64,000 nt of DNA from Pedobacter sp. BS3 (GTDB lineage: Bacteria; Bacteroidota; Bacteroidia; Sphingobacteriales; Sphingobacteriaceae): positions 62,001 through 126,000 of the forward strand of contig NZ_VTRT01000005.1 of the NCBI RefSeq assembly GCF_008274585.1, written 5' to 3'. The translations under genes were made by a program, and so were the position numbers. The notes under the pieces are model-generated. The model searched no databases, was not told where the DNA came from, and saw only the letters and a program-made list of their open reading frames with translations. The stretch's first letter is position 1. Every line of letters starts with the position of its first letter. Of the stretch, positions 1 to 64,000 are shown piece by piece.

Positions 1-1
1 G

Positions 2-487
2 GTACAGCTTGTCGTAATTGCCGATGAAAACAACGGAATTGGTTATCAGAACCAGTTACTGTGTCATATACCTGCTGATTTGAAGCATTTCAAGAGTCTC
101 ACGGTAGGCTTCCCGGTACTTATGGGGCGTAAAACATTTGAATCTATCGGTAAACCCTTACCCGGAAGAAAGAATATCGTGGTAACGCATCAGGATATAA
201 CTATTGAAGGATGCGACATTGCCCATTCATTGGAAGAAGCTATTGCTTTATGTAAGGGCAGTGAAAAAATTTCTGTGATTGGTGGTGCAACACTATACCG
301 GCAAGCAATTGAATTAGCCGATGTAGTAGAGCTGACCCGCATTCATCACCGCTTTAAAGCCGATGCCTGGTTCCCGGAACTTGATGCGCAGGTTTGGAAA
401 GAAATGCACGCAGAACAACATCAAGCCGATGATAAAAACCCGTATCCTTATACATTTATTACGTATAAGCGGAAGAAGGGCGTGTAA
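2..487 (+). CDS. folA: Dihydrofolate reductase, 5' end outside window
   Basis: Reduces dihydrofolate to tetrahydrofolate with NADPH in the cytosol. The frame is open from base 2, so the start codon lies upstream of the window. Visible family motifs are the GIG near the N-terminus, the IPADLKHF segment carrying the substrate-binding Asp, MGRKTFESIG, PLPGRKNIVV for NADPH binding, and VIGGATLY. The length from the GIG to the end fits a normal ~160-residue DHFR. One oddity: the residue normally Trp just before the LPADL segment (Trp22 in E. coli) reads Cys (tgt, 62-64). Family assignment is secure; the N-terminal residues cannot be seen. Confidence 0.95.
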   Translation, partial: VQLVVIADENNGIGYQNQLLCHIPADLKHFKSLTVGFPVLMGRKTFESIGKPLPGRKNIVVTHQDITIEGCDIAHSLEEAIALCKGSEKISVIGGATLYRQAIELADVVELTRIHHRFKADAWFPELDAQVWKEMHAEQHQADDKNPYPYTFITYKRKKGV

Positions 488-551
488 CACTCATTTTTGG
501 ATATTGTTTGGCTTAAATCAAAAACTAATTATTAAGAATAAAAAATTTAAT

Positions 552-559
552 TAGATTTG
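552..559 (+). promoter_or_regulatory. Possible -7 box upstream of secDF
   Basis: TAGATTTG fits the Bacteroidota -7 consensus TAnnTTTG and lies 50 bases before the secDF start. No matching -33 TTTG is seen at the usual 19-21 base spacing, so this is a weak call. Confidence 0.35.
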
Positions 560-609
560 CCGTCTTATTAAAAAAAGCTTTATAACTAAAAGAACTACAA
601 TTCATTAAA

Positions 610-3594
610 ATGCAAGGTAAAGGACTGATAAAATTTGTGGCTATAGCGCTGGCCATTGCGTGTTTGTATTCGCTTTCTTTCACCTGGGTATCGCGTAAGG
701 TTGAAAAAGATGCTAAGGAATATGCCAAAGGTGATCTCGCTAAAGAAAGAGCTTACCTGGATTCTATAGCTACCGTGCCGGTGTATAATTTAGGTTTTAC
801 CAAGTTTACTTACCAGTATTGCAAAGAGCGTGAAATTCCGTTGGGCCTTGACTTAAAGGGCGGTATGAACCTTACCATGGAAATTTCGCTGGAAGACCTG
901 GTACGTAACCTGGCCAATAACCCGAGCGATGCCAACTTTAACAAAGCCTTGCAGAATGCCGAAGCCCGCACCAAAACATCACAAAAGGATTTTATTTCAC
1001 TATTTGGCGAAGAATATGAAAAGTTAAACCCTAACGGGAAGCTGGTTCAGTTCTTTGCTACAAAAGATAATGCCAATAACCTTAAAATTAATGCAAGCAA
1101 CAGCGATGTGCTGAGTTTCCTGCAAAAGGAAGCCAACAGTGCCATAGATCGCTCGTTTAACATATTACGTACCCGTATTGATAAGTTCGGGGTTGCCTCT
1201 CCCAATATTCAGCGTCAGCAGGGTACTAACCGTATTTTGATCGAGCTTCCAGGCGTATCTGACCCTAACCGTGTACGTAAGTTGCTTCAGGGATCGGCGA
1301 AGCTGGAATTCTGGGAAACATTTGATAATACGCAGATTTTCCCGTTGCTTGAAAATATCAATAAAATTCTGGCTGCCAACCAAAGCAGCACCGATACCAC
1401 CAAAAAAGCAGTTGCTACCAGTAGTGCGGATACTGCTGCTCAAAAAGCCGGAGGTAAGCTGGCAGCATTGGGCGCTAAAAAAGATACCACCGGTAAAGAC
1501 AGCGCAGGTTTGGCCAAAAATATGGCAGAGCAGGTTAAAAATAACCCTCTATTTTCACTGTTAACCCCGGCCTTCTACCAAACACAAAACGGGCAACAAG
1601 CGCTGCGCCCCGGCCCGGTTGTAGGATATGCTGCTCAGAAAGATACGGCTAAGATAAACAACTACTTCCATTCGGAAGCCGTTAAAGCCATTATTCCGGG
1701 AAATGTTAAGCTGCTGTGGTCAGTGAAACCAATGTCGCCGGAAACCAAAGTGTTCGAGTTATACGCTATCAAAATTACCCGTGGCGATGGAGCTCCCATT
1801 TTAGATGGAAGTGTAATTACCGATGCTAAAGACGATATTGACCAGCACGGTAACCCGGATGTTACCATGTACATGAACTCCGAAGGAGCCCGTGAATGGC
1901 GCCGGATCACGGCCGCTGCATCGGCTGATGCTAACAATAAGCAAAGTATTGCCATTGTGCTGGATGATGTAGTGTATTCCGCTCCTACGGTACAAAACGA
2001 AATCCCTAACGGTATATCACAAATTACCGGGAACTTCCAGCTAAGCGATACCAAGGACTTAGCCAACGTGTTAAAAGCCGGACGTTTACCAGCACCTGCA
2101 CGGATTGCCGGTGAATATATTGTTGGCCCTTCATTGGGTCAGGAAGCTATTCATAACGGTTTGCTCTCATTCATAGTAGCTTTTGGTGTGATATTGATCT
2201 TCATGGCATTCTACTATAACCGTGCCGGATGGGTGGCCAACGTTGCGTTGCTGATCAACCTGTTTTTCATCATGGGGATACTGGCATCGCTGGGAGCTGT
2301 ACTGACACTGCCCGGTATCGCCGGTATTGTGTTAACCATCGGTTTATCGGTAGATGCGAACATTCTTATCTTTGAGCGGGTGCGTGAAGAGCTTGCCCAC
2401 GGAAAGCAGATATCAATCGCGATACGTGAAGGATTCAGGCATGCCATGTCGTCCATTATCGACTCTAACGTTACCATTTTAATTCTCGGTATTATCCTGT
2501 ATATATTCGGTAGCGGCCCGGTACAGGGTTTTGCCACCACGTTATGTATCGGTATCGTGTCGTCATTGTTTGCCGCGGTGCTCATCTCACGTGTTATCTT
2601 TGAATACCTGCTGGATCATAAACATCACGTATCATTTGATAACAAAATTACCCATGATGCTTTCAGGAATATAGCCTTTAATTTCGTAGGCCATCGTAAG
2701 CTGTACTATTCCATATCATCGGCTATCATTGTTCTGGGTATTATCTTCTACCTGAAACATGGAGGCTTAAACTTAGGCATCGACTTTAAGGGCGGTAGAA
2801 CATATATCGTTCATTTTGATAAGAATGTTAATGCTGAGGATATAAAAGCCAAGCTGACCCCTCATTTTGATAATGAAGTGCCTGAAGTTAAAACAGCAGG
2901 TGGAGATAATCAGCTGAAAATTACTACCACGTACCATGTAGCCGACCAAAATCAGCAGGCTGATAAAGTGGTGACAACAGCGCTTGAAAAAGGTCTGGCA
3001 GAAAGCAGGGTGAAGTATGATATATTAAGCTCGCAAAAGGTAGGCCCGCTTATTGCGAATGACATTGTATATGGCGCTTATGCAGCCGTATTGTTCTCCT
3101 GCCTGGTGATGTTTATATACATTGTTGTACGGTTCAGAAAGTGGCAATACGGTTTGGGTGCTGTGGTGGCCTTGTTCCACGACGTGTTCCTGGTGCTTTC
3201 TTTCTATACTATTTTAGATGGCCTGGTTCCTTTCTCTCTGGAAATTGGACAGGACTTTATAGCCGCAATTCTGACGGTAATGGGTTATACCATGACAGAA
3301 ACCGTTGTTGTATTCGACCGTATCCGTGAAAAGCTTACCGAACGGGGCAAATCTGATCTCCACGGCGAAGAACGTAACCAGTTGATCAACTTTGCTTTGA
3401 ACAGCACATTGAGCCGTACGATATTGACCTCGCTGACCGTGTTCTTCGTATTGTTGGTGATCTTTATTTTCGGTGGCGACAGCATCAGGGGCTTCATATT
3501 TGCATTGCTGATCGGTCGTATCATCGGTACATACTCATCGCTGTGTATTTCTACCCCGATAGTAATCGACTTCGGTAGTAAAGAAACCAAATAA
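610..3594 (+). CDS. secDF: Fused protein translocase subunit SecDF
   Basis: Inner-membrane accessory of the Sec translocon that uses proton motive force to pull exported proteins into the periplasm. SecD and SecF are fused in one 994-residue chain, as is usual in Bacteroidota. The N-terminal membrane segment is at about 6-27. The SecD motif LGLDLKGGMNL starts near residue 78 and the equivalent SecF motif LGIDFKGG near 720. Each half ends in a bundle of membrane helices, with the TVGLSVDANILIFER-like stretch in SecD and the MGYTMTETVVVFDRIRE stretch in SecF. Residues ~258-307, in the periplasmic head, are a low-complexity Lys/Thr/Ala/Asp-rich linker. A strong terminator follows, so the gene ends its own transcript. 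Confidence 0.97.
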   Translation: MQGKGLIKFVAIALAIACLYSLSFTWVSRKVEKDAKEYAKGDLAKERAYLDSIATVPVYNLGFTKFTYQYCKEREIPLGLDLKGGMNLTMEISLEDLVRNLANNPSDANFNKALQNAEARTKTSQKDFISLFGEEYEKLNPNGKLVQFFATKDNANNLKINASNSDVLSFLQKEANSAIDRSFNILRTRIDKFGVASPNIQRQQGTNRILIELPGVSDPNRVRKLLQGSAKLEFWETFDNTQIFPLLENINKILAANQSSTDTTKKAVATSSADTAAQKAGGKLAALGAKKDTTGKDSAGLAKNMAEQVKNNPLFSLLTPAFYQTQNGQQALRPGPVVGYAAQKDTAKINNYFHSEAVKAIIPGNVKLLWSVKPMSPETKVFELYAIKITRGDGAPILDGSVITDAKDDIDQHGNPDVTMYMNSEGAREWRRITAAASADANNKQSIAIVLDDVVYSAPTVQNEIPNGISQITGNFQLSDTKDLANVLKAGRLPAPARIAGEYIVGPSLGQEAIHNGLLSFIVAFGVILIFMAFYYNRAGWVANVALLINLFFIMGILASLGAVLTLPGIAGIVLTIGLSVDANILIFERVREELAHGKQISIAIREGFRHAMSSIIDSNVTILILGIILYIFGSGPVQGFATTLCIGIVSSLFAAVLISRVIFEYLLDHKHHVSFDNKITHDAFRNIAFNFVGHRKLYYSISSAIIVLGIIFYLKHGGLNLGIDFKGGRTYIVHFDKNVNAEDIKAKLTPHFDNEVPEVKTAGGDNQLKITTTYHVADQNQQADKVVTTALEKGLAESRVKYDILSSQKVGPLIANDIVYGAYAAVLFSCLVMFIYIVVRFRKWQYGLGAVVALFHDVFLVLSFYTILDGLVPFSLEIGQDFIAAILTVMGYTMTETVVVFDRIREKLTERGKSDLHGEERNQLINFALNSTLSRTILTSLTVFFVLLVIFIFGGDSIRGFIFALLIGRIIGTYSSLCISTPIVIDFGSKETK

Positions 3595-3623
3595 GTATTT
3601 TGTTTTCATAATAATAGCAGAAG

Positions 3624-3650
3624 GCTCCAATTGAAAAATTGGGGCTTTTT
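3624..3650 (+). terminator. Rho-independent terminator of secDF
   Basis: Nine-bp stem 3624-3632/3637-3645 (one G-T pair) closed by a GAAA tetraloop and followed by five T. It lies 30 bases after the secDF stop. The 160 bases from here to the end of cmk contain no convincing gene. Confidence 0.85.
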
Positions 3651-3812
3651 GTATTTATAATGAAGACGATATTGCCCTGCCATTGACTCTTTTTGAGGCA
3701 ATAATGGCAAAACCTCTGGGAAATTGTTTGTTGCTTACGGTTTGCGCTCAGAAGAGGATGAGTAAGATTAAAAAGATAGAAGATCTGGCAGCATTTTGGG
3801 ATGTTGCCAGCG

Positions 3813-4499
3813 TTAAGCTGTTTCACTATTCCAGCCTAAAGCCTTTACTTTCTCTATTGCAAATTGTAATTGTTCTTCCTCGGTTAGATTGGTGTTATCT
3901 AAAATAATAGCGTCTTCGGCCCTTACCAGCGGACTTTCTTCGCGGGTAGTATCCTGGTAATCGCGATGAGCCAGGTTTTCGAAAACTTCCTCTAAGGTGA
4001 TGCTCTCGCCTTTAGTGATCAGCTCATTGTAGCGCCGCTCGGCCCTGATCTTTGGGTCGGCAGTCATAAAAAACTTTAGCTGGGCATCCGGAAAAACCTT
4101 TGTGCCGATATCCCGGCCATCCATCACGATATTCTTTGATCTGCCCAGCCGTTGTTGCTGTTTTACCATATCGGTACGGACGGCTTTAATGGCGCTCACG
4201 GCACTTACATTCTCAGAAACCGGCATCTGGCGGATCTCTTCGGAAACTTCTTCTCCATTCAGTGTGATATGCGATTGGTAATCGCGGGAATGAAAACTGA
4301 GATGAATATCCTCAAGCGCTTTGGCAACTGCTTTCTCGTCGGTTAAATCAATATGATTACGTAAAAAATACAATGTTACAGCCCGGTACATGGCGCCGCT
4401 GTCGATATAAATAAAATGAAGCTTTTTAGCCAATGCTTTGGCCAGTGTACTTTTTCCGCATGAAGAATAGCCATCAATGGCAATGATAATATTACCCAT
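3813..4499 (-). CDS. cmk: Cytidylate kinase
   Basis: Phosphorylates CMP and dCMP using ATP in pyrimidine salvage. The start was placed at the ATG at 4499 because the protein then begins MGNIIIAIDGYSSCGKST, with the P-loop (GxxxxGKST) at about residues 9-17. The longer open frame upstream adds 24 residues unlike the family. Other motifs are YIDSGAMYRAVT, the MDGRDIGTKVFPDA segment and the AERRYNEL arginine region. The 228-residue length is normal. It is divergent from arfB with 66 bases between starts. Confidence 0.95.
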   Translation of the reverse strand: MGNIIIAIDGYSSCGKSTLAKALAKKLHFIYIDSGAMYRAVTLYFLRNHIDLTDEKAVAKALEDIHLSFHSRDYQSHITLNGEEVSEEIRQMPVSENVSAVSAIKAVRTDMVKQQQRLGRSKNIVMDGRDIGTKVFPDAQLKFFMTADPKIRAERRYNELITKGESITLEEVFENLAHRDYQDTTREESPLVRAEDAIILDNTNLTEEEQLQFAIEKVKALGWNSETA

Positions 4500-4504
4500 C
4501 ACAG

Positions 4505-4512
4505 CAAATGTA
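4505..4512 (-). promoter_or_regulatory. Possible -7 box of cmk, very close to the start
   Basis: On the minus strand TACATTTG fits TAnnTTTG, but only five bases separate it from the cmk ATG. If used, the transcript would have almost no leader. No clear -33 box. Confidence 0.35.
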
Positions 4513-4554
4513 ATGTTTAAAACATTAATCAGTAATTTAGTCTTGATTTTCTGC

Positions 4555-4562
4555 TTACTTTG
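4555..4562 (+). promoter_or_regulatory. Near-consensus -7 box of arfB
   Basis: TTACTTTG differs from TAnnTTTG at the second base and sits three bases before the arfB ATG, again implying a leaderless transcript. Confidence 0.25.
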
Positions 4563-4565
4563 TAC

Positions 4566-4976
4566 ATGCACTTTACCATTGGCGATTTACAGCCGAATAT
4601 TACGTATAAAACTTCCCGGAGTGGGGGAAAAGGTGGTCAGCATGTCAATAAAGTATCATCAAAGGTTGAACTGAATTTTGATATTAGCCAATCTTCGTTG
4701 TTTACACCGGAACAAAAGCAACTGATCACGGACCGGTTAGCTAACCGGATATCTTCAACCGGTATGTTACAGATTATTTGCCAGCAAGACCGTAGCCAGC
4801 TTGCCAATAAGCAACGCTGCCAGGATAAGCTGATCGCATTGTTGCATCAGGCATTAAAAGTTAACAAATCCCGTAAGGCGACTAAACCAAAGCGTTCGGC
4901 AATTGAGAGCAGGTTAGAGCAAAAACGGAAGCAGGCGCTTAAGAAAATGGGGCGTCGTAGTGATTTCTTTGATTAG
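4566..4976 (+). CDS. arfB: ArfB-type ribosome-rescue peptidyl-tRNA hydrolase
   Basis: Releases peptides from ribosomes stalled at the end of an mRNA without a stop codon. The GGQ catalytic motif lies in SGGKGGQHVNKVSSKVEL at about residues 20-37. There is no codon-recognition domain of full release factors, and the C-terminal tail is Lys/Arg-rich (RKATKPKRSAIESRLEQKRKQ region), as in ArfB/YaeJ where it enters the mRNA channel. The start is the ATG at 4566; an in-frame TTG six bases earlier is less likely. At 136 residues it is a normal length. It is divergent from cmk. Confidence 0.92.
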   Translation: MHFTIGDLQPNITYKTSRSGGKGGQHVNKVSSKVELNFDISQSSLFTPEQKQLITDRLANRISSTGMLQIICQQDRSQLANKQRCQDKLIALLHQALKVNKSRKATKPKRSAIESRLEQKRKQALKKMGRRSDFFD

Positions 4977-5050
4977 ATAGTATAATTGTATTTAAAAATA
5001 TACACTTTGGTCGTGAAAACCGTCTTCCCGCTTTGTTAAAAGCTGTTTTT

Positions 5051-5058
5051 TAACTTTG
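5051..5058 (+). promoter_or_regulatory. Possible -7 box for the small ORF at 5096
   Basis: TAACTTTG matches TAnnTTTG, 37 bases before the ATG at 5096. A TTTG at 5032-5035 lies at a short spacing of 15. Confidence 0.4.
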
Positions 5059-5095
5059 GTGCATTTATTGAACTTTATCTGTAAAACAGGAATTT

Positions 5096-5218
5096 ATGAA
5101 AACAAAAAATGTTTACAAGTACAAGGTAAAACGGTCTGTCGATTACAATTTTGCTTTATACAGCATCTTGTTTGTACTACTGCTGGTAACCATGATCATC
5201 AATTCATGCAACCAGTAA
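5096..5218 (+). CDS. Small single-pass membrane protein, unknown
   Basis: A 40-residue open frame with an ATG start, a basic Tyr/Lys-rich N-terminus and a hydrophobic stretch (ALYSILFVLLLVTMII) ending in NSCNQ. The layout suggests a short membrane-anchored peptide. No family is recognised. Support comes from the promoter-like box upstream and the coherent membrane segment; a longer frame at 5056-5238 in another phase looks like noise. It stands alone between arfB and the convergent PorV/PorQ-like gene. Confidence 0.4.
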   Translation: MKTKNVYKYKVKRSVDYNFALYSILFVLLLVTMIINSCNQ

Positions 5219-5274
5219 TGGAGAACAGCTGTACTTAATATTGCAGCAATTATTCATATAATCGTTGCCTGTTC

Positions 5275-6372
5275 TTATTTTCCCAGATCAAGTTTTAACG
5301 AGAACACATTGCTGTACAAAGCATCAGATGCTTTACCAACGTTAGTCAACGCATAATCAATATAAACATTGTTAATGCGTACACCAACACCCATATTCGG
5401 TTGGTACATATAATTTTTACGGCCTTCAAAATCAATTGATTGCTGAATGTTTCCGATTCCGCCACGCAGATAGGCTATCTTTTTGAAATTAACTTCTAAC
5501 CCCACGGTTGGATCTATGCTTACCGGTTTGGCCGAAACCAGGACATTTCGCTTGCCATCGGTTGTAAAATTGAGATCAACTTCGCCGGTCAGGCCGATAT
5601 TCTTGCCGATATTGCTGCTATACGAGGTACCTAAAATAATACGTGGATAGGTAATTTCGGTACTGCTTTCAGGTATATCGTTCCCGGTGGTAGTATAAAC
5701 CGTACTTAGCTTATCGGCATTGTAGCTCCAGGAGTTAAAGGTGGTGGTAATGTCACGTCCAACAGCAGCAAAACCCCATTTGCCAAGCTTATATTGCAGG
5801 CCAATATCAATTCCAAATCCAAACGATTTTCCATACTGTCCAACCTTACGGTGAATGATCTTTGCATTAGCGCCATAAGTTAGCCCATTTGCCGGGATGA
5901 TACTGCCCGTACTATCTTTACGGTTGTTCTTTTTTCTTCGGGCATACGATAGTATTAGCGCATAGTCTGCCGAAGAGAAAGATTTTACACGGTCGTAATT
6001 AATGTTGCCATCAGCATCAATGAGCTCTGATGTATCCGGAATATCATCTACCGCGAAGCGGATAATGGAAGCGCCCACAACAGCCGTATGGTCGGCAACG
6101 GCAGTGGCAAAGCCGGCATAGTCATATTTGGCCAATCCGGCAAAATATTCGGAGTGCATCAAACTGGCCTGTGTTGGGTTTTCCATCCGCATTAACCCCG
6201 CCGGATTCCAGTACCCGGCAGTTACATCATTTACCGATGCCACTACCGATTGCGACATGCCAAATGCCTGCGAGCCAACGCCAATGCTTAGAAATTCGTT
6301 GCTGTATTTCTGCTGGGCAAATCCCGCTAATGGGATAAAAAACAAAAAGAAAAGATAAAAAGTAAGGCGCAT
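5275..6372 (-). CDS. PorV/PorQ-family outer-membrane beta-barrel protein
   Basis: Begins with a signal peptide (about 1-19, cleavage after GFA) and continues NEFLSIGVGSQAFGMSQSVVASVNDVTAGYWNPAGL. This is the hallmark N-terminus of PorV/PorQ proteins, which are FadL-like barrels linked to the type IX secretion system. The rest is alternating beta-strand sequence ending in a Leu-Asp-Leu-Gly-Lys tail. True PorV is the shuttle that passes cargo to the attachment complex; many Bacteroidota carry several paralogues, and I cannot say which this is. The window encodes two T9SS cargoes (33.8 and 39.7 kb), so the system is active in this organism. Its ATG overlaps the stop of the upstream gene by one base (TAATG), indicating co-translation. 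Confidence 0.85.
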   Translation of the reverse strand: MRLTFYLFFLFFIPLAGFAQQKYSNEFLSIGVGSQAFGMSQSVVASVNDVTAGYWNPAGLMRMENPTQASLMHSEYFAGLAKYDYAGFATAVADHTAVVGASIIRFAVDDIPDTSELIDADGNINYDRVKSFSSADYALILSYARRKKNNRKDSTGSIIPANGLTYGANAKIIHRKVGQYGKSFGFGIDIGLQYKLGKWGFAAVGRDITTTFNSWSYNADKLSTVYTTTGNDIPESSTEITYPRIILGTSYSSNIGKNIGLTGEVDLNFTTDGKRNVLVSAKPVSIDPTVGLEVNFKKIAYLRGGIGNIQQSIDFEGRKNYMYQPNMGVGVRINNVYIDYALTNVGKASDALYSNVFSLKLDLGK

Positions 6373-7046
6373 TAATTTAAGCGGGTGTCAATTTCTTCAA
6401 ATATAATCATAAAATCAAAATCAAAGTTATTGACATAATTGCTTATTACATCGCTTAGCTGAGCTTTTTGTGTATCGGTAAACGGATTTTTCCATAAACG
6501 GGCGCATATCTGGTTCAGGGAATAGGTAATGTTTTCTATTTCGCTGTAGCGATGCAGGTAGGCACTACGTATAAATTCGTCATAAAACCTGAAAAAATGA
6601 GGGATCTGATCAATGCCATTTATAGCTAAAAATTGATCGATTGCAGTTTTTTCTACCTGTTTCAGATAATTATAGAAATCCCCCGCATCAACAATTTCTT
6701 TTGTGATAAGCAGATGATCTAACAAAAGCTCAAGCGTTATATGAGCCAGGAAGGAAGGCCTTACCGGCGATTCTCCGATTACCGGCAGAACAGCCTGCTT
6801 AATTAGCTGTGTCTGTGAGAAAAAATAAGTGGAGTTATGGAAATGCTTGTCTACTTCGAGGTGCCGGTTCCATCCCCTAAGGATAAGAGATAACGCCGTA
6901 TCAGCCTGTAATTGTTCCGCATGCTTGTTGGGATGTATGATCCATGATTTATTGGCATTTTTTATCAAATCGGGCAGCACCGTTCCCAGTACCCTTTCGG
7001 GATGAGGACAATACCGGTCGAAATAAAAATGTGATAAAAAGTTCAT
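6372..7046 (-). CDS. Acyl carrier protein phosphodiesterase family (AcpH/DUF479)
   Basis: The N-terminus MNFLSHFYFDR and the segments VLGTVLPDL, GWNRHLEVDKHFHNS and RPSFLAHITLELLLDHLL match the AcpH family, with conserved His/Asp residues of an HD-like metal site. E. coli AcpH removes the phosphopantetheine arm from acyl carrier protein; function in Bacteroidota homologues is not well established. At 224 residues it is slightly longer than the ~195 typical of AcpH. It is the first gene of a two-gene minus-strand unit with the PorV/PorQ-like gene. Confidence 0.75.
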   Translation of the reverse strand: MNFLSHFYFDRYCPHPERVLGTVLPDLIKNANKSWIIHPNKHAEQLQADTALSLILRGWNRHLEVDKHFHNSTYFFSQTQLIKQAVLPVIGESPVRPSFLAHITLELLLDHLLITKEIVDAGDFYNYLKQVEKTAIDQFLAINGIDQIPHFFRFYDEFIRSAYLHRYSEIENITYSLNQICARLWKNPFTDTQKAQLSDVISNYVNNFDFDFMIIFEEIDTRLN

Positions 7047-7144
7047 GTTCGTTTCCTGTTCCTACAAAATAAGGATTTTTTCAGAATAGCCGAAATGTGT
7101 ATAGCGTGATTTCAGGCAAGCTTAGCTCGTTTGTACAATTCTCC

Positions 7145-7152
7145 TATCTTTG
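7145..7152 (+). promoter_or_regulatory. -7 box of tyrS
   Basis: TATCTTTG matches TAnnTTTG exactly and lies 30 bases before the tyrS ATG. No TTTG at the standard -33 spacing. Confidence 0.55.
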
Positions 7153-7181
7153 CAACGCGAATTTTAATATTAGTTTCATCC

Positions 7182-8462
7182 ATGAATTTTATTGAAGAAC
7201 TGAAATGGAGAGGTATGCTCCACGATATAATGCCCGGTACCGAAGAAGAATTAAACAAAGGTATGGTCGCGGGCTATATCGGTTTTGACCCGACAGCAGA
7301 TTCGTTGCATGTGGGGCATCTTACCCAGATCATGACTTTAATTCATTTTCAGCGGGCCGGTCATAAGCCGGTTGCACTGGTAGGTGGCGCTACCGGTATG
7401 GTGGGCGATCCATCCGGGAAATCTGCTGAACGTAACCTGCTTTCGGAAGAAATATTAACGCATAATGTTCGCTGCATTGAAGCACAGCTGAAGAAATTCC
7501 TGGATTTTAATTGCGGGGCCAATAGTGCCGAAATGGTGAACAATTACGATTGGTTCAAAAATTTTAATTTCCTGGATTTTATTCGTGATGTAGGTAAGCA
7601 TATTACCGTTAATTACATGATGGCTAAAGATTCGGTAAAAAAGCGCCTTGAAGGCGATGCCGGAATGTCGTTTACCGAGTTCAGCTATCAGTTGGTGCAG
7701 GGTTATGATTTTTACTGGCTCTGGAAAGAAAAAAACTGTAAGATACAGATGGGCGGTTCAGACCAGTGGGGGAATATCGTTACCGGAACAGAGCTTATCA
7801 GGCGCAAGGCCGCCGGAACCGCATTTGCCGTAACAACCCAGCTTATTAAAAAAGCAGATGGTACCAAATTCGGTAAGACTGAAAGTGGCGCCGTATGGCT
7901 TGACCCGAAAAAAACATCGCCCTATAAATTTTACCAGTTCTGGCTGAATACTACGGATGAAGATGCAAAAAGCTGGATACGTATATTCTCTTTAAAACAA
8001 CAGGAAGAAATAGAAGCGCTTGAAACAGAGCATGACCAGGCCCCGCACCTGCGGATTTTACAAAAGGCGCTTGCCGAAGAAATCACTGCACGTACCCATT
8101 CTGAGGAAGCGCTGCAAACCGCTTTAAAAACCTCGGAATTCCTTTTTGGAAATGGTTCGCTTGCATTTTTACAGGATATGACCTTTGATGAAGTATTGGA
8201 CGTGTTTGATGGTGTTCCGCAATTAAATGCATCAAAAACCGGTTTACAATCAGGTATTCCTGTTATGGATCTGCTGGCTGATACCGGTATTTTTCCGTCT
8301 AAGGGCGAAGCCCGGAAAATGATACAAAACGGTGGTGTTGCCATTAACCGGGTTAAGATTACGGATATTAATGAAGTGCTGACGACAGATAAGCTGGTTA
8401 ATAATGCGTTTATGGTTATCCAGAAAGGGAAGAAGAATTATTACCTGGTTATTTTTCAATAA
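7182..8462 (+). CDS. tyrS: Tyrosyl-tRNA synthetase
   Basis: Charges tRNA-Tyr with tyrosine in the cytosol. Start chosen at [11 protein letters not shown] (7182); upstream residues in the open frame lie inside the promoter region. The HIGH-like motif is HVGH in DSLHVGHL, followed by [17 protein letters not shown]. The KMSKS-like loop is KFGKT in [15 protein letters not shown]-terminal S4-type RNA-binding domain is at about 350-426 ([19 protein letters not shown]). The 426-residue length is normal for the TyrRS class. Confidence 0.97.
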
Positions 8463-8464
8463 AA

Positions 8465-8497
8465 TTTGATTTTTTTCAGACTTTTGTCGTAGCTTTG
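8465..8497 (+). promoter_or_regulatory. Promoter of the Xre/RES operon
   Basis: TTTG at 8465-8468 and TAGCTTTG at 8490-8497 are separated by 21 bases, fitting the Bacteroidota -33/-7 promoter. The antitoxin ATG follows 19 bases after the -7 box. Confidence 0.65.
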
Positions 8498-8515
8498 AGT
8501 ATTAATGTCTGATGT

Positions 8516-9001
8516 ATGGCAAAGAAAAATCAAGTTTCAGAACCTGCTGTTGCATACAATGCCCTGCCGCAATCTTCGGTAATGAACCTGTTCGGGGGGG
8601 CAAATATTTTGCACCTAACCGGGTCATTAAGCTCAGATTTTGAGTTTTTAAATCTTACCCGGCGGGGTATCCCCAAAAAGTCATTGCTAACACTGGCTAA
8701 AAAAATATCGCTTACCATTCAGGATATCGCAGATATTCTGCATATTTCAGAGCGTACGTTGCAACGCTATGATGATAACGCCCTGATTAAGCCGGAGCAC
8801 TCAGAAAAGGCCATTGAGCTTGCACGTTTGTATGCCCGTGGGGTAGAGGTTCTGGGTACTTTAGAGGCGTTTAAATCCTGGATGAACACCCCCAATTATG
8901 CCTTGCATAACGAAGTTCCGTTAAGTTTATTAGATACGTCAATCGGGTTCGATATGGTGCTTGCAGAGCTTGGCCGTATAGAACATGGTATATTCTGCTA
9001 A
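8516..9001 (+). CDS. Xre/MbcA/ParS-type antitoxin of a RES toxin
   Basis: Antitoxin with an N-terminal Xre-like helix-turn-helix (about 60-95, SLTIQDIADILHISERTLQRYD) and a C-terminal MbcA/ParS/Xre toxin-binding region (ELARLYARGVEVLGTLEAFKSWMNTPNYALHNEVPLSLLDTSIGFDMVLAELGRIEHG). Antitoxins of this family bind their own promoter and occupy the toxin active site. The 161-residue length fits. The stop overlaps the toxin start by one base (TAATG), so the pair is translationally coupled and probably autoregulated from the promoter just upstream. Confidence 0.9.
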   Translation: MAKKNQVSEPAVAYNALPQSSVMNLFGGANILHLTGSLSSDFEFLNLTRRGIPKKSLLTLAKKISLTIQDIADILHISERTLQRYDDNALIKPEHSEKAIELARLYARGVEVLGTLEAFKSWMNTPNYALHNEVPLSLLDTSIGFDMVLAELGRIEHGIFC

Positions 9002-9456
9002 TGCTCATATACCGGATAGCTACCTGCGCTTATGTTACCGATTTAAGTGGCACCGGTGCCCGTTTGTACGGTGGCCGCTGGAATGAAGTTGGCGTACCCA
9101 TGGTATATTTTGCATCTTCAAAACCTCTGGCTGTGCTGGAAGTGCTGGTGCATATCCGGCCTGACCAGCTTCAGGGAGATTATTGCTCAGCCTGTTTTGA
9201 TGTGCCTGAAAATAGTATTGACACTATTTCAATGTCCGATTTATCCATAGACTGGAAAGATAGCGCCAGGGCATTGCGCCTCAAATACATTGGAAAATAT
9301 TTTATAGCCGAAAAAAAGCATTTGCTGATGAAAGTGCCCTCGGCAATTGTTGAGGGCGAATATAATTACCTGCTTAATCCACTGCATCCGGATGCTTTGA
9401 AAGTCAGGTTGGTAGAAAAGAAGATTTTTGAGTTTGATAACCGCCTGAAGGAGTAA
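9001..9456 (+). CDS. RES-domain NAD+-degrading toxin
   Basis: RES-family toxins deplete cellular NAD+ and stop growth. The family's Arg, Glu and Ser are visible: GGRWNEVG (Arg26), YFASSKPLAVLEVLVH (Ser39/Ser40, Glu47) and PSAIVEGEYNYLLNP (Ser114, Asn122/126). The 151-residue length is typical. Located directly after its antitoxin with a one-base overlap. No frameshift or missing key residue is seen, so the toxin appears intact. Confidence 0.9.
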   Translation: MLIYRIATCAYVTDLSGTGARLYGGRWNEVGVPMVYFASSKPLAVLEVLVHIRPDQLQGDYCSACFDVPENSIDTISMSDLSIDWKDSARALRLKYIGKYFIAEKKHLLMKVPSAIVEGEYNYLLNPLHPDALKVRLVEKKIFEFDNRLKE

Positions 9457-10440
9457 CTATTGCACCAGCAGGTTGCATCCGCGGATATCGCTGTTGTCAA
9501 ACCTGCCAATAACCTCGAACGAATCATCAGGATACAACTTTCCTAAATCTTGCGTGGCAATAAAGGAACACGAGTGGATATTAGCTAAGTCGATAACATT
9601 AATTCCTCCGGTGTGGCCATGCTCGATCAGGCTTAGCGGGTCGTTGGTATCACGAAGCAATACCTTCATCCATCCCGGGCACCGGAAAATTCCATCGCTC
9701 TTTGAATATGCCTGCGAGAGTAGCTCGGTCATCCCATATTCAGAATGGATTGCCGTTACTCCAAAGCCTTTGCAAAGCAATTGGTGTAGCTCGGTGCGTA
9801 TCATTTCCTTTCGCCGGCCTTTCATACCGCCTGTTTCCATCACAATCAATTCCGGGAAATCAACGGTATACTGCTCGATGAAATCCAGCAGGGCATAGGT
9901 TACACCCAGCAGGATAGTTGGTATTTGCAGGGCTTTGAGGTTTTGCAGCGTTTGATATAGATCATGCTGGTTATACAGGAAATAACCGCTTTCCGTATGA
10001 TTACTTCTACGGATAAGGTCATCCGTCATATAAATTAATGATGAGCCTTCACGCTCCTGGTAAGAGGGCAACAACGCTAATATGGCGTAATGTGACACGT
10101 CGTCGTAAAAATGATTAAAAGCCGCCAGATAGCTTCGTTCATACAACGATACATCCGTTACCAGGTGCCTGCTTTGAACCATTCCTGTTGTTCCCGAACT
10201 GGTAAACACAATCTGCGGTTTAGCGTCGTCACAAATTACATCATGCGATTTAAAGAACCCGATAGGCAAAAACGGGATCTGTTCAATTTGTCTGACAGCA
10301 GGTATGTCAATTCCCAGGTTTTTAACAAAACTGGCATATACTTTATTGGCCGTGGCCTGATACCGGAAAATATCAAGTGCTAACTGTTCAAAGCGGACAG
10401 GGCTGTGCGCTGAAAATAATTGCTGAATAGGAATATTCAC
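9457..10440 (-). CDS. LuxE/PaaK-like acyl-protein synthetase family protein
   Basis: Adenylate-forming enzyme related to LuxE, which activates fatty acids for reduction in luminous bacteria. Motifs are the FFKSHDV segment, TSSGTTG (P-loop-like adenylation motif, about 80-86), METGGMKGRRKEM, the EYGMTELLSQAY motif and RCPGWMKVLLRD. No luxA/B/C genes are nearby, so a role in light is not supported; the Bacteroidota members have no assigned substrate. The only N-terminal start that keeps the FEQLALDIFRYQ segment is a GTG at 10440, placed immediately after a -7 box. It follows the small membrane protein gene on the same strand. Confidence 0.8.
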   Translation of the reverse strand: MNIPIQQLFSAHSPVRFEQLALDIFRYQATANKVYASFVKNLGIDIPAVRQIEQIPFLPIGFFKSHDVICDDAKPQIVFTSSGTTGMVQSRHLVTDVSLYERSYLAAFNHFYDDVSHYAILALLPSYQEREGSSLIYMTDDLIRRSNHTESGYFLYNQHDLYQTLQNLKALQIPTILLGVTYALLDFIEQYTVDFPELIVMETGGMKGRRKEMIRTELHQLLCKGFGVTAIHSEYGMTELLSQAYSKSDGIFRCPGWMKVLLRDTNDPLSLIEHGHTGGINVIDLANIHSCSFIATQDLGKLYPDDSFEVIGRFDNSDIRGCNLLVQ

Positions 10441-10444
10441 AGGG

Positions 10445-10452
10445 CAAAGATA
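10445..10452 (-). promoter_or_regulatory. -7 box directly before the LuxE-like start
   Basis: On the minus strand TATCTTTG is a perfect TAnnTTTG match, four bases before the GTG start at 10440. It implies transcription starting at or within the first codon. Confidence 0.45.
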
Positions 10453-10464
10453 CAGCTAAAAGAT

Positions 10465-10839
10465 TCAGGCCTTGTGTTCCGGATTTAAGCTTTTTGTAAA
10501 AAATGCTGCTTTGCAAAAATATCCTGCCAGGGCAGCCAAGCCGGCAACAAGTCCTCCGATCAAAGCTGTAACCAGTAAAATTACTATCCAACTAATGCTG
10601 GTTTCGGGTAACATAAACAACTGCGCTACCCGGTTGGCCAGCAAATTTTGGTTAGGAATGGTATAATACAAGGCAGTGCCTATCCATAACAAGAAAATTG
10701 CCCAGAACCCGGATTTAAAAGCGTTTTTGCCGGCTGTTGAGCGCCACAATGACAAAGCAAAAGCTACAGGAACAATAATCCACCAGGGTAAAAAGAGCTG
10801 CAAAATAAAAGCGACAATCAGTATAAATAAAAATAACAT
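10465..10839 (-). CDS. Small multi-pass membrane protein, unknown
   Basis: A 124-residue protein with about four hydrophobic segments: residues 1-30, 43-60, 78-105 and a short turn between the last two rich in Gly/Ala (ALIGGLVAGLAALAGYF). The tail is basic. No family is recognised. The ATG starts three bases after the stop of the penicillin-acylase gene, so the two are probably one transcript. The LuxE-like gene lies 24 bases downstream. Confidence 0.7.
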   Translation of the reverse strand: MLFLFILIVAFILQLFLPWWIIVPVAFALSLWRSTAGKNAFKSGFWAIFLLWIGTALYYTIPNQNLLANRVAQLFMLPETSISWIVILLVTALIGGLVAGLAALAGYFCKAAFFTKSLNPEHKA

Positions 10840-10842
10840 GGC

Positions 10843-13275
10843 TTAGCGATTTGAAAATTTAACCGTATGGAACTTTTTATCTGTTACGGGCGAAATAAGA
10901 AAATGCAGGCTATCCAGGTTGCCCGTTGACCAGATGGTCAGCATATCATCGTAGTAAAAGCTGCCGGGATTACCGGATTGCCCGCCGGGAATAATACCGT
11001 AGGCTTTTACAGGGTTGCTTAGATCAACAACCATACGCCATGAAGGGCCGCTTTCCGGCCCTAAGGCATTCACTGCGCCTTTAGCGCCGCCAATGTGCAA
11101 TATCCTGGAACCAAATCCGGCAATTTTAGCCAGGTGATTTACCCGCCGGCTTCTTACATTGCCCCACTGCCATTGGTAACTTACAGGGCCGAATCCTCTT
11201 ACCAGGCTATCAACCGCATAACGGAATGATTTATCAACCAAATCTTTTAGTGTTTCTTTTTGCGGGGTTTTTACATTATCGAACCAGCGGGAATCCGGTT
11301 CGTGTAGAATAAGCTGAACGGTTCTATCCTGCGATGGATAACGCATGGGGAATTTCGTGTCGCCAAAATCATCATCCCAAATTTCTTTTGACAGGTTTTG
11401 CTGCCATATCTCGAAAATACTAGCTGCTTTTTCATCGGCATTATAGCGTTTGTTCCAGTTTTTCATCAGGTATAAACATTCACCCTCGGTAGCTGAAAGA
11501 TTATCCCGGTTAAGGTATGATAATAAAGTAGGCAGAATCTCGTCTGCCAGCATGCTGTAATTGTCGTTTTGCAGGTTGCGCATACTGTCAACGGTGGCGT
11601 TGCTCATGGCAGACAAGCGGGCATTAAGGCGCTCGGCCCGTTCGTTGAGCGAAAATTCCCAGTTAACGTAATAAGGATATGTACTATCAGTAGAAGGTTG
11701 ATTAGCCGAAACAAGGTAACCTTGCGGCGGATTTTTTACCGTTGGGTTCTGGTCTGCCGGGATGCGGCCATGCCAGTCGTTTTGGGGATTGCTGCCATCC
11801 AGCAAAAATTTGCCCTGGTCTTTCCACTTTAGCGGGAAGTAACCATTGGGTGTAATGGCAATATCGTTATTGGTGCTGGCAAAGATAAAGTTCTGTGCCG
11901 GAGCCGTAAAGCAGGTAAGGGCTTTGCGATAGTCATCGTAATTTTTTGCCCGGTTAAGCAGGTAAAATGTTTTGATGTCTGATGACGGGTCGTGTGCAAT
12001 CCACCGTAAGGCATATCCCTGCGGCACATTGGCGGCTTTTGAAAAATTGCCCGGTTTTTGATTTTCAAGATAAACCACAGGCCCCTGGTGCGTGTACAGA
12101 ACCGTATCTGATACGGTTTTTCCACCGCGAACACGGATAGTTTCAATACGTTGCTTTATAGTATTCCATTGGTTATTATACCAATATTGTTTATGCTGGT
12201 TGTCCTTAAATTTTACGCTGTACCAATCCAGCACATCGGCATATACGTTGGTAACGCCCCAGGCAATATGCTGGTTAAACCCGATAATGACGCCCGGCGA
12301 GCCGGGAATTGATACACCATACACGTTCATTCCGGGCGAACTGAGCTGCACCTGGTACCAGATGGCCGGTAAGGTGAGGTTAAGGTGTGGGTCGTTAGCC
12401 AGCAAGGGATGCCCGCTTGCTGTTTTGTTGCCGGATAAGGCCCAGTTGTTACTTCCAATGCCGCTTTCATGTTGCTTTGTCGTGATAGTTGAATTGAATG
12501 CCGTATAGGTATCTGGTATTTCTGGAATGGCTACGGGCTTAAAATTCCAGGTTGTACCGGCGGGTATGACCGGGTTGGATTTGTAATAGAAATCGGGAAA
12601 CAGGTCGCTGGTAATTTCGGGGCCGTATTTTTTCAGGATATTGCTCATATAAAATTCATCAGAACCTCCGGCCAACGTAGCCGACATGAGCTTGAGCAAT
12701 AAGGCCGAATTAATGATCTCCCATTTTTCGGGTTTGTAATCCAGTAGCTTGAACTCGATGGGGTAATCTCCGGGCTTTAGCTGGTTGATGTACGCGTTTA
12801 CACCGTCGGCATAACGTTGCAATACCCGCTTCTGTTCAGGATCATTATCCAACTGCTTAACCATATTTTCGGCGCCGTAGCCCATCCCCATACGGCGTTG
12901 GTAACGGTCTAACTCCAGGGCCTTGGCGCCCACAACTTCCGATAGCCTTCCTGCCGCGAAACGGGTTTGAAAGTCCATTTGCCACAAACGGTCGCGGGCG
13001 GTTAAATATCCCTGAATAAAGTATAGATCATCATCGTTTTGGGCAAAAATGTGTGGAATCCGGTGTTCATCAAACGTGATGCTTACCGGGCTTCTGAGGC
13101 TATCCAGCGCCATATCCTGTAAAGAAAACCGGTTGATCTTCTCGGCGTTTTTCCAGAATCCCCGGAATGGATTTAAAAATTTACCCAATGGCGGGATATC
13201 GCCTAATTTGGTATTTAAAATGATGGTGAATGCAATAACAAAGGCTGATAGACCAATAGCTTTAGCGTATTTCAT
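10843..13275 (-). CDS. Penicillin-acylase-family N-terminal-nucleophile hydrolase
   Basis: Periplasmic amidase of the penicillin acylase/AHL acylase superfamily. It is made as a precursor that cleaves itself, freeing a Ser as nucleophile. Start chosen at the ATG at 13275, giving an N-terminal membrane/signal segment KYAKAIGLSAFVIAFTIIL. The cleavage site is GIGSNNWALSG with Ser275 as predicted nucleophile. The A-chain segment DLYFIQGYLTARDRLWQMDFQ and the B-chain ANDPHL and GFNQHIAWGVTN segments are all family hallmarks. About 810 residues is normal. The natural substrate could be penicillins, acyl-homoserine lactones or other N-acyl compounds; the sequence does not decide. Confidence 0.9.
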   Translation of the reverse strand: MKYAKAIGLSAFVIAFTIILNTKLGDIPPLGKFLNPFRGFWKNAEKINRFSLQDMALDSLRSPVSITFDEHRIPHIFAQNDDDLYFIQGYLTARDRLWQMDFQTRFAAGRLSEVVGAKALELDRYQRRMGMGYGAENMVKQLDNDPEQKRVLQRYADGVNAYINQLKPGDYPIEFKLLDYKPEKWEIINSALLLKLMSATLAGGSDEFYMSNILKKYGPEITSDLFPDFYYKSNPVIPAGTTWNFKPVAIPEIPDTYTAFNSTITTKQHESGIGSNNWALSGNKTASGHPLLANDPHLNLTLPAIWYQVQLSSPGMNVYGVSIPGSPGVIIGFNQHIAWGVTNVYADVLDWYSVKFKDNQHKQYWYNNQWNTIKQRIETIRVRGGKTVSDTVLYTHQGPVVYLENQKPGNFSKAANVPQGYALRWIAHDPSSDIKTFYLLNRAKNYDDYRKALTCFTAPAQNFIFASTNNDIAITPNGYFPLKWKDQGKFLLDGSNPQNDWHGRIPADQNPTVKNPPQGYLVSANQPSTDSTYPYYVNWEFSLNERAERLNARLSAMSNATVDSMRNLQNDNYSMLADEILPTLLSYLNRDNLSATEGECLYLMKNWNKRYNADEKAASIFEIWQQNLSKEIWDDDFGDTKFPMRYPSQDRTVQLILHEPDSRWFDNVKTPQKETLKDLVDKSFRYAVDSLVRGFGPVSYQWQWGNVRSRRVNHLAKIAGFGSRILHIGGAKGAVNALGPESGPSWRMVVDLSNPVKAYGIIPGGQSGNPGSFYYDDMLTIWSTGNLDSLHFLISPVTDKKFHTVKFSNR

Positions 13276-13417
13276 ACAAGCTAAAGTACAAATAAACACG
13301 TATTTGTGCGGTTGCTAAAGTTTGATTTTTTTGAGGCTTTGTGCATTAGATGTTTAATAATTTGTTGAATTTATTGCGATGTTGATATGTTTAATGCGTT
13401 TAATTGCGATATCTGTG

Positions 13418-13425
13418 TATATTTG
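13418..13425 (+). promoter_or_regulatory. -7 box of the GH31 gene
   Basis: TATATTTG matches TAnnTTTG, 16 bases between its end and the ATG at 13442. No exact -33 TTTG. Confidence 0.5.
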
Positions 13426-13441
13426 AGTTTAATGGCCTGAA

Positions 13442-15916
13442 ATGAACACAATGGAAGATAAGAAAGAGATTACGGAAGAGACTCAGAATCAATATAGTAT
13501 AGAGCAACTGGATGAAGGCATACAGCATGTAAATAACCCGGTTGTAGGTGTGCAGCCTGTAGAAAAGAAATACTTAACAGCCGTAAAAGAATATAACCAG
13601 CTTTATAATAATTTTTATTTTTCTGATGGCGATGCCAGGGTAGAGGTAAGAGTGGTTAGCGATGAAATAATCCGTGTGCGGATGGCGCCCCACGGTACTT
13701 TCCTGGAAGATTTCTCGTATGCTGTTCCGCAAACAGAGCAGCGGGCAACTGTATTTTCGTTCAACGAGACTGTTGATGCGTATAAAGTTTCTACCAACAC
13801 TATTGCATGTATTATTTATAAGGAAAATTTCCACATCGCTTTTGCGGATAATATAGATACGATTATTAACGAGGACGCGATTGCCATGCATTGGGAGGAA
13901 AACCTGGATTATGGCGGTTACTACGTTTATGCAACTAAAAAAGCTACCGAAACCGAAGCCTTTTATGGCCTGGGCGATAAAACCGTAGACCTTAACCTTC
14001 GTGGCTCACGCCTGCAAAACTGGAATTCGGATACCTATTCGTTTGCCAAAGGCCAGGATCCTTTGTACCGCTCAATTCCTTTTTATATCGGCATAAACGG
14101 CGAAACCAGCTACGGGATATTTTTTGATAATACCTTTAAAACACAGTTTGATTTTGCCCATGAAAATGCCGGGCAAACCAGCTTCTGGGCCGATGGCGGT
14201 GAACTGCAATACTACTATATACACGGGCCTAAAATGATAGATGTGGTAAAACGTTACCATATTTTAACCGGAACTCACCAGTTGCCGCCTATGTGGGCTT
14301 TAGGTTTTCATCAGTGCCGCTGGAGCTATTATCCCGAAAGTAAAGTAAAGGATATAGCCCGGAACTTCAGGGAACGTAAAATTCCATGTGATGCCATTTA
14401 CCTGGATATTGATTATATGGATGGCTACCGTTGTTTTACCTGGAATAAAAAATATTTTCCCGATCCAAAACGGATGATCAAAGAGCTGGCGGATGATGGA
14501 TTTAAGACGGTTGTAATTATCGATCCCGGAATTAAAGTAGATGAAAATTACTGGGTATTTCGCGAAGGAAAGGAAAAACGGTATTTCTGTCGCCGGTGTG
14601 ACGATTACTTTATGGAAGGCTATGTTTGGCCCGGACGCTGTCAGTTTCCTGATTTTACCAATCCTGAAGTACGTGAATGGTGGGGCGGTTTGTTTAAAGA
14701 ATTGGCGGAAACCGGCGTTGCAGGAGTATGGAATGATATGAACGAGCCTGCAGTTTTCGGAACCGGTACATTCCCGGTAGATGTGCGGCATAATTACGAT
14801 GGTTATCGCGGGTCGCACCGCAAGGCGCATAATGTTTACGGTATGCAAATGGTGCGTGCCACGTACGACGGGCTTAAAAAACAATATAAAAGCAAACGTC
14901 CGTTTACTATAACACGAGCCGGCTATTCCGGCGTTCAGCGGTATTCTTCTGTCTGGACAGGAGATAACGTGGCATCGTGGGAACACCTTAAGCTGGGTAC
15001 AGTGCAATGCCAGCGATTATCGATGTCGGGCATTTCATTTTGCGGAACGGATATCGGCGGATTTAGCGGTGAGCCCGATGCTGAATTATTTACCCGCTGG
15101 ATACAGTTTGGCGTATTCTCGCCATTTATGCGGGCCCATTCGGCCGGCGATACCCGCGAACGCGAACCCTGGAGCTTTGGCGAGGAATACGAGGCTATAA
15201 ACCGTAAGTTCATTGAGCTGCGATACCGTTTATTGCCTTATATCTATTCTGCATTCTGGGAACAACATCGTTATGGCTTCCCGATATTGAGGCCCGTAGC
15301 AATGCTTGAGCAGGCAGATCAAACTAATCACTACCGTGAGAACGAATTTACATTTGGCGATAAAATCCTGGTTGCTCCTGTAACAGAGCCTGGTCAGAAA
15401 AGCAAGATCGTCTATCTGCCGAAAGGTAAATGGTACGATTACTGGACGCACGACCTGATTGAAGGGGGCGCTGAAATTACTGTAAATACGCCATTAGACA
15501 GTATGCCGATCTTTGTCAGGGCTGGTTCGGTTATTCCCGAATCGCCGCTGATGCAATATGTTGGCGAATTTGAACCGGACGAGGTAATGTTCCAGGTTTA
15601 TTATGCCGATTATGAAGTTAACTCATTTTGCTACGAAGACCACGGCGATACCTTTGCATACGAGCAGGATATCTACATGGAAAAGAAGTTTGTTGTAAAT
15701 GGTGACGCTTCTTCGTTTACCATCAGGCAATCTATAGAAGGTTTGTTTACACCGAGATATGAAACTTATGATCTGAAGATCATTAGCCTGCCTTTTAAAC
15801 CGGCACGTATTGTTGTTGATAATAAAGATTATGCCGGATCGCTGGAGGAAGATGAACTGAAATGTATCCGGATAAAGGTGAATAAAAACTTTAAATACAT
15901 ACAGGTGCTGGCTTGA
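13442..15916 (+). CDS. Glycoside hydrolase family 31 alpha-glucosidase
   Basis: Retaining exo-glycosidase, most likely an alpha-glucosidase. The nucleophile is Asp432 in GVWNDMNEP and the acid/base Asp508 in WTGDN. Other GH31 hallmarks are PPMWALGFHQCRWSYY, the DAIYLDIDYMDGYRCFTW segment, SFCGTDIGGFSG and FSPFMRAHSAGDTREREPW. N-terminal beta-sandwich at about 40-270, the barrel to ~650, then C-terminal beta domains. No signal peptide is seen, so it is probably cytoplasmic and may act on glycogen or maltodextrin with the branching enzyme 2 kb downstream. Two ATGs (13442, 13451) are possible; the first follows the promoter at a normal distance. Confidence 0.93.
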   Translation: MNTMEDKKEITEETQNQYSIEQLDEGIQHVNNPVVGVQPVEKKYLTAVKEYNQLYNNFYFSDGDARVEVRVVSDEIIRVRMAPHGTFLEDFSYAVPQTEQRATVFSFNETVDAYKVSTNTIACIIYKENFHIAFADNIDTIINEDAIAMHWEENLDYGGYYVYATKKATETEAFYGLGDKTVDLNLRGSRLQNWNSDTYSFAKGQDPLYRSIPFYIGINGETSYGIFFDNTFKTQFDFAHENAGQTSFWADGGELQYYYIHGPKMIDVVKRYHILTGTHQLPPMWALGFHQCRWSYYPESKVKDIARNFRERKIPCDAIYLDIDYMDGYRCFTWNKKYFPDPKRMIKELADDGFKTVVIIDPGIKVDENYWVFREGKEKRYFCRRCDDYFMEGYVWPGRCQFPDFTNPEVREWWGGLFKELAETGVAGVWNDMNEPAVFGTGTFPVDVRHNYDGYRGSHRKAHNVYGMQMVRATYDGLKKQYKSKRPFTITRAGYSGVQRYSSVWTGDNVASWEHLKLGTVQCQRLSMSGISFCGTDIGGFSGEPDAELFTRWIQFGVFSPFMRAHSAGDTREREPWSFGEEYEAINRKFIELRYRLLPYIYSAFWEQHRYGFPILRPVAMLEQADQTNHYRENEFTFGDKILVAPVTEPGQKSKIVYLPKGKWYDYWTHDLIEGGAEITVNTPLDSMPIFVRAGSVIPESPLMQYVGEFEPDEVMFQVYYADYEVNSFCYEDHGDTFAYEQDIYMEKKFVVNGDASSFTIRQSIEGLFTPRYETYDLKIISLPFKPARIVVDNKDYAGSLEEDELKCIRIKVNKNFKYIQVLA

Positions 15917-15944
15917 TGGGTATAAGCTATAGCTACTTAAAATA

Positions 15945-15972
15945 ACAAAACCCTGGGAGACCAGGGTTTTGT
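15945..15972. terminator. Perfect 12-bp hairpin, bidirectional terminator
   Basis: Stem 15945-15956/15961-15972 with loop GAGA, no mismatch, 28 bases after the GH31 stop and 14 bases after the stop of the convergent Cys-rich gene. The outer stem ends are A-rich/T-rich, so it can work from both sides. Confidence 0.8.
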
Positions 15973-15986
15973 GCTATAACAGACCG

Positions 15987-16166
15987 TTATTTACAAGGAC
16001 AATTTTCCTTTGCCGGACAATCTGCCTTAGTTGTGCAATGGTCTTTGCTACAACTGGTACAAGTTGCTTGTTTGGTATTGGCCTTTTTAACGGGAACTTC
16101 TCCGTTAGCTATAACAGTAGCAGCGGCAAATACAATTGCCAGCATGCTTAAACCTATTTTTTTCAT
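15987..16166 (-). CDS. Small Cys-rich secreted protein, unknown
   Basis: A 59-residue protein with a signal peptide (KKIGLSMLAIVFAAATVIA, likely cleavage after residue 20) and a mature part of about 39 residues with six Cys: CTSC, then C at 44, 50, 56 and 58 (CPC end). Such spacing suggests binding of a soft metal such as copper, or disulfides; the sequence does not decide. It is the downstream member of a pair with the Cys-rich gene at 16229, 62 bases away on the same strand, and shares a terminator hairpin with GH31. Confidence 0.65.
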   Translation of the reverse strand: MKKIGLSMLAIVFAAATVIANGEVPVKKANTKQATCTSCSKDHCTTKADCPAKENCPCK

Positions 16167-16228
16167 TTCTTTTTAGAATTAAATGTTAATAAATATAAAA
16201 TTGCAACGGTTCAGGTTTGCTTTATTTA

Positions 16229-16573
16229 TTAACAGGCTTTGGGAGGTTTCCAATGTAAAGAATAATAGGCAGATACATGCCCTATTTTGTGTAGTAGTAC
16301 CGGTTTTTGGATTTGGTTTGTAGCAGGTTTGCGGATGTTGATGGGTTCTGAAAACAAAAAACCGCATGTACTGCAGGAAAACATCATCGGGCATCCCGGT
16401 TTATTGCAATTGTCATCTTGCTTATTTGCTGCATTACGATGGCAGACAAGGTTGCCAGACAGGTATTGACAACATGAGCTATTTTTCACCGGTTCCATAA
16501 CAGGCTTCATTATCCCGTTAAAAGAGGATATGAAAATGATGCAGGTTATTAATAGAACCGATAATAATCTCAT
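16229..16573 (-). CDS. Cys-rich secreted protein, possible metal-related
   Basis: A 114-residue protein with an N-terminal signal or membrane segment (MRLLSVLLITCIIFISSF) and a Cys-rich centre: SSCCQ, CHRN, DDNCNKPGCPMMFSCSTCGFL. The C-terminal YYSLHWKPPKAC is a short conserved-looking tail. Small proteins with an NPMFxCxxCGF-like core occur near heavy-metal efflux genes in Bacteroidota as I recall them, but no efflux pump is present here. It is followed by another Cys-rich secreted gene, supporting a shared role. Confidence 0.6.
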   Translation of the reverse strand: MRLLSVLLITCIIFISSFNGIMKPVMEPVKNSSCCQYLSGNLVCHRNAANKQDDNCNKPGCPMMFSCSTCGFLFSEPINIRKPATNQIQKPVLLHKIGHVSAYYSLHWKPPKAC

Positions 16574-16654
16574 AGTTACAAAGGAATGAGATTATTATCT
16601 AAAATCAAAGGCTCTTTTGCTGTTTAAAACAATAGCACGCAGCGGTAAAACTTA

Positions 16655-16782
16655 GAAGCTGTTTAAATTTTATATAAAGTTTTTACAGGCTTAATTCATG
16701 GACGGTGAAGACACCGTTCATGGTCTCAGCGGGGGCTGGTGTTGCTCTGCATAACTTATCTTTTTCATTTTTAAACAGCTTC
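16655..16782. mobile_element. MITE-like element with 13-bp terminal inverted repeats
   Basis: Perfect terminal repeats GAAGCTGTTTAAA (16655-16667) and its complement (16770-16782), flanked by TTA on both sides (16652-16654 and 16783-16785), which fits a 3-bp target duplication. The 128-bp element has no ORF and contains a near-perfect hairpin with an AAGA loop around GGTGAAGACACC. It sits three bases after the target copy from the stop of the CBS-domain gene. A TNA target resembles the IS1031 group of IS5, but no parent transposase is in the window. Confidence 0.7.
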
Positions 16783-16788
16783 TTAGTG

Positions 16789-17454
16789 CTAAACCGTTAA
16801 ACTATCATCCGGGAAATCTGGTGTAATATCATTATCAGTATCGTTAATTTTCCGCACAACATCTTTGATCACATCATCCAATTGTTCTACAGACTCCTTT
16901 AGTAAGGCAATAGTGCGCTGATTCTCTGCAGAAAGACTGGTGTAGTCAATAATTTCCATAAGGCCAAGCACATTGGCAACCGGTCGTCTGAGCTTGTGGC
17001 ATTGCGTATGAATAATCTCTTTCAGTAACTGATTTTGTTTTTGCAACGCCTGGTGTTGCTGTAATACCGTTTGTTCTTCGGTTGCAATTCTTTCTTCCAG
17101 TTCGATCTTCCGGGAAGAGAGAAAATCCACAATGTCTTTTTTAAAGATCAGGCCATCCAGTTGCTGTTCTTTAAAAACGGGCAATACCTCAGAATGACCA
17201 TCCTCCATAGTTTGCAGGACATGAGTAACCGAGCAATCGGCCGTAAGGATAGTTTTCTCCGTAAGGCAATCAATTACCAGGTTGTGAGGCTTTGCAGTAA
17301 CATCAAACGGAGTAAGCACTCCAAGAAAAATATTTGTATCATCATCAATAACAGCAAGCGCCTTATATGTAATCAGCTCCTGTCTTACAGAGTTAATACT
17401 TACATAGGGTTTTACTACTTTGAAATCATAGCGTATCAGTTCTGAGATATTCAT
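16789..17454 (-). CDS. CBS-pair protein with a kinase-like DHp helix pair but no ATPase domain
   Basis: N-terminal tandem CBS domains (about 5-112: KALAVIDDDTNIFLGVLTPFDV, then HSEVLPVFKEQQLDGLIFKKDIVDFL) that usually sense adenine nucleotides or other small ligands. A Gln-rich coiled linker (115-146) follows, then a segment like the dimerisation/phosphotransfer helices of Bacteroidota histidine kinases: CHKLRRPVANVLGLMEII, with His153 in the H-box place. The protein ends at 221 without any HATPase motifs, so it cannot autophosphorylate; it could accept phosphate, act as a dimer scaffold, or be a degenerate kinase. Its start immediately follows the stop of the upstream 121-residue gene (TAAATG), indicating an operon. 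Confidence 0.75.
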   Translation of the reverse strand: MNISELIRYDFKVVKPYVSINSVRQELITYKALAVIDDDTNIFLGVLTPFDVTAKPHNLVIDCLTEKTILTADCSVTHVLQTMEDGHSEVLPVFKEQQLDGLIFKKDIVDFLSSRKIELEERIATEEQTVLQQHQALQKQNQLLKEIIHTQCHKLRRPVANVLGLMEIIDYTSLSAENQRTIALLKESVEQLDDVIKDVVRKINDTDNDITPDFPDDSLTV

Positions 17455-17820
17455 TTATATGTCGGATTGCTCAATATTTGAAAACGAAACAGCTATTTTA
17501 AAATCAACTTTTAACAATTCTCCTTCGGCAATAAAAGGAAATACCTTTACCGATAAAATATCAATGATCTTTGTATGTGGTATTTTTCTTAATATCTTTT
17601 TATTAATGAATACGGCCTCAACATATTCATTTTTTACTTCGAACATTTCAAAACCATTCGGTATAAGCAGATCAAAAGACCGGCTTAGTCCATGTTTCCC
17701 CTGCGGAGAATATTTGCCAACTACCAATATATCATGAAAAGGCGGAAGTTTTATTTCTTCAAAAGAGAGGCTGATGCTGTAATGAGGCTCTGATTTGTTA
17801 TTCCGGGCTGTCTTGCTCAT
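17455..17820 (-). CDS. Unknown 121-residue cytoplasmic protein, partner of the CBS-DHp gene
   Basis: No family is recognised. The protein has no signal or membrane segment, is mostly beta-like, and contains the conserved-looking stretches LPPFHDILVVGKYSPQGKHGLSRSFDLLIPNGFEMFEV and VFPFIAEGELLKVDFKIAVSF. It is the first gene of a two-gene unit with the CBS-DHp protein, separated by zero bases, so a joint function is plausible. Base composition is AT-rich compared with the flanking GH31 and glgB genes. Confidence 0.65.
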   Translation of the reverse strand: MSKTARNNKSEPHYSISLSFEEIKLPPFHDILVVGKYSPQGKHGLSRSFDLLIPNGFEMFEVKNEYVEAVFINKKILRKIPHTKIIDILSVKVFPFIAEGELLKVDFKIAVSFSNIEQSDI

Positions 17821-18086
17821 AATTGCCTGATAAACTATTGAAACAAATTTAATATAATTTTTTAAAAGTTAATTTCTTTATTTAAAAAAATGTAAATCGT
17901 TACACTTTCTTAGAGATAATTTTCAACCGGATGTACTTTGCAATGGCTATCAGCGGGTTACCCCGTGTTTGATATATTCAGAGCCGCCCCCCAAAGATAT
18001 CTCCATTATTTGCATATTTATTTTCTCATTCTCACAATTCTTTTTATAACTTGTAAAACTGTTTTTACTTTAAAAAATATCTCCTG

Positions 18087-20009
18087 ATGGAAAAAGAGCC
18101 GAACCAGGTAATTGCTATTTCACGTTTTACAGACTTTGATATAAGCCTGTTCAGAGCCGGGAAACATTTTAAATTATACGAAAAATTTGGGTCACATGTT
18201 ACAGATCATCAGGGTTTTTCCGGAACTTATTTTGCGGTTTGGGCTCCCAATGCCGAGCGGGTTTCGGTTATGGGTAACTTTAATGGCTGGAACCGGTACA
18301 CACACACATTGTATGTCCGGTGGGATGGTTCGGGCATTTGGGAAGGCTTTATTCCCGGTGTAAAAACCGGCGAAACCTATAAATATTTTATACGTTCGCA
18401 TAACGGCGAGGAGCTTGAAAAAGCCGATCCCTTTGCGTTGCGTTGGGAAGAGCCGCCACATACAGCGTCTATTGTATGGGATACCTGGTATGAGTGGAAC
18501 GATGAAAAATGGATGGACAGACGGGCTGAGAAAAACGCTCTGAATAAGCCTGTTTCGGTTTATGAAGTGCACATTGGCTCCTGGGCCCGCAGTCCGGAAT
18601 CGCCCGACCAGTTTCTGGGCTACCGCGAAATTGCCGATAAGCTGGTTCCTTATGTTAAGGAAATGGGCTTTACCCATGTTGAGCTTATGCCGGTGATGGA
18701 ACATCCGTATTATCCCTCATGGGGATACCAGGTTACCGGCTATTTTGCAGCTTCGTCGCGTTACGGTGCGCCGCAGGATCTGATGTACCTGGTAGAAAAG
18801 CTGCATCAGCATGATATTGGTATTATTTTAGACTGGGTTCCGTCACATTTTCCGGGCGATTCCCACGGTTTATACCGGTTTGACGGAACGCACTTGTATG
18901 AACATGCCGATGAACGGCAGGGTTTCCATCCCGATTGGAAATCGTACATCTTTAATTACGGGCGTAACGAGGTAAGAGCCTTCCTGATCAGTAACGCGAT
19001 TTTCTGGCTGGACCGTTTTCATGCCGATGGCTTACGGGTTGATGCCGTGGCCTCTATGCTGTACCTGGATTATTCCCGCAAGGAAGGTGAGTGGATACCT
19101 AACCAGTTTGGCGGTCGTGAGAACCTGGATGCCATCAGCTTTTTTAAAGATCTCAATACGGCGGTCTATGGCAATTTTCCGGATGTGCAGACCATTGCAG
19201 AGGAGTCGACCGCATGGCCAGGCGTAAGCAAACCGGTGTTTTCGGGCGGTTTAGGTTTTGGGATGAAGTGGATGATGGGCTGGATGAACGATACACTCAG
19301 CTATTTTCAGCTGGAGCCCGTTTACCGGAAATATCATCACGGACAGATCACCTTTAGCACCGTGTATGCCTTTACCGAAAATTTTATGCTTCCGCTTTCG
19401 CACGATGAGGTAGTGCATGGCAAACGGTCTATGCTGTACAAAATGCCGGGCGATGACTGGCAGCGATTTGCCAATTTACGGCTACTGTACACTTATATGT
19501 TTACACATCCGGGAACCAAGCTGTTGTTTATGGGTGATGAATTTGCGCAAAGCTCAGAATGGAATTACGCTCAATCGTTAGACTGGCATCTGCTGGAGTA
19601 TGCACCCCATGTTGGCGTAAGTAAGCTGGTAAAATCGCTGAATGCATTATACCGCTCAGAACCAGCTTTATTTGAACGGAGTTTTTCTGCCGATGGCTTT
19701 GAATGGATCGATGTAAATGATGCAGCAAACTCGGTGCTGGTTTATGCCCGGAAAGGTAACTGGCCGGATGATGAGCTGATTATTGTACTCAATATGACAC
19801 CCGTTGTACGAAATGATTTCCGGATTGGTGTTCCGGGAGCAGGCGAATGGAAGGAAATATTTAACAGCGATTCACCAGTATATAATGGTAGCGGCATAAG
19901 CCAGAAAGGCAAATTAACAGCAGAAGCTATTCTGTGGATGAACAAGCAACATTCATTAGCTATACAATTACCGCCACTGGCTGGTATTGTATTAAAGCGG
20001 GCGAAATAA
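18087..20009 (+). CDS. glgB: 1,4-alpha-glucan branching enzyme
   Basis: Makes alpha-1,6 branches in glycogen. An N-terminal CBM48 is at about 30-110 (FAVWAPNAERVSVMGNFNGWNRYTH), then the GH13_9 barrel. Catalytic signatures are HFHADGLRVDAVASMLYLDY region with nucleophile Asp319, QTIAEESTAWPGV with the acid/base Glu372/373, and LPLSHDEVVHGK. A C-terminal beta-domain ends in PPLAGIVLKRAK. Length 640 matches the bacterial enzyme without the long N1 domain. It follows 266 bases of AT-rich leader. No glgA or glgC is present in this window. Confidence 0.96.
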   Translation: MEKEPNQVIAISRFTDFDISLFRAGKHFKLYEKFGSHVTDHQGFSGTYFAVWAPNAERVSVMGNFNGWNRYTHTLYVRWDGSGIWEGFIPGVKTGETYKYFIRSHNGEELEKADPFALRWEEPPHTASIVWDTWYEWNDEKWMDRRAEKNALNKPVSVYEVHIGSWARSPESPDQFLGYREIADKLVPYVKEMGFTHVELMPVMEHPYYPSWGYQVTGYFAASSRYGAPQDLMYLVEKLHQHDIGIILDWVPSHFPGDSHGLYRFDGTHLYEHADERQGFHPDWKSYIFNYGRNEVRAFLISNAIFWLDRFHADGLRVDAVASMLYLDYSRKEGEWIPNQFGGRENLDAISFFKDLNTAVYGNFPDVQTIAEESTAWPGVSKPVFSGGLGFGMKWMMGWMNDTLSYFQLEPVYRKYHHGQITFSTVYAFTENFMLPLSHDEVVHGKRSMLYKMPGDDWQRFANLRLLYTYMFTHPGTKLLFMGDEFAQSSEWNYAQSLDWHLLEYAPHVGVSKLVKSLNALYRSEPALFERSFSADGFEWIDVNDAANSVLVYARKGNWPDDELIIVLNMTPVVRNDFRIGVPGAGEWKEIFNSDSPVYNGSGISQKGKLTAEAILWMNKQHSLAIQLPPLAGIVLKRAK

Positions 20010-20091
20010 CAATGTATTGAGGATTGTATAAGGTATTTAAGATATGGGGCAACCAAATAACCAAAAGATCAAAACAACGAATTAACGAACA

Positions 20092-21489
20092 ATGTACAAA
20101 CTGAAGTTAAGCGGCTTTTTGCTGCTTCTCGCTTGTAATTTTGCCCAGGCGAAAGATTATTTAATAAGTTCAGCTGCAGAGCTATCAGCCCTTAAATTGC
20201 AACCGGGCGATAAAGTACTGTTAAAATCCGGCGAATGGAAAAACCAGCGTTTGATATTTAAAGCGCAGGGAACCGAAGCTCAGCCGGTTATTTTGCAGGC
20301 CGAGAATCCGCAAGCAACAGTTCTAACCGGTGAAACAACCTTATTAATTGACGGTAAGTATCTTGAAGTTGATGGATTGAATTTCCGGGACGGTTATTCT
20401 TCTAAAAGTGATGTGGTGGTTTTTTCTAAGAATTCATCTCATTGCCGTTTTACCAATTCGGCAATTATAAATTATAATCCGTCCGATAAAAAGCTGGATT
20501 ACAAATGGATATCGCTGTTTGGTAACCATAATCGTGTTGACCACTGCTACATTAAAGGTAAAACCCACCAGGGAACAACACTGGTAGTTTGGGTAGAAAA
20601 TACGCCGAACGAGCATCGTATCGACCATAATTTCTTTGCCGACCGTCCCGATCTGGGTGCGAATGGCGGCGAAACCATCCGGATTGGTACCAGTCAGGTT
20701 TCTATGAACGAATCGCGTACACTGGTAGAAGATAATATTTTTTATCACTGCGATGGCGAGATGGAAATCATCTCGAACAAGAGCTGCTACAATATTATTC
20801 GCAATAACCTGTTTTACGAATCTGTGGGTACGCTCACCTTACGGCACGGTAATTTTGTATCCGTTTACGGAAATTATTTTATAGGTAACGGTGTGCAAAA
20901 TACCGGGGGCATCCGCGTTATTGGCGAAAATCATCAGGTTTACCGGAACTATTTGCAGGGGCTTGCCGGTGATGGTTTACGATCCTCCATATCGGTAATG
21001 GATGCTTTTGAAAATCCCCAGCTGTTTGAATACTGGCAGGTGAAAAATGCGCTGATCGCACAAAACATGATGGTGAATTGCAGGCAGGGTTTTGATATTG
21101 GAGCCGGCCGGGATGGAAAAGAGGGCAAGCGGGTGGTGCCGCCGAAGAATTTATCGCTTATCAATAATATCCTGGTATCAACTCCCGCCATAAAATTTAC
21201 AGACGAACCGCAAGGTAAAACCATTGAAAATAACTGGATCGAGGGTAAACCCGGTAAGAGTAGTCCAGATGGATTTACCCAGGATAAGCTGGGAATACGT
21301 AAAACCGGTAACGGGTTATGGTTGCCTGAAAAAGGCAGTAAAGCTGAAACGTTATTAAACGCTGAGCTATCTCAAAAGCGTAAAATGCCGATAAAAGAAA
21401 CATACGTTAACCCTGATGATTTACTACAGGGAAAAGATATTGGTCCGCAATGGCTGCAGCGTAATGAAAAGCTCGAAGTGAAACTTTAG
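20092..21489 (+). CDS. Polysaccharide lyase family 6 (alginate lyase/chondroitinase B type)
   Basis: Secreted right-handed beta-helix lyase that breaks uronic-acid polymers by beta-elimination. Signal peptide at about 1-20 (cleavage near AQA-KD). The PL6 signature region reads GETIRIGTSQ, then EIISNKSCYNIIRNNLFYESVGTLTLRHGNFVSVYGNYFIGNG, containing the Lys and Arg used as base and acid. The 465-residue size is the single-domain PL6 form. Alginate is the commonest substrate of the family, chondroitin/dermatan the alternative. It follows glgB by 82 bases but is unlikely to share its function. Confidence 0.88.
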   Translation: MYKLKLSGFLLLLACNFAQAKDYLISSAAELSALKLQPGDKVLLKSGEWKNQRLIFKAQGTEAQPVILQAENPQATVLTGETTLLIDGKYLEVDGLNFRDGYSSKSDVVVFSKNSSHCRFTNSAIINYNPSDKKLDYKWISLFGNHNRVDHCYIKGKTHQGTTLVVWVENTPNEHRIDHNFFADRPDLGANGGETIRIGTSQVSMNESRTLVEDNIFYHCDGEMEIISNKSCYNIIRNNLFYESVGTLTLRHGNFVSVYGNYFIGNGVQNTGGIRVIGENHQVYRNYLQGLAGDGLRSSISVMDAFENPQLFEYWQVKNALIAQNMMVNCRQGFDIGAGRDGKEGKRVVPPKNLSLINNILVSTPAIKFTDEPQGKTIENNWIEGKPGKSSPDGFTQDKLGIRKTGNGLWLPEKGSKAETLLNAELSQKRKMPIKETYVNPDDLLQGKDIGPQWLQRNEKLEVKL

Positions 21490-21497
21490 TTTAACCG

Positions 21498-21941
21498 TTA
21501 TTTTAACGTTGCTCTAACACTTTTTACTTCTGCTGCGGTAACAGCCGGGCCCTTATTGCCAAAAGAGTTGCGTACATAGGTCAGCACATCGGCAATTTCC
21601 TGGTCTTTCATGCTGAATGCAGGCATTGCGTTAGAGTAAATTTCGCCATCTATTTCAATATCTTCATTAAGCCCCTGGAGCAAAATCTTGATCAGGCGTT
21701 TTTTATCGCCTAATACATACGGAGTTTTAATAAGTGGTGGATTCAGGTTGGGAACGCCACCTCCGTCTGCCTGGTGGCAGGTAACGCAATATTGCAGGTA
21801 CAACGCCTTGCCATGGATCATCGCTGTTTGTACTATTGTGCCAGTGGGTTTTTTAGGCTGAACGGCAGGCTTTTTAGTTTGCGCCTGTACGAAAAAAATA
21901 AACAAGGAAGCGATAGCTATAGTAAGACTGTATTTTCTCAT
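21498..21941 (-). CDS. Mono-heme class I cytochrome c
   Basis: Exported electron carrier. Signal peptide at about 1-20 (SLTIAIASLFIFFVQAQ). The heme-binding CVTCH lies in GKALYLQYCVTCHQADGGGVPNLNPPL, and the distal Met ligand is probably in SNAMPAFSMKDQEIADVLTYVRNSFGN. The length of 147 is typical. In this organism such cytochromes often pass electrons from PQQ- or FAD-dependent dehydrogenases; a PQQ-type sugar dehydrogenase gene lies just upstream on the same strand, separated by the repeat region. Confidence 0.92.
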   Translation of the reverse strand: MRKYSLTIAIASLFIFFVQAQTKKPAVQPKKPTGTIVQTAMIHGKALYLQYCVTCHQADGGGVPNLNPPLIKTPYVLGDKKRLIKILLQGLNEDIEIDGEIYSNAMPAFSMKDQEIADVLTYVRNSFGNKGPAVTAAEVKSVRATLK

Positions 21942-22265
21942 TTAGTTGTTAGTTGTTAGTTGTTCGTCATTCGTTGTTAGGCCTCACCCCCAACCCTCCG
22001 CCGGCTGGCAGAAGGGGAGTAGTTTCTGCTCCTTGTCTTGTCTCTTGCCTGGGCCACCCCGACCCTCCCAACCGCGTGCCGCCTTAGCTTTAGTGGTGGC
22101 GCAAGGGAAGGAGTAAGACTGTGCTATTCATCTCGTTTCCTGCATCTATGTCCTTGCTTGGCCTCATCCCTAACTCCGCCAACTGGCGGAAGAAGGGAAC
22201 CGGGCAGTGCGATTTGTTTAGCTTGAGCCTTCTACCTCTAAACCTTCTGCCTTCCACCTTTCTTG

Positions 22266-22515
22266 CTTCCGGTCTTTTCTGACCTTCCCGACTTCCGAAC
22301 TATGAACCATTAGCCATTAGCCATTAGTCATGAACTATGAACCATCAGCAAGTAAGCTTCCGGTTTTTTCTGACTTTGCCGACTTCCGAACTATGAACCA
22401 TTAGCCATTAGCCATTAGCCATGAACTATGAACCATCAGCAAGTAAGCTTCCGGTCTTTTCTGACTTTGCCGACTTCCGGACTATAAGCCATGAACCATG
22501 AACTATGAGCCGTGA
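22266..22515. repeat. Tandem 91-bp repeat, about 2.7 copies
   Basis: Units begin with CTTCCGGT at 22266, 22357 and 22448, giving an exact period of 91. Each contains a run of CTATGAACCATTAGCC-like words. The copies are contiguous without spacers. The flanking stretch 21942-22265 holds further low-complexity C/T-rich repeats and no credible gene. Confidence 0.85.
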
Positions 22516-22519
22516 CCAG

Positions 22520-23824
22520 CTACTTCCCACCCTGATACATAATCCGGTAAACCGTTCCTTTTGCATCGTCTGTTACATATAACGAGCCGTCAGGCCCTTG
22601 AGCTAAACCGCAGGGACGATGTTGTGCATCTCTTGGGGATTTAACCTCGCTGACACCAGAAAAACCATCGGCAAAAATTTCCCATTCTCCGGATGGCTTT
22701 CCGTCTTTAAACGGAACAAATGCCACAAAATAACCGGCCTGCGGTTCAGGAGCCCTGTTCCACGAACCGTGAAAGGCAATAAAGGCACCGTGTTTATATT
22801 TTTCCGGGAACATCGATCCGGTATAAAATAGTAATCCGTTAGGGGCGAGGTGGGCCGGAAAAGCAACCACAGGTTTCAGGTATTTGTTACTTCCTTCCTT
22901 TTTACCATCGCCGCCATATTCCGGCGCCTGCATGATTTTCTTTTTAAAAGGATCATAATAGGTGTATGGCCAGCCGGCATCGTCGCCTTTTTTTATCATA
23001 TACATACATTCGGCAGGCAAATCGGCGGAAGCCTTGGCATCATAATATTGCGGGAACATATCCAGTTGATCGCGGCCGTGCTGCATGACAAATAATGTAT
23101 TGTTTTGAGTATTCCAGTCTAAGCCAACCACATTACGTAAACCGGTTGCGTAATGTACGCCATCACTATACGTTTGGTTTTGCTTATTGGCCTTAAATTG
23201 CCAGATCCCACCGGCCGAATCAAGCAGCGGACAGCCCGGAATGCCCGGTGAGCCCTGGGTGCGATCCTGAACCTGACAGGAATTTTTATAAGCGCCAATG
23301 TTGACGTAAATGTTATTGTCATTATCCAGCACAATCGATTTGGTTTCATGCTGACGGCGTGATATCAGCCCGGTAACCAGCTTTTCAGGGTTGTCTGTAT
23401 CGGTTACCTTATTGGTATTATCCAGCTTGTATCTGAAAACCTCCTCGTTAGATGAGGCATACAAATAACCGTCTTTTAAGTAAATGCCTGTGCCACCATA
23501 ATTTCCAAAGCCTTTTTGCTCATCCATGCGGCCATCGTTATCCGTATCATGCAGCCAGATGATCCCATTGTTATTAACCGGGCGGGCAAGCTTTACGTAA
23601 ATATCGCCCTGGGGCGTTACGGCAAGATGCCTGGCTTTGCCCAATTTGTCGGCAGCTTTTAACGCACTAAACCCCGCCGGAAGCTTTAAACCAGCATTGT
23701 CCTGGTCAGGAGCAGGTAACGTTTGAGCCGGGGCTGTCTTCGGTTGTTCATGATTGGCGCAAAATCCAAAAAAAGCAGTACTCGAAATTCCTGTCAGGAG
23801 GAGAAAAATGACGGGCTTTTTCAT
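22520..23824 (-). CDS. PQQ-type soluble glucose/sorbosone dehydrogenase family protein
   Basis: Six-bladed beta-propeller of the sorbosone/aldose dehydrogenase family, acting in the periplasm. N-terminal export signal (VIFLLLTGISSTAFFGFC; Cys22 could be a weak lipobox). Motifs are HLAVTPQGDIYVKL, YASSNEEVFRYKL, GLRNVVGLDWNTQNNTLFVMQHGRDQL, APNGLLFYTGSMFP, GAFIAFHGSWNR and the closing GLAQGPDGSLYVTDDAKGTVYRI. The ligands for PQQ cannot be verified by eye. The cytochrome c gene downstream is a candidate electron acceptor, an inference from proximity. Confidence 0.88.
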   Translation of the reverse strand: MKKPVIFLLLTGISSTAFFGFCANHEQPKTAPAQTLPAPDQDNAGLKLPAGFSALKAADKLGKARHLAVTPQGDIYVKLARPVNNNGIIWLHDTDNDGRMDEQKGFGNYGGTGIYLKDGYLYASSNEEVFRYKLDNTNKVTDTDNPEKLVTGLISRRQHETKSIVLDNDNNIYVNIGAYKNSCQVQDRTQGSPGIPGCPLLDSAGGIWQFKANKQNQTYSDGVHYATGLRNVVGLDWNTQNNTLFVMQHGRDQLDMFPQYYDAKASADLPAECMYMIKKGDDAGWPYTYYDPFKKKIMQAPEYGGDGKKEGSNKYLKPVVAFPAHLAPNGLLFYTGSMFPEKYKHGAFIAFHGSWNRAPEPQAGYFVAFVPFKDGKPSGEWEIFADGFSGVSEVKSPRDAQHRPCGLAQGPDGSLYVTDDAKGTVYRIMYQGGK

Positions 23825-24218
23825 CTGTTTGTTTTTTATGTTTTTAATGGTCAGATGAAACCTTCGATGCTTATCTAATGTTTATTTTAAGCATGCTGGT
23901 TTCATGAGATAATTGTTTATCAATAAAATATAACACCGTTTACAATCAGCGGTTTGAATACCCGGCCAATTTGTTTTCAGATCAAGCGTAAAGTTGCTAA
24001 AACCAGCCGATATAAAAAATAACCGGGTTTGGCTTTTTGTTTTGAGAATTTGGCTTTGGGTATACCCGTTTTAAGCCCGGGCTTGTCCGGTTATGGGCAG
24101 ATAATCATGGTAATCACAACTTTATTATAAATATCAGATAATACGTTTCAGAATATTACTTTTAGGCTCATGGAAACCTAAGAACACAGGTTGACAGTTT
24201 TAATTGCTTAATAATTTA
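23825..24218. other. Intergenic region between divergent genes
   Basis: About 390 bases of AT-rich DNA between the divergent sugar dehydrogenase and AhpD-like genes. It should hold both promoters but no TAnnTTTG box was found at a useful place, and no ORF, hairpin or repeat stands out. Confidence 0.5.
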
Positions 24219-24677
24219 ATGATGGAAAAAATATCGTACAACGAGCTGCCGGACGGCCTGATGCAGGTTATGAGGCAGGTAGAAGCTTACATTAACGGTT
24301 CAGGACTTGATCGCAAGCTGCTTGAGCTGCTACGTATGAGAGTATCGCAGATAAACAGTTGTGCCTATTGTATGGATATGCACTATAAAGAAGCTATTCA
24401 TGCAGGCGAAACGCCGTTACGTTTGATCTCTGTATCAGCCTGGCGGGAAACGCCATATTATTCGCCAAAAGAACAAGCAGTGCTGGCTTTCGCCGAAACG
24501 CTTACGCGGATGCGGGAAGAGGAGCACAGCGACCATATCCATGAAGATCTGCTGAAATATTTCTCTAAACAGGAAATAGCATACCTTAGCCTTGCTGTGG
24601 CCCAGATCAATTCCTGGAACCGTTTGATGCGTTCGTTTGGAAGTGTTCCCGGAAATTATAAAGTAGGGCAGCATTGA
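24219..24677 (+). CDS. AhpD-like carboxymuconolactone decarboxylase-family protein
   Basis: Small helical protein of the alkylhydroperoxidase D family. The redox motif is CAYCMDMH (CxxC then H) at about residues 48-55, in LRMRVSQINSCAYCMDMHYKEA. Members can reduce peroxides with a thiol pair. The rest (SPKEQAVLAFAETLTRM, AYLSLAVAQINSWNRLMRSFG) is typical. Start is one of two adjacent ATGs (24219 or 24222). The length of about 152 is normal. No redox partner gene adjoins. Confidence 0.9.
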   Translation: MMEKISYNELPDGLMQVMRQVEAYINGSGLDRKLLELLRMRVSQINSCAYCMDMHYKEAIHAGETPLRLISVSAWRETPYYSPKEQAVLAFAETLTRMREEEHSDHIHEDLLKYFSKQEIAYLSLAVAQINSWNRLMRSFGSVPGNYKVGQH

Positions 24678-25214
24678 AAAGTTAAAAGTAAAAAGTTGAG
24701 CACAGCGATCCCCCCGAGTAATTCGGGGTTGGGGGTTGAACGTAGTGAGATCCCGGCTATTCGTATTAGCTCTGTCTGTGCTCCCACTTTACTTGCCGTT
24801 TTTTTGCTAATAACTGTCTAATAATCAATAAATTGATAGCAAAAACCCTAAAATTAACTTGACGCCTATGCGAGACTTCGGGATCGAAATGACGCTGCTT
24901 TTTGACTTTTTAGTCAGCCCCCCTCCGTATAACCTAACTAACAGGCTTTTAGTGTCTTTGAGCCTTGTGGGCCTATCTAAAAAAACATTATCCAATACGC
25001 TTTAAACCAGATTCCCGAACCGGGAGGAAAACAAAGTAAGGTTTAATTTTTTTTAAATTGCCTTTTTTCATGTTTTTCATATACTTTTATTGTTCGAAGG
25101 TAAACGTGTTTAAAAATATTCAGGAGCAATTATTTTAATTTGTAATCGGTAGATAAAAATCACATTTGTTACCTTTTATTTTACCAGTTAATAAAAACAT
25201 TAAAATACATAAAA
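24678..25214. other. Gene-free region with decayed repeat
   Basis: About 540 bases without a credible gene. The first 110 hold short inverted pieces, including CCCCGA-gtaat-TCGGGG (24714-24729 area) and repeated GCG/ACG-TAGTGAGATCCC-like words, which look like a decayed dispersed repeat. The remainder is AT-rich and should carry the promoter of the E1-nitroreductase gene, though no clear box is seen. Confidence 0.5.
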
Positions 25215-27527
25215 ATGGCATCCCAGCTTTCTATAAATGAGATTTTAACTAAAAAAAGCTCAACCCAGCAGCATTACAATGGCTATCAGCCTTTGTTTTT
25301 CAGGCTTGCAGATCGTGCGCAAAAGCAGCAATTGTTTGACCTGCTTACTGAAAAACCATACATAACGGTGTATGACACTATTCAGTCGCAACTTGGAGAA
25401 CTGGTAAAATCTTTTCAGCCCAGCGAAACATTAACCGATAAAGAGCAGCATGAAGCTGTTGAAAGACACCTGAATGGTATCGATCCGCATGATTATGGCG
25501 TTTGGGTATACTATCCGTGGAGCGAGAAATTGGTGCATATAGTAGATGAGGCAGAATTTATTGCTTTAAGAACCAACCGGAACCGGTATAAAATTACTGA
25601 TGAAGAACGGTTAAAGCTTTCTGAAAAGAGGATAGGCGTGATCGGGTTATCAGTTGGGCAATCCGTATCGCTTACACTGGCTATGGAGCGTACCTTTGGC
25701 GAGTTGCGTATTGCCGATTTTGATGAGCTTGAAATTACCAACCTGAACCGTTTACGAAGCGGCATACACAACATGGGTCTGAAAAAAACCGTTCTGGTTG
25801 CCCGTGAAATTGCCGAGATAGACCCTTTTCTGAAAGTTACCTGTTTTCACGAGGGGATAACCGATACCAATATGGAAGCCTTTTTACTGGAAGGTGGCAA
25901 GCTGAATGTGCTGATTGATGAGTGCGATGGGGTAGATGTGAAAATTAATTGCCGCATAGCCGCTAAAAAACATCGTATCCCGGTACTGATGGAAGCCAGC
26001 GACAGGGCAACTATTGATGTAGAGCGTTTTGACCTGGAGCCCGACAGGCCTATTTTACACGGGTACGTTGAGCATCTGGATCTCTCTAACGTTAAGGATG
26101 CCAAAACCATGGAAGAAAAACTGCCTTATATATTACCGATAGTAGGTGTGGAAACCATGTCGACCCGTCTTAAAGCCTCGGCAATAGAAATAGGACAAAC
26201 CATATCTACGTGGCCTCAGCTGGCCAGTGCGGTAACTATGGGCGGTGGCATGACTGCCGATATATGCCGCAGGGTGCTGCTGGATCAGTATCATCAGTCT
26301 GGCCGGTATTTTATTGATATCGAAGAGCTGGTTGGTGATCCGAAGGAAGAAGAACCGGTATTCCGGTATACCAAAAGATCGTTAAATGAGCAGCAAATGG
26401 CTGCCGAAGCAGCAAAAGTTGAGCCTTTATATCATCAGAACAGCGTAACCGATGCCGATACGTTAAAAACACTGGTAGCAGCGGCGGCCATAGCACCCTC
26501 GGCAGGTAATAACCAACCCTGGAAATGGTACTCAGACGGTAAGCAGATCTATCTTTTTCATGATATAGAACGTTCAGAATCGTACGGCGATTTTGAAAAT
26601 ATGGTGTCGTACGTAACGTTTGGTACAGCTATCGAAAACCTGAAGCTTAAGGCCGCCGGGTTAGGCCTGAAAGTAACAGAAAAACTATTCCCGTTAGAGG
26701 GTCAGCCATTGTTGATCGCCGTATTCAGCTTTGAGAAAGCAGCCGTTCGTAAAGATGACCTGGTAAACTATATAACCATCCGTTTTACCAACCGGCATTT
26801 AGGGCAGGGTGGTCAGATAGAAGCAGATCAACTGGCCGAAATGCGTTCGGTTGCTTCAGAGGTTCCCGGGGCAGCACTGAAGATCATTGAAGGAAAACAG
26901 AATATGGAGGCATTGGCTGATATCACCGGTCAGGCCGAAAAGCTGCGGCTTTTTATCCCGCAAGGTCATTACGAGCTTTTTGAAAAAGAAATGCGTTGGA
27001 GCAAAGAAGAAGTTGAGACCGCAAAAGATGGATTAGATATACGCACGTTAGAATTAAGTCCCAAAGATGCTATCGGATTCCGCGTAGCCAGAGATCTCAG
27101 GGCTGTGCAGATGGTTGCTTCCTGGAATAAAGGAAAAGCGTTAGAAAACATGACCGCCAAGCTGGTGGCAACATCTGCTGCCGCAGCATTGATAACTATG
27201 CCCGCCTTTGATCCGGTCAATTGTATACGGGCTGGTGTAGCGTTAGAGCGTGTGTGGCTTACCGCCAATAAACATGCTATTTCATTACAGCCAATAATGG
27301 CCGCCATACTGCATTTTGCCCGTTTAAATTACGGTAATGGCATTGATATGCCGGCAAATATTCAGCAGGAGTTCAGAAAATTAAATAAAGATTTTAATAA
27401 GCTGTTTAAGCTGGATGGACAGCAGGAAGAACCCTTGTTCCTGGTTAGATTATTTACAGGTGAACAACCAAGCTCAAAATCCCTTCGGTTAGACTTAGAT
27501 AAGGTTTACTTTACCAGCAAAAAATAA
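25215..27527 (+). CDS. E1-like (ThiF/MoeB) and nitroreductase fusion, Rv1355c-like
   Basis: Two domains in 770 residues. Residues ~130-380 are an E1-type ATP-binding Rossmann fold: IGVIGLSVGQSVSLTLAM, ADFDELEITNLNRLRSG and VLIDECDGVDVKI correspond to the GxGxxG, DxDxVxxxNLNR and DxxD regions of ThiF/MoeB. Residues ~415-700 are nitroreductase-like: LVAAAAIAPSAGNNQPWKWY for FMN binding, and VNYITIRFTNRHLG. The N-terminal ~110 residues are unlike known E1s. The layout matches the uncharacterised Rv1355c family (annotated moeY in M. tuberculosis). No partner ubiquitin-like or sulfur-carrier gene is nearby. It is followed two bases later by an acyltransferase-like gene, so the two are one operon. 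Confidence 0.85.
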   Translation: MASQLSINEILTKKSSTQQHYNGYQPLFFRLADRAQKQQLFDLLTEKPYITVYDTIQSQLGELVKSFQPSETLTDKEQHEAVERHLNGIDPHDYGVWVYYPWSEKLVHIVDEAEFIALRTNRNRYKITDEERLKLSEKRIGVIGLSVGQSVSLTLAMERTFGELRIADFDELEITNLNRLRSGIHNMGLKKTVLVAREIAEIDPFLKVTCFHEGITDTNMEAFLLEGGKLNVLIDECDGVDVKINCRIAAKKHRIPVLMEASDRATIDVERFDLEPDRPILHGYVEHLDLSNVKDAKTMEEKLPYILPIVGVETMSTRLKASAIEIGQTISTWPQLASAVTMGGGMTADICRRVLLDQYHQSGRYFIDIEELVGDPKEEEPVFRYTKRSLNEQQMAAEAAKVEPLYHQNSVTDADTLKTLVAAAAIAPSAGNNQPWKWYSDGKQIYLFHDIERSESYGDFENMVSYVTFGTAIENLKLKAAGLGLKVTEKLFPLEGQPLLIAVFSFEKAAVRKDDLVNYITIRFTNRHLGQGGQIEADQLAEMRSVASEVPGAALKIIEGKQNMEALADITGQAEKLRLFIPQGHYELFEKEMRWSKEEVETAKDGLDIRTLELSPKDAIGFRVARDLRAVQMVASWNKGKALENMTAKLVATSAAAALITMPAFDPVNCIRAGVALERVWLTANKHAISLQPIMAAILHFARLNYGNGIDMPANIQQEFRKLNKDFNKLFKLDGQQEEPLFLVRLFTGEQPSSKSLRLDLDKVYFTSKK

Positions 27528-27529
27528 GG

Positions 27530-28243
27530 ATGATCTCTGTCGCATTCCGAGCATTTCGTGCTATAGATGAGCCTGAATCATGTGCCCGTTTTATAGAAGG
27601 GCACAGAAAGGTGCTTGAAATATTCGGAATTACAATGATCACTTCTAATAAAGCATTGTGGGTAAATCATAAAAATACGTATGTAATTTTAGTAGAATCG
27701 ATAGAAGATAGAAGACCTTTAGGTGGGGCACGTTTGCAAATTGCAGATGATGATCTTTTACTTCCTATCGAAGATGCAGTTGGAATTGTAGATAAAAGAA
27801 TATTTGACGTTGTTAAAAGTCACCGGCCACAGCGTACGGCAGAACTCTGTGGTTTGTGGAATTCGCGTGAAATTGCAGGTTATGGTATTGGGAGTTTCTT
27901 TTTAACAAGAGCAGCTATTGCGTTGGCCAGAGGACAGCTTAATATTAAAACACTTTTTGCACTCTGCGCTCCTGCCACGGTGAATATGTGTGCAAAAGCC
28001 GGTTTTATTATTGAGAAATCTTTAGGAAATGATGGATTTTTCAATTATCCGAAATTAGATCTTATAGCTACAGCAATGGTTATTGAGGATATTAATAATA
28101 TTCCGAGCGCTACCGAAGAAAATAGAAAATTTGTTGAGGATTTTATTAATCATCCTGTACAGAATAGAATTGAGAAGGGCCCAAAGGGAGAGATCATGGT
28201 AGAATATAATTTGTTACTTAATAATATTGATCAGGCCATTTAA
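27530..28243 (+). CDS. GNAT-like N-acyltransferase, possibly FeeM/autoinducer-synthase related
   Basis: A 237-residue protein whose middle (PLGGARLQIADDD, ELCGLWNSREIAGYGIGSFFLTRAAIALARGQLNIKTLFALCAPATVNMCAKAGFIIE) has the shape of an acyl/acetyl-CoA-dependent GNAT fold, similar to N-acyl amino acid synthases and LuxI-like enzymes. The family call is by pattern only. The start lies two bases after the fusion gene stop, implying coupling. Arg codons are unusual: 8 of 15 are AGA, against mainly CGT/CGG in the neighbours, and the gene is AT-rich, suggesting a different history. A sensor kinase follows. Confidence 0.6.
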   Translation: MISVAFRAFRAIDEPESCARFIEGHRKVLEIFGITMITSNKALWVNHKNTYVILVESIEDRRPLGGARLQIADDDLLLPIEDAVGIVDKRIFDVVKSHRPQRTAELCGLWNSREIAGYGIGSFFLTRAAIALARGQLNIKTLFALCAPATVNMCAKAGFIIEKSLGNDGFFNYPKLDLIATAMVIEDINNIPSATEENRKFVEDFINHPVQNRIEKGPKGEIMVEYNLLLNNIDQAI

Positions 28244-28261
28244 TTATAGCTTCATGATTTT

Positions 28262-28298
28262 AAAGAATGGCTAAAAAGCCCCTAACGTCATTCTTTTT
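28262..28298 (+). terminator. Weak hairpin after the acyltransferase gene
   Basis: AAAGAATG (28262-28269) pairs with CATTCTTT (28289-28296) around a 19-base loop, followed by TT. It may attenuate transcription into the kinase rather than stop it. Confidence 0.35.
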
Positions 28299-28338
28299 AG
28301 ATTAAAATAGATACTATAAAAAAAAATAAATCACGTTA

Positions 28339-30498
28339 ATGAAGATATTACAATTAAGGTTTTTATACGGGTTTGTGTTTTTTTGCCAATTAGTCGGCTC
28401 TAATGTATTGTATGCACAGAAAAAACAAGAAATAAAGCAGAGTGGAGGATTAGTCTACTCTATAAAAGTGTTAGAAGACAAAGATGGCCGGTTAACTATA
28501 AACAATATCTCCAATCAGAAATTTCAGCCTTTATTAACCAACGCACCCAACTACGGCTTAACAAATTCGGTTTACTGGTTCAAAATAGATATGATCAATC
28601 ATACTAATGAACAGGATTTCTTATTTAAAATTCAGAATGCAACTATCTCAAATTCTATATTTTATACGGTTAACCATGGGCTGATCAATACCCAGGTTAT
28701 AAAGAATACCACACCGTTAAAACAAAGAGAGTTTAATAGCCAGTACCCTTTATTCAAAGTCACACTTTTACCTGATTCTGCCCTTACATGCTATCTGAGA
28801 ATTTCGAGCAATAATGTGATGGATTTGCCCATGAGTCTTAAAAGTGATGTCAGCATATTAGACGATATCAATCTGGATCAGTGGTTTTTTGGTATTTATT
28901 CAGGTATCATCCTGATCATGTTTTTATATAATATTTTCATTTATCTCACAGTCAAGGATGATCAATACCTGTATTATGTGTTTTATATACTGGTTGTTGG
29001 GCTTACACAAGCCTGTCTGAAAGGGTACGCCGTAAAATTTTTGTGGCCCAATAATGAGTGGTTGATACGCCAGGCGCCTCATATTATTACTGCCTGCTCA
29101 GGTATTTTTTCAATACTGTTTACATTTAACTTTTTGCATGTCAGGCAATATGCGCACAAGGTATATATAGTATTAAATACATTGATTGTAATTTACTTTG
29201 TATCTATAGCTGTATATCTGAGTGGAGGGTATATAGCCGGGCAGAAAATTCTACAGGCAAATACTAGCCTGGTGTCGGTAGTAATATTATCGTGTGGATT
29301 TTATACCTATAAAAAGGGATATAAGCCAGCGTTGTTTTTTAACATTTCCTGGTCGTTTTTCCTCGGTGGAGTAATTATATATATCCTGAAAGATGCCGGT
29401 GTGCTGCCGGTGAATAATTTTACCAGCAACGCCATTTTGATCGGCTCAGGTTTAGAAGCAACCCTGCTTTCGTTTGCGTTGGCCGATAAGATCAACATCT
29501 ATAAAAAGGAGAAAGAAAGATCGCAGGAAGAAACCGTTAGGGCCTTGCAGGAAAACGAACGCATTATCCGTGAGCAAAACGTTATACTTGAAACAAAGGT
29601 AAATGAACGCACTTTGGAATTAAAGGCCGCTAACGAAGAGCTGAATGAAGCACTTGAAGACCTGAAACAGGCGCAAACACAATTGGTAGAGTCAGAAAAG
29701 ATGGCCTCGTTGGGTCAGTTAACTGCCGGTATAGCACACGAGATCAACAACCCCATCAACTTTGTAACCTCAAACGTAAATCCGCTAAAGCGTGATGTTG
29801 GCCAGCTTTTAGACGTTATTACCAGTCTCGAAGAATTGAGCGTATCAGACCTGGCTGTTGCCGATAAGCAGAAACGCATTGATGAGCTGAAAGAAGAAAT
29901 GGATTTCGATTATCTTAAGGTTGAAATATCACATTTGCTGAACGGTATTCATGAGGGCGCTTCGCGTACGGCAGAAATTGTTAAGGGCTTACGTATTTTC
30001 TCACGTGTGGATGAAGACGATTTAAAGCGTGCCGATATTAATGCCGGGTTAGATTCAACATTGGTTATTGTAAATAACCTGCTGAACAACAAAATCAAAG
30101 TCACAAAAAACTATGCCGACCTGCCCTTGATAGAATGTTATCCGGGTAAATTGAATCAGGTATTTCTAAACCTGTTAACCAATGCCATACACGCTATAAA
30201 GTCTGTATTTGGCGATAATACGGGCGGCGAATTAACCATTAGTACTTACTTTGATGCCGACAATGTTTTTGTGAAAATTACCGATAACGGTACAGGTATG
30301 GATGCCGATACACAGAAAAAGATATTCGAACCTTTTTTTACTACCAAAGAAGTTGGTGAGGGTACAGGCCTGGGAATGTCTATCGCATACAATACCATCA
30401 AAAAACATAATGGCCAGATTTTTGTAGAGTCTGCCGTTGGAGAAGGGACAACGTTTATACTGGAGTTGCCAATTGTACACAAAATACAGGCAACCTAA
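28339..30498 (+). CDS. 7TMR-DISM sensor histidine kinase
   Basis: Membrane sensor kinase. Signal peptide at 1-26 (YVLYAQ region), a periplasmic 7TMR-DISMED2-like beta domain at ~30-185 (SVYWFKIDMINHT), seven membrane helices at ~190-390, then a coiled coil and the kinase core. The H-box is GIAHEINNPINF with phospho-acceptor His467, followed by the N-box NQVFLNLLTNAIHAI, DNGTGMD and GEGTGLGMSIAYNTIKKHNG. The extracellular domain family usually binds carbohydrate-like or other small ligands. The DNA of the sensor half is more AT-rich than the kinase half. It precedes a receiver-kinase and a receiver, which may be its targets. Confidence 0.93.
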   Translation: MKILQLRFLYGFVFFCQLVGSNVLYAQKKQEIKQSGGLVYSIKVLEDKDGRLTINNISNQKFQPLLTNAPNYGLTNSVYWFKIDMINHTNEQDFLFKIQNATISNSIFYTVNHGLINTQVIKNTTPLKQREFNSQYPLFKVTLLPDSALTCYLRISSNNVMDLPMSLKSDVSILDDINLDQWFFGIYSGIILIMFLYNIFIYLTVKDDQYLYYVFYILVVGLTQACLKGYAVKFLWPNNEWLIRQAPHIITACSGIFSILFTFNFLHVRQYAHKVYIVLNTLIVIYFVSIAVYLSGGYIAGQKILQANTSLVSVVILSCGFYTYKKGYKPALFFNISWSFFLGGVIIYILKDAGVLPVNNFTSNAILIGSGLEATLLSFALADKINIYKKEKERSQEETVRALQENERIIREQNVILETKVNERTLELKAANEELNEALEDLKQAQTQLVESEKMASLGQLTAGIAHEINNPINFVTSNVNPLKRDVGQLLDVITSLEELSVSDLAVADKQKRIDELKEEMDFDYLKVEISHLLNGIHEGASRTAEIVKGLRIFSRVDEDDLKRADINAGLDSTLVIVNNLLNNKIKVTKNYADLPLIECYPGKLNQVFLNLLTNAIHAIKSVFGDNTGGELTISTYFDADNVFVKITDNGTGMDADTQKKIFEPFFTTKEVGEGTGLGMSIAYNTIKKHNGQIFVESAVGEGTTFILELPIVHKIQAT

Positions 30499-30613
30499 AG
30501 TCAATATGTACGTATACCAAGTCCTGATAGAAACTAATTTTAAACACCCATCTGGCTATTCTAAATGTGGATTGATGCCGGGAAAGCATTGCAAGTTTAA
30601 ATAAGAAACCCGC

Positions 30614-31699
30614 ATGTCAGAAAAGATAAAAGTATTGTATATTGATGACGAGCCGAATAACCTGATCAGTTTTAAAGCATCATTCCGATTAGATTATCAG
30701 ATTTATACTGCTGATAATACACAAGACGCCTTGAAGCACCTGGAATCCCATCCCGATATGCGGATCATTTTTTGCGATCAGCGTATGCCTGATAAAACAG
30801 GTGTGGAGTTTTTTGAGGATGTCAGGGCGAAATATCCCTTACCTATACGGATATTGTTAACGGGTTATACCGATATCGAGTCGGTTATAGACGCCATTAA
30901 CAAAAGTCATATTTACAGGTATGTTAAAAAGCCCTGGATTAATGAAGACATTGTATCGGCCATAGACGAAGGAAATAAATTTTACCTGGCAAATTCCATG
31001 CTGTCGGTTAAAAACGATATCCTGCAAAAGGCCTATAACGAGCTTGATAAGTTTGCATACAGTGTCAGCCACGATATCAGGGGGCCGCTTTCAGGTATAG
31101 CCGGAGCTATTACCCTGGCCAGTGAGATGAACGATATCGGCGAAATTAAAGATATGCTCAGGTTAATGGGTAAATCGGTTAAAAAGCTCGATGAATTTAT
31201 CATGAGCATGCACGATTATTATTCGCTGAAGAGAGGCGAGCTGCATATTGCTGATATAAATTTTGATAACCTGATAACCGATCTGAAAGAAATTTATAAG
31301 ATATATACCACCACCAGGAATATTCATTTTGAAACCAGTGTACACCAGACAGAGCCTTTTCGCAGTGATGAATTATCGCTTAAAATTATCCTGAATAACC
31401 TGCTTTCAAACGCTTTTAAATACCAGAAAAGAGACAATAGCTACCACATGGTAAAACTTAGTATTGATGTACAGAATGGTATGGCTACCTTTGTAGTAGA
31501 AGATAACGGTGTTGGCATTCCCGAAAAGCATATTGGCGAAATATTTAACCTGTTTTTCAGGGCCAGTGCCCTTGATGCCGGAACCGGTTTCGGGTTATAC
31601 AATGTAAAAGATGCGCTGTTAAAATTAAATGGCCAGGTGCATGTAGATTCCACACTTGGCATAGGTTCTACTTTTACTATTAAAATACCAAATAAATAA
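30614..31699 (+). CDS. Receiver-histidine kinase hybrid, soluble
   Basis: N-terminal receiver (1-125) with phospho-acceptor Asp55 in FCDQRMPDKTGVEF and Lys in YVKKPW. A kinase core follows: His153 in YSVSHDIRGPLSGI, NNLLSNAFKYQ (N-box), DNGVGIPEKHIGEIFNLFFRAS, and GTGFGLYNV. There is no membrane segment, so it takes its signal through the receiver, probably from the membrane kinase upstream (116 bases away). The next gene, a lone receiver, starts four bases after the stop and is its likely output. Confidence 0.93.
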   Translation: MSEKIKVLYIDDEPNNLISFKASFRLDYQIYTADNTQDALKHLESHPDMRIIFCDQRMPDKTGVEFFEDVRAKYPLPIRILLTGYTDIESVIDAINKSHIYRYVKKPWINEDIVSAIDEGNKFYLANSMLSVKNDILQKAYNELDKFAYSVSHDIRGPLSGIAGAITLASEMNDIGEIKDMLRLMGKSVKKLDEFIMSMHDYYSLKRGELHIADINFDNLITDLKEIYKIYTTTRNIHFETSVHQTEPFRSDELSLKIILNNLLSNAFKYQKRDNSYHMVKLSIDVQNGMATFVVEDNGVGIPEKHIGEIFNLFFRASALDAGTGFGLYNVKDALLKLNGQVHVDSTLGIGSTFTIKIPNK

Positions 31700-31703
31700 G
31701 CTA

Positions 31704-32105
31704 ATGAAGTTTTCATTTATTGTGATTGATGATAGTGAGCTTGACTGTTATATTGCAGAGAAGCTGATTAACCATACGGGTAAGAGTGCCGGATTTAAAT
31801 CTTTTATCGATGCAGCATCAGCATTAGAACATATCAGCAAACAACAGCCTGATGGTGATAAAGCGGTTATTTTATTAGATATTATGATGCCGGTGATGAA
31901 TGGCTTTGATTTCTTAGAATCATTCATCACTATGCCGGCTCAGGTGCAGCAACAGTTTCTGATCATTGCCATTACGTCATCTATGAATAAAACAGATATA
32001 GCCCGTATTAAGAATTATGAAGCTGTAAAAGGAGTGATAGATAAACCCGTAACCATTAATGCTGTTTCTGCCATCATTAGCCAGGAAGGTTTGGAGTGGG
32101 ATTAA
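31704..32105 (+). CDS. Stand-alone response regulator receiver
   Basis: Single CheY-like domain of 133 residues, with the acidic pair near DDSELD, phospho-acceptor Asp59 in ILLDIMMPVMNGFDF, Thr/Ser at IAITSSM and Lys in IDKPV. No DNA-binding output domain is present, so it signals by protein contact. It is coupled to the hybrid kinase with a four-base gap. This family is often the terminal single receiver in Bacteroidota phosphorelays. Confidence 0.93.
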   Translation: MKFSFIVIDDSELDCYIAEKLINHTGKSAGFKSFIDAASALEHISKQQPDGDKAVILLDIMMPVMNGFDFLESFITMPAQVQQQFLIIAITSSMNKTDIARIKNYEAVKGVIDKPVTINAVSAIISQEGLEWD

Positions 32106-32234
32106 GTATTGAGATCGTTGTTAGTTGTTAGTGATTAGTTTGCCTTACGCCTTAAACCTTCCACTTTTTACCTCTCTATGTCTTGTTTCTTGCTTCTATA
32201 TTCTTGTTTCTCTCTTACTTCCTGACTTTTCCAA

Positions 32235-32375
32235 CTTCCGGACTATGAACCATGAACCATAAGCCATTAGCTACCCTATGCCTTCCACCGTTCTCGCTTC
32301 CGGTCTTTTCTGACTTTCCCGGCTTCCGGACTATGAACCATGAACCATAAGCCATTAGCTACCCTATGCCTTAAA
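32235..32375. repeat. Tandem 88-bp repeat, about 1.6 copies
   Basis: CTTCCGGACTATGAACCATG starts recur at 32235 and 32323, an 88-base period. The words are the same as in the 91-bp tandem at 22266, so they belong to one dispersed family. The rest of 32106-32406 is C/T-rich low-complexity DNA between two convergent receiver genes, with no gene. Confidence 0.8.
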
Positions 32376-32406
32376 CCTTCCTTTACCTTCTGCCTTTCTA
32401 ACCTTT

Positions 32407-32871
32407 CTACGATAACAATCTCTGGCGTAAAAGAAACTCTAACTGGTTGTTAGATATCGAGAGCTTCTCGTTCATATCCTTTATCTTTTCATTCTCCTGG
32501 TACACTTCATAGGCCCGTTTTATGGTCATGTCAAGCTCTTCCTCATTCCACGGTTTAGCCAGGTAGTGAAATATCTTACCTTTATTAACAGCATCAACAA
32601 CTGCGTTCATGTCGGCGTACCCGGTAAGTAATATTCTCATCGGATTGGGGAATTTTTCCAACACCTTTTCAAGAAATTCCACGCCGGTCATACCAGGCAT
32701 GCGCTGGTCGGTAATAATAATATCAACAGGTTTGGTTTCCATTACCTTCATTGCCTCGTCGGCATTGATTGCGGTAAGCACATTGTATTTTATTCTGAAA
32801 GTGGCTTTGAATGATACCAGATTGTTCTCCTCATCATCAACGTATAACACCGTGATTTTTTTATCAGACAT
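32407..32871 (-). CDS. Response regulator receiver with short coiled C-terminus
   Basis: Receiver domain (1-125) with Asp55 in ITDQRMPGMTGVEF, the LLTGYAD segment and LAKPWNEEEL, then about 28 residues of coiled, charged helix (ENEKIKDMNEKLSISNNQLEFLL). Its N-terminus (LYVDDEENNLVSFKATFR) is closely similar to the receiver of the hybrid kinase at 30614, so the two are paralogues, with opposite orientation and separated by the repeat region. It lacks an HD-GYP or DNA-binding domain, although the receiver type resembles those of RpfG-like proteins. Confidence 0.9.
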   Translation of the reverse strand: MSDKKITVLYVDDEENNLVSFKATFRIKYNVLTAINADEAMKVMETKPVDIIITDQRMPGMTGVEFLEKVLEKFPNPMRILLTGYADMNAVVDAVNKGKIFHYLAKPWNEEELDMTIKRAYEVYQENEKIKDMNEKLSISNNQLEFLLRQRLLS

Positions 32872-32982
32872 GAGCGCTTATTTAAAAATCATGCAATAAT
32901 AACACAATAAAGTTAAAAACCCCGTTGAAGGATATTTGTTCTAATTAATATGCAAATTGCTATAAAGTTATATTTTTTTTAG

Positions 32983-33045
32983 ACATGTTTTTAAATTTCA
33001 TGAAATAATGTTTTTGTTGCTGCTGGTAGCCCCGATCAGCAGCCA
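32983..33045. repeat. Palindrome-containing repeat, copy A
   Basis: ACATGTTT, TTTCATGAAATAATG and a GCTGCTGG...CAGCAGC hairpin in the same order as at 48546-48603. The left-hand copy ends just before a MITE-like element. Between 32872 and 33422 no gene is seen; the stretch is filled by this repeat, the MITE-like element and the 125-bp element. Confidence 0.55.
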
Positions 33046-33052
33046 GGGTCAT

Positions 33053-33199
33053 GAGGGGTGTCTGAAAAGTCCGATTCTCCGTCATCCTGTCCCGGATTGA
33101 ATAGGATCAAAGCGGCGCTTATGCCGCCATTAGGGGAGATTCCGGATCTCCCGGGTACCCGCAGCGGAATGATTGTTATGACTTTTTTTAAACACCCTC
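33053..33199. mobile_element. MITE-like element with ~19-bp imperfect terminal repeats
   Basis: The left end GAGGGGTGTCTGAAAAGTC (33053-33071) pairs, with several mismatches, with the right end ACTTTTTTTAAACACCCTC (33181-33199). The 147-bp element has no ORF. Flanking AT is present on both sides, too short to prove a target duplication. The interior resembles dispersed sequences with CGTCATCCTG words. Confidence 0.5.
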
Positions 33200-33295
33200 A
33201 TTCACAATGACCAACACATATTGAAATTTAAATAAAGTGATACTTTATGAAAGGTTATTTTAATACGAATAAAGAACTATTGAGATATTTTTATA

Positions 33296-33420
33296 GGCAC
33301 TGCCCTATGTTAGCTAAACCGGATTGTAGCGGATACCGGCCTGTGACTAAGGCCTTGCAGGCGTATGAGCGTAAAGCCGGGCTACCCTAACCAATATTAT
33401 GCAGGTTGTGCTTTTCTAAA
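33296..33420. repeat. 125-bp dispersed element, copy A
   Basis: Shares blocks with 60523-60647 in the same order: GCACTGCCCT, AGCGGATACCGGCC, CTAAGGCC, TATGAGCG, CGGG and GCTTTTCTAAA. It ends two bases before the stop codon of the minus-strand 76-residue gene. Confidence 0.75.
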
Positions 33421-33422
33421 AA

Positions 33423-33653
33423 TTATCCTCCTCCGGACAATAAATAACTGTCAATCCCGTCGCCAATTTTTTCTACGGTTTCTTCGGGTAACTCTTCTCC
33501 ACCCAGGCGGTACCATTTGCCGTGATGGTCGTAACGGAGATGAGTGATAAATTTATCATCGAAATACACGTCGTAGTTATCATCATTTACCGTGATGTTA
33601 CATAATTCCTTACGTCCGTTGTGGTGAATATAAAATTGAAATGAATGAGCCAT
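33423..33653 (-). CDS. Small acidic protein, unknown
   Basis: A 76-residue soluble protein with alternating charged and aromatic residues (FQFYIHHNGRKELCNITVNDDNYDVYFDDKFI) and the tail DSYLLSGGG. No family is recognised and no signal is seen. The 125-bp repeat abuts its 3' end. It lies between the two-component genes and the polysaccharide locus, divergent from the latter. Confidence 0.6.
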   Translation of the reverse strand: MAHSFQFYIHHNGRKELCNITVNDDNYDVYFDDKFITHLRYDHHGKWYRLGGEELPEETVEKIGDGIDSYLLSGGG

Positions 33654-33701
33654 ACGCTTCGGTTTAATAGTTAAAATTAGGATTTATTTCATTCAGTTGA
33701 A

Positions 33702-33775
33702 CCTGTAAATTCTTCCGGGAAACGAATTTGTACCCTCATTTGCACGAATTATTCACCCCTGTAATTCTTCCGGGA
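33702..33775. promoter_or_regulatory. Paired direct repeats and shared motif before the PL8 operon
   Basis: CCTGTAAATTCTTCCGGGA (33702-33720) recurs as CCTGTAATTCTTCCGGGA (33758-33775). Between them, 33731-33760 carries blocks TACCCTCATTT, ACGAATT and CACCCC that recur in the leader of the SusC gene (42813-42843). The PL8 ATG follows at 33828. This is a candidate operator region. Confidence 0.5.
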
Positions 33776-33827
33776 TGCCCAACTTCGTTATGTAAATGCA
33801 AACAGCCGTTTACCGTAACAATCAATT

Positions 33828-36800
33828 ATGAGGATACCTTTACTAATAGGCGTACTATTTTTATTACAGGTTCAGGCCGAGGCCCAGCAGCGTTTTGTGA
33901 GCTTTGACAGCACTTTACCGTCAGGCTGGACAACATCGGGAACCACACCGCTTGCACTAAGCACAGAGCACGTTAAAGGCGGTGCAAGATCCCTGAAATG
34001 GGCAGTGCACGATGGCGATAAGCTGACCGCAACCAACCTGGCCATTCCCTCGTCCGAAACAGGAAGCTCATCAGCCAGCTCCGCACAGATCTTCATCTAT
34101 AGTCCGGCAGTTTCCAATGATACGCTGGTTTTCCAGTTCTTAGATAACTCAGGCAATCTCAAACGCGAAGGTCACATGTTGCTGAACTACCAGGGCTGGC
34201 GGGAATACCACCGCAGCTACCGTTACGATTATAACAACGGAAATGAGCTGGCCTCTTTCGCCCTGAACACCATGACCATCCAGTATAAAGCGGCCAATGC
34301 CGGAACGTCAAAAACCATTTATATCGATGAAGCCACACTCATAGGCAATACCGAAGCCCGTTTGCCCGGCCCGCACCTGCTGCTGGATTATGTGCATTTT
34401 GTAAAAAACGACGAAAGTAGCGCATTAGCCAATCCCTTACAAAGCTGGCTCAATACACCGGATATACCCGCAACCACACCAGGCAGCGATGAGCTGGCCG
34501 GTATAGCACAGGTGAAAAGCTTTTACACCCGTACGCTGGGCACCGTAACACCGGCCGATGTACAAACAGCCAAAAACTATGTCAACTATTGCACTATTAG
34601 CCGCAATACCGATGGTTCGATTACCGGGCGGGGCCTCGTGGCCACCACCAATGCCGACACACTCATTAAACTATCGACGTACTGCGGTACACTTGCACGG
34701 GCTTACGGCCGCAATAACGACACCGAAGCCTTGACCATGTTGCGCCAGTTCACCGAATACCTGGTAGACCAGGGCGTAGCCGAAGGCTGCCGGGACGTAA
34801 TGCCCACCAACGACTACACCAAAAGCCGGACCTTTCCGGTAGGCTTCCTGGAAGCATTGCCTTACTATACCGGTACGCTGCGCACAGACGTGCTCAACAT
34901 GCTGAAATGGTCAAACGCCTATAATACCATTTATGCAGCCACTGTTACACCGGGCCTGAATACCGACTTTCTGCATGTAAAATCCAACTTTTTAGTAGAG
35001 CTTGCCCTTGCCGGCGATACCAATGACCAGGTAAGCCGCGACCTGAAAAGCTTTAGCCGGTACCTGGAACAATTTACCTACATCGGCCAGGGCGCCCGCG
35101 ACGGTATAAAGCCCGACGGTACGGGATTCCACCACGGCTCGCACCATGTAAGCTATATGTATGCCTTCGGCACCTGGATAACCCGGGCCTACGAGCTAAA
35201 AGGAACCCCCTTCCGCATAAGCAATACCGCCTACACCAACATGAGCTTTGCACTGAAAAGCCTCTTCCTGGAAACCTCTAAAGGCGCAATTTATTCTCAT
35301 TCAGAATCGGGCAGGGGGCCGTTTCCCTCGTCTGTACCTGTAACTTCAACAAACTTTCAACGATTTGTGCAGGTAGGCGGCGATTTAATAAATGCATCGG
35401 TTGAACCGGAAATGGCGGCCCTGTATAACTACATCTATAAAACCAATACCTATGCCGTGCCCGCTGTAAACCTGGATGGCTTTCACCAGTTCAATTATGC
35501 CCAGTTGGGCGTGTGGCGTAAAAATAACTGGGTAGCCACGATGCGTGGCTTTACCGATAAGCTGTTTGGAAGCGAGATCTATGCTTCCGAAAACCGTTAC
35601 GGCCGGTACCAGAGCTATGGCTCGCTGGAAATACTGTACGACGGCAGCCTGGCCGCAACCGGCTACATTGCCGATGGTAAAGGCTGGGACTGGAATATGA
35701 TGCCGGGAACAACCACCGTGCAGCAAAGCTGGACGGCATTACGGCCCGCCATTTCAGGAACAGCCTCCGAATACCAGGGCGACGCCTTTGCCGGAGCCCT
35801 GACCCTGGGCAATAACGGCCTGTTCGGGATGAACTTTGTACAGAATGCAGGAAACAAATACACCACCAGCAACCTGAAATTCAGGAAGTCAGTGTTCGCG
35901 TTCGACAGTATCATGGTATGTTTGGGCAGCGGCATCAGCTCAACCAACGCATCCGATGCCGTTATTACGACACTATTCCAGGGAATTAACGCGTCAGCCA
36001 ATCCCGCTATTTACATCAACAGCACTAATCCCTTAAGCGCTAATTACGACCAGAGCCTGTCAACAGCAAGCTCCGGCTTATGGCTGGTTAACGGGCAGAC
36101 CACTGGTTTCTATATCCCGCAGGGGAACAGTTCCGTACACATTTTCCGGGGAACCCAAACCACACCCGACGAAAGCAGTAACGATGGCAGCCTGACCAAT
36201 ACCGCCAATGCCAGCAAAGCCTGGCTGGAACATGGCGTAAGTCCGGGCGCCGCCACTTATCAGTACGTCGTAGTGCCCGGCACTACGCCCGCCAAAATGG
36301 AGGCGCTATCCGCTAAGCTGGCCGGCAACCAGGTTTATACCGTATTAAGACAAACCGATTCACTGCATGTGGTGAAATATATCCCGCAAAACCTGACCGG
36401 TTATGTCTGCTTTTTACCCAAAAACGATATCAACATCGGTTACCTAAAAAGTGTGAGCAACCGGGCGCTGGTAAGCATCCGCGAAAGCGGCGATTCATTG
36501 CTGATACACATTGCCAATCCAGATCTGAATACAGTTGCCAATACCAGCAGCACCTGGGTTTCTACAGCCAGTACGGTAGCCATTGAATTGGCCGGCAACT
36601 GGAATGTGGCAGAAAACAGTTCAAATGCAGGGATATCCAAGCAGGATAATTCGCTTACAGCTACGTTCTCGCTTATTGATGGGGCTTCTGCGGTAATTAA
36701 ATTGGTGAAAGATGAATCTTCATCAGATGCGCCGGGAGTATGGGATGCGCCTAAAGGTTCGTGGAACTATGACCTGGGCACGGGCACAAGCCTGGCCGAA

Positions 36801-38174
36801 TTTGGCACACCGCCAATCTTTCAGCAGGGTAGTGGTACTGATACCGGCACATACAGCTATTCCGTTTCATCGGCCTCAACGCCAGGATTTTTGCCTTATC
36901 CGCCCTCCGGAAACGCCAAGGTCATACTGGTTGATGCAGCATCCGGCTCTAATGGGACTTTTGTATTGAATAGTAACAATTCCATAAAAATGCCGGCATC
37001 TGCGGCGAGCGGCAATAATAAATTGTTAACGTATGATATTGCTGATGCCAGCACCGTGGCATCCCTGTTTTTTACTATTGCCTTTGATAATGTTTCTACC
37101 AATGGTACATGGATCTATGCTATTGGTAATCACACCGGTACAGACGGTAATTTATTTACTAATTCGAGCGCTGTATATAAAAAAACAACCGAGTTGTTTA
37201 CCGCTTTGCAATGGGTAATTACTGCAAGCGGGATAACCTTTAATTTCCGCTCGTCTGCCAGTGAAACGGGTGGTACATACAGCCTGATCAGTGCTTCGGC
37301 ATTTGCCAAAGGAAAAGCGTACCAGGTAGAAATCTATTGTAATAATTCTGCTGTAGAACAGTCGTATACCCGTGGCGGAGTGAGCTATGCCATTGCCCCC
37401 GGAAAATTTCAGCTGTGGGTACATCCGGCCGGTGGTTTATCCGGCAGTGTGCGGATGATGTATGCCGCAAGCTACGATATTCCATCCTCGGGAGAGCTTG
37501 TGCCGGAAATGACATTGAACAGCTATTTATTCCAGGGTGCTTCAAGCACCGCACCTTACGCCAATGCGGCCGAAATTACATTAAGCAATATCCAGGTAAA
37601 CTATGCAGAGCCTACGGCAATGCCGCTTTCCATGCTGGCTTTTACCGGCAGCGCCGGAAACAATAGTGTCAGGCTGAACTGGCAAACTGCCATGGAGCTG
37701 AACACCGGTTATTTTACCGTATTGCGCAGTACAGACAGTGTCAATTTTACGGTAATGGGTACGGTACAGGCAGCAGGGAACAGCCCGGAAAAACAATACT
37801 ACACGTTTACCGATAATTCCATATCCGGGTATTCCGGCACAATATATTACCGGTTACAGGCTACAGATAAAGATGGCACAATCAGCTATGACCATACCAT
37901 CCCGGTAAAACTCAACCTTAACCGTGGGGTTCTTACTATAGCTCCTAATCCGGTTGTAAGCACGGCAGAGCTGCGCTACCTGGCGGGGATCAGCGAAACA
38001 ACAACCATTCGCGTAAGCGATCTATCGGGCAGGCTGGTAGTTAACAAGCTTTTCCCGGTCACGGCGGGTTACAATAGTGCTACTATGGATTTGTCGGCTT
38101 TAGTACCGGGCATGTACCTGGTTACTGTAACCGGCGCTGCTACGCATGAAAAAGTTAAACTGATTAAACAATAA
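33828..38174 (+). CDS. Chondroitin/hyaluronan-type lyase (PL8-like), T9SS cargo, 1448 residues
   Basis: Signal peptide at 1-19. Residues ~20-180 form a carbohydrate-binding N-domain (Lyase_N-like, with YIDEATLIG). Residues ~185-560 are an alpha-toroid and ~590-960 the PL8 beta-sandwich. Likely catalytic residues are His435/436/439 and Tyr443 in FHHGSHHVSYMYAFG, and Arg590/593 in ENRYGRYQSYG. Residues ~970-1300 form a beta-rich module paralogous to the 39681 protein, and ~1365-1448 the type A T9SS sorting domain (APNPVVSTAEL, VSDLSGRLV, VPGMYLVTV). The lyase cleaves hexosamine-uronic acid linkages; chondroitin, hyaluronan or xanthan-like polymers are possible. A sulfatase gene starts two bases after the stop. 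Confidence 0.85.
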   Translation: MRIPLLIGVLFLLQVQAEAQQRFVSFDSTLPSGWTTSGTTPLALSTEHVKGGARSLKWAVHDGDKLTATNLAIPSSETGSSSASSAQIFIYSPAVSNDTLVFQFLDNSGNLKREGHMLLNYQGWREYHRSYRYDYNNGNELASFALNTMTIQYKAANAGTSKTIYIDEATLIGNTEARLPGPHLLLDYVHFVKNDESSALANPLQSWLNTPDIPATTPGSDELAGIAQVKSFYTRTLGTVTPADVQTAKNYVNYCTISRNTDGSITGRGLVATTNADTLIKLSTYCGTLARAYGRNNDTEALTMLRQFTEYLVDQGVAEGCRDVMPTNDYTKSRTFPVGFLEALPYYTGTLRTDVLNMLKWSNAYNTIYAATVTPGLNTDFLHVKSNFLVELALAGDTNDQVSRDLKSFSRYLEQFTYIGQGARDGIKPDGTGFHHGSHHVSYMYAFGTWITRAYELKGTPFRISNTAYTNMSFALKSLFLETSKGAIYSHSESGRGPFPSSVPVTSTNFQRFVQVGGDLINASVEPEMAALYNYIYKTNTYAVPAVNLDGFHQFNYAQLGVWRKNNWVATMRGFTDKLFGSEIYASENRYGRYQSYGSLEILYDGSLAATGYIADGKGWDWNMMPGTTTVQQSWTALRPAISGTASEYQGDAFAGALTLGNNGLFGMNFVQNAGNKYTTSNLKFRKSVFAFDSIMVCLGSGISSTNASDAVITTLFQGINASANPAIYINSTNPLSANYDQSLSTASSGLWLVNGQTTGFYIPQGNSSVHIFRGTQTTPDESSNDGSLTNTANASKAWLEHGVSPGAATYQYVVVPGTTPAKMEALSAKLAGNQVYTVLRQTDSLHVVKYIPQNLTGYVCFLPKNDINIGYLKSVSNRALVSIRESGDSLLIHIANPDLNTVANTSSTWVSTASTVAIELAGNWNVAENSSNAGISKQDNSLTATFSLIDGASAVIKLVKDESSSDAPGVWDAPKGSWNYDLGTGTSLAEFGTPPIFQQGSGTDTGTYSYSVSSASTPGFLPYPPSGNAKVILVDAASGSNGTFVLNSNNSIKMPASAASGNNKLLTYDIADASTVASLFFTIAFDNVSTNGTWIYAIGNHTGTDGNLFTNSSAVYKKTTELFTALQWVITASGITFNFRSSASETGGTYSLISASAFAKGKAYQVEIYCNNSAVEQSYTRGGVSYAIAPGKFQLWVHPAGGLSGSVRMMYAASYDIPSSGELVPEMTLNSYLFQGASSTAPYANAAEITLSNIQVNYAEPTAMPLSMLAFTGSAGNNSVRLNWQTAMELNTGYFTVLRSTDSVNFTVMGTVQAAGNSPEKQYYTFTDNSISGYSGTIYYRLQATDKDGTISYDHTIPVKLNLNRGVLTIAPNPVVSTAELRYLAGISETTTIRVSDLSGRLVVNKLFPVTAGYNSATMDLSALVPGMYLVTVTGAATHEKVKLIKQ

Positions 38175-38176
38175 AA

Positions 38177-39643
38177 ATGAATTACGCAAAGACTCTTTTT
38201 TTAGCATTATCAGGTATAGGCGGGCTAACAAGCTCGTTTGCCTCAGGAGATGATAAACCTGCGCAATCAAAACCTAATGTACTGGTTGTTTTAGTTGACC
38301 AGTGGCGGGGCGAGGCGCTTGGCGTTTTGAAGCAGGAACCGGTAATAACCCCTCACCTGGACTCGCTGGCGGGGAAAAGCCTGGTATTGGCGCAAACCAT
38401 CACCAATTATCCGCTTTGTTCGCCCAGCAGGGCCACCTTAATGACCGGTAATTACCCCTTAAAGAACAATGTGTACAGCAATGTAAACTCTAAATCAACG
38501 CCGTACGGGGTAGAGCTTCCTACAGATATGACCTGCTGGTCGGATGTGCTGAAAGCCAATGGTTACAGCACCGGTTACATTGGTAAATGGCACCTGGATG
38601 CACCGCACGAACCCTATATTCCAACCTCAAATAACATGAGAGGTGTTGCCTGGAATGAATGGACGCCGCCCAACAGGAGGCACGGATTTGATTATTGGTA
38701 TGCGTATGGTACGTACGATGAGCACGATATGCCCATGTATTGGGATACCCATGCCGGCCGGGACGATTTTCATTACGTAAAGCAATGGGAGCCGGAACAT
38801 GATGTGGATAAAGCGATTGAGTTCCTGAAAAATACAGATAACAGCTACCGCGATAATAGAAAGCCTTTTTCGCTGGTTGTGTCCATCAATCCGCCGCATT
38901 CGCCGTATAACCGTACTCCGGAAAAATATGTTGACCGCTATAAGGATATTCCAGATGAAGCGATGCTGAAGGAGCCTAATATTCCTGCTGCCGGCACGGA
39001 AATGGGCGATTTCTATCGCAAAAACATTCGCGAGTATTATGCTGCTATGACCGGCGTGGATGAGCAGGTTGGCCGGTTGCTGGGACAGCTCCGGGCAAGC
39101 GGGCTGAGCAAAAATACCATTGTGATCTTTATGGCCGACCATGGTAATTGCCTGGGAATGCATGATGAGGTTTCTAAAAATGTTATTTACGAAGAATCGG
39201 TACGCATACCGTTTATCATCCATTGGGAAGGACATATCATGCCGGCAATCGACCATACGTTGTTGTTTACCGTGGCTGATATTTATCCCACCTTGCTGGA
39301 TATGCTTCCGCTGCAAAACAGGTTATCCAATACTGTTGAAGGCACAAGCTACGCCGGTTACTTCCTGAAACGGAAAGATAAGCTGCCGGCTGTGCAGTAT
39401 TTTATGGGAAGCATTAGTCCTTCCAATAAGGATACCGGTTTCCGCGGAGTTCGGAATACAAATTATAAGCTGGCTTATGAAACTTCAGGTAAGACCAAAA
39501 AGGTGTACCTGTTTGACCTGCAAAAAGACCCGTTCGAGCTGAATAACATCAGTAATGAGAAGAAAGATGTAGTGGCAGCGCTTACAAAACAGCTTAAAGC
39601 CTGGCTTGCCAAAACAAATGATCCGTTTACATTGCCCGATTAG
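38177..39643 (+). CDS. Sulfatase (formylglycine type)
   Basis: Hydrolyses sulfate esters, probably on the polymer opened by the PL8 lyase. Cys81 lies in LCSPSRATLMTG, the CxPxR motif converted to formylglycine. Metal residues include the N-terminal VLVVLVDQWRG and MADHGNCLGMHDE. Signal peptide at 1-23 (SSFASG). The 488-residue length is typical. The gene is translationally close to the lyase (two-base gap), and sulfatase maturation enzyme is not encoded in this window. Confidence 0.93.
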   Translation: MNYAKTLFLALSGIGGLTSSFASGDDKPAQSKPNVLVVLVDQWRGEALGVLKQEPVITPHLDSLAGKSLVLAQTITNYPLCSPSRATLMTGNYPLKNNVYSNVNSKSTPYGVELPTDMTCWSDVLKANGYSTGYIGKWHLDAPHEPYIPTSNNMRGVAWNEWTPPNRRHGFDYWYAYGTYDEHDMPMYWDTHAGRDDFHYVKQWEPEHDVDKAIEFLKNTDNSYRDNRKPFSLVVSINPPHSPYNRTPEKYVDRYKDIPDEAMLKEPNIPAAGTEMGDFYRKNIREYYAAMTGVDEQVGRLLGQLRASGLSKNTIVIFMADHGNCLGMHDEVSKNVIYEESVRIPFIIHWEGHIMPAIDHTLLFTVADIYPTLLDMLPLQNRLSNTVEGTSYAGYFLKRKDKLPAVQYFMGSISPSNKDTGFRGVRNTNYKLAYETSGKTKKVYLFDLQKDPFELNNISNEKKDVVAALTKQLKAWLAKTNDPFTLPD

Positions 39644-39680
39644 TTTAACAACAGCATATTAACCACAAAATTTAAATCAC

Positions 39681-41159
39681 ATGAAAAAGAAAATTCTACT
39701 TTCGTCTGTACTTGCACTGGGTATTGGATTTGCCCAGGCACAATGGGAAAACCCCGGTTCAAGCTGGGTGTATGATTTTACAAGCGGGACATCAGGTACG
39801 TATAGTACAAGTGCAGTAAGCACCACTTTTATGCCAGCGCCTCCTTCAGGAACTCCCACAGTTTTTGTCGCATCAAATTCCGGTGGCCCGATAACTCTTG
39901 ATGCTACAGCTAATACACTGAATATAGTTGGTGGTGCATCCGGGGTAAGTAAATTTACCACATATAATATTTCAGGCGTTACAGAAATAGCCAGCATAGC
40001 ATTTTCAATGACATTTGGTCAGACGTCAGCTCCTGCAAACAATACAGCTTTTGTCTGGTCGTTAGGTAATTATACTACAGGAAATCTCTATAGTAATTCA
40101 AACGCGGTTAATGTGCCATCCAGTTCACCTAATGCGCTCTTTGTTGCTTTAAGATGGTTATATAACCTTACCAACGGTAGTTATACATTACAGTATAGGG
40201 CCAGTTCCACACAAACAAGTGCTTCTGCGGCTACAACCACTTGGTCAACTTTAAGCGGCGGTACATTTTTGTCTAATAAAAAATACGCGGTAGAGATATA
40301 TGCTAATAACTCGTCTGTTTCTAAAGATTATAGTAAAAACAGTAATATGTATACCGTAGCCCCAGGCTGTTACCATATTTGGGCAACGAATGTTACCGAT
40401 GCGGAAAATGCTAAAAGATATTATATTTCCGGCCCGACTTATGATGTACCTAAACCAGTGGAAACATCACAAGGCGGCACAACGGGCGATTTAAGTATTG
40501 TGGCGAATACTTCATTAAATTCATTCTTGGCACAAGGCTCAGCTAATACCAGTAACTATGCGAATATGCTTATTGACGGAGGTATTACTTTAAACTACAA
40601 CGTAAGCACCCTGCCCGTTTCCTTACTTTCGTTTAACGGAAAAAAACAAGGTGATAATGTAGTATTAAACTGGAATACAGCATCAGAGCAAAATAACGCC
40701 TATTTCGAGCTGTTGCGTTCTGCGGATGGAAAGCAGTTTACAGCCATTGGCCGTAAAGACGGTCATAACAACTCAAACACACCACAGAACTATTCATTTA
40801 CAGATTTTAGTCCGTTGGCCGGGATAAATTACTATAAGCTGAAACAGGTAGATGGCGATGGCCGGGAAACCATTTATAATGACCGTGTTGTGGCTATTGA
40901 GGCCGGTTTGAACGAAAATAAATTTTCGGTATTTGCTACGGCTGGCAATCAATTGAATGCAACAGTATATTCGGTTAACGGAAGCAGTGCAGCTATCCGG
41001 GTGCTGAACCTGTCGGGACAACAACTGTTAAACACTTCACTGCAACTTAAAAAGGGATATAACCGCTTTATCCTGGATCTGCCTGTCCTGCAGCCTGGTA
41101 TTTACGTGGCGGTGCTTGCCGACGGCAGTAATAAGCAAAGCGTAAAGTTTGTGAAATAA
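39681..41159 (+). CDS. T9SS-secreted protein with a module shared with the PL8 lyase
   Basis: Signal peptide at 1-19 (IGFAQAQWENPG). Residues ~20-305 are beta-rich and parallel in order the C-terminal non-catalytic part of the 33828 lyase: ENPGSSWVYDFTSG against DAPKGSWNYDLGTG, TFMPAPPSG against GFLPYPPSG, the WSLGNYTTGNLYSNSNAV stretch, YAVEIYANNSSV and SNYANMLIDGGITLNY. The ~305-345 part (LPVSLLSFNGKKQGDNVVLNWNTASEQNNAYFELLRS) and the sorting domain (~410-492) also match. It may bind glycans on the surface; it has no recognised catalytic site. Confidence 0.8.
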   Translation: MKKKILLSSVLALGIGFAQAQWENPGSSWVYDFTSGTSGTYSTSAVSTTFMPAPPSGTPTVFVASNSGGPITLDATANTLNIVGGASGVSKFTTYNISGVTEIASIAFSMTFGQTSAPANNTAFVWSLGNYTTGNLYSNSNAVNVPSSSPNALFVALRWLYNLTNGSYTLQYRASSTQTSASAATTTWSTLSGGTFLSNKKYAVEIYANNSSVSKDYSKNSNMYTVAPGCYHIWATNVTDAENAKRYYISGPTYDVPKPVETSQGGTTGDLSIVANTSLNSFLAQGSANTSNYANMLIDGGITLNYNVSTLPVSLLSFNGKKQGDNVVLNWNTASEQNNAYFELLRSADGKQFTAIGRKDGHNNSNTPQNYSFTDFSPLAGINYYKLKQVDGDGRETIYNDRVVAIEAGLNENKFSVFATAGNQLNATVYSVNGSSAAIRVLNLSGQQLLNTSLQLKKGYNRFILDLPVLQPGIYVAVLADGSNKQSVKFVK

Positions 41160-41174
41160 AAACAGGTAGATTAA

Positions 41175-41203
41175 CGCAGACAGCGTTCCAAACGCTGTCT
41201 GCG
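41175..41203. repeat. Palindromic element CGCAGACAGCGTT, copy 1
   Basis: Perfect 13-bp stem (41175-41187/41191-41203) with a CCA loop, 15 bases after the stop of the T9SS protein. Could act as a terminator. The same core recurs at 55992 and in half form at 60462. Confidence 0.7.
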
Positions 41204-41222
41204 CTGGGAATTTTATTAAAGT

Positions 41223-41270
41223 GAGACTGTTGCCTGTGTTTGTAATAGAAAAACTTTAGGCAACAGTCTC
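41223..41270. repeat. 13-bp inverted repeat upstream of GH29
   Basis: GAGACTGTTGCCT (41223-41235) and its exact complement (41258-41270), 22 bases apart, 46 bases before the GH29 ATG. Could be a leader hairpin, an operator, or the relic of a small mobile element. Confidence 0.65.
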
Positions 41271-41316
41271 AAATCGTCGTTATAAGGGATTGTTTTAAAT
41301 TCTCCTAATTTTCTAA

Positions 41317-42711
41317 ATGAAGATATTAAAGATCTTATTGAGTTTGCTACTGGTTGCATCTGTAGTCGTGGCACAGCAGGTAAATGCTCTTCCTGGCCGT
41401 ATGCAATGGTGGCAGAACGCCAAGTTTGGCATGTTTATACACTGGGGGCTTTATTCACAGGCTGCCGGAGAGTGGAACGGCAAACCATCCAGGGGTAATG
41501 AACACTTTATGTTGTATGAGCGTATTCCCGTAAAAGAATACGCGAAAATCGCTGATGATTTTAACCCGGTAAAATTTAATGCCGATCTGTGGGTAAAACG
41601 GGCTAAAGATGCAGGGATGAAATATATTGTATTTACAAGTAAGCATCATGATGGTTATGCCATGTATAATTCAAAAAGCAGTGATTATAATGTTGTAAAA
41701 ACTACTAAGTGGGGCAGAGACCCGTTAAAGGAATTGGCCGCAGCTTGTAAAAAATATGGTTTGAAGTTAGGTATTTATTATTCGCTTGGGCGTGATTGGG
41801 AAGATCCGGATGTGCCAACCGATTGGCCAACAAAAGGAGGACGCAGTAATACCTGGGATTTTCCGGACGAAGATGCCAAAGATTTCTCTAAATATTTTGA
41901 ACGAAAGGTAAAACCTCAGGTAACCGAATTATTGACCAATTACGGGCCGGTTGGTGTGATGTGGTTTGACACTCCCGAAGGCTTTATTACAAAAAGTCAA
42001 AGTGTTGAATTAGAAAATCTTATCAGGAAATTACAACCGGATTGCATTATCAATAACCGTATTGGGAATGGAGAAGGTGATTATTTTGTTTCTGAACAGA
42101 AAATACCGGCTAATGCTGTATTAAAACCCTGGGAAGCCTGCATTACTATGAGCGGTAAATGGAGCTTTAATAAATATGATCATGCATGGAAAAGCCCGGA
42201 GCTAATCATCCGGCAGTTGATAGAAATTGTATGTAAAGGCGGAAATTTATTACTCAACGTAAATCCTGATGGTCAGGGCGAATTTCCAGCGAAAAGCATT
42301 GATAACCTGGAGGCTATTCATCAATGGATGAATAGTAATAAAGAGGCTATTTATGGTGTAACTCCCTGGAAAATAACAAATGAAGGTATACAAACGGAGC
42401 AGGGAGCAAAAAATAATCCCAATGCTATAAAAGATACCGATAATGATAATACCTCTAAGCAGATAAGCCCTGATCTCTATTTCTCACAAAAGGGGGATGT
42501 TGTTTATTTATACGCCCGTAGCTGGAAAGCAGGAAAAATAGAAGCTAAAAGCTTAAGCACAAAAAATATAAACATTAAACGTGTTGAATTATTAAACAGA
42601 AGCAACAATAAATTATCCTGGAAACAAGATGCTAATAGCCTGTTAATTGATGTACCCAAACAATTGCCCGGCAATTTACCCATATATGTTTTTAAAGTTA
42701 TCAGCAAGTAA
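41317..42711 (+). CDS. Alpha-L-fucosidase, GH29
   Basis: Removes terminal alpha-fucose from glycans. Signal peptide at 1-18, then MQWWQNAKFGMFIHWGLYSQAAGEWNGK, the family hallmark. The predicted nucleophile is Asp218 in GVMWFDTPEGF. Further conserved parts are TSKHHDGYAMYNSK, LGIYYSLGRDWEDPD and GKWSFNKYDHAWKS. The beta-sandwich C-terminus runs from ~355 to 464. The enzyme sits between the lyase group and the SusC/D pair, and points to fucose in the substrate. Confidence 0.93.
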   Translation: MKILKILLSLLLVASVVVAQQVNALPGRMQWWQNAKFGMFIHWGLYSQAAGEWNGKPSRGNEHFMLYERIPVKEYAKIADDFNPVKFNADLWVKRAKDAGMKYIVFTSKHHDGYAMYNSKSSDYNVVKTTKWGRDPLKELAAACKKYGLKLGIYYSLGRDWEDPDVPTDWPTKGGRSNTWDFPDEDAKDFSKYFERKVKPQVTELLTNYGPVGVMWFDTPEGFITKSQSVELENLIRKLQPDCIINNRIGNGEGDYFVSEQKIPANAVLKPWEACITMSGKWSFNKYDHAWKSPELIIRQLIEIVCKGGNLLLNVNPDGQGEFPAKSIDNLEAIHQWMNSNKEAIYGVTPWKITNEGIQTEQGAKNNPNAIKDTDNDNTSKQISPDLYFSQKGDVVYLYARSWKAGKIEAKSLSTKNINIKRVELLNRSNNKLSWKQDANSLLIDVPKQLPGNLPIYVFKVISK

Positions 42712-42812
42712 TTATGACAAAGTATAAAGAGACAATTATCGTGCAGCCTTTTATTCTGTAATGGCCTTGGTATTTTGAAATAGTGTGGGCCATTGCTATC
42801 TGTGCGGATTTT

Positions 42813-42843
42813 TACCCCCATTTAAACGAATTTATATCCCCCC
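42813..42843 (+). promoter_or_regulatory. Shared motif in the SusC leader
   Basis: Blocks TACCCCCATTT, ACGAATT and CCCCC match those at 33731-33760 before the PL8 gene: 17 of the first 20 positions are identical, with no gap. The SusC ATG follows 45 bases later, and a CATATTTG close to the -7 consensus lies between. Confidence 0.5.
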
Positions 42844-42888
42844 GGAAATTAACATTTAGATCATATTTGTTTAACCAAATTTTAAATT

Positions 42889-45800
42889 ATGAGCAAACGA
42901 ATTACACTTACAATGTGTCTGCTTTTTGCCTGTTACATGGCGATAGCTCAAAGTGCTATTACTATTAAAGGTACAGTGAAAGACCAAAAAGGCGATCCTT
43001 TGCCCGGCGTATCGGTAAGGGTTAGCGGAACATCAACATTTACAGCAACTGATGCCAATGGTGCTTATACTATAAAGGCACCGTCAAACGCCACACTGAC
43101 ATTTTCGTACATTGGTTTTATACAGCAGCAACAGGCTGTAAACAGCCGTACGGTAATTAATGTAACATTGGCAACCGACACCAGGGAACTGAATGAAGTG
43201 GTGGTGATCGGCTACGGCGAGGTTGCCCGTAAAGATCTTACCGGCGCAGTAGGTTCGGTAAAAATGGACGATTTGAATAAAGCGCCTGTACGCTCGTTTG
43301 ACGAGGCCCTGGCTGGCCGGGTTGCCGGTGTGCAGGTAAGCTCTACCGAAGGTAAGCCAGGTGCGGGTATCAACATTGTTGTACGTGGTTCTAACTCGCT
43401 TACGCAGAGTAACTCACCTTTATATGTTATAGACGGATTCCCGATAGAGGGCCCTGACAATAATATCATTGATCCGTCAGAGATAGAATCTATCGAGGTG
43501 CTGAAAGACGCATCGGCTACAGCCATTTACGGGGCCCGCGGGGCTAACGGGGTGGTAATGATCACTACCAAAAAAGGTAAAACCGGCAAGCCGGTGATCA
43601 GCTATTCCGGGTATTACGGGTTCCAGAACAATATCAATACTATACCATTAATGGGGCCTTATGAATTTGTAAAGCTCCAGCAGGAGCTGGATCCCGTAGG
43701 CGTAAAGCTAAATTACCTGGCCAATGGAAAAACTCCTGAGGACTATCTTGGTGTAAAAGGTACAGACTGGCAGGATCTGTTGTTTCAAACAGCACCAATG
43801 CAAAATCATGCGTTATCATTAAGTGGCGGTACATCGGCAACTAAATATTCTGTATCTGGTAATTTATTCGGACAGGATGGTGTAATCATCAACTCCGGGT
43901 TTAAACGATACCAGGGCCGGGCCACGCTTGATCAAACCATTAATAAAAGGTTAAAAGCCGGTACGAACATTACATATACCAGTACCAAAACATTCGGAAC
44001 ATCGCCTTCGGCGCCCGATGCCTCATTTTCTGCCATGAACTATCTCATGTACAGTGTTTGGGGTTATCGCCCGGTTGCGGTAGGTAATTCAGACCTTGAA
44101 AATTCACTGGTAGATCCGGACGTCAATCCGGCAAATGATTACCGTATAAACCCTATTTTGTCAGCTAAAAACGAGCTCCGTCAAACATTTAAAAATAACT
44201 TTATTGGTAATGTTTACGCTGAGTATCTGATAACTAAAGATCTGAAACTTCGGGTTACCGGCGGTGTTAACCGGTCAGCATCACGTAACGAAACATTTAA
44301 TAACTCACAAACCCGCTACGGTTATTCGGGCAGTACCGATAAAGTAAACGGTTCTGTTCTGTATACCGATGTGAATAACTGGTTAAATGAAAATACGTTA
44401 ACCTACAATAAGAAGTTTAACAAAGATCATTCGCTAAACGTAGTAGGCGGTATTACTTTCCAGGGTAGCGATTATAAACGCTATGGTGCAAAAGCTACGC
44501 ATCTTCCCAACGAATCGTTAGGGCTTAGCGGTTTAGACGAAGGTATTCAGCAGCCGGTAACGGCTATAACATCTGCGTGGACATTGATGTCTGCACTTGC
44601 CCGTGTAAATTATAATTACAAGAGCAGGTATTATGCAACGGTCACCTTCCGTTCAGACGGATCGTCAAAATTCCGTTCAGGAAATCAGTGGAGCTATTTT
44701 CCTTCGGCAGCGCTCTCATGGCGATTGATCGACGAAGATTTTATGAAAAATCAGCATATACTTTCTAATGCCAAAGTACGTTTGGGCTGGGGCGTTACCG
44801 GAAATAATCGTGTAGACGAATATGCTACCTATGCCCGGTTAAGCTTTGATAATACCAGCGGCCAGTACAATGCTTATTATGCCTTTGATAACAGCCTGGT
44901 TCAGGGAGTATATCCGTCAAGTTTGGCAAACCTGGGCCTTAAATGGGAAAATACAGCACAAAGTAATATCGGTCTTGATTTGGGCTTTGTAAAAGATCGC
45001 ATTACGCTTACCGCAGATTTTTATCATAAAAATACAACCGACTTATTGCTTAATGCCCAGTTACCGCCAACATCAGGCTACGCACAGGCATACAAAAATA
45101 TCGGCGAAACCAGCAACACCGGTCTTGAATTAACATTGAACACCAATAATATTGATACCAAGAACTTCGGTTGGACAAGCAGCTTCAATATTGCCTTTAA
45201 CCGCAATAAAGTTTTAGCGCTTACGCAAAACCAGGAAAGCTTGCTGACGACCGTTAACTGGGATCAGAACTACAGGAACCTGCCATTATACATATCCAAA
45301 ATAGGTCAGCCTTTAGGCCAGCTTTACGGGTATATCTGGGACGGCGTATATCAGTATGATGATTTTGATAAACTGCCCAATGGCAGCTACAAGCTGAAAG
45401 ATAACGTAACTACCAATGCAACAGACAGGAATACATTACCACAGCCCGGTGATATTAAATACCGCGATCTGAATGGCGATGGTGTAATTAACGATTATGA
45501 TCGTACTATTATTGGTCGTGGCTATCCGATTCACCAGGGAGGCTTTTCGAATAACTTCCGGTACAAAAATTTTGACCTGAACGTGTTCCTGCAATGGTCG
45601 TACGGTAACGATATTTTCAATGCCAACAGGTTATTGTTTGAGGCCGGAAATAAAATTTACCTCAACCAGTATGCCACCTACGAAAACCGGTGGTCGCCGG
45701 ATAATACCAATACGACCATGCCCCGGGTAGGTGGACAAGGCCCGGTAGCTTATTCCAGCCGGGTAGTAGAAGATGGCTCGTATCTGCGGTTAAAAACAGT

Positions 45801-46017
45801 ATCGCTGGGTTATACTTTGCCGGCCTCATTCCTCAAAAAGATCAATGTGAAAACATTGCGTGTGTACGCCTCGGCACAAAACCTGTTAACCTGGACAAAT
45901 TACTCAGGGTATGACCCGGAAGTGTCTGTGTATTATACCGCGTTAACGCCGGGATTTGATTATTCATCTTATCCGCGTCCAAAAACAATCATATTCGGCC
46001 TTAATGTTTCATTATAA
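42889..46017 (+). CDS. SusC/RagA-family TonB-dependent oligosaccharide importer
   Basis: Outer-membrane pore of 1042 residues that, with SusD, imports oligosaccharides using TonB energy. Signal peptide at 1-20. A carboxypeptidase-regulatory-like domain is at ~25-95 (GTVKDQKGDPLPGVSVRVSGT). The TonB box/plug follows (VVVIGYGEVARKDLTGAVGSV, SLTQSNSPLYVIDGFPI, DASATAIYGARGANGVVMITTKKGK), then the barrel to a terminal KTIIFGLNVSL strand. It precedes SusD by 44 bases from the likely SusD start. Confidence 0.96.
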   Translation: MSKRITLTMCLLFACYMAIAQSAITIKGTVKDQKGDPLPGVSVRVSGTSTFTATDANGAYTIKAPSNATLTFSYIGFIQQQQAVNSRTVINVTLATDTRELNEVVVIGYGEVARKDLTGAVGSVKMDDLNKAPVRSFDEALAGRVAGVQVSSTEGKPGAGINIVVRGSNSLTQSNSPLYVIDGFPIEGPDNNIIDPSEIESIEVLKDASATAIYGARGANGVVMITTKKGKTGKPVISYSGYYGFQNNINTIPLMGPYEFVKLQQELDPVGVKLNYLANGKTPEDYLGVKGTDWQDLLFQTAPMQNHALSLSGGTSATKYSVSGNLFGQDGVIINSGFKRYQGRATLDQTINKRLKAGTNITYTSTKTFGTSPSAPDASFSAMNYLMYSVWGYRPVAVGNSDLENSLVDPDVNPANDYRINPILSAKNELRQTFKNNFIGNVYAEYLITKDLKLRVTGGVNRSASRNETFNNSQTRYGYSGSTDKVNGSVLYTDVNNWLNENTLTYNKKFNKDHSLNVVGGITFQGSDYKRYGAKATHLPNESLGLSGLDEGIQQPVTAITSAWTLMSALARVNYNYKSRYYATVTFRSDGSSKFRSGNQWSYFPSAALSWRLIDEDFMKNQHILSNAKVRLGWGVTGNNRVDEYATYARLSFDNTSGQYNAYYAFDNSLVQGVYPSSLANLGLKWENTAQSNIGLDLGFVKDRITLTADFYHKNTTDLLLNAQLPPTSGYAQAYKNIGETSNTGLELTLNTNNIDTKNFGWTSSFNIAFNRNKVLALTQNQESLLTTVNWDQNYRNLPLYISKIGQPLGQLYGYIWDGVYQYDDFDKLPNGSYKLKDNVTTNATDRNTLPQPGDIKYRDLNGDGVINDYDRTIIGRGYPIHQGGFSNNFRYKNFDLNVFLQWSYGNDIFNANRLLFEAGNKIYLNQYATYENRWSPDNTNTTMPRVGGQGPVAYSSRVVEDGSYLRLKTVSLGYTLPASFLKKINVKTLRVYASAQNLLTWTNYSGYDPEVSVYYTALTPGFDYSSYPRPKTIIFGLNVSL

Positions 46018-46061
46018 GCATGGCCTGTAACATAGCTATTGTAACCATAAATCATTGTAAA

Positions 46062-47621
46062 ATGAGAAAGATATTTTCAATCAGCATAGCCCTTGTAGCA
46101 TTACTGACTACAAGCTGTAAAAAGTTCCTGGAAGAGACACCTACGGATTTTATTTCGCCAGAGAACTATTTTACTAACGAAGCCGGTTTAAACTCGGCCC
46201 TGACCGGTGTATACGATATTCTGGGTAAAGAAGAAGTATATGGCAGTTATATTCCGTTAATGCATGCACAGGCCGACGAAGGTTTTTATTCACGCAGTGC
46301 GCAAACCACCGGAACCCAGGTATATAATTTCGATGCATCAGATTCATCCGTAGGGTGGCTGTGGACTTACCTGTACCAGGGTATAGAACGTGCTAATTTG
46401 CTGCTTGCTAACATAGACAATGTGCCTGTAGACGACCAAGCCGCCAAGAACGCTATTAAAGGCGCAGCCAAATTCCTTCGGGCGTACTACTATTTTATGT
46501 TGGTAGATTATTTTGGTGATGTACCGCTGAAAACAACGCCAAGCACTTCTGTTAATAATGTGGATATTGCCCGTACGCCTGTAAAAGAAGTGTATAATTT
46601 TATTGTAAGCGAGATGGAAGAGGCCGAAGGAATGGTATATACAGCAGATAAAATTGGCTATGGCGGACGTATTTCAAAAACTACGGTAGAAGGCATTCTG
46701 GCCCGTGTTTATCTTACTATGGCCGGCGAGCCACTGAAAGACGTTTCTAAATATGCCGATGCATTGAAGTGGGCGCAGAAAGTAAAAGCTTCCGGGTTGC
46801 ACAGTCTCAACTCCGACTTCAAGAATATATTTATCCGTTATTGCAGTGACCAGTATGACATCAAAGAATCCATGTGGGAAGTAGAGCTGTATGGTAACCG
46901 TGGTGGCGATTTTGAAGCCGGCCGTATTGGCAATACCATCGGGCTGCAATGCAATGACCAGGATTATGGTTATTCTTACGGATTTATCAATACCACGGCC
47001 AAGCTGTATAATAGTTACGAGAGTACGGATACCCGCCGCGACTGGACCATTGCTCCTTACCAGTATACATATAATGTGGTAAACGGTGTAAGTACGGTTA
47101 AAGATTCTACATTCTTTACTTCTACACAGATATATAATCGTAACTGTGGTAAATGGCGTCGCATTTATGAAAAAGTGCTGCCGCGAAACAAGAATTATAC
47201 ACCCATCAACTTTCCGTTATTACGCTATTCAGACGTATTGCTGATGATAGCCGAAGCAGAAAACGAGGTCAATGGGCCAACCGATATTGCCAAAAATGCG
47301 TTAAAGGAGGTTCGGGATCGTGCTCATGCCTCAGATCTGACCACAGCAATTTCAGATCCGGGAGATTTTAGAAAGCTGGTTAAAGCCGAGCGCTACCGCG
47401 AACTGGCCTTTGAAGGGTTGCGCAAACACGATCTGATACGCTGGGGCGAATTTGTATCCACCATGAATGATATCGGCACAGATATAACCAATACCGGCGG
47501 AACCAATTATTCATACGGTGCATTGGCCGGCAAAAACGTGCGGGTGAAACACAAATTATTCCCTATTCCAATTAATGAGATTTCGCTGAACCGGGCAATG
47601 GTGCAAAATCCCGGCTGGTAA
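46062..47621 (+). CDS. SusD/RagB-family surface glycan-binding lipoprotein
   Basis: Surface lid that captures glycan for SusC. Start chosen at the ATG at 46062, giving MRKIFSISIALVALLTTSC, a lipoprotein signal with Cys19. The helical TPR-like SusD fold is seen through the segments ETPTDFISPENYFTNEAGLNSALTGVYD, FLRAYYYFMLVDYFGDVPL, NFPLLRYSDVLLMIAEAENEV, LKEVRDRAH and ERYRELAFEGLRKHDLIRWG. The end PIPINEISLNRAMVQNPGW is the normal SusD C-terminus. Paired with SusC. Confidence 0.96.
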   Translation: MRKIFSISIALVALLTTSCKKFLEETPTDFISPENYFTNEAGLNSALTGVYDILGKEEVYGSYIPLMHAQADEGFYSRSAQTTGTQVYNFDASDSSVGWLWTYLYQGIERANLLLANIDNVPVDDQAAKNAIKGAAKFLRAYYYFMLVDYFGDVPLKTTPSTSVNNVDIARTPVKEVYNFIVSEMEEAEGMVYTADKIGYGGRISKTTVEGILARVYLTMAGEPLKDVSKYADALKWAQKVKASGLHSLNSDFKNIFIRYCSDQYDIKESMWEVELYGNRGGDFEAGRIGNTIGLQCNDQDYGYSYGFINTTAKLYNSYESTDTRRDWTIAPYQYTYNVVNGVSTVKDSTFFTSTQIYNRNCGKWRRIYEKVLPRNKNYTPINFPLLRYSDVLLMIAEAENEVNGPTDIAKNALKEVRDRAHASDLTTAISDPGDFRKLVKAERYRELAFEGLRKHDLIRWGEFVSTMNDIGTDITNTGGTNYSYGALAGKNVRVKHKLFPIPINEISLNRAMVQNPGW

Positions 47622-47647
47622 TTATTTATGAATACATAAAGAGATCA

Positions 47648-48526
47648 ATGATGAAAAAGATATTTATTCTTCCTGCGCTGCTTCTGGTGCTGGCAGCCTG
47701 CAATAAAAAGGAAGTAGCCTCATTACATTTTGATGTTTCTGCCGATAAAACGGCTATCAAAGCAGGCGATACCGTAACTTTCAAAATAAGCGGTAATCCC
47801 GATTTTCTGACTTTTTATTCCGGAGAGCCGGGGCACCAGTATGAATATAAAGACCGTACTAATGCCGATGGTACGCCGCAGCTTCAGTTTACTTCGTACC
47901 GGCAATATGGTACACAAAATAACACACTGAACATCCTGGTTTCCACCGATTTTAACAACACGTACACCGCAGATGGTATTGCTGCTGCTCATTGGACAGA
48001 TATCACATCGCGTGCCACGCTTTCCACCGGGACAGATAATACCCCGTCCGGAGTGATTGATTTATCAGATTTCAAGTCGGATAAGCCGATGTACCTGGCT
48101 TTTAAATTTAACGGTTCAACAGCTTCAACGCAACGAACCTGGACCATTAAAAACCTGGTAATTAATAATGTATTGAGCAACGGCAGTCAAATAGCTGTAA
48201 CTACTATCGCCGATGCAGGCTGGGTTCCCATTAATCTGAATAATTCTCCCAGAAGCTGGACCTATAATGCTACCCAGATACAGTTTCAGGGTGGTGCGGC
48301 AGGTATTGGCGATAATTTAGGCTGGATAATTACCAAGCCGGTTTTTTTAACTAAAGTAAGCCCGGATAGGGGAGTAGCTCTGAAAAACGTGAGTACCCGT
48401 ATGGAAGAATACCAGTATGTTTATACTACAGCCGGCTCATATACGCCGGTATTTGTAGCGTCGAATACCAATATTTACGGTTCAGAAACTACTTCGAAAC
48501 AGTTAAGTATAACAGTTGCACCTTAG
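47648..48526 (+). CDS. DUF5017 surface lipoprotein
   Basis: A 292-residue lipoprotein (LLLVLAAC lipobox, Cys about 17-18) directly after SusD. Beta-rich domains include a PKD-like start (LHFDVSADKTAIKAGDTVTFKISGNPDFLTFYSGEPG), typical of DUF5017 proteins in Bacteroidota polysaccharide loci, which are thought to be surface glycan-binding proteins. Two adjacent ATGs (47648, 47651) are possible. No catalytic motif. Confidence 0.85.
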   Translation: MMKKIFILPALLLVLAACNKKEVASLHFDVSADKTAIKAGDTVTFKISGNPDFLTFYSGEPGHQYEYKDRTNADGTPQLQFTSYRQYGTQNNTLNILVSTDFNNTYTADGIAAAHWTDITSRATLSTGTDNTPSGVIDLSDFKSDKPMYLAFKFNGSTASTQRTWTIKNLVINNVLSNGSQIAVTTIADAGWVPINLNNSPRSWTYNATQIQFQGGAAGIGDNLGWIITKPVFLTKVSPDRGVALKNVSTRMEEYQYVYTTAGSYTPVFVASNTNIYGSETTSKQLSITVAP

Positions 48527-48545
48527 GGGGATATTTAGATTAAGA

Positions 48546-48603
48546 ACATGTTTAATTTTCATGAAACAATGGCTTTATTGCTGCTGGTGGGGACACCAGC
48601 AGC
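48546..48603. repeat. Palindrome-containing repeat, copy B
   Basis: Shares ACATGTTT, TTTCATGAAACAATG and a 9-bp hairpin GCTGCTGGT/ACCAGCAGC (48580-48588/48595-48603) with the copy at 32983. It lies between the DUF5017 and GH88 genes. An ORF reading through it (48548-48748) is not a gene. Confidence 0.55.
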
Positions 48604-48763
48604 GGCTGAAGCCAGCGCTTTTTGGTCAGCCCCGTTTCGAACCGGAATTGTGAGTAGTGAGTGTTTCAGGGAAGGCAATGTATTGAAAATACACGCTGTT
48701 CCAAATAAAATTAGTGGTTGCTGTAAATTATATCGTATGTATTTTTAGCCAAAGAGTTTAGAA

Positions 48764-50023
48764 ATGGGGTTAACAAAAAATAACGTATTCAACAAAATAG
48801 CTGTTTATGGCATAGGTCTCGGTATTGTTGCTTTCCAGGTGGCCGGCATGGTAACCGGAAAAGACGACCTGATCAAAAAAGATTTTGCCCTTGCCGAGAA
48901 TCAATATAGCCGGATGCTTACCGTAGCGACAGATCTAACCAAATTTCCGCGTACCACAGCGCCCAACGGTACATTAAAATATACCGGTGTAGGCGACTGG
49001 ACAGGCGGCTTCTTCCCCGGCGGGCTCTGGTATTTGTATGAATATACCAAAGACGTAAAGTGGAAACAGGCTGCCGAAAAATGGACAGAAGCTTTGGCAA
49101 AAGGTCAGTATAATACCGTCCATCACGATGTTGGCTTTGTAATGTATTGCAGCTATGGCAATGGCTACCGTTTAACCAAAAATCCCGAATATAAAAAAGT
49201 GTTAATCCAGTCGGCAGAATCGTTGTCGAGCCGTTTTGACCCCAAAGTAGGTTCTATCAAGTCATGGAACAGTAAAGCGTCGTGGGATGGTAAAAACACC
49301 TGGCATTACCCGGTAATTATTGATAACATGATGAACCTGGAATTGTTGTTCTTTGCATCCAAAGTAAGCGGAAATCCCAAATACCGGAATATCGCTATCA
49401 GCCATGCGAAAAATGCCATGCGTGACCACGTTCGCCCGGATTACAGCTCATATCATGTGGTAAACTATGATCCTGAAACCGGCAAGGTGCTGAACCGGCA
49501 AACCTGCCAGGGATTTTCGGACAATTCAACCTGGGCACGCGGTCAGGCTTGGGGTATTTACGGCTTTACCATGGTATACCGCGAAACCAAAGACAAGCGT
49601 TTCCTGGAAACTGCCCGTAAAATGGCCGATTTCTACCTGAATAATAAAAATCTTCCGGCAGATAAAGTGCCCTATTGGGACTTTAACGTAAATCAGCCGG
49701 GTTATAAGCCCGACTGGAAATACGATGCTTCGAAGTTTCCGGTAGTGCCGCGGGATGCATCGGCGGCAGCCGTAGTAAGCTCGGCCTTGTTTGAAATGAG
49801 CACTTATCTGGGCAATGGCGGCAAGAAGTATAAGCAGGCAGCCGAAAAAATACTGCAATCATTATCGTCTCCGGATTACCTGGCTAAACCCGGTTCTAAC
49901 AACAATTTTATTTTAGAGCATTCGGTGGGCAGTATTCCGCACGGTACAGAAATAGATGTTCCGTTAATTTATGCCGACTACTATTTTTTAGAGGCGTTGC
50001 TGCGGTATCAAAAAGAAGGATAA
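48764..50023 (+). CDS. Unsaturated glucuronyl hydrolase, GH88
   Basis: Removes the unsaturated uronic acid left at the end of lyase products, so it acts after the PL8 lyase. N-terminal signal/anchor at ~12-32. The alpha/alpha barrel shows GVGDWTGGFFPGGLWYLYEYTKD, VHHDVGFVMYCSYGNGY with Asp122 as likely nucleophile, DNMMNLELLFFAS, GQAWGIYGFTMVYRE and RDASAAAVVSSALFEMS. The length of 419 is normal. Its presence fixes the substrate as one that yields unsaturated hexuronate. Confidence 0.93.
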   Translation: MGLTKNNVFNKIAVYGIGLGIVAFQVAGMVTGKDDLIKKDFALAENQYSRMLTVATDLTKFPRTTAPNGTLKYTGVGDWTGGFFPGGLWYLYEYTKDVKWKQAAEKWTEALAKGQYNTVHHDVGFVMYCSYGNGYRLTKNPEYKKVLIQSAESLSSRFDPKVGSIKSWNSKASWDGKNTWHYPVIIDNMMNLELLFFASKVSGNPKYRNIAISHAKNAMRDHVRPDYSSYHVVNYDPETGKVLNRQTCQGFSDNSTWARGQAWGIYGFTMVYRETKDKRFLETARKMADFYLNNKNLPADKVPYWDFNVNQPGYKPDWKYDASKFPVVPRDASAAAVVSSALFEMSTYLGNGGKKYKQAAEKILQSLSSPDYLAKPGSNNNFILEHSVGSIPHGTEIDVPLIYADYYFLEALLRYQKEG

Positions 50024-50040
50024 AATCGTAAATCAGGCTC

Positions 50041-50146
50041 GTGTTTCGTGAAGACACGAAACACCGTTGAATGACATGAAATCTAAAATCGTAAATCTAA
50101 AATCGTAAATGTCCTTGATGCCGTGTTTCGTGTCTTCACGAAACAC
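50041..50146. repeat. Two mirrored hairpins in an 82-bp tandem
   Basis: Stem GTGTTTCGTG/CACGAAACAC occurs at 50041-50064 with loop AAGA and at 50123-50146 with loop TCTT, so the second is the reverse complement of the first. Similar words follow each (GACATG, AATCGTAAAT), giving an 82-base period, all in the leader of the 50200 gene. Confidence 0.75.
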
Positions 50147-50199
50147 CCGGCTAAACGACATGGAATCGTAAATCGTAATTCTAAAATCATAAATCATAA

Positions 50200-51756
50200 A
50201 TGTCCAGGTTTTGCATATATAGTGTTGTTTTATGTTTGTTCACCCTTTCAGGATATGGGCAAAAGGAATCAACCCTGTTTGAGTCATTCAAAAAAAAGCC
50301 GGCAGGAGCTATCCTTCCCGATTTTTCGTACGCCGGTTATCATCATGGCGAACAGGCTATCCCAACGGTGAATTACAGGGTATTTGATGTCACCAAATTC
50401 GGTGCTGTGCCCAACGATACCATTTCTGATAAAGCGGCCATTGAGGCAGCCGTTCAGGCAGCACGCATTAACGGTTCGGGCATTATATTTTTCCCGAAAG
50501 GCCGTTTCCGGGTTAATGAAGATACTGATAAGCCCGAAAGCATACTCATTACCTCAGGCAATATTGTATTTCGTGGCAGCGGCAGCGGGCCGGGTGGCAC
50601 AGAATTGTACATGAAGAACAGTTTACAACCGGCTAACCCGGAGCAAATGTGGACCACACCGCCCATGTTTGTATTTACCACGGCAAAAAAAGACGAGCGC
50701 ATTGGCGAAATAGCCAATAAGGCCGCAGTAGGAACGTTTGATATCAAGCTGACCTCAACGGGAAGTCTTGAGCCGGGCGACTGGGTTATGCTACGGATGC
50801 AGAACAATAGTCCGGCGCTGATACAGGCAGAATTGGGTAATTACAAGCCGGATAGTGCCTGGACATCGCTGGTGAAAAACGGCGTTTTTATCAAGGTCTA
50901 TCATCAGGTAAAAGAAGTATCGAATAACTACGTCACGCTGGTTGAGCCGTTAACTTACCCGGTTGACCCGAAGTATAAATGGGAGGTATATAAAGCCGCC
51001 GGCAGCAGCGAGGTTGGGGTAGAAGATATTGCCTTTGTGGGTAACTGGAAAGAGAAATTTGTGCATCATAAATCCTGGGTGCACGATAGCGGCTGGACCA
51101 TGCTGCGGTTTGCCCGGCTTACCAATTCCTGGGTCAGGAACTGCCGGTTTACCGATGTAAATGTTGGATTTACCACTACGCAGGGCGCCAATATATCAGT
51201 TATAAACTGTATCATTACCGGTAACGAGGGGCATGAAGCCATTACAAATACCGGTTCAACCAATGTGTTTTTCGGCAAAATTACCGATGAAGCAGGCATG
51301 TGGCATTCAGTTGGTACAAATGCACTTTCCATGAACACGGTGGTTTGGCGGGTAACTTATCCGCCAACTACCTGTTTTGAAAGCCATTCGTCACAACCCC
51401 GGAATACATTATTAGATTGTGTACAGGGCGGCTTGCTGGATAACCGTGGGGGCGGAGCCATACAGAATATGCCCAACCACATGCAAAATTTAATTTTATG
51501 GAACTATAAGCAAACCAATGAAGCCGTTGCCGGATTTGATTTCTGGCCTGCAAACCGGCGCTATTGGAAAATCCCGAATCCTGTAATTGTAGGATTTCAT
51601 GGCGCTGCAACAACATTTAAACCGGAGCAGCTTAAATATTCAGAATCCATCGGGCAGCCGGTTGAGCCTGAGTCCTTGTATGAGGCCCAGTTAAAATTAC
51701 GTCTTAAAAAAATACCGGACTGGGTGCTCAAATTAAAATCCGGCGATGATAACTGA
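50200..51756 (+). CDS. Secreted beta-helix protein of the pectate-lyase-like superfamily
   Basis: Signal peptide at 1-22. Beta-helix start YRVFDVTKFGAVPNDTISDKAAIEAAVQAARINGSGIIFFPKGRFRV is the classic Pectate_lyase_3 entry, followed by helix rungs (VRNCRFTDVNVGFTTTQGANISVINCIITGNEGHEAI). The later region (HSSQPRNTLLDCVQGG, GGAIQNMPNHMQNLILWNYKQTNE) resembles the DUF4955 type. It may be a lyase or hydrolase of the same glycan; no catalytic assignment is possible by eye. Confidence 0.75.
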   Translation: MSRFCIYSVVLCLFTLSGYGQKESTLFESFKKKPAGAILPDFSYAGYHHGEQAIPTVNYRVFDVTKFGAVPNDTISDKAAIEAAVQAARINGSGIIFFPKGRFRVNEDTDKPESILITSGNIVFRGSGSGPGGTELYMKNSLQPANPEQMWTTPPMFVFTTAKKDERIGEIANKAAVGTFDIKLTSTGSLEPGDWVMLRMQNNSPALIQAELGNYKPDSAWTSLVKNGVFIKVYHQVKEVSNNYVTLVEPLTYPVDPKYKWEVYKAAGSSEVGVEDIAFVGNWKEKFVHHKSWVHDSGWTMLRFARLTNSWVRNCRFTDVNVGFTTTQGANISVINCIITGNEGHEAITNTGSTNVFFGKITDEAGMWHSVGTNALSMNTVVWRVTYPPTTCFESHSSQPRNTLLDCVQGGLLDNRGGGAIQNMPNHMQNLILWNYKQTNEAVAGFDFWPANRRYWKIPNPVIVGFHGAATTFKPEQLKYSESIGQPVEPESLYEAQLKLRLKKIPDWVLKLKSGDDN

Positions 51757-51814
51757 ACTGTAACAAAATTTAACTTTTAACCTTCAACTTTCAACTTTTT
51801 TAATCTTCAACTTG

Positions 51815-53437
51815 ATGAAAACAGCTTATTCCTTCATTGCATTATGGTTATGTATCATCACGGGTAGTGCCGTAGCAGAAACCTGTCCGATTATTCCACA
51901 ACCGGCAACCTGTCAGAAAAATGCCGGAACCTTTAACCTGAATAGCCGGGCTACTGTTGCCATCCGCGGGAAAGCATCAGCTTCCCAGGCTTATTATCTT
52001 CAGAAGGAAGTATTGCGGCTAACCGGTATTGCATTGGCAGAAAATACAGTTGGGAAATCGCCTGCTATTGAGTTGAATTTAATTCCCGGAAGGGCCGACG
52101 GAGAAGCTTATACGCTGCAGATACAACCGGCCAAAGTAACTATCAGCTCGGCTTCTGCCGAAGGTTTATTTAACGGGATAGAGAGTTTCTTGCAATTGGC
52201 TTTATTTTCCCCGAATAACGGACGGGCTGTACAGATTCCCTGCTGGAACATCAGCGATAAGCCTTTATACGGCTGGCGTGGTATCATGTTAGATGAATCG
52301 CGGCATTTCTTCGGAAAAGAAGTTGTGAAAAATATCCTCGACTGGATGGCCTTTTATAAGCTGAACCGTTTTCACTGGCATTTAACCGATGAACCGGGAT
52401 GGCGATTTGAGGTGAAAAGATATCCTAAGCTGGCACTGGTTGGCGGTATTGGCGATTATTCGAATCCTGCAAAGCCGGCACAGTTTTACACGCAGGAAGA
52501 TATTAAGGAAATTGTAAGCTACGCGGCCGAGCGGTTTATTGAAGTAATCCCAGAAGTGGACATGCCGGGACATGCAACCGCGGCCAATAAGGCATATCCA
52601 GCCTATAGCGGTGGCGGTTCGGCGGCGCATCCCGATTTTACTTTTAATCCCGGTAAGGAAGGAACGTACGCTTTCCTGACCAATATCCTGAAAGAAACTG
52701 ATGCGTTATTTCCATCGCAAATGATTCACCTGGGCGGAGACGAGGTGAGCTATGGAAATGAGAAATGGGCCACTGACTCCGGCATTCAGGCGCTCAGGAG
52801 CAAGTACCAGTTAAAAGACCTGAAAGCGGTTGAAGATTATTTCATTCAGCGTATGGCCGATAGCGTATTTGTCATGAATAATAAAGTATTGGCCTGGGAT
52901 GAAGCCGTTAGCACCAACCTGCCGGCTAACAAGACCATTGTGCTTTGGTGGCGGCATGATAAACCACAGCAGTTGAAGATGGCCCTGGATAAAAAGTACA
53001 GCGTGGTGCTGTGTCCGCGAATACCCCTGTATTTTGATTTTGTGCAGGATAGTACCCACCAGGTAGGTCGCAGGTGGGCCGGGGATTTTGCATCGCTGAC
53101 CAAGCTATACAACTTTTCGGGGACTGAATACATTCCAAATGCCGGTAACAATTCATTGCTATTAGGCATGCAAGCCAACCTGTGGACGGAAAAGATTGCC
53201 ACCACACAGCGTTTGGAATATATGCTTTTTCCCCGGATTGCAGCCCTGGCAGAATCTGCATGGACAGCTCCGGCTAATAAAGATTTTGGACAGTTCAAGA
53301 ACCGGTTAAATCCGCATCTGGCCTTGTATAAGGCCTCGGGGCTTAGTTATTTCAATGCGCTTGATGCAAAGCTTACACCCGAAATTATTGACCCGGCAGC
53401 CAGGGAACAGAAGATGTTCCAGATGCTGGATAAGTAA
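51815..53437 (+). CDS. Beta-N-acetylhexosaminidase, GH20
   Basis: Removes terminal GlcNAc/GalNAc. Start is ATG at 51815 after an in-frame TTG. Signal peptide at ~1-20 (AVAE), a GH20b N-domain at ~25-145, then the barrel: GWRGIMLDESRHFFGKEVV, FHWHLTDEPGWR, EVIPEVDMPGHATAA and MIHLGGDEV with the Asp309-Glu310 catalytic pair. The leader upstream is a run of AACTTTTAAC-like words. Fits a polymer of hexosamine and uronic acid. Confidence 0.94.
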   Translation: MKTAYSFIALWLCIITGSAVAETCPIIPQPATCQKNAGTFNLNSRATVAIRGKASASQAYYLQKEVLRLTGIALAENTVGKSPAIELNLIPGRADGEAYTLQIQPAKVTISSASAEGLFNGIESFLQLALFSPNNGRAVQIPCWNISDKPLYGWRGIMLDESRHFFGKEVVKNILDWMAFYKLNRFHWHLTDEPGWRFEVKRYPKLALVGGIGDYSNPAKPAQFYTQEDIKEIVSYAAERFIEVIPEVDMPGHATAANKAYPAYSGGGSAAHPDFTFNPGKEGTYAFLTNILKETDALFPSQMIHLGGDEVSYGNEKWATDSGIQALRSKYQLKDLKAVEDYFIQRMADSVFVMNNKVLAWDEAVSTNLPANKTIVLWWRHDKPQQLKMALDKKYSVVLCPRIPLYFDFVQDSTHQVGRRWAGDFASLTKLYNFSGTEYIPNAGNNSLLLGMQANLWTEKIATTQRLEYMLFPRIAALAESAWTAPANKDFGQFKNRLNPHLALYKASGLSYFNALDAKLTPEIIDPAAREQKMFQMLDK

Positions 53438-53512
53438 GCGGATTAGCATATGACCTTCTCACTTTGAACTTTGGTTTCTTTTGACTTTTGATTTTTAACT
53501 TTTGACTTTAAA

Positions 53513-55894
53513 ATGCGTATTCATCAGTTAGCAGCAGGCGCCTTAGCGGTGCTGATTATGACAGCGTCTACACCGCCTAAGAAAATCTACCATAAAGGCT
53601 GGATAGACCTGAATAAAAACGGTAAAAAAGATATTTACGAAGATCCGGAACAGCCGTTGGAAAACCGGTTGAACGATTTAATATCCCAGATGAATCTGGA
53701 TGAGAAAACCTGCCAGATGGCTACTTTGTACGGTTATAAGCGGGTTTTACAGGATTCGTTACCTACAGAAAAGTGGAAAACAGCCATTTGGAAGGATGGC
53801 ATTGCCAATATTGACGAGCATCTGAACGGTTTCCTGAACTGGAGCAAAACCGATACGTCGGTTTATGCCCGCGACATCAGGAAACACGTTTGGGCAATGA
53901 ATGAAACACAGCGGTTTTTCATTGAGCAAACCCGTTTAGGTATTCCGGTAGACTTTACAGACGAAGGTATACGTGGGGTAGAGGCTTACCAGGCTACCGG
54001 TTTTCCAACGCAGCTGAACATGGGCATGACCTGGAATAAAGACCTGGTGTATCAAATGGGACAAATTACCGGGATGGAAGCCCGGGCATTGGGCTATACC
54101 AATGTGTATGCGCCTATCCTGGATGTTGCCCGCGACCAGCGCTGGGGACGTTTGGAAGAAGTTTACGGCGAAGACCCGTACTTAGTTGCCCGTTTGGGTG
54201 TAGAAATGACACGAGGGATGCAGCAAAATAACCAGATAGCTTCAACGGTTAAGCATTTTGCGGTGTACAGTGCCAATAAAGGAGCCCGCGAAGGCCTCGC
54301 TCGTACAGACCCGCAGGTAGCGCCGCGTGAGGTGGAAAATATCCTGCTTTACCCGTTTAAAAAGGTATTCCGGGAAGCGCATCCGCTGGGTGTGATGAGC
54401 TCATACAACGATTATGACGGTATACCTATTACCGGCAGCGACTACTGGCTTATCCAGCGTTTACGTAAGGAATTCGGTTTTGGCGGATACGTGGTAAGCG
54501 ACAGCGATGCCCTGGAGTATTTGTATTCCAAGCATCATGTAGCAGCCAATTTAAAGGAAGCTGTTTTCCAGGCGTTTATGGCCGGATTAAATGTGCGCAC
54601 TACCTTTGTTGCACCAGATAGCATCATTATTTATGCCCGTCAGCTGGTTAAGGAAGGCCGTATTCCAATGGATACCATTAACAGCCGGGTAAAGGATGTA
54701 TTGCGGGTGAAATTTAAGCTGGGTTTGTTTGACCATCCGTATGTAAGCAATGCGGACGAAAGCGCTAAGCTGGTAAACAATGCTGAACATCAGGCGGTAG
54801 CGCTAAAAGCGTCGCGGGAGAGTATTGTGCTGCTGAAAAACAATAATCACCTGTTGCCTTTATCCAAAAACAAAAAAGTAGCCGTTATCGGCCCCAATGC
54901 CGAGGATATGGGCTATGCGCATACACATTACGGCCCGCTGGCATCACCAAGCGTTTCGGTGTTGCAGGGAATAAAGGATAAGATTGGCGCCGCTAATGTA
55001 TTCTACGCTAAAGGTTGTAACCTGGTAGACAAAACCTGGCCCGAAAGCGAAATATTGCCGCAGGAACCGGGCAAAGAAGATTTGCAGATGATAGATGAAG
55101 CGGTTGCCGCTGCTAAAAAGAGTGATATTGCCGTGCTGGTGATGGGTGGAAATACACAAACAGCCGGCGAAAATAAAAGCCGTACCAGCCTTGACCTTAC
55201 CGGTTATCAGCTCGATTTGGTGAAAGCGGTTAAGAAAACCGGCAAACCGGTTGTGGTAGTGCTCATCGGTTCGCAGCCTATGACCATTAACTGGATTGAT
55301 AAAAATATTGATGGTATCATCTATGCCGGTTATCCCGGAGTTAAGGGCGGCATTGCTGTGGCTGATGTATTGTTCGGTGATTATAATCCCGGTGGAAAGC
55401 TTACGCTGACATTCCCCAAATCGGTTGGACAGATACCGCTAAACTTTCCAACCAAGCCCAATGCACAAACTGATGAAGGCGAGCATGCCAAAATTAAAGG
55501 CCTGCTTTATCCGTTCGGTTTTGGTTTGAGCTACACTACATTCAGCTACAGTAATCTGACTATCAGTCCCAAAACGCAGCAGGCAAACGGCAATGTACAG
55601 GTTTCGGTAACCGTTACCAACAGCGGTAAAGTTGCCGGCGATGAAGTGGTTCAGCTATATATCAGGGATGTGCTGAGCAGTGTAACTACGTACGAGAAAT
55701 TGTTAAAAGGCTTTGAGCGTGTCTCCCTGAAACCGGGCGAAAGCCGGGTGGTTAATTTTACCCTGGTTCCTGATGACCTGGCGCTGTATAACCGCCAGAT
55801 GCAGCATGTGGTTGAGCCCGGAGAGTTTAAGGTAATGATAGGTTCTTCTTCAGAGGATATCCGTTTAAGCGATAGCTTTGAGATAAAGGATTGA
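53513..55894 (+). CDS. Glycoside hydrolase family 3 beta-glycosidase
   Basis: Beta-glucosidase/xylosidase-type enzyme of 793 residues. Signal peptide at ~1-20. The (beta/alpha)8 domain contains LGIPVDFTDEGIRGVEA, GRLEEVYGEDPYLVARLGV, STVKHFAVYS and YVVSDSDALEYL with nucleophile Asp330. The second domain (SIVLLKNNNHLLPLSKNKKVAVIGPNA) and C-terminal fibronectin-III-like domain (~680-790, EVVQLYIRDVLSSVTTYEKLLKGFERVSLKPGES) are complete. Substrate is not determined. It is the last gene of the polysaccharide locus. Confidence 0.93.
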   Translation: MRIHQLAAGALAVLIMTASTPPKKIYHKGWIDLNKNGKKDIYEDPEQPLENRLNDLISQMNLDEKTCQMATLYGYKRVLQDSLPTEKWKTAIWKDGIANIDEHLNGFLNWSKTDTSVYARDIRKHVWAMNETQRFFIEQTRLGIPVDFTDEGIRGVEAYQATGFPTQLNMGMTWNKDLVYQMGQITGMEARALGYTNVYAPILDVARDQRWGRLEEVYGEDPYLVARLGVEMTRGMQQNNQIASTVKHFAVYSANKGAREGLARTDPQVAPREVENILLYPFKKVFREAHPLGVMSSYNDYDGIPITGSDYWLIQRLRKEFGFGGYVVSDSDALEYLYSKHHVAANLKEAVFQAFMAGLNVRTTFVAPDSIIIYARQLVKEGRIPMDTINSRVKDVLRVKFKLGLFDHPYVSNADESAKLVNNAEHQAVALKASRESIVLLKNNNHLLPLSKNKKVAVIGPNAEDMGYAHTHYGPLASPSVSVLQGIKDKIGAANVFYAKGCNLVDKTWPESEILPQEPGKEDLQMIDEAVAAAKKSDIAVLVMGGNTQTAGENKSRTSLDLTGYQLDLVKAVKKTGKPVVVVLIGSQPMTINWIDKNIDGIIYAGYPGVKGGIAVADVLFGDYNPGGKLTLTFPKSVGQIPLNFPTKPNAQTDEGEHAKIKGLLYPFGFGLSYTTFSYSNLTISPKTQQANGNVQVSVTVTNSGKVAGDEVVQLYIRDVLSSVTTYEKLLKGFERVSLKPGESRVVNFTLVPDDLALYNRQMQHVVEPGEFKVMIGSSSEDIRLSDSFEIKD

Positions 55895-55924
55895 AGGGAG
55901 TATTGGGTATTGCGTATTGAGATT

Positions 55925-56035
55925 CCTGATTGAGCGAAACCCTGGCTTCGTTCAGTTACTTTTAAGCCTCCGGCTTGTTACACTACTTAATATAACGCAG
56001 ACAGCGTTCAAAACGCTGTCTGCGTTATGGATGGC
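55925..56035. repeat. 111-bp dispersed repeat carrying a 17-bp palindrome, copy 1
   Basis: Starts CCTGATTGAGCG and ends GCGTTATGGATGGC. It contains a perfect 17-bp stem (55992-56008/56012-56028, CAA loop) with core CGCAGACAGCGTT. The first 70 bases recur at 57381-57450. The region 55895-56377 has no gene. Confidence 0.8.
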
Positions 56036-56122
56036 CCCCGACTATCCGGAGTGTTCAGCGCAGCGTCACTCCGGATTGGTAGAATGATGATGAGTTTTTG
56101 AACTCATTTAAAGAGAGTCAGT

Positions 56123-56314
56123 TAACGTGAGTCCGGGATAGGAAACGCACAACCTGCTCGTTTGCAAAACGAGTGCATAAATCTCTGTCGTTTGTAACGC
56201 CGGTAATAGCGGCCTTTGCTTGCTTTAAGCAACATTGCGGCGTTGCAAACGCCGTTTTATGGCATCCCGATTGCAAATCGGGACGAGCCTGCGCCTTAAC
56301 CCGAACTCACGTTA
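56123..56314. mobile_element. MITE-like element with internal TTGCAA palindromes
   Basis: Terminal repeats TAACGTGAGTCCGGG (56123-56137) and its complement with one mismatch (56300-56314). The 192-bp element has no ORF. It holds three palindromes with GCA loops: CTCGTTTGCAAAACGAG (56157-56173), GGCGTTGCAAACGCC (56239-56253) and CCCGATTGCAAATCGGG (56266-56282). Confidence 0.6.
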
Positions 56315-56377
56315 GTTAAGCTAAATAATAATCGAACTCAAGTTCATAGGTTTCAAAAACCGATGAGGTTTTTACTA

Positions 56378-57076
56378 TTACTCCGCAATCGATAAGCACT
56401 GCTTTAAAATCACTTCAGCCTTCTTAATGTTGTTTTCGGCATACCCCGTGGTTCCGTATTTTACAACTCCCTTATCAATAATTAAATTGGTAGGATATGC
56501 GGAAATGTTAAACTCTTTTGCTATTTGAAAACCGGAAGGAACCTGATTATAAATAAAGGGATTGGTTTTCATAAACTCGCTTATGGTTGCTCCACTATCT
56601 AAGCAAACAGCAATAAATTCCACATTTTTATATTCCCTATACTGCTCATATAGTTGGTTCAAAAGAGGAATTTCAGCTTTACAAGGTGGGCATTTCACAA
56701 ACCAGAAATTCAGTACAACAATTTTATCTTTCAGGATATCATTCCAGTAGTCTTTGCCCGTCATGTCAGTCATGTAAGGGAATTTTATTTTTTTACCGAT
56801 AAAATTCCCCGGGTTACTGCCGTAGATTTGTTTATTCTCGTTATTACTCACTCTTTCCCGTCTGATTATCATATATTCATCGCTCCCGGTTTTGCTTTTT
56901 TCTAATTTATAATCACCGGTCTTTATCATTGATAACCACTTTTCATAAGGATAAACAAGGCCTGCGGAATCCTTTACCAATGATTTTTCAGATAACGGGA
57001 TCCTGCTTGTTTGGCTAAGGCCTTCAACGCTTAGAAATGTGCATACAGCTATTAAAAAAACTGGCAGTTTTTTCAT
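56378..57076 (-). CDS. TlpA/thioredoxin-like disulfide reductase
   Basis: Exported thioredoxin-fold protein of 232 residues. Signal peptide at ~1-20. Active site WFVKCPPCKAE with Cys129 and Cys132, preceded by KDKIVVLNF. The cis-Pro region is NISAYPTNLIIDKG. The N-terminal ~95 residues are a separate unknown domain. Its start is one base after the stop of the truncated gene (TAAAATG), so it was probably second in an operon whose first gene is now broken. Confidence 0.9.
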   Translation of the reverse strand: MKKLPVFLIAVCTFLSVEGLSQTSRIPLSEKSLVKDSAGLVYPYEKWLSMIKTGDYKLEKSKTGSDEYMIIRRERVSNNENKQIYGSNPGNFIGKKIKFPYMTDMTGKDYWNDILKDKIVVLNFWFVKCPPCKAEIPLLNQLYEQYREYKNVEFIAVCLDSGATISEFMKTNPFIYNQVPSGFQIAKEFNISAYPTNLIIDKGVVKYGTTGYAENNIKKAEVILKQCLSIAE

Positions 57077-57077
57077 T

Positions 57078-57380
57078 TTACTTGATCAGGGTTTGTGTTT
57101 GCGTCTCCGTCCCGGCATAGGAAAGCTTTAGGTAACTTTTTTTATTGGATGGCGTGTATCTAAACGCCACATCGGTAACCAGCATACCCATGTATTTGAA
57201 ATTTCGTTTCTCTACACTTTTTAACGACCAATATTTGGGGTTTACGGGATTTTCGCTTTCATAGAGCGTAATTTTACCGGCATTAACATCTTCGTTAGAG
57301 ATGATGCGTATTTTAAAATCGAAGTCTTTCTTACCATCGGTATAAAAACCAAATTTGCTATCGTTTACATCATTAAAAGT
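57078..57380 (-). pseudogene. C-terminal remnant of an unknown gene cut by a repeat
   Basis: In-frame coding sequence of about 100 residues (TFNDVNDSKFGFYTDGKKDFDFKIRII start, KSYLKLSYAG near the end) ends at TAA (57080-57078), one base before the TlpA-like ATG. Reading upstream it enters the 111-bp repeat and reaches a stop 12 codons beyond, without a start codon. The N-terminus has been lost. Family unknown; coupling to TlpA-like suggests it once encoded a partner. Confidence 0.75.
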
Positions 57381-57608
57381 CCTGATTGAGCGAAGCTCCG
57401 GCTTCGTTCAGTTACTTTTAAGCCTCCGGCTTGTTACACTACTTAATATAGAGGTTGTCTCAAAAGTCCCCTATGGTCATCCTGAGCCTGTCGAAGGATT
57501 GGTTCATTATGGCTACAGGCGCTTCCCCCGAGGCTTCGGGGTCAGCGTGACTGTAAATAGATGGTTTTACTGACTTGAGACAACCTCTACGGATGCGTTA
57601 CGGATGGC
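57381..57608. repeat. Dispersed repeat copy 2, interrupted by a MITE
   Basis: The first 70 bases match copy 1 at 55925 with few differences, and the end (GCGTTACGGATGGC) matches its end. In between sits a MITE-like insertion, 57451-57587. Together they fill the gap between the gene remnant and the cytochrome gene. Confidence 0.75.
57451..57587. mobile_element. MITE-like element, 137 bp, TA flanks
   Basis: Perfect 13-bp terminal repeats GAGGTTGTCTCAA (57451-57463) and its complement (57575-57587), with TA immediately on each side, as for transposons that target TA. No ORF. The interior carries CATCCTGAGCCTGTCGAAGG, a dispersed Bacteroidota repeat word. Confidence 0.75.
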
Positions 57609-57628
57609 ATAAATACCGTTGCTATTTA

Positions 57629-58030
57629 TCAGTTGGCAACTGCAACCGGATGTTTATTTCCGTTGTGGCAGGTAATGCATGATACCGCCATCACCGCTTC
57701 GCCTTCTTTAGATTTATGATCTTTAAAGTATTTTTTATTGATACGCATGGTCATGCGCATCATGTCGCGGGCAATTTCTTTGTGATGATTTTCATCGCTG
57801 GCAAAATCAAGATGCTTCGGATCATCTTTTTTCTGGGCGTGACAGAAATTGCATTTTACGCCTAATGCCGCTTTAAATGAATCCATCACCTTGTCTAATT
57901 CTTCATGGCTGATGTCTTTCGGAAGTACTTTGAGATTTTTTGCTTTATGCTCATCGGGTGGCGTATTGGCTGCTGCTAAAACAATAAATGCGAAAACAGC
58001 AGTTATTGCCATTAGGTAATTTTTTTTCAT
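57629..58030 (-). CDS. Small secreted di-heme cytochrome c-like protein
   Basis: Start is the ATG at 58030; the longer frame upstream is not coding. Signal peptide at ~1-22 (TAVFAFIVLAAANT), then two CxxCH motifs: CNFCH in ALGVKCNFCHAQKK and CITCH in MAVSCITCHNGN near the end. The rest (DISHEELDKVMDSFKAAL, DENHHKEIARDMMRMTMRINKKYF) resembles the cytochrome subunit family seen with photosynthetic reaction-centre-like c-type cytochromes in Bacteroidota. Probably a periplasmic electron carrier. Confidence 0.88.
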   Translation of the reverse strand: MKKNYLMAITAVFAFIVLAAANTPPDEHKAKNLKVLPKDISHEELDKVMDSFKAALGVKCNFCHAQKKDDPKHLDFASDENHHKEIARDMMRMTMRINKKYFKDHKSKEGEAVMAVSCITCHNGNKHPVAVAN

Positions 58031-58103
58031 GATGCTCTGTTGTTGGTACGACCAATGTAGAGTTTTTGATAATTTTTTACACAAAAAATACATAATTATT
58101 TTG

Positions 58104-58769
58104 TTACAGTTTGGTTGCCCGTAACATTTCGCGTTTGCCGGGAGCCCCGGGAGCCTTCTCTATGCTAAAACCTAATGTTTTCATGCTCCGTTTTAAGTTT
58201 CCGGTTATGGCGTAAGTAACAAATATACCGCCGGGAATAAGGTAGCGGCAAACCTGGTGCAGCGCTTCGGTAGTCCACATTTCGGGCTGATGCAATGCCG
58301 CAAACGCGTCAAAATAAATAATGTGGAATTGTTTTTCTGATGTGAAATCCATGAGCCGGCAATGGGCAACCTCCAGCTTGCAGCTTTCGCTGCTGGTTAC
58401 TTCGTGATTGAAACTATGGGGATAACTACTGATGAAATTTTGCCATAAATCAGCATTTATATAGTTATTGTATCCCGTTTCGCGGAGTATATCAACCGTT
58501 AGGGGATAGGCCTCAATACCGGTGTAATTTAACCGGATGTTGTTTTGTGCGCAATAATCGGCGCTGAGCAAAAAGTTTAAACCGGTTCCAAAGCCGACCT
58601 CAAGCACGTTTATTTCAGTAACCGGATGAAGGTTCAGGTAGTGCTGCAATCCGGATTGTAAAAACACATGGCGGCTTTCCTGCACGGCTCCATGCCTGGA
58701 ATGGTAATGCTCGCCAACGGTGGGGTTGTAAAGCGTTTTGGAACCATCGGATGTAGTAACGAAGTGCAT
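58104..58769 (-). CDS. mnmD: tRNA wobble uridine methyltransferase MnmD-type
   Basis: SAM-dependent methyltransferase of 221 residues related to the methyltransferase half of MnmC, completing mnm5s2U34 in tRNA. Motifs: VGEHYHSRHGAVQESRHVFL, NVLEVGFGTGLNFLLSADY (SAM site), YTGIEAYPL, and IIYFDAFAALHQPEMWT. No FAD oxidase half is present, as in the stand-alone MnmD form. CATCTTTG on the minus strand (58786-58793) is a near-consensus promoter box. Confidence 0.92.
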   Translation of the reverse strand: MHFVTTSDGSKTLYNPTVGEHYHSRHGAVQESRHVFLQSGLQHYLNLHPVTEINVLEVGFGTGLNFLLSADYCAQNNIRLNYTGIEAYPLTVDILRETGYNNYINADLWQNFISSYPHSFNHEVTSSESCKLEVAHCRLMDFTSEKQFHIIYFDAFAALHQPEMWTTEALHQVCRYLIPGGIFVTYAITGNLKRSMKTLGFSIEKAPGAPGKREMLRATKL

Positions 58770-58799
58770 GGGCTTACTTTTCCTGCAAAGATGCGAAAT

Positions 58800-59020
58800 A
58801 TAAGATTGAGGTTAAGGATTAGGTTGAGGTTAAAGGCGTAAGGTAAAAAGTTTAAGGCGGATAATGAGAGACAAGAACATAGAGACAAGAAACAAGACAA
58901 GTAGCACAGACTAGAAGAAGGGTTAAGGATGAGGCCATATAACAATTCAACAATAAAGCAATTTAACAATCTAAAAACACAATACCTTGCGGCGAGGCCC
59001 CAACCAACTAACAACAAATC
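58800..59020. repeat. Low-complexity repeat, reverse orientation of the 22/32/63-kb family
   Basis: Purine-rich words GACAAGAAACAAGACAAG and GGTTAAAGGCGTAAGGTAAA are the reverse complement of words at 32110-32230. No gene. Confidence 0.6.
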
Positions 59021-59023
59021 GGG

Positions 59024-59737
59024 CTAATGTACAGTTACAACTTTATCCAAAGGCAACCGCCAGTGCGGCGTTAAGGGCTTATCCGTATTGCGTTTTCCTA
59101 AAGCAATAACTACAGGAATTATGCCTTGCTTAAGATTCAGGATTTTTGCTACTTTAAACGGATTGAAACCTTCCATCGGGCAGGTGTCTATTCCTCTTGC
59201 CTGTGCTGCAAGCATCAGTGTTTGCGCCGCAAAAATACTGCTTTTGGTTGCCCAATGGTATAATCCCGATGCGCCTAAGGGCATTAGAATAAAATGCCTG
59301 GTAAATATTGTGAGGATAGATTTCAATACACTGAAAATCCACAGGGGAGTGAGCCGGGTAAACCAGACTATTTCCTTTTTCTTGTTGCGGTAGTATGCTT
59401 TCGCTTTTTCATTGTATAAACCGCTGTTTTCTACATAATCTATAAACAACCGGTAATGGTTGGCAAGACCTCTCCGTTTTGCAACTACTACCACAAATGC
59501 CGAAGCGGAAACAGCAGACCGCTGATTTTTGCAGCCCGCCCGCATTTGTTCGCAAATGGATTTATCTTTTATCCAGTGTAACTCGTAGGGCTGTATGTTA
59601 AAACTGGATGGCGCTAACTGGGCGGCCGCCAGAATGGCTTTCATATCCTCATCGGGAATGGGCTCACCGGTAAAGTATTTAGTAGCTCTTCTTCTGCTGT
59701 TTATGGTTTCAAATGCCTGCCAAAGTTGCTCGTCCAT
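59024..59737 (-). CDS. Nitroreductase-family oxidoreductase
   Basis: FMN- and NAD(P)H-dependent reductase of ~238 residues. The start is ATG at 59737 (an in-frame TTG at 59749 precedes). Signatures are RRATKYFTGEPIPDEDMKAILAAAQLAPSSFNIQPYELHWI, LMLAAQARGIDTCPMEGF and IIPVVIALGKR. Substrate unknown. A Crp/Fnr regulator gene lies 70 bases upstream on the same strand. Confidence 0.93.
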   Translation of the reverse strand: MDEQLWQAFETINSRRRATKYFTGEPIPDEDMKAILAAAQLAPSSFNIQPYELHWIKDKSICEQMRAGCKNQRSAVSASAFVVVVAKRRGLANHYRLFIDYVENSGLYNEKAKAYYRNKKKEIVWFTRLTPLWIFSVLKSILTIFTRHFILMPLGASGLYHWATKSSIFAAQTLMLAAQARGIDTCPMEGFNPFKVAKILNLKQGIIPVVIALGKRNTDKPLTPHWRLPLDKVVTVH

Positions 59738-59807
59738 AATGCTGTGCAATTTTTACTACAAAATTGCCCGGACGTTTTTTAAGAGACGATAACAAAAGAT
59801 AATAAAT

Positions 59808-60374
59808 TCACTTCAACTTGCTGCGTATGCGACTTAGTGAAACAGGCGTGATGCCCAGATAGGATGCGATATAGTGCTGCGGTATGCGCTGAATAATTTG
59901 TGGTTTTTCTTTAATGAGGTTTATATACCGTTGCGTTGGGGTATCTCTTATAAATGAGAGGAAGTGTTTCATGTAATGGAACTGTCTTTCAAAAGCGATA
60001 CTCAACAGGTATTCTTTTGTGTCGGGATGTTCATTAAGCTCCTTCAGGATTTTTTCCATGTCGTTTTTATGTATCCGGTAAAGTATGCAAGGCTCGATGG
60101 TTTCAATAGTGAAAAGACTTGGAATACTTTTGTTAAAACTCTCCGCGGAAGATACGGCCTCGTTCTCGAAGAAAAACTGGAAGGTAATATCCTTACCGTT
60201 ATTATTGAACCAAAGCCGCAGGCAACCTTTTTCAATGATAAAAGCGTTTTTTGAAACGTCACCTTCATTCAGTAAAATGGTATGTGCAGGAACTTCTATG
60301 CGTGTATAATAACGCATGTACTCATCCCATTTATCTTTTGAAAGGGGAAACTTATCTCTGAACTGGTCAAGCAT
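59808..60374 (-). CDS. Crp/Fnr-family transcription regulator
   Basis: A 188-residue regulator with a cyclic-nucleotide-binding-like beta-roll (~20-120: IEVPAHTILLNEGDVSKNAFIIEKGCLRLW) and a C-terminal helix-turn-helix (QRIPQHYIASYLGITPVSLSRIRSKL). No Cys cluster for iron-sulfur is seen. Family members often regulate adjacent oxidoreductases, here the nitroreductase; inference only. Confidence 0.92.
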   Translation of the reverse strand: MLDQFRDKFPLSKDKWDEYMRYYTRIEVPAHTILLNEGDVSKNAFIIEKGCLRLWFNNNGKDITFQFFFENEAVSSAESFNKSIPSLFTIETIEPCILYRIHKNDMEKILKELNEHPDTKEYLLSIAFERQFHYMKHFLSFIRDTPTQRYINLIKEKPQIIQRIPQHYIASYLGITPVSLSRIRSKLK

Positions 60375-60461
60375 GGTTGTTTGGTGAATTATAAAGGTTT
60401 TTAATCGTTAGTTTGTTCGCTTATATCAGTTGATAAATCCAATGTTAAGAAGATTTTTTAA

Positions 60462-60517
60462 TATAACGCAGACAGCGTTGGGCACAAACCTCATAGGTTT
60501 CTGAAACCTATGAGGTT
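60462..60517. repeat. Half copy of CGCAGACAGCGTT palindrome and a 15-bp hairpin
   Basis: ATAACGCAGACAGCGTT at 60463-60479 is one arm of the palindrome found at 41175 and 55992, without its partner. It is followed by a perfect 15-bp stem (60487-60501/60503-60517) and T-rich tail. A degenerate relative of the hairpin is near 56345-56370. Confidence 0.6.
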
Positions 60518-60522
60518 TTTAA

Positions 60523-60647
60523 GCACTGCCCTGACAAAAATAAACCCGGGTGAAGCGGATACCGGCCAATGTGGCTAAGGCCCTGTGTAGTATGAGCGGA
60601 ACACGGGACTATAGTTGCCGATGCATTGCTGTACTTGCTTTTCTAAA
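60523..60647. repeat. 125-bp dispersed element, copy B
   Basis: Same ordered blocks as 33296-33420. It ends three bases before the stop codon of the minus-strand 60651 gene. Confidence 0.75.
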
Positions 60648-60650
60648 GAT

Positions 60651-61256
60651 TTAATCTTCATTCTCGTTAAATTGTCCTTGCAGGCGCTCAAGATTGGTTA
60701 TCATGGTGTTTAAACGGGTTTCTTCCTTACGGATGTAGCGGCGCATAAATACGTAGTAACAGAGTATGAACCAGGCAACGGTGAACACGATGGCGAGAAC
60801 GGTTTGAAGTATGGAAACGTAAAAGAAGATTTCGATGAGGTACAACGCCAGACCGATAGAGATGAACAGCAGGTACAAACGGTATGTGCGGGTGTTGAGC
60901 ATGTATCGTTTTTGCCGGTAATTTTTTAGCCAGGTAATGTATTGTGCGGGTGTATGCAACAGGGTTTCGCTGTTGTTCAGGTTGCGGTAATGCCGTACCT
61001 GGATGAATACAAAGAACAGGCAGCATACAATAAATATCATTAACGCCAGGTAAGTTGTGCCCAGGCGGAAATTGCTGATAAACAGTGTGATTGTCAGTAG
61101 GGCTACGGCTATAAGGGCCGCGGCGGCCTGCAGCAGCAGCTTGTTGGCAAATGTTTGACGGGTGTTACGGATACGTTTTAAAATGTCATCGCTGTTGACT
61201 TTTGAAAGCGTTGCCTGACCGTGCCATATATCTTTCAGTGCATCAAAATCTTTCAT
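60651..61256 (-). CDS. Membrane protein paired with the sigma factor, possible anti-sigma
   Basis: A 201-residue protein with a soluble N-terminus (MKDFDALKDIWHGQATLSKVNSDDILKRIRNTRQTF) and four hydrophobic segments at ~40-60, 67-88, 125-146 and 150-170, then a basic tail. The gene overlaps the sigma factor by 14 bases, a common layout for anti-sigma partners. It has no zinc anti-sigma motif, so the role is inferred from position. Confidence 0.65.
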   Translation of the reverse strand: MKDFDALKDIWHGQATLSKVNSDDILKRIRNTRQTFANKLLLQAAAALIAVALLTITLFISNFRLGTTYLALMIFIVCCLFFVFIQVRHYRNLNNSETLLHTPAQYITWLKNYRQKRYMLNTRTYRLYLLFISIGLALYLIEIFFYVSILQTVLAIVFTVAWFILCYYVFMRRYIRKEETRLNTMITNLERLQGQFNENED

Positions 61257-61740
61257 AACGATTATATATTTCAGTCAGTTTTTGTTTAATACGGTGTATT
61301 CTTACCCGGAGGTTGCCTTCGCTGATGCCTGATATTTCGGCAATTTCGGCGTAAGGCACTTCATCAAGCACCATGGTGATGATGATACGTTCGTTCTCTT
61401 CGAGCTGGGCAATACATTTGTACAGGAGCGCTACCTGCTCGTTTTTTTCTGAAGGCAAATCTACCTGATTTTCGATAATATTATCGGTAAGTTCGTCTTT
61501 AGGATGGCGTTTTTCGGTTCTTAGCCATGATAAGCAGGTGTTTACGGCAATGCGGTAAATCCACGTGGAAATAAGCGCCTGGTTACGGAATTTATCCAGG
61601 TTCTGCCATACCTTCATAAAGGTTTCCTGCATCAGGTCGTTCGCAGCATCTTCGTCGCCTGTGTAGCCATAGCAGAGATGGCATATTTTGCGGGAATTTT
61701 CGCTGAAAATCTTTTTAAATAATTGCTCGTTGGCCGCCAT
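61243..61740 (-). CDS. ECF-type RNA polymerase sigma factor
   Basis: Sigma-70-family factor of ~165 residues. Start is ATG at 61740 (upstream frame overlaps another gene). Region 2 reads YGYTGDEDAANDLMQETFMKVWQNLDKFRNQALISTWIYRIAVNTCLSWLR, and region 4 reads ERIIITMVLDEVPYAEIAEISGISEGNLRVRIHRIKQKL. The gene has its own -7 box and is translationally coupled to the downstream membrane protein. Confidence 0.95.
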   Translation of the reverse strand: MAANEQLFKKIFSENSRKICHLCYGYTGDEDAANDLMQETFMKVWQNLDKFRNQALISTWIYRIAVNTCLSWLRTEKRHPKDELTDNIIENQVDLPSEKNEQVALLYKCIAQLEENERIIITMVLDEVPYAEIAEISGISEGNLRVRIHRIKQKLTEIYNRYERF

Positions 61741-61759
61741 GTTCCTCTTAGATAGATAA

Positions 61760-61767
61760 CAAAGGTA
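61760..61767 (-). promoter_or_regulatory. -7 box of the sigma factor operon
   Basis: TACCTTTG on the minus strand fits TAnnTTTG, 19 bases before the ATG at 61740. No clear -33 box. Confidence 0.5.
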
Positions 61768-61771
61768 AATG

Positions 61772-62293
61772 TTACAAGCTAATACCGTCGGCCGAAAAAC
61801 CACGAAGCTTTTGCCGGGCTTCGTCAACCAGGTTGTTGTATTCCTGGCTGAGGTCAAATTGCAAATCCTCGTGAATATGCGGCATCACTTTCCGGATTTT
61901 TTCCAACTGCCGTAAAAACAACGAACGTAAGGCTTTGCTGGTCGACCGGGTATTGGTGTACTGCATGAAATTTTTGCAAAACCAGATGGCCAGCTCGACT
62001 TCCACCTGTTTGGACGCTGTGAATTTGGTGTGTTTATTTAACTGCCGGATGATTTTCCGAAGCGATTTGGTGGCGTAATATTCGTGTTTGTTCAGGTTGG
62101 TAAATTCGGGTAGCAACGCTTCTTTTACCATCCTGGCATATTCCATGGGGTCGTCTGCATAGAACAGCAGGTAACTGGTAAGCTCTTTAATCTCTTTTTT
62201 GTATTTGGCCAATCGCAGGCATAATTCTATCAGGTAAACCGGATTTTTTTCCTTCAGTTCTTTACGGATATCGCTTAGTTTTTCAGAATACAT
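61772..62293 (-). CDS. Unknown 173-residue helical protein
   Basis: Soluble, helix-rich, Lys/Leu-rich protein with a Bacteroidota-looking conserved feel (KNPVYLIELCLRLAKYKKEIKELTSYLLFYADDP; VELAIWFCKNFMQYTNTRSTSKALRSLFLRQLEKIRK). No family is recognised and no signal is seen. The sigma promoter lies between its stop and the sigma gene, so it is probably separately transcribed. Confidence 0.7.
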   Translation of the reverse strand: MYSEKLSDIRKELKEKNPVYLIELCLRLAKYKKEIKELTSYLLFYADDPMEYARMVKEALLPEFTNLNKHEYYATKSLRKIIRQLNKHTKFTASKQVEVELAIWFCKNFMQYTNTRSTSKALRSLFLRQLEKIRKVMPHIHEDLQFDLSQEYNNLVDEARQKLRGFSADGISL

Positions 62294-62446
62294 ATACTTT
62301 CGGCATTGCGACGTAAATGTAAATAATTACTTTTGGCAATTTATAAGATGTGGGTTAAGTAAAAATTCAAAAGATGAGCGTAGCGAAACCCTGAATAATT
62401 TATACATCAGTTAACATAATCATAGTAAGTAAAGCAATTAATTGAA

Positions 62447-62950
62447 ATGAGCGACAGAGGTAAACGCATATTCCTGGCATTAAGTATAGCTATCCCGTTT
62501 TTGCTGTACAGCGTATATTATTATGGTATGGTATTGAAAAATGCGCCTTTCCGTTCAAAAGATTTTCAGTCGGTAACGCTGAAATATGGGTTGGGGGATA
62601 GCCTGGTTAATCAGTACAACTCGTCGACAGGCGAGTTCCGGTATCTGAACAAGCGTGATTCGCTGGTAACCATTCACGTCAGGCTGAATAAGGACGATAT
62701 GCTGTACCTGCATCATAAAGCTGCCGAGCTGGGCTTCTGGGATTTCCCTGAACATCTTTCCGGCACCTCCAAGGACCCTAAAACCCCGCATTATTACCTG
62801 GAATATAAATACAGGGAAAAAACAAAACGTGTTTATTTCGACCTGGATTATAATGGAAATCCAAAGTTATACGACGCAGCCAAGCAGTTAATTAACGAGG
62901 TGAACAAGGTAATTAATGATGCCGCCGACCGGCAGAACGCTTACCGGTAA
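62447..62950 (+). CDS. Membrane-anchored protein, unknown
   Basis: A 167-residue protein with one N-terminal membrane segment (IFLALSIAIPFLLYSVYYYGMVL) and a soluble domain, probably outside the membrane (LNKRDSLVTIHVRLNKDDMLYLHHKAAELGFWDFPEHL, YYLEYKYREKTKRVYFDLDYNGNPKL). No family is recognised. It is a single gene before a C/T-rich repeat and nagB. Confidence 0.7.
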   Translation: MSDRGKRIFLALSIAIPFLLYSVYYYGMVLKNAPFRSKDFQSVTLKYGLGDSLVNQYNSSTGEFRYLNKRDSLVTIHVRLNKDDMLYLHHKAAELGFWDFPEHLSGTSKDPKTPHYYLEYKYREKTKRVYFDLDYNGNPKLYDAAKQLINEVNKVINDAADRQNAYR

Positions 62951-63116
62951 GCCCACCCCGGCCCTCCCAAAGGGAGGGAGTAAGCTTTCGATCTTTCTAA
63001 CTTCCGGACCATGAACTATGAACCATCAGCGAGTATGCTTTCGGACTTTCCCAACTTTCGGACTATGAGCTATGAACCATTAGCTATTAGCCATCAGCTT
63101 TCCACCTCATCTTTTA
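62951..63116. repeat. Dispersed low-complexity repeat of the 22/32-kb family
   Basis: Words CTTCCGGACCATGAACTATG and ATGAACCATTAGC recur, as at 22266-22515 and 32235-32375, here without exact period. No gene; an ORF at 63011-63229 is made of these words. Confidence 0.65.
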
Positions 63117-63148
63117 TTTGCACAGAATTATTATTTGTTTTAGTTTTG
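63117..63148 (+). promoter_or_regulatory. Promoter of nagB
   Basis: TTTG (63117-63120), then 20 bases, then TAGTTTTG (63141-63148): a full -33/-7 match. Confidence 0.7.
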
Positions 63149-63162
63149 TGTGTGCGCACACA
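63149..63162. promoter_or_regulatory. 14-bp perfect palindrome at the nagB start site
   Basis: TGTGTGCGCACACA lies directly after the -7 box, where transcription should begin, 29 bases before the nagB ATG. Candidate operator for a repressor of amino-sugar genes. Confidence 0.55.
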
Positions 63163-63191
63163 TGGCGCTCATTTTAAAATAGAACAGAATA

Positions 63192-64000
63192 ATGCCACGA
63201 TTAAATCTCTTAGAAGAAACCCGCTTTGAAAAACTACCGGTATCTGTATTTCCTGATGAAAACACCGCATCCAGGCATGTTGCCCAACGCATTGCCAATC
63301 TCATTAAAGAGAAACAAGCTAACGGACAACAGGCTGTACTCGGATTGGCTACCGGCGCAACGCCTGTAAAAGTTTATGCAGAACTGGTGCGTATGCACAG
63401 GGAAGAAGGTTTAAGCTTTAAGAACGTGGTAACGTTTAACCTGGATGAGTATTATCCGATGGAGCCTACTGCCGCCCAGAGTTATGTAACATTCATGAAA
63501 GAACAACTGTTTAATCATGTGGATATCGACATGAACAATGTAAATATCCCTGATGGAACATTACCGCTTGATAAGGTCGCTGAATATTGCCTGAACTACG
63601 AACAAAAGATTATTGCCAGCGGTGGACTTGATTTGCAAATCCTGGGTATCGGGCGTACGGGTCACATTGGTTTTAATGAGCCCGGGTCGGCGCCTAATTC
63701 CGGAACACGGCTGGTTACGCTTAATGATTTGACCCGTCGGGATGCTTCACGCGATTTTGGTGGGAAGAACAATGTGCCGGTTAAAGCCATTACGATGGGT
63801 ATCGGTACTATTTTCCAGGCACGCGATATTATCCTGATGGCCTGGAATAAAAAGAAAGCTTCTATTATTAAAAAGGCCGTTGAAGGCGAAATATCATCTG
63901 ATGTTCCGGCCACTTACCTGCAATTATCCGATAAGGTAGAGTTTATTCTGGACGAAGAAGCGGCGTCTGAACTTACCCGTTTTGATACACCCTGGCTGGT
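63192..64000 (+). CDS. nagB: Glucosamine-6-phosphate deaminase, 3' end outside window
   Basis: Converts glucosamine-6-phosphate to fructose-6-phosphate and ammonia, in hexosamine breakdown. Motifs: LGLATGATPVKVYAEL, VVTFNLDEYYPM, and GIGRTGHIGFNEPGS with the catalytic His/Glu. The open frame runs past the window end. Long Bacteroidota forms carry an extra C-terminal deacetylase-like domain; the N-terminus here (PRLNLLEETRFEKLPVSVFPDENTASRHVA) is of that type, but the extension cannot be seen. It would take GlcNAc products freed by GH20 at 52 kb, an inferred link. Confidence 0.93.
   Translation, partial: MPRLNLLEETRFEKLPVSVFPDENTASRHVAQRIANLIKEKQANGQQAVLGLATGATPVKVYAELVRMHREEGLSFKNVVTFNLDEYYPMEPTAAQSYVTFMKEQLFNHVDIDMNNVNIPDGTLPLDKVAEYCLNYEQKIIASGGLDLQILGIGRTGHIGFNEPGSAPNSGTRLVTLNDLTRRDASRDFGGKNNVPVKAITMGIGTIFQARDIILMAWNKKKASIIKKAVEGEISSDVPATYLQLSDKVEFILDEEAASELTRFDTPWL

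Follow-up and report, generated by a model that had tools for sequence, protein, structure and literature searches.

The window, by which we mean the whole stretch of 64,000 nucleotides that was analyzed, contains a six-gene cassette in which a fusion of a predicted ThiF/E1-like cyclase (E1) with a flavin-dependent oxidase (FDO) and a predicted N-acyl amino acid synthase (NAT) are encoded next to a membrane sensor histidine kinase, a receiver-histidine kinase hybrid (REC-HK) and two receivers (REC and REC2; Table 1). Among related loci the enzyme encoded beside NAT, termed here the finishing enzyme, has been swapped many times, and the sensor half of the kinase is exchanged together with it, whereas the kinase core and NAT are not. 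Judging from the sequences, we put the probability at roughly 0.68 that the cassette is a quorum-sensing-like module in which the neighboring kinase has as its ligand the module's own product, a capped N-acyl amino acid; at this locus the ligand is probably an oxazolone. The first-pass annotation had already suggested a small molecule that is both made and sensed, and the co-exchange of sensor half and finishing enzyme is added evidence for that reading, while the signaling function itself we infer. The five co-directional genes described in the annotation, with a gap of two bases between the fusion gene and NAT, were all recovered as open reading frames on the plus strand, and their domain content agreed with the Pfam and NCBIfam matches (ThiF plus nitroreductase, a weak GNAT match, 7TMR-DISM kinase, REC-HK and REC). 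An AhpD-like gene near the fusion gene (24204–24677) was considered as a further member but left out, as no homologue of it was reported close to the fusion at the loci listed.

Table 1. Features of the cassette, in coordinates of the window
Feature	Position	Strand	Basis or remark
ThiF/E1-like cyclase + Acg-type FDO fusion, 770 aa	25215–27527	+	Pfam, NCBIfam
ThiF/E1-like part of fusion	about 25215–26369	+	
Acg-type FDO part of fusion	about 26427–27524	+	
NAT, predicted FeeM/LuxI-type N-acyl amino acid synthase, 237 aa	27530–28243	+	AlphaFold, Foldseek, VIA
7TMR-DISM membrane sensor histidine kinase, 719 aa	28339–30498	+	Pfam; directly downstream of NAT
Kinase sensor half (DISMED2 + 7TM)	28462–29508	+	Co-varies with finishing enzyme
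Kinase core (HisKA + HATPase)	29659–30483	+	Conserved across types; phospho-acceptor H467
REC-HK hybrid, 361 aa	30614–31699	+	Pfam Response_reg + HisKA + HATPase
Lone receiver REC, 133 aa	31704–32105	+	Pfam Response_reg 3.7e-11
Receiver REC2, 154 aa	32407–32871	-	Pfam Response_reg 3e-20

The fusion protein matched the NCBIfam model NF005901 ('Rv1355c family') over residues 18–765 with 796 bits (cut-off 476), and Pfam detected both its ThiF domain (2.7e-14) and its nitroreductase domain. Rv1355c is TrzS, which receives an N-acyl amino acid from TrzA and in which the ThiF domain cyclizes and the FDO desaturates N-acyl tryptophan to give tryptazolone (PMC12856293); OxzAB and TyzACB give related tyrosine and phenylalanine products (PMC10404671). 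The adenylation-site residues D168, D170, R179, K191 and D238 of the fusion are invariant in 24 Bacteroidota homologues, and D238, located within an ECD motif, probably corresponds to D217 of TrzS, an equivalence drawn through related actinobacterial TrzS sequences in place of that of M. smegmatis. In the FDO part, R578 and Q692 are aligned with residues of actinobacterial TrzS that may be the counterparts of R540 and Q651 (the numbering is approximate), and the oxidase glutamine at the Q692 position is a histidine in some Bacteroidota homologues. The fusion is ∼32–37% identical to TrzS-family members on plasmids of mycolic-acid bacteria, and it belongs to the TrzS/Rv1355c family as a predicted N-acyl oxazolone synthase. 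Related enzymes also occur in other arrangements. On a Streptomyces plasmid (NZ_CP109497.1; L040:7179–9047), E1 and a GNAT-like domain are joined in one protein of 622 aa, and the next gene encodes a ketoacyl-ACP synthase III; on a Rhodococcus plasmid (L043:4009–8211) a GGDEF gene lies near the TrzS homologue, recalling the c-di-GMP neighbors described for trzAS in Mtb. At one further locus (L181 in G646, 8189–13798), the oxidase half is separate in a second frame and the operon contains an extra receiver.

NAT gave a weak GNAT match in Pfam (E 0.034), and nothing relevant was matched when its profile was run against PDB sequences. When its AlphaFold model (pLDDT 90.8) was searched with Foldseek, the top match was FeeM (2g0b, E 3e-8); the CoA-dependent AHL synthases BjaI and MesI came next. 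Alignment with VIA-align gave Z scores of 16.9 for FeeM and 15.6 for LasI. General GNATs score nearly as high (up to 16.5), so the fold alone leaves the substrate unfixed. NAT models as an N-acyl amino acid synthase of the FeeM/LuxI type, and TyzA has also been reported to be FeeM/BjaI-like (PMC10404671). One cassette (L176 in G628) contains a tandem pair of synthase genes, one of them with an in-frame stop.

In the kinase, the DISMED2 (6e-27), 7TM (2e-48) and HATPase (9e-25) domains were all above the Pfam cut-off, and HisKA was slightly under its own. The phospho-acceptor residues are in place in the kinase (H467), the hybrid (D55 and H153), REC (D59) and REC2 (D55). The term 'complete phosphorelay' used in the first-pass annotation is nevertheless too strong, because Pfam finds neither an Hpt domain nor a DNA-binding output domain (HTH) in the cassette proteins of the window; an autoinducer-binding domain was likewise not detected by Pfam in the six proteins. 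Across loci, the kinase core is far better conserved than DISMED2, with mean pairwise identities of 0.535 and 0.230, respectively, and a single clade of cassette kinases was neither demonstrated nor rejected (p-AU 0.69). The genome to which the window belongs has three 7TMR-DISMED2 loci, one of them seen as two partial matches, so the adjacency of NAT and kinase would not be expected by chance. The two partial matches of the second DISMED2 region (L198, G000:C23:22671–23062) are in different frames and may represent a frameshifted kinase.

The association between the enzymes and the kinase is widespread. The first loci examined had been located by means of the fusion or of its E1 domain; both the synthase and a 7TMR-DISM kinase are present in them, so that homologues of the fusion do have conserved neighbors. 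Among 296 Bacteroidota genomes, E1 was found in 11 and NAT in 12, and kinases scoring above 460 bits occurred in exactly those 12, with the best kinase in genomes lacking NAT reaching 293 bits; close relatives of the kinase are thus not found there apart from the acyltransferase. Both outcomes are contrary to those that the first-pass annotation had named as fatal to the system idea. NAT is common: within the class of the source organism 76 of the 395 genomes have it, and within its family 106 of 201. The cassette is patchy even inside the genus, as the one congeneric genome searched (G640) lacks the synthase. We parsed 86 neighborhoods, selected mostly by NAT alone and including one duplicate (L189, identical to L025); L142 was not parsable. 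In 85 of them NAT is followed by the kinase, and the same holds for 59 of the 60 parsed loci that were chosen by NAT alone. Such repetition argues that the gene order is not due to chance. The originally described five-gene block was upheld, but its membership was incomplete: REC2, which had been overlooked, is present in 76 of the 86 loci (75 times on the opposite strand) and by sequence comparison is a sixth cassette gene and part of the conserved set. The REC-HK hybrid is found within five genes of NAT in 77 loci and the lone REC in 42. The locus without a kinase (L161 in G475, 8304–10159) combines a very distant synthase (54 bits) with E1, which may reflect an earlier or another use of these two enzymes.

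The gene beside NAT encodes an E1-FDO fusion in 45 of the 86 loci, E1 without the oxidase in 27 and a class I SAM methyltransferase (MT) of about 254 aa in 11, the rest being an ICMT-type methyltransferase, a lone oxidase at a contig edge and a case with no such gene (one each). The MT label changes 11 times on the NAT tree, and at least seven of these changes are forced by well-supported branches. The MT structure has a generic class I SAM fold, and the carboxyl methyltransferases LahSB and JHAMT are among its many near matches, a resemblance that is only generic. What the cyclase and carboxyl methyltransferases have in common is the carboxylate of the N-acyl amino acid, which MT would probably cap as a methyl ester. 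In the ICMT case (L086:9703–11090, G126), a carboxyl methyltransferase of that type stands between synthase and kinase, where E1-FDO would otherwise stand. In the locus lacking a finishing enzyme (L163 in G481, about 6293–9093), the kinase directly follows the synthase, and its sensor is closest to cyclase-type sensors.

Trees of DISMED2, 7TM, kinase core and NAT were compared for 82 loci. The MT label changes twice on the DISMED2 tree (bootstrap 5–95%, 2–4) and twice on the 7TM tree (2–2), and 10 times on each of the kinase core and NAT trees (9–10); shuffling of the labels (E1 versus MT/ICMT) gave a mean of 10.5 changes. All 10 MT loci tested have another MT locus as nearest neighbor by 7TM, compared with three by kinase core and four by NAT. 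The MT-MT sensor similarity that was left after regression on NAT and kinase core exceeded that in all 1000 label permutations. The same pattern is visible within a single genus, in which five methyltransferase-type and 10 cyclase-type species were compared. Pairs of different type share 76% identity in NAT, 24% in DISMED2, 31% in 7TM, 69% in the linker, 73% in the kinase core and 67% in REC-HK; for pairs of cyclase type the corresponding values are 75, 42, 64, 64, 70 and 66%. Identity between types therefore rises from 24–31% in the sensor to ∼70% from about residue 390, at the end of 7TM. Mirror-tree partial correlations of DISMED2 with NAT (0.33), E1 (0.15) and its own kinase core (0.01), which are weak values without a significance test, agree in direction with this co-variation. 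The idea that the sensor also distinguishes oxidase-bearing from oxidase-less loci was rejected: for the 59 loci with the order E1-NAT-kinase, the sensor followed oxidase presence no better than NAT or kinase core did (7–9 changes, compared with four on the E1 tree).

The following mechanism would account for these observations. NAT would N-acylate an amino acid, the ThiF domain would adenylate the carboxylate of the N-acyl amino acid and close the ring to an oxazolone (azlactone), and the FDO would desaturate it. The cyclase is apparently replaced in other species by a methyltransferase, which would probably form a methyl ester on the same carboxylate. Either finishing enzyme would take away the carboxylate charge to leave a neutral N-acyl product, which could exit the cell and bind the periplasmic/7TM half (DISMED2/7TM) of the kinase in the same or neighboring cells. 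The kinase would then pass its signal on to REC-HK and the two receivers, a direction of phosphotransfer that, like the output, we infer.

The main rival to this make-and-sense reading is that the kinase senses some other cue, such as stress, a competitor or the state of the envelope, and that the oxazolone or ester whose production it regulates serves as an antibiotic, membrane lipid or surfactant and is not the ligand. Two-component genes often adjoin biosynthetic genes. Antibiotics are reported to induce oxazolones in proteobacteria, and in Mtb a link of oxazolones with stress is reported (PMC12856293). However, the sensor half tracks the class of the finishing enzyme across backgrounds and the kinase core and NAT do not, and a cue unrelated to the product would give no obvious reason for such tracking, which makes this explanation unlikely. 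A further explanation is that the kinase gene exchanges its 5′ half along with the finishing gene solely because the two are neighbors between conserved flanks (NAT and kinase core) in which recombination can take place, with no functional match between them. In the genus compared, the order NAT-finishing gene-kinase is found in both types, so the exchanged block is contiguous, and because the MT gene abuts the sensor in MT loci, the two could come to co-vary by moving as a single piece, with no ligand specificity involved. Joint transfer of this kind is a partial alternative to ligand matching. As a full account it is improbable, given that the switches are repeated in about ten NAT/core backgrounds, that MT loci are consistently nearest to each other in 7TM, and that in 60 loci E1 lies beyond NAT from the sensor, yet the sensors there separate from MT sensors. 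Protein modification of the ubiquitin-like kind, with E1 activating a protein substrate and the GNAT acylating a protein, would fit membership of the ThiF/E1 superfamily but is hardly credible and was rejected, as NCBIfam assigns the fusion to the Rv1355c family, a characterized small-molecule cyclase-desaturase (PMC12856293), and NAT models as FeeM.

The enzymes and the sensor domains belong to known families. The literature searched (open-licence PubMed Central) contained no account of their stable union, of the series of finishing-enzyme swaps or of the matching sensor mosaic. The physiological role of oxazolone lipids has been described as a major unresolved question (PMC12856293), and the series of finishing enzymes with matching sensor halves makes a signaling role directly testable. 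The pattern in many Bacteroidota, in which probable makers of fatty-acyl amino acids stand beside a membrane sensor, half of which is exchanged with the finishing enzyme, is what would be expected if the product is made and sensed. If this is true, it would point to a class of ligands for 7TMR-DISM kinases, assign a common function to DISMED2/7TM sensors and oxazolone lipids, and hint that Bacteroidota have a system of small-molecule communication of their own, of which the literature searched contains no report.

TrzAS (Rv1356c-Rv1355c) of Mycobacterium and Rhodococcus, which makes N-acyl tryptazolone, resembles the cassette in that a ThiF-FDO fusion assigned to the same NCBIfam model stands beside an N-acyltransferase, but its published neighbors are c-di-GMP genes (PMC12856293) in place of the 7TMR-DISM kinase. 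The NAT profile matched nothing in the five actinobacterial loci tested. OxzAB of Pseudoalteromonas rubra and TyzACB of Mtb follow the same logic of acyltransferase, ThiF and FDO, but no linked sensor kinase has been reported for them (PMC10404671). As in quorum-sensing systems, synthase and putative receptor are linked and co-occur here, and the sensing part co-varies with the presumed signal-making genes with respect to cyclase versus methyltransferase, though not oxidase presence. The LuxI/LuxR AHL system differs in its LuxR-type DNA-binding receptor, which has no counterpart by Pfam among the six window proteins. In LuxM-LuxN and CqsA-CqsS of Vibrio, the gene for a small-molecule synthase lies beside that for a sensor kinase which spans the membrane several times and has receiver domains. 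LuxN and CqsS are quorum-sensing kinases (PMC8895600). These systems share with the cassette a synthase gene beside a membrane sensor kinase and receiver domains, but their synthase family and sensor domain are different, and the signal chemistry of the cassette is predicted from its genes. In the ComQXP and Agr pherotypes, the kinase's sensor half differs together with the genes that make the signal, and the flanks of this variable block are conserved. That comQXP is polymorphic has been described for Bacillus subtilis (PMC4408185). The sensor-half mosaic of ComQXPA (Bacillus subtilis) and Agr (Staphylococcus) is like the one observed here; those systems use peptide signals in Gram-positives, whereas the cassette belongs to Bacteroidota and its signal would probably be an N-acyl amino acid derivative.
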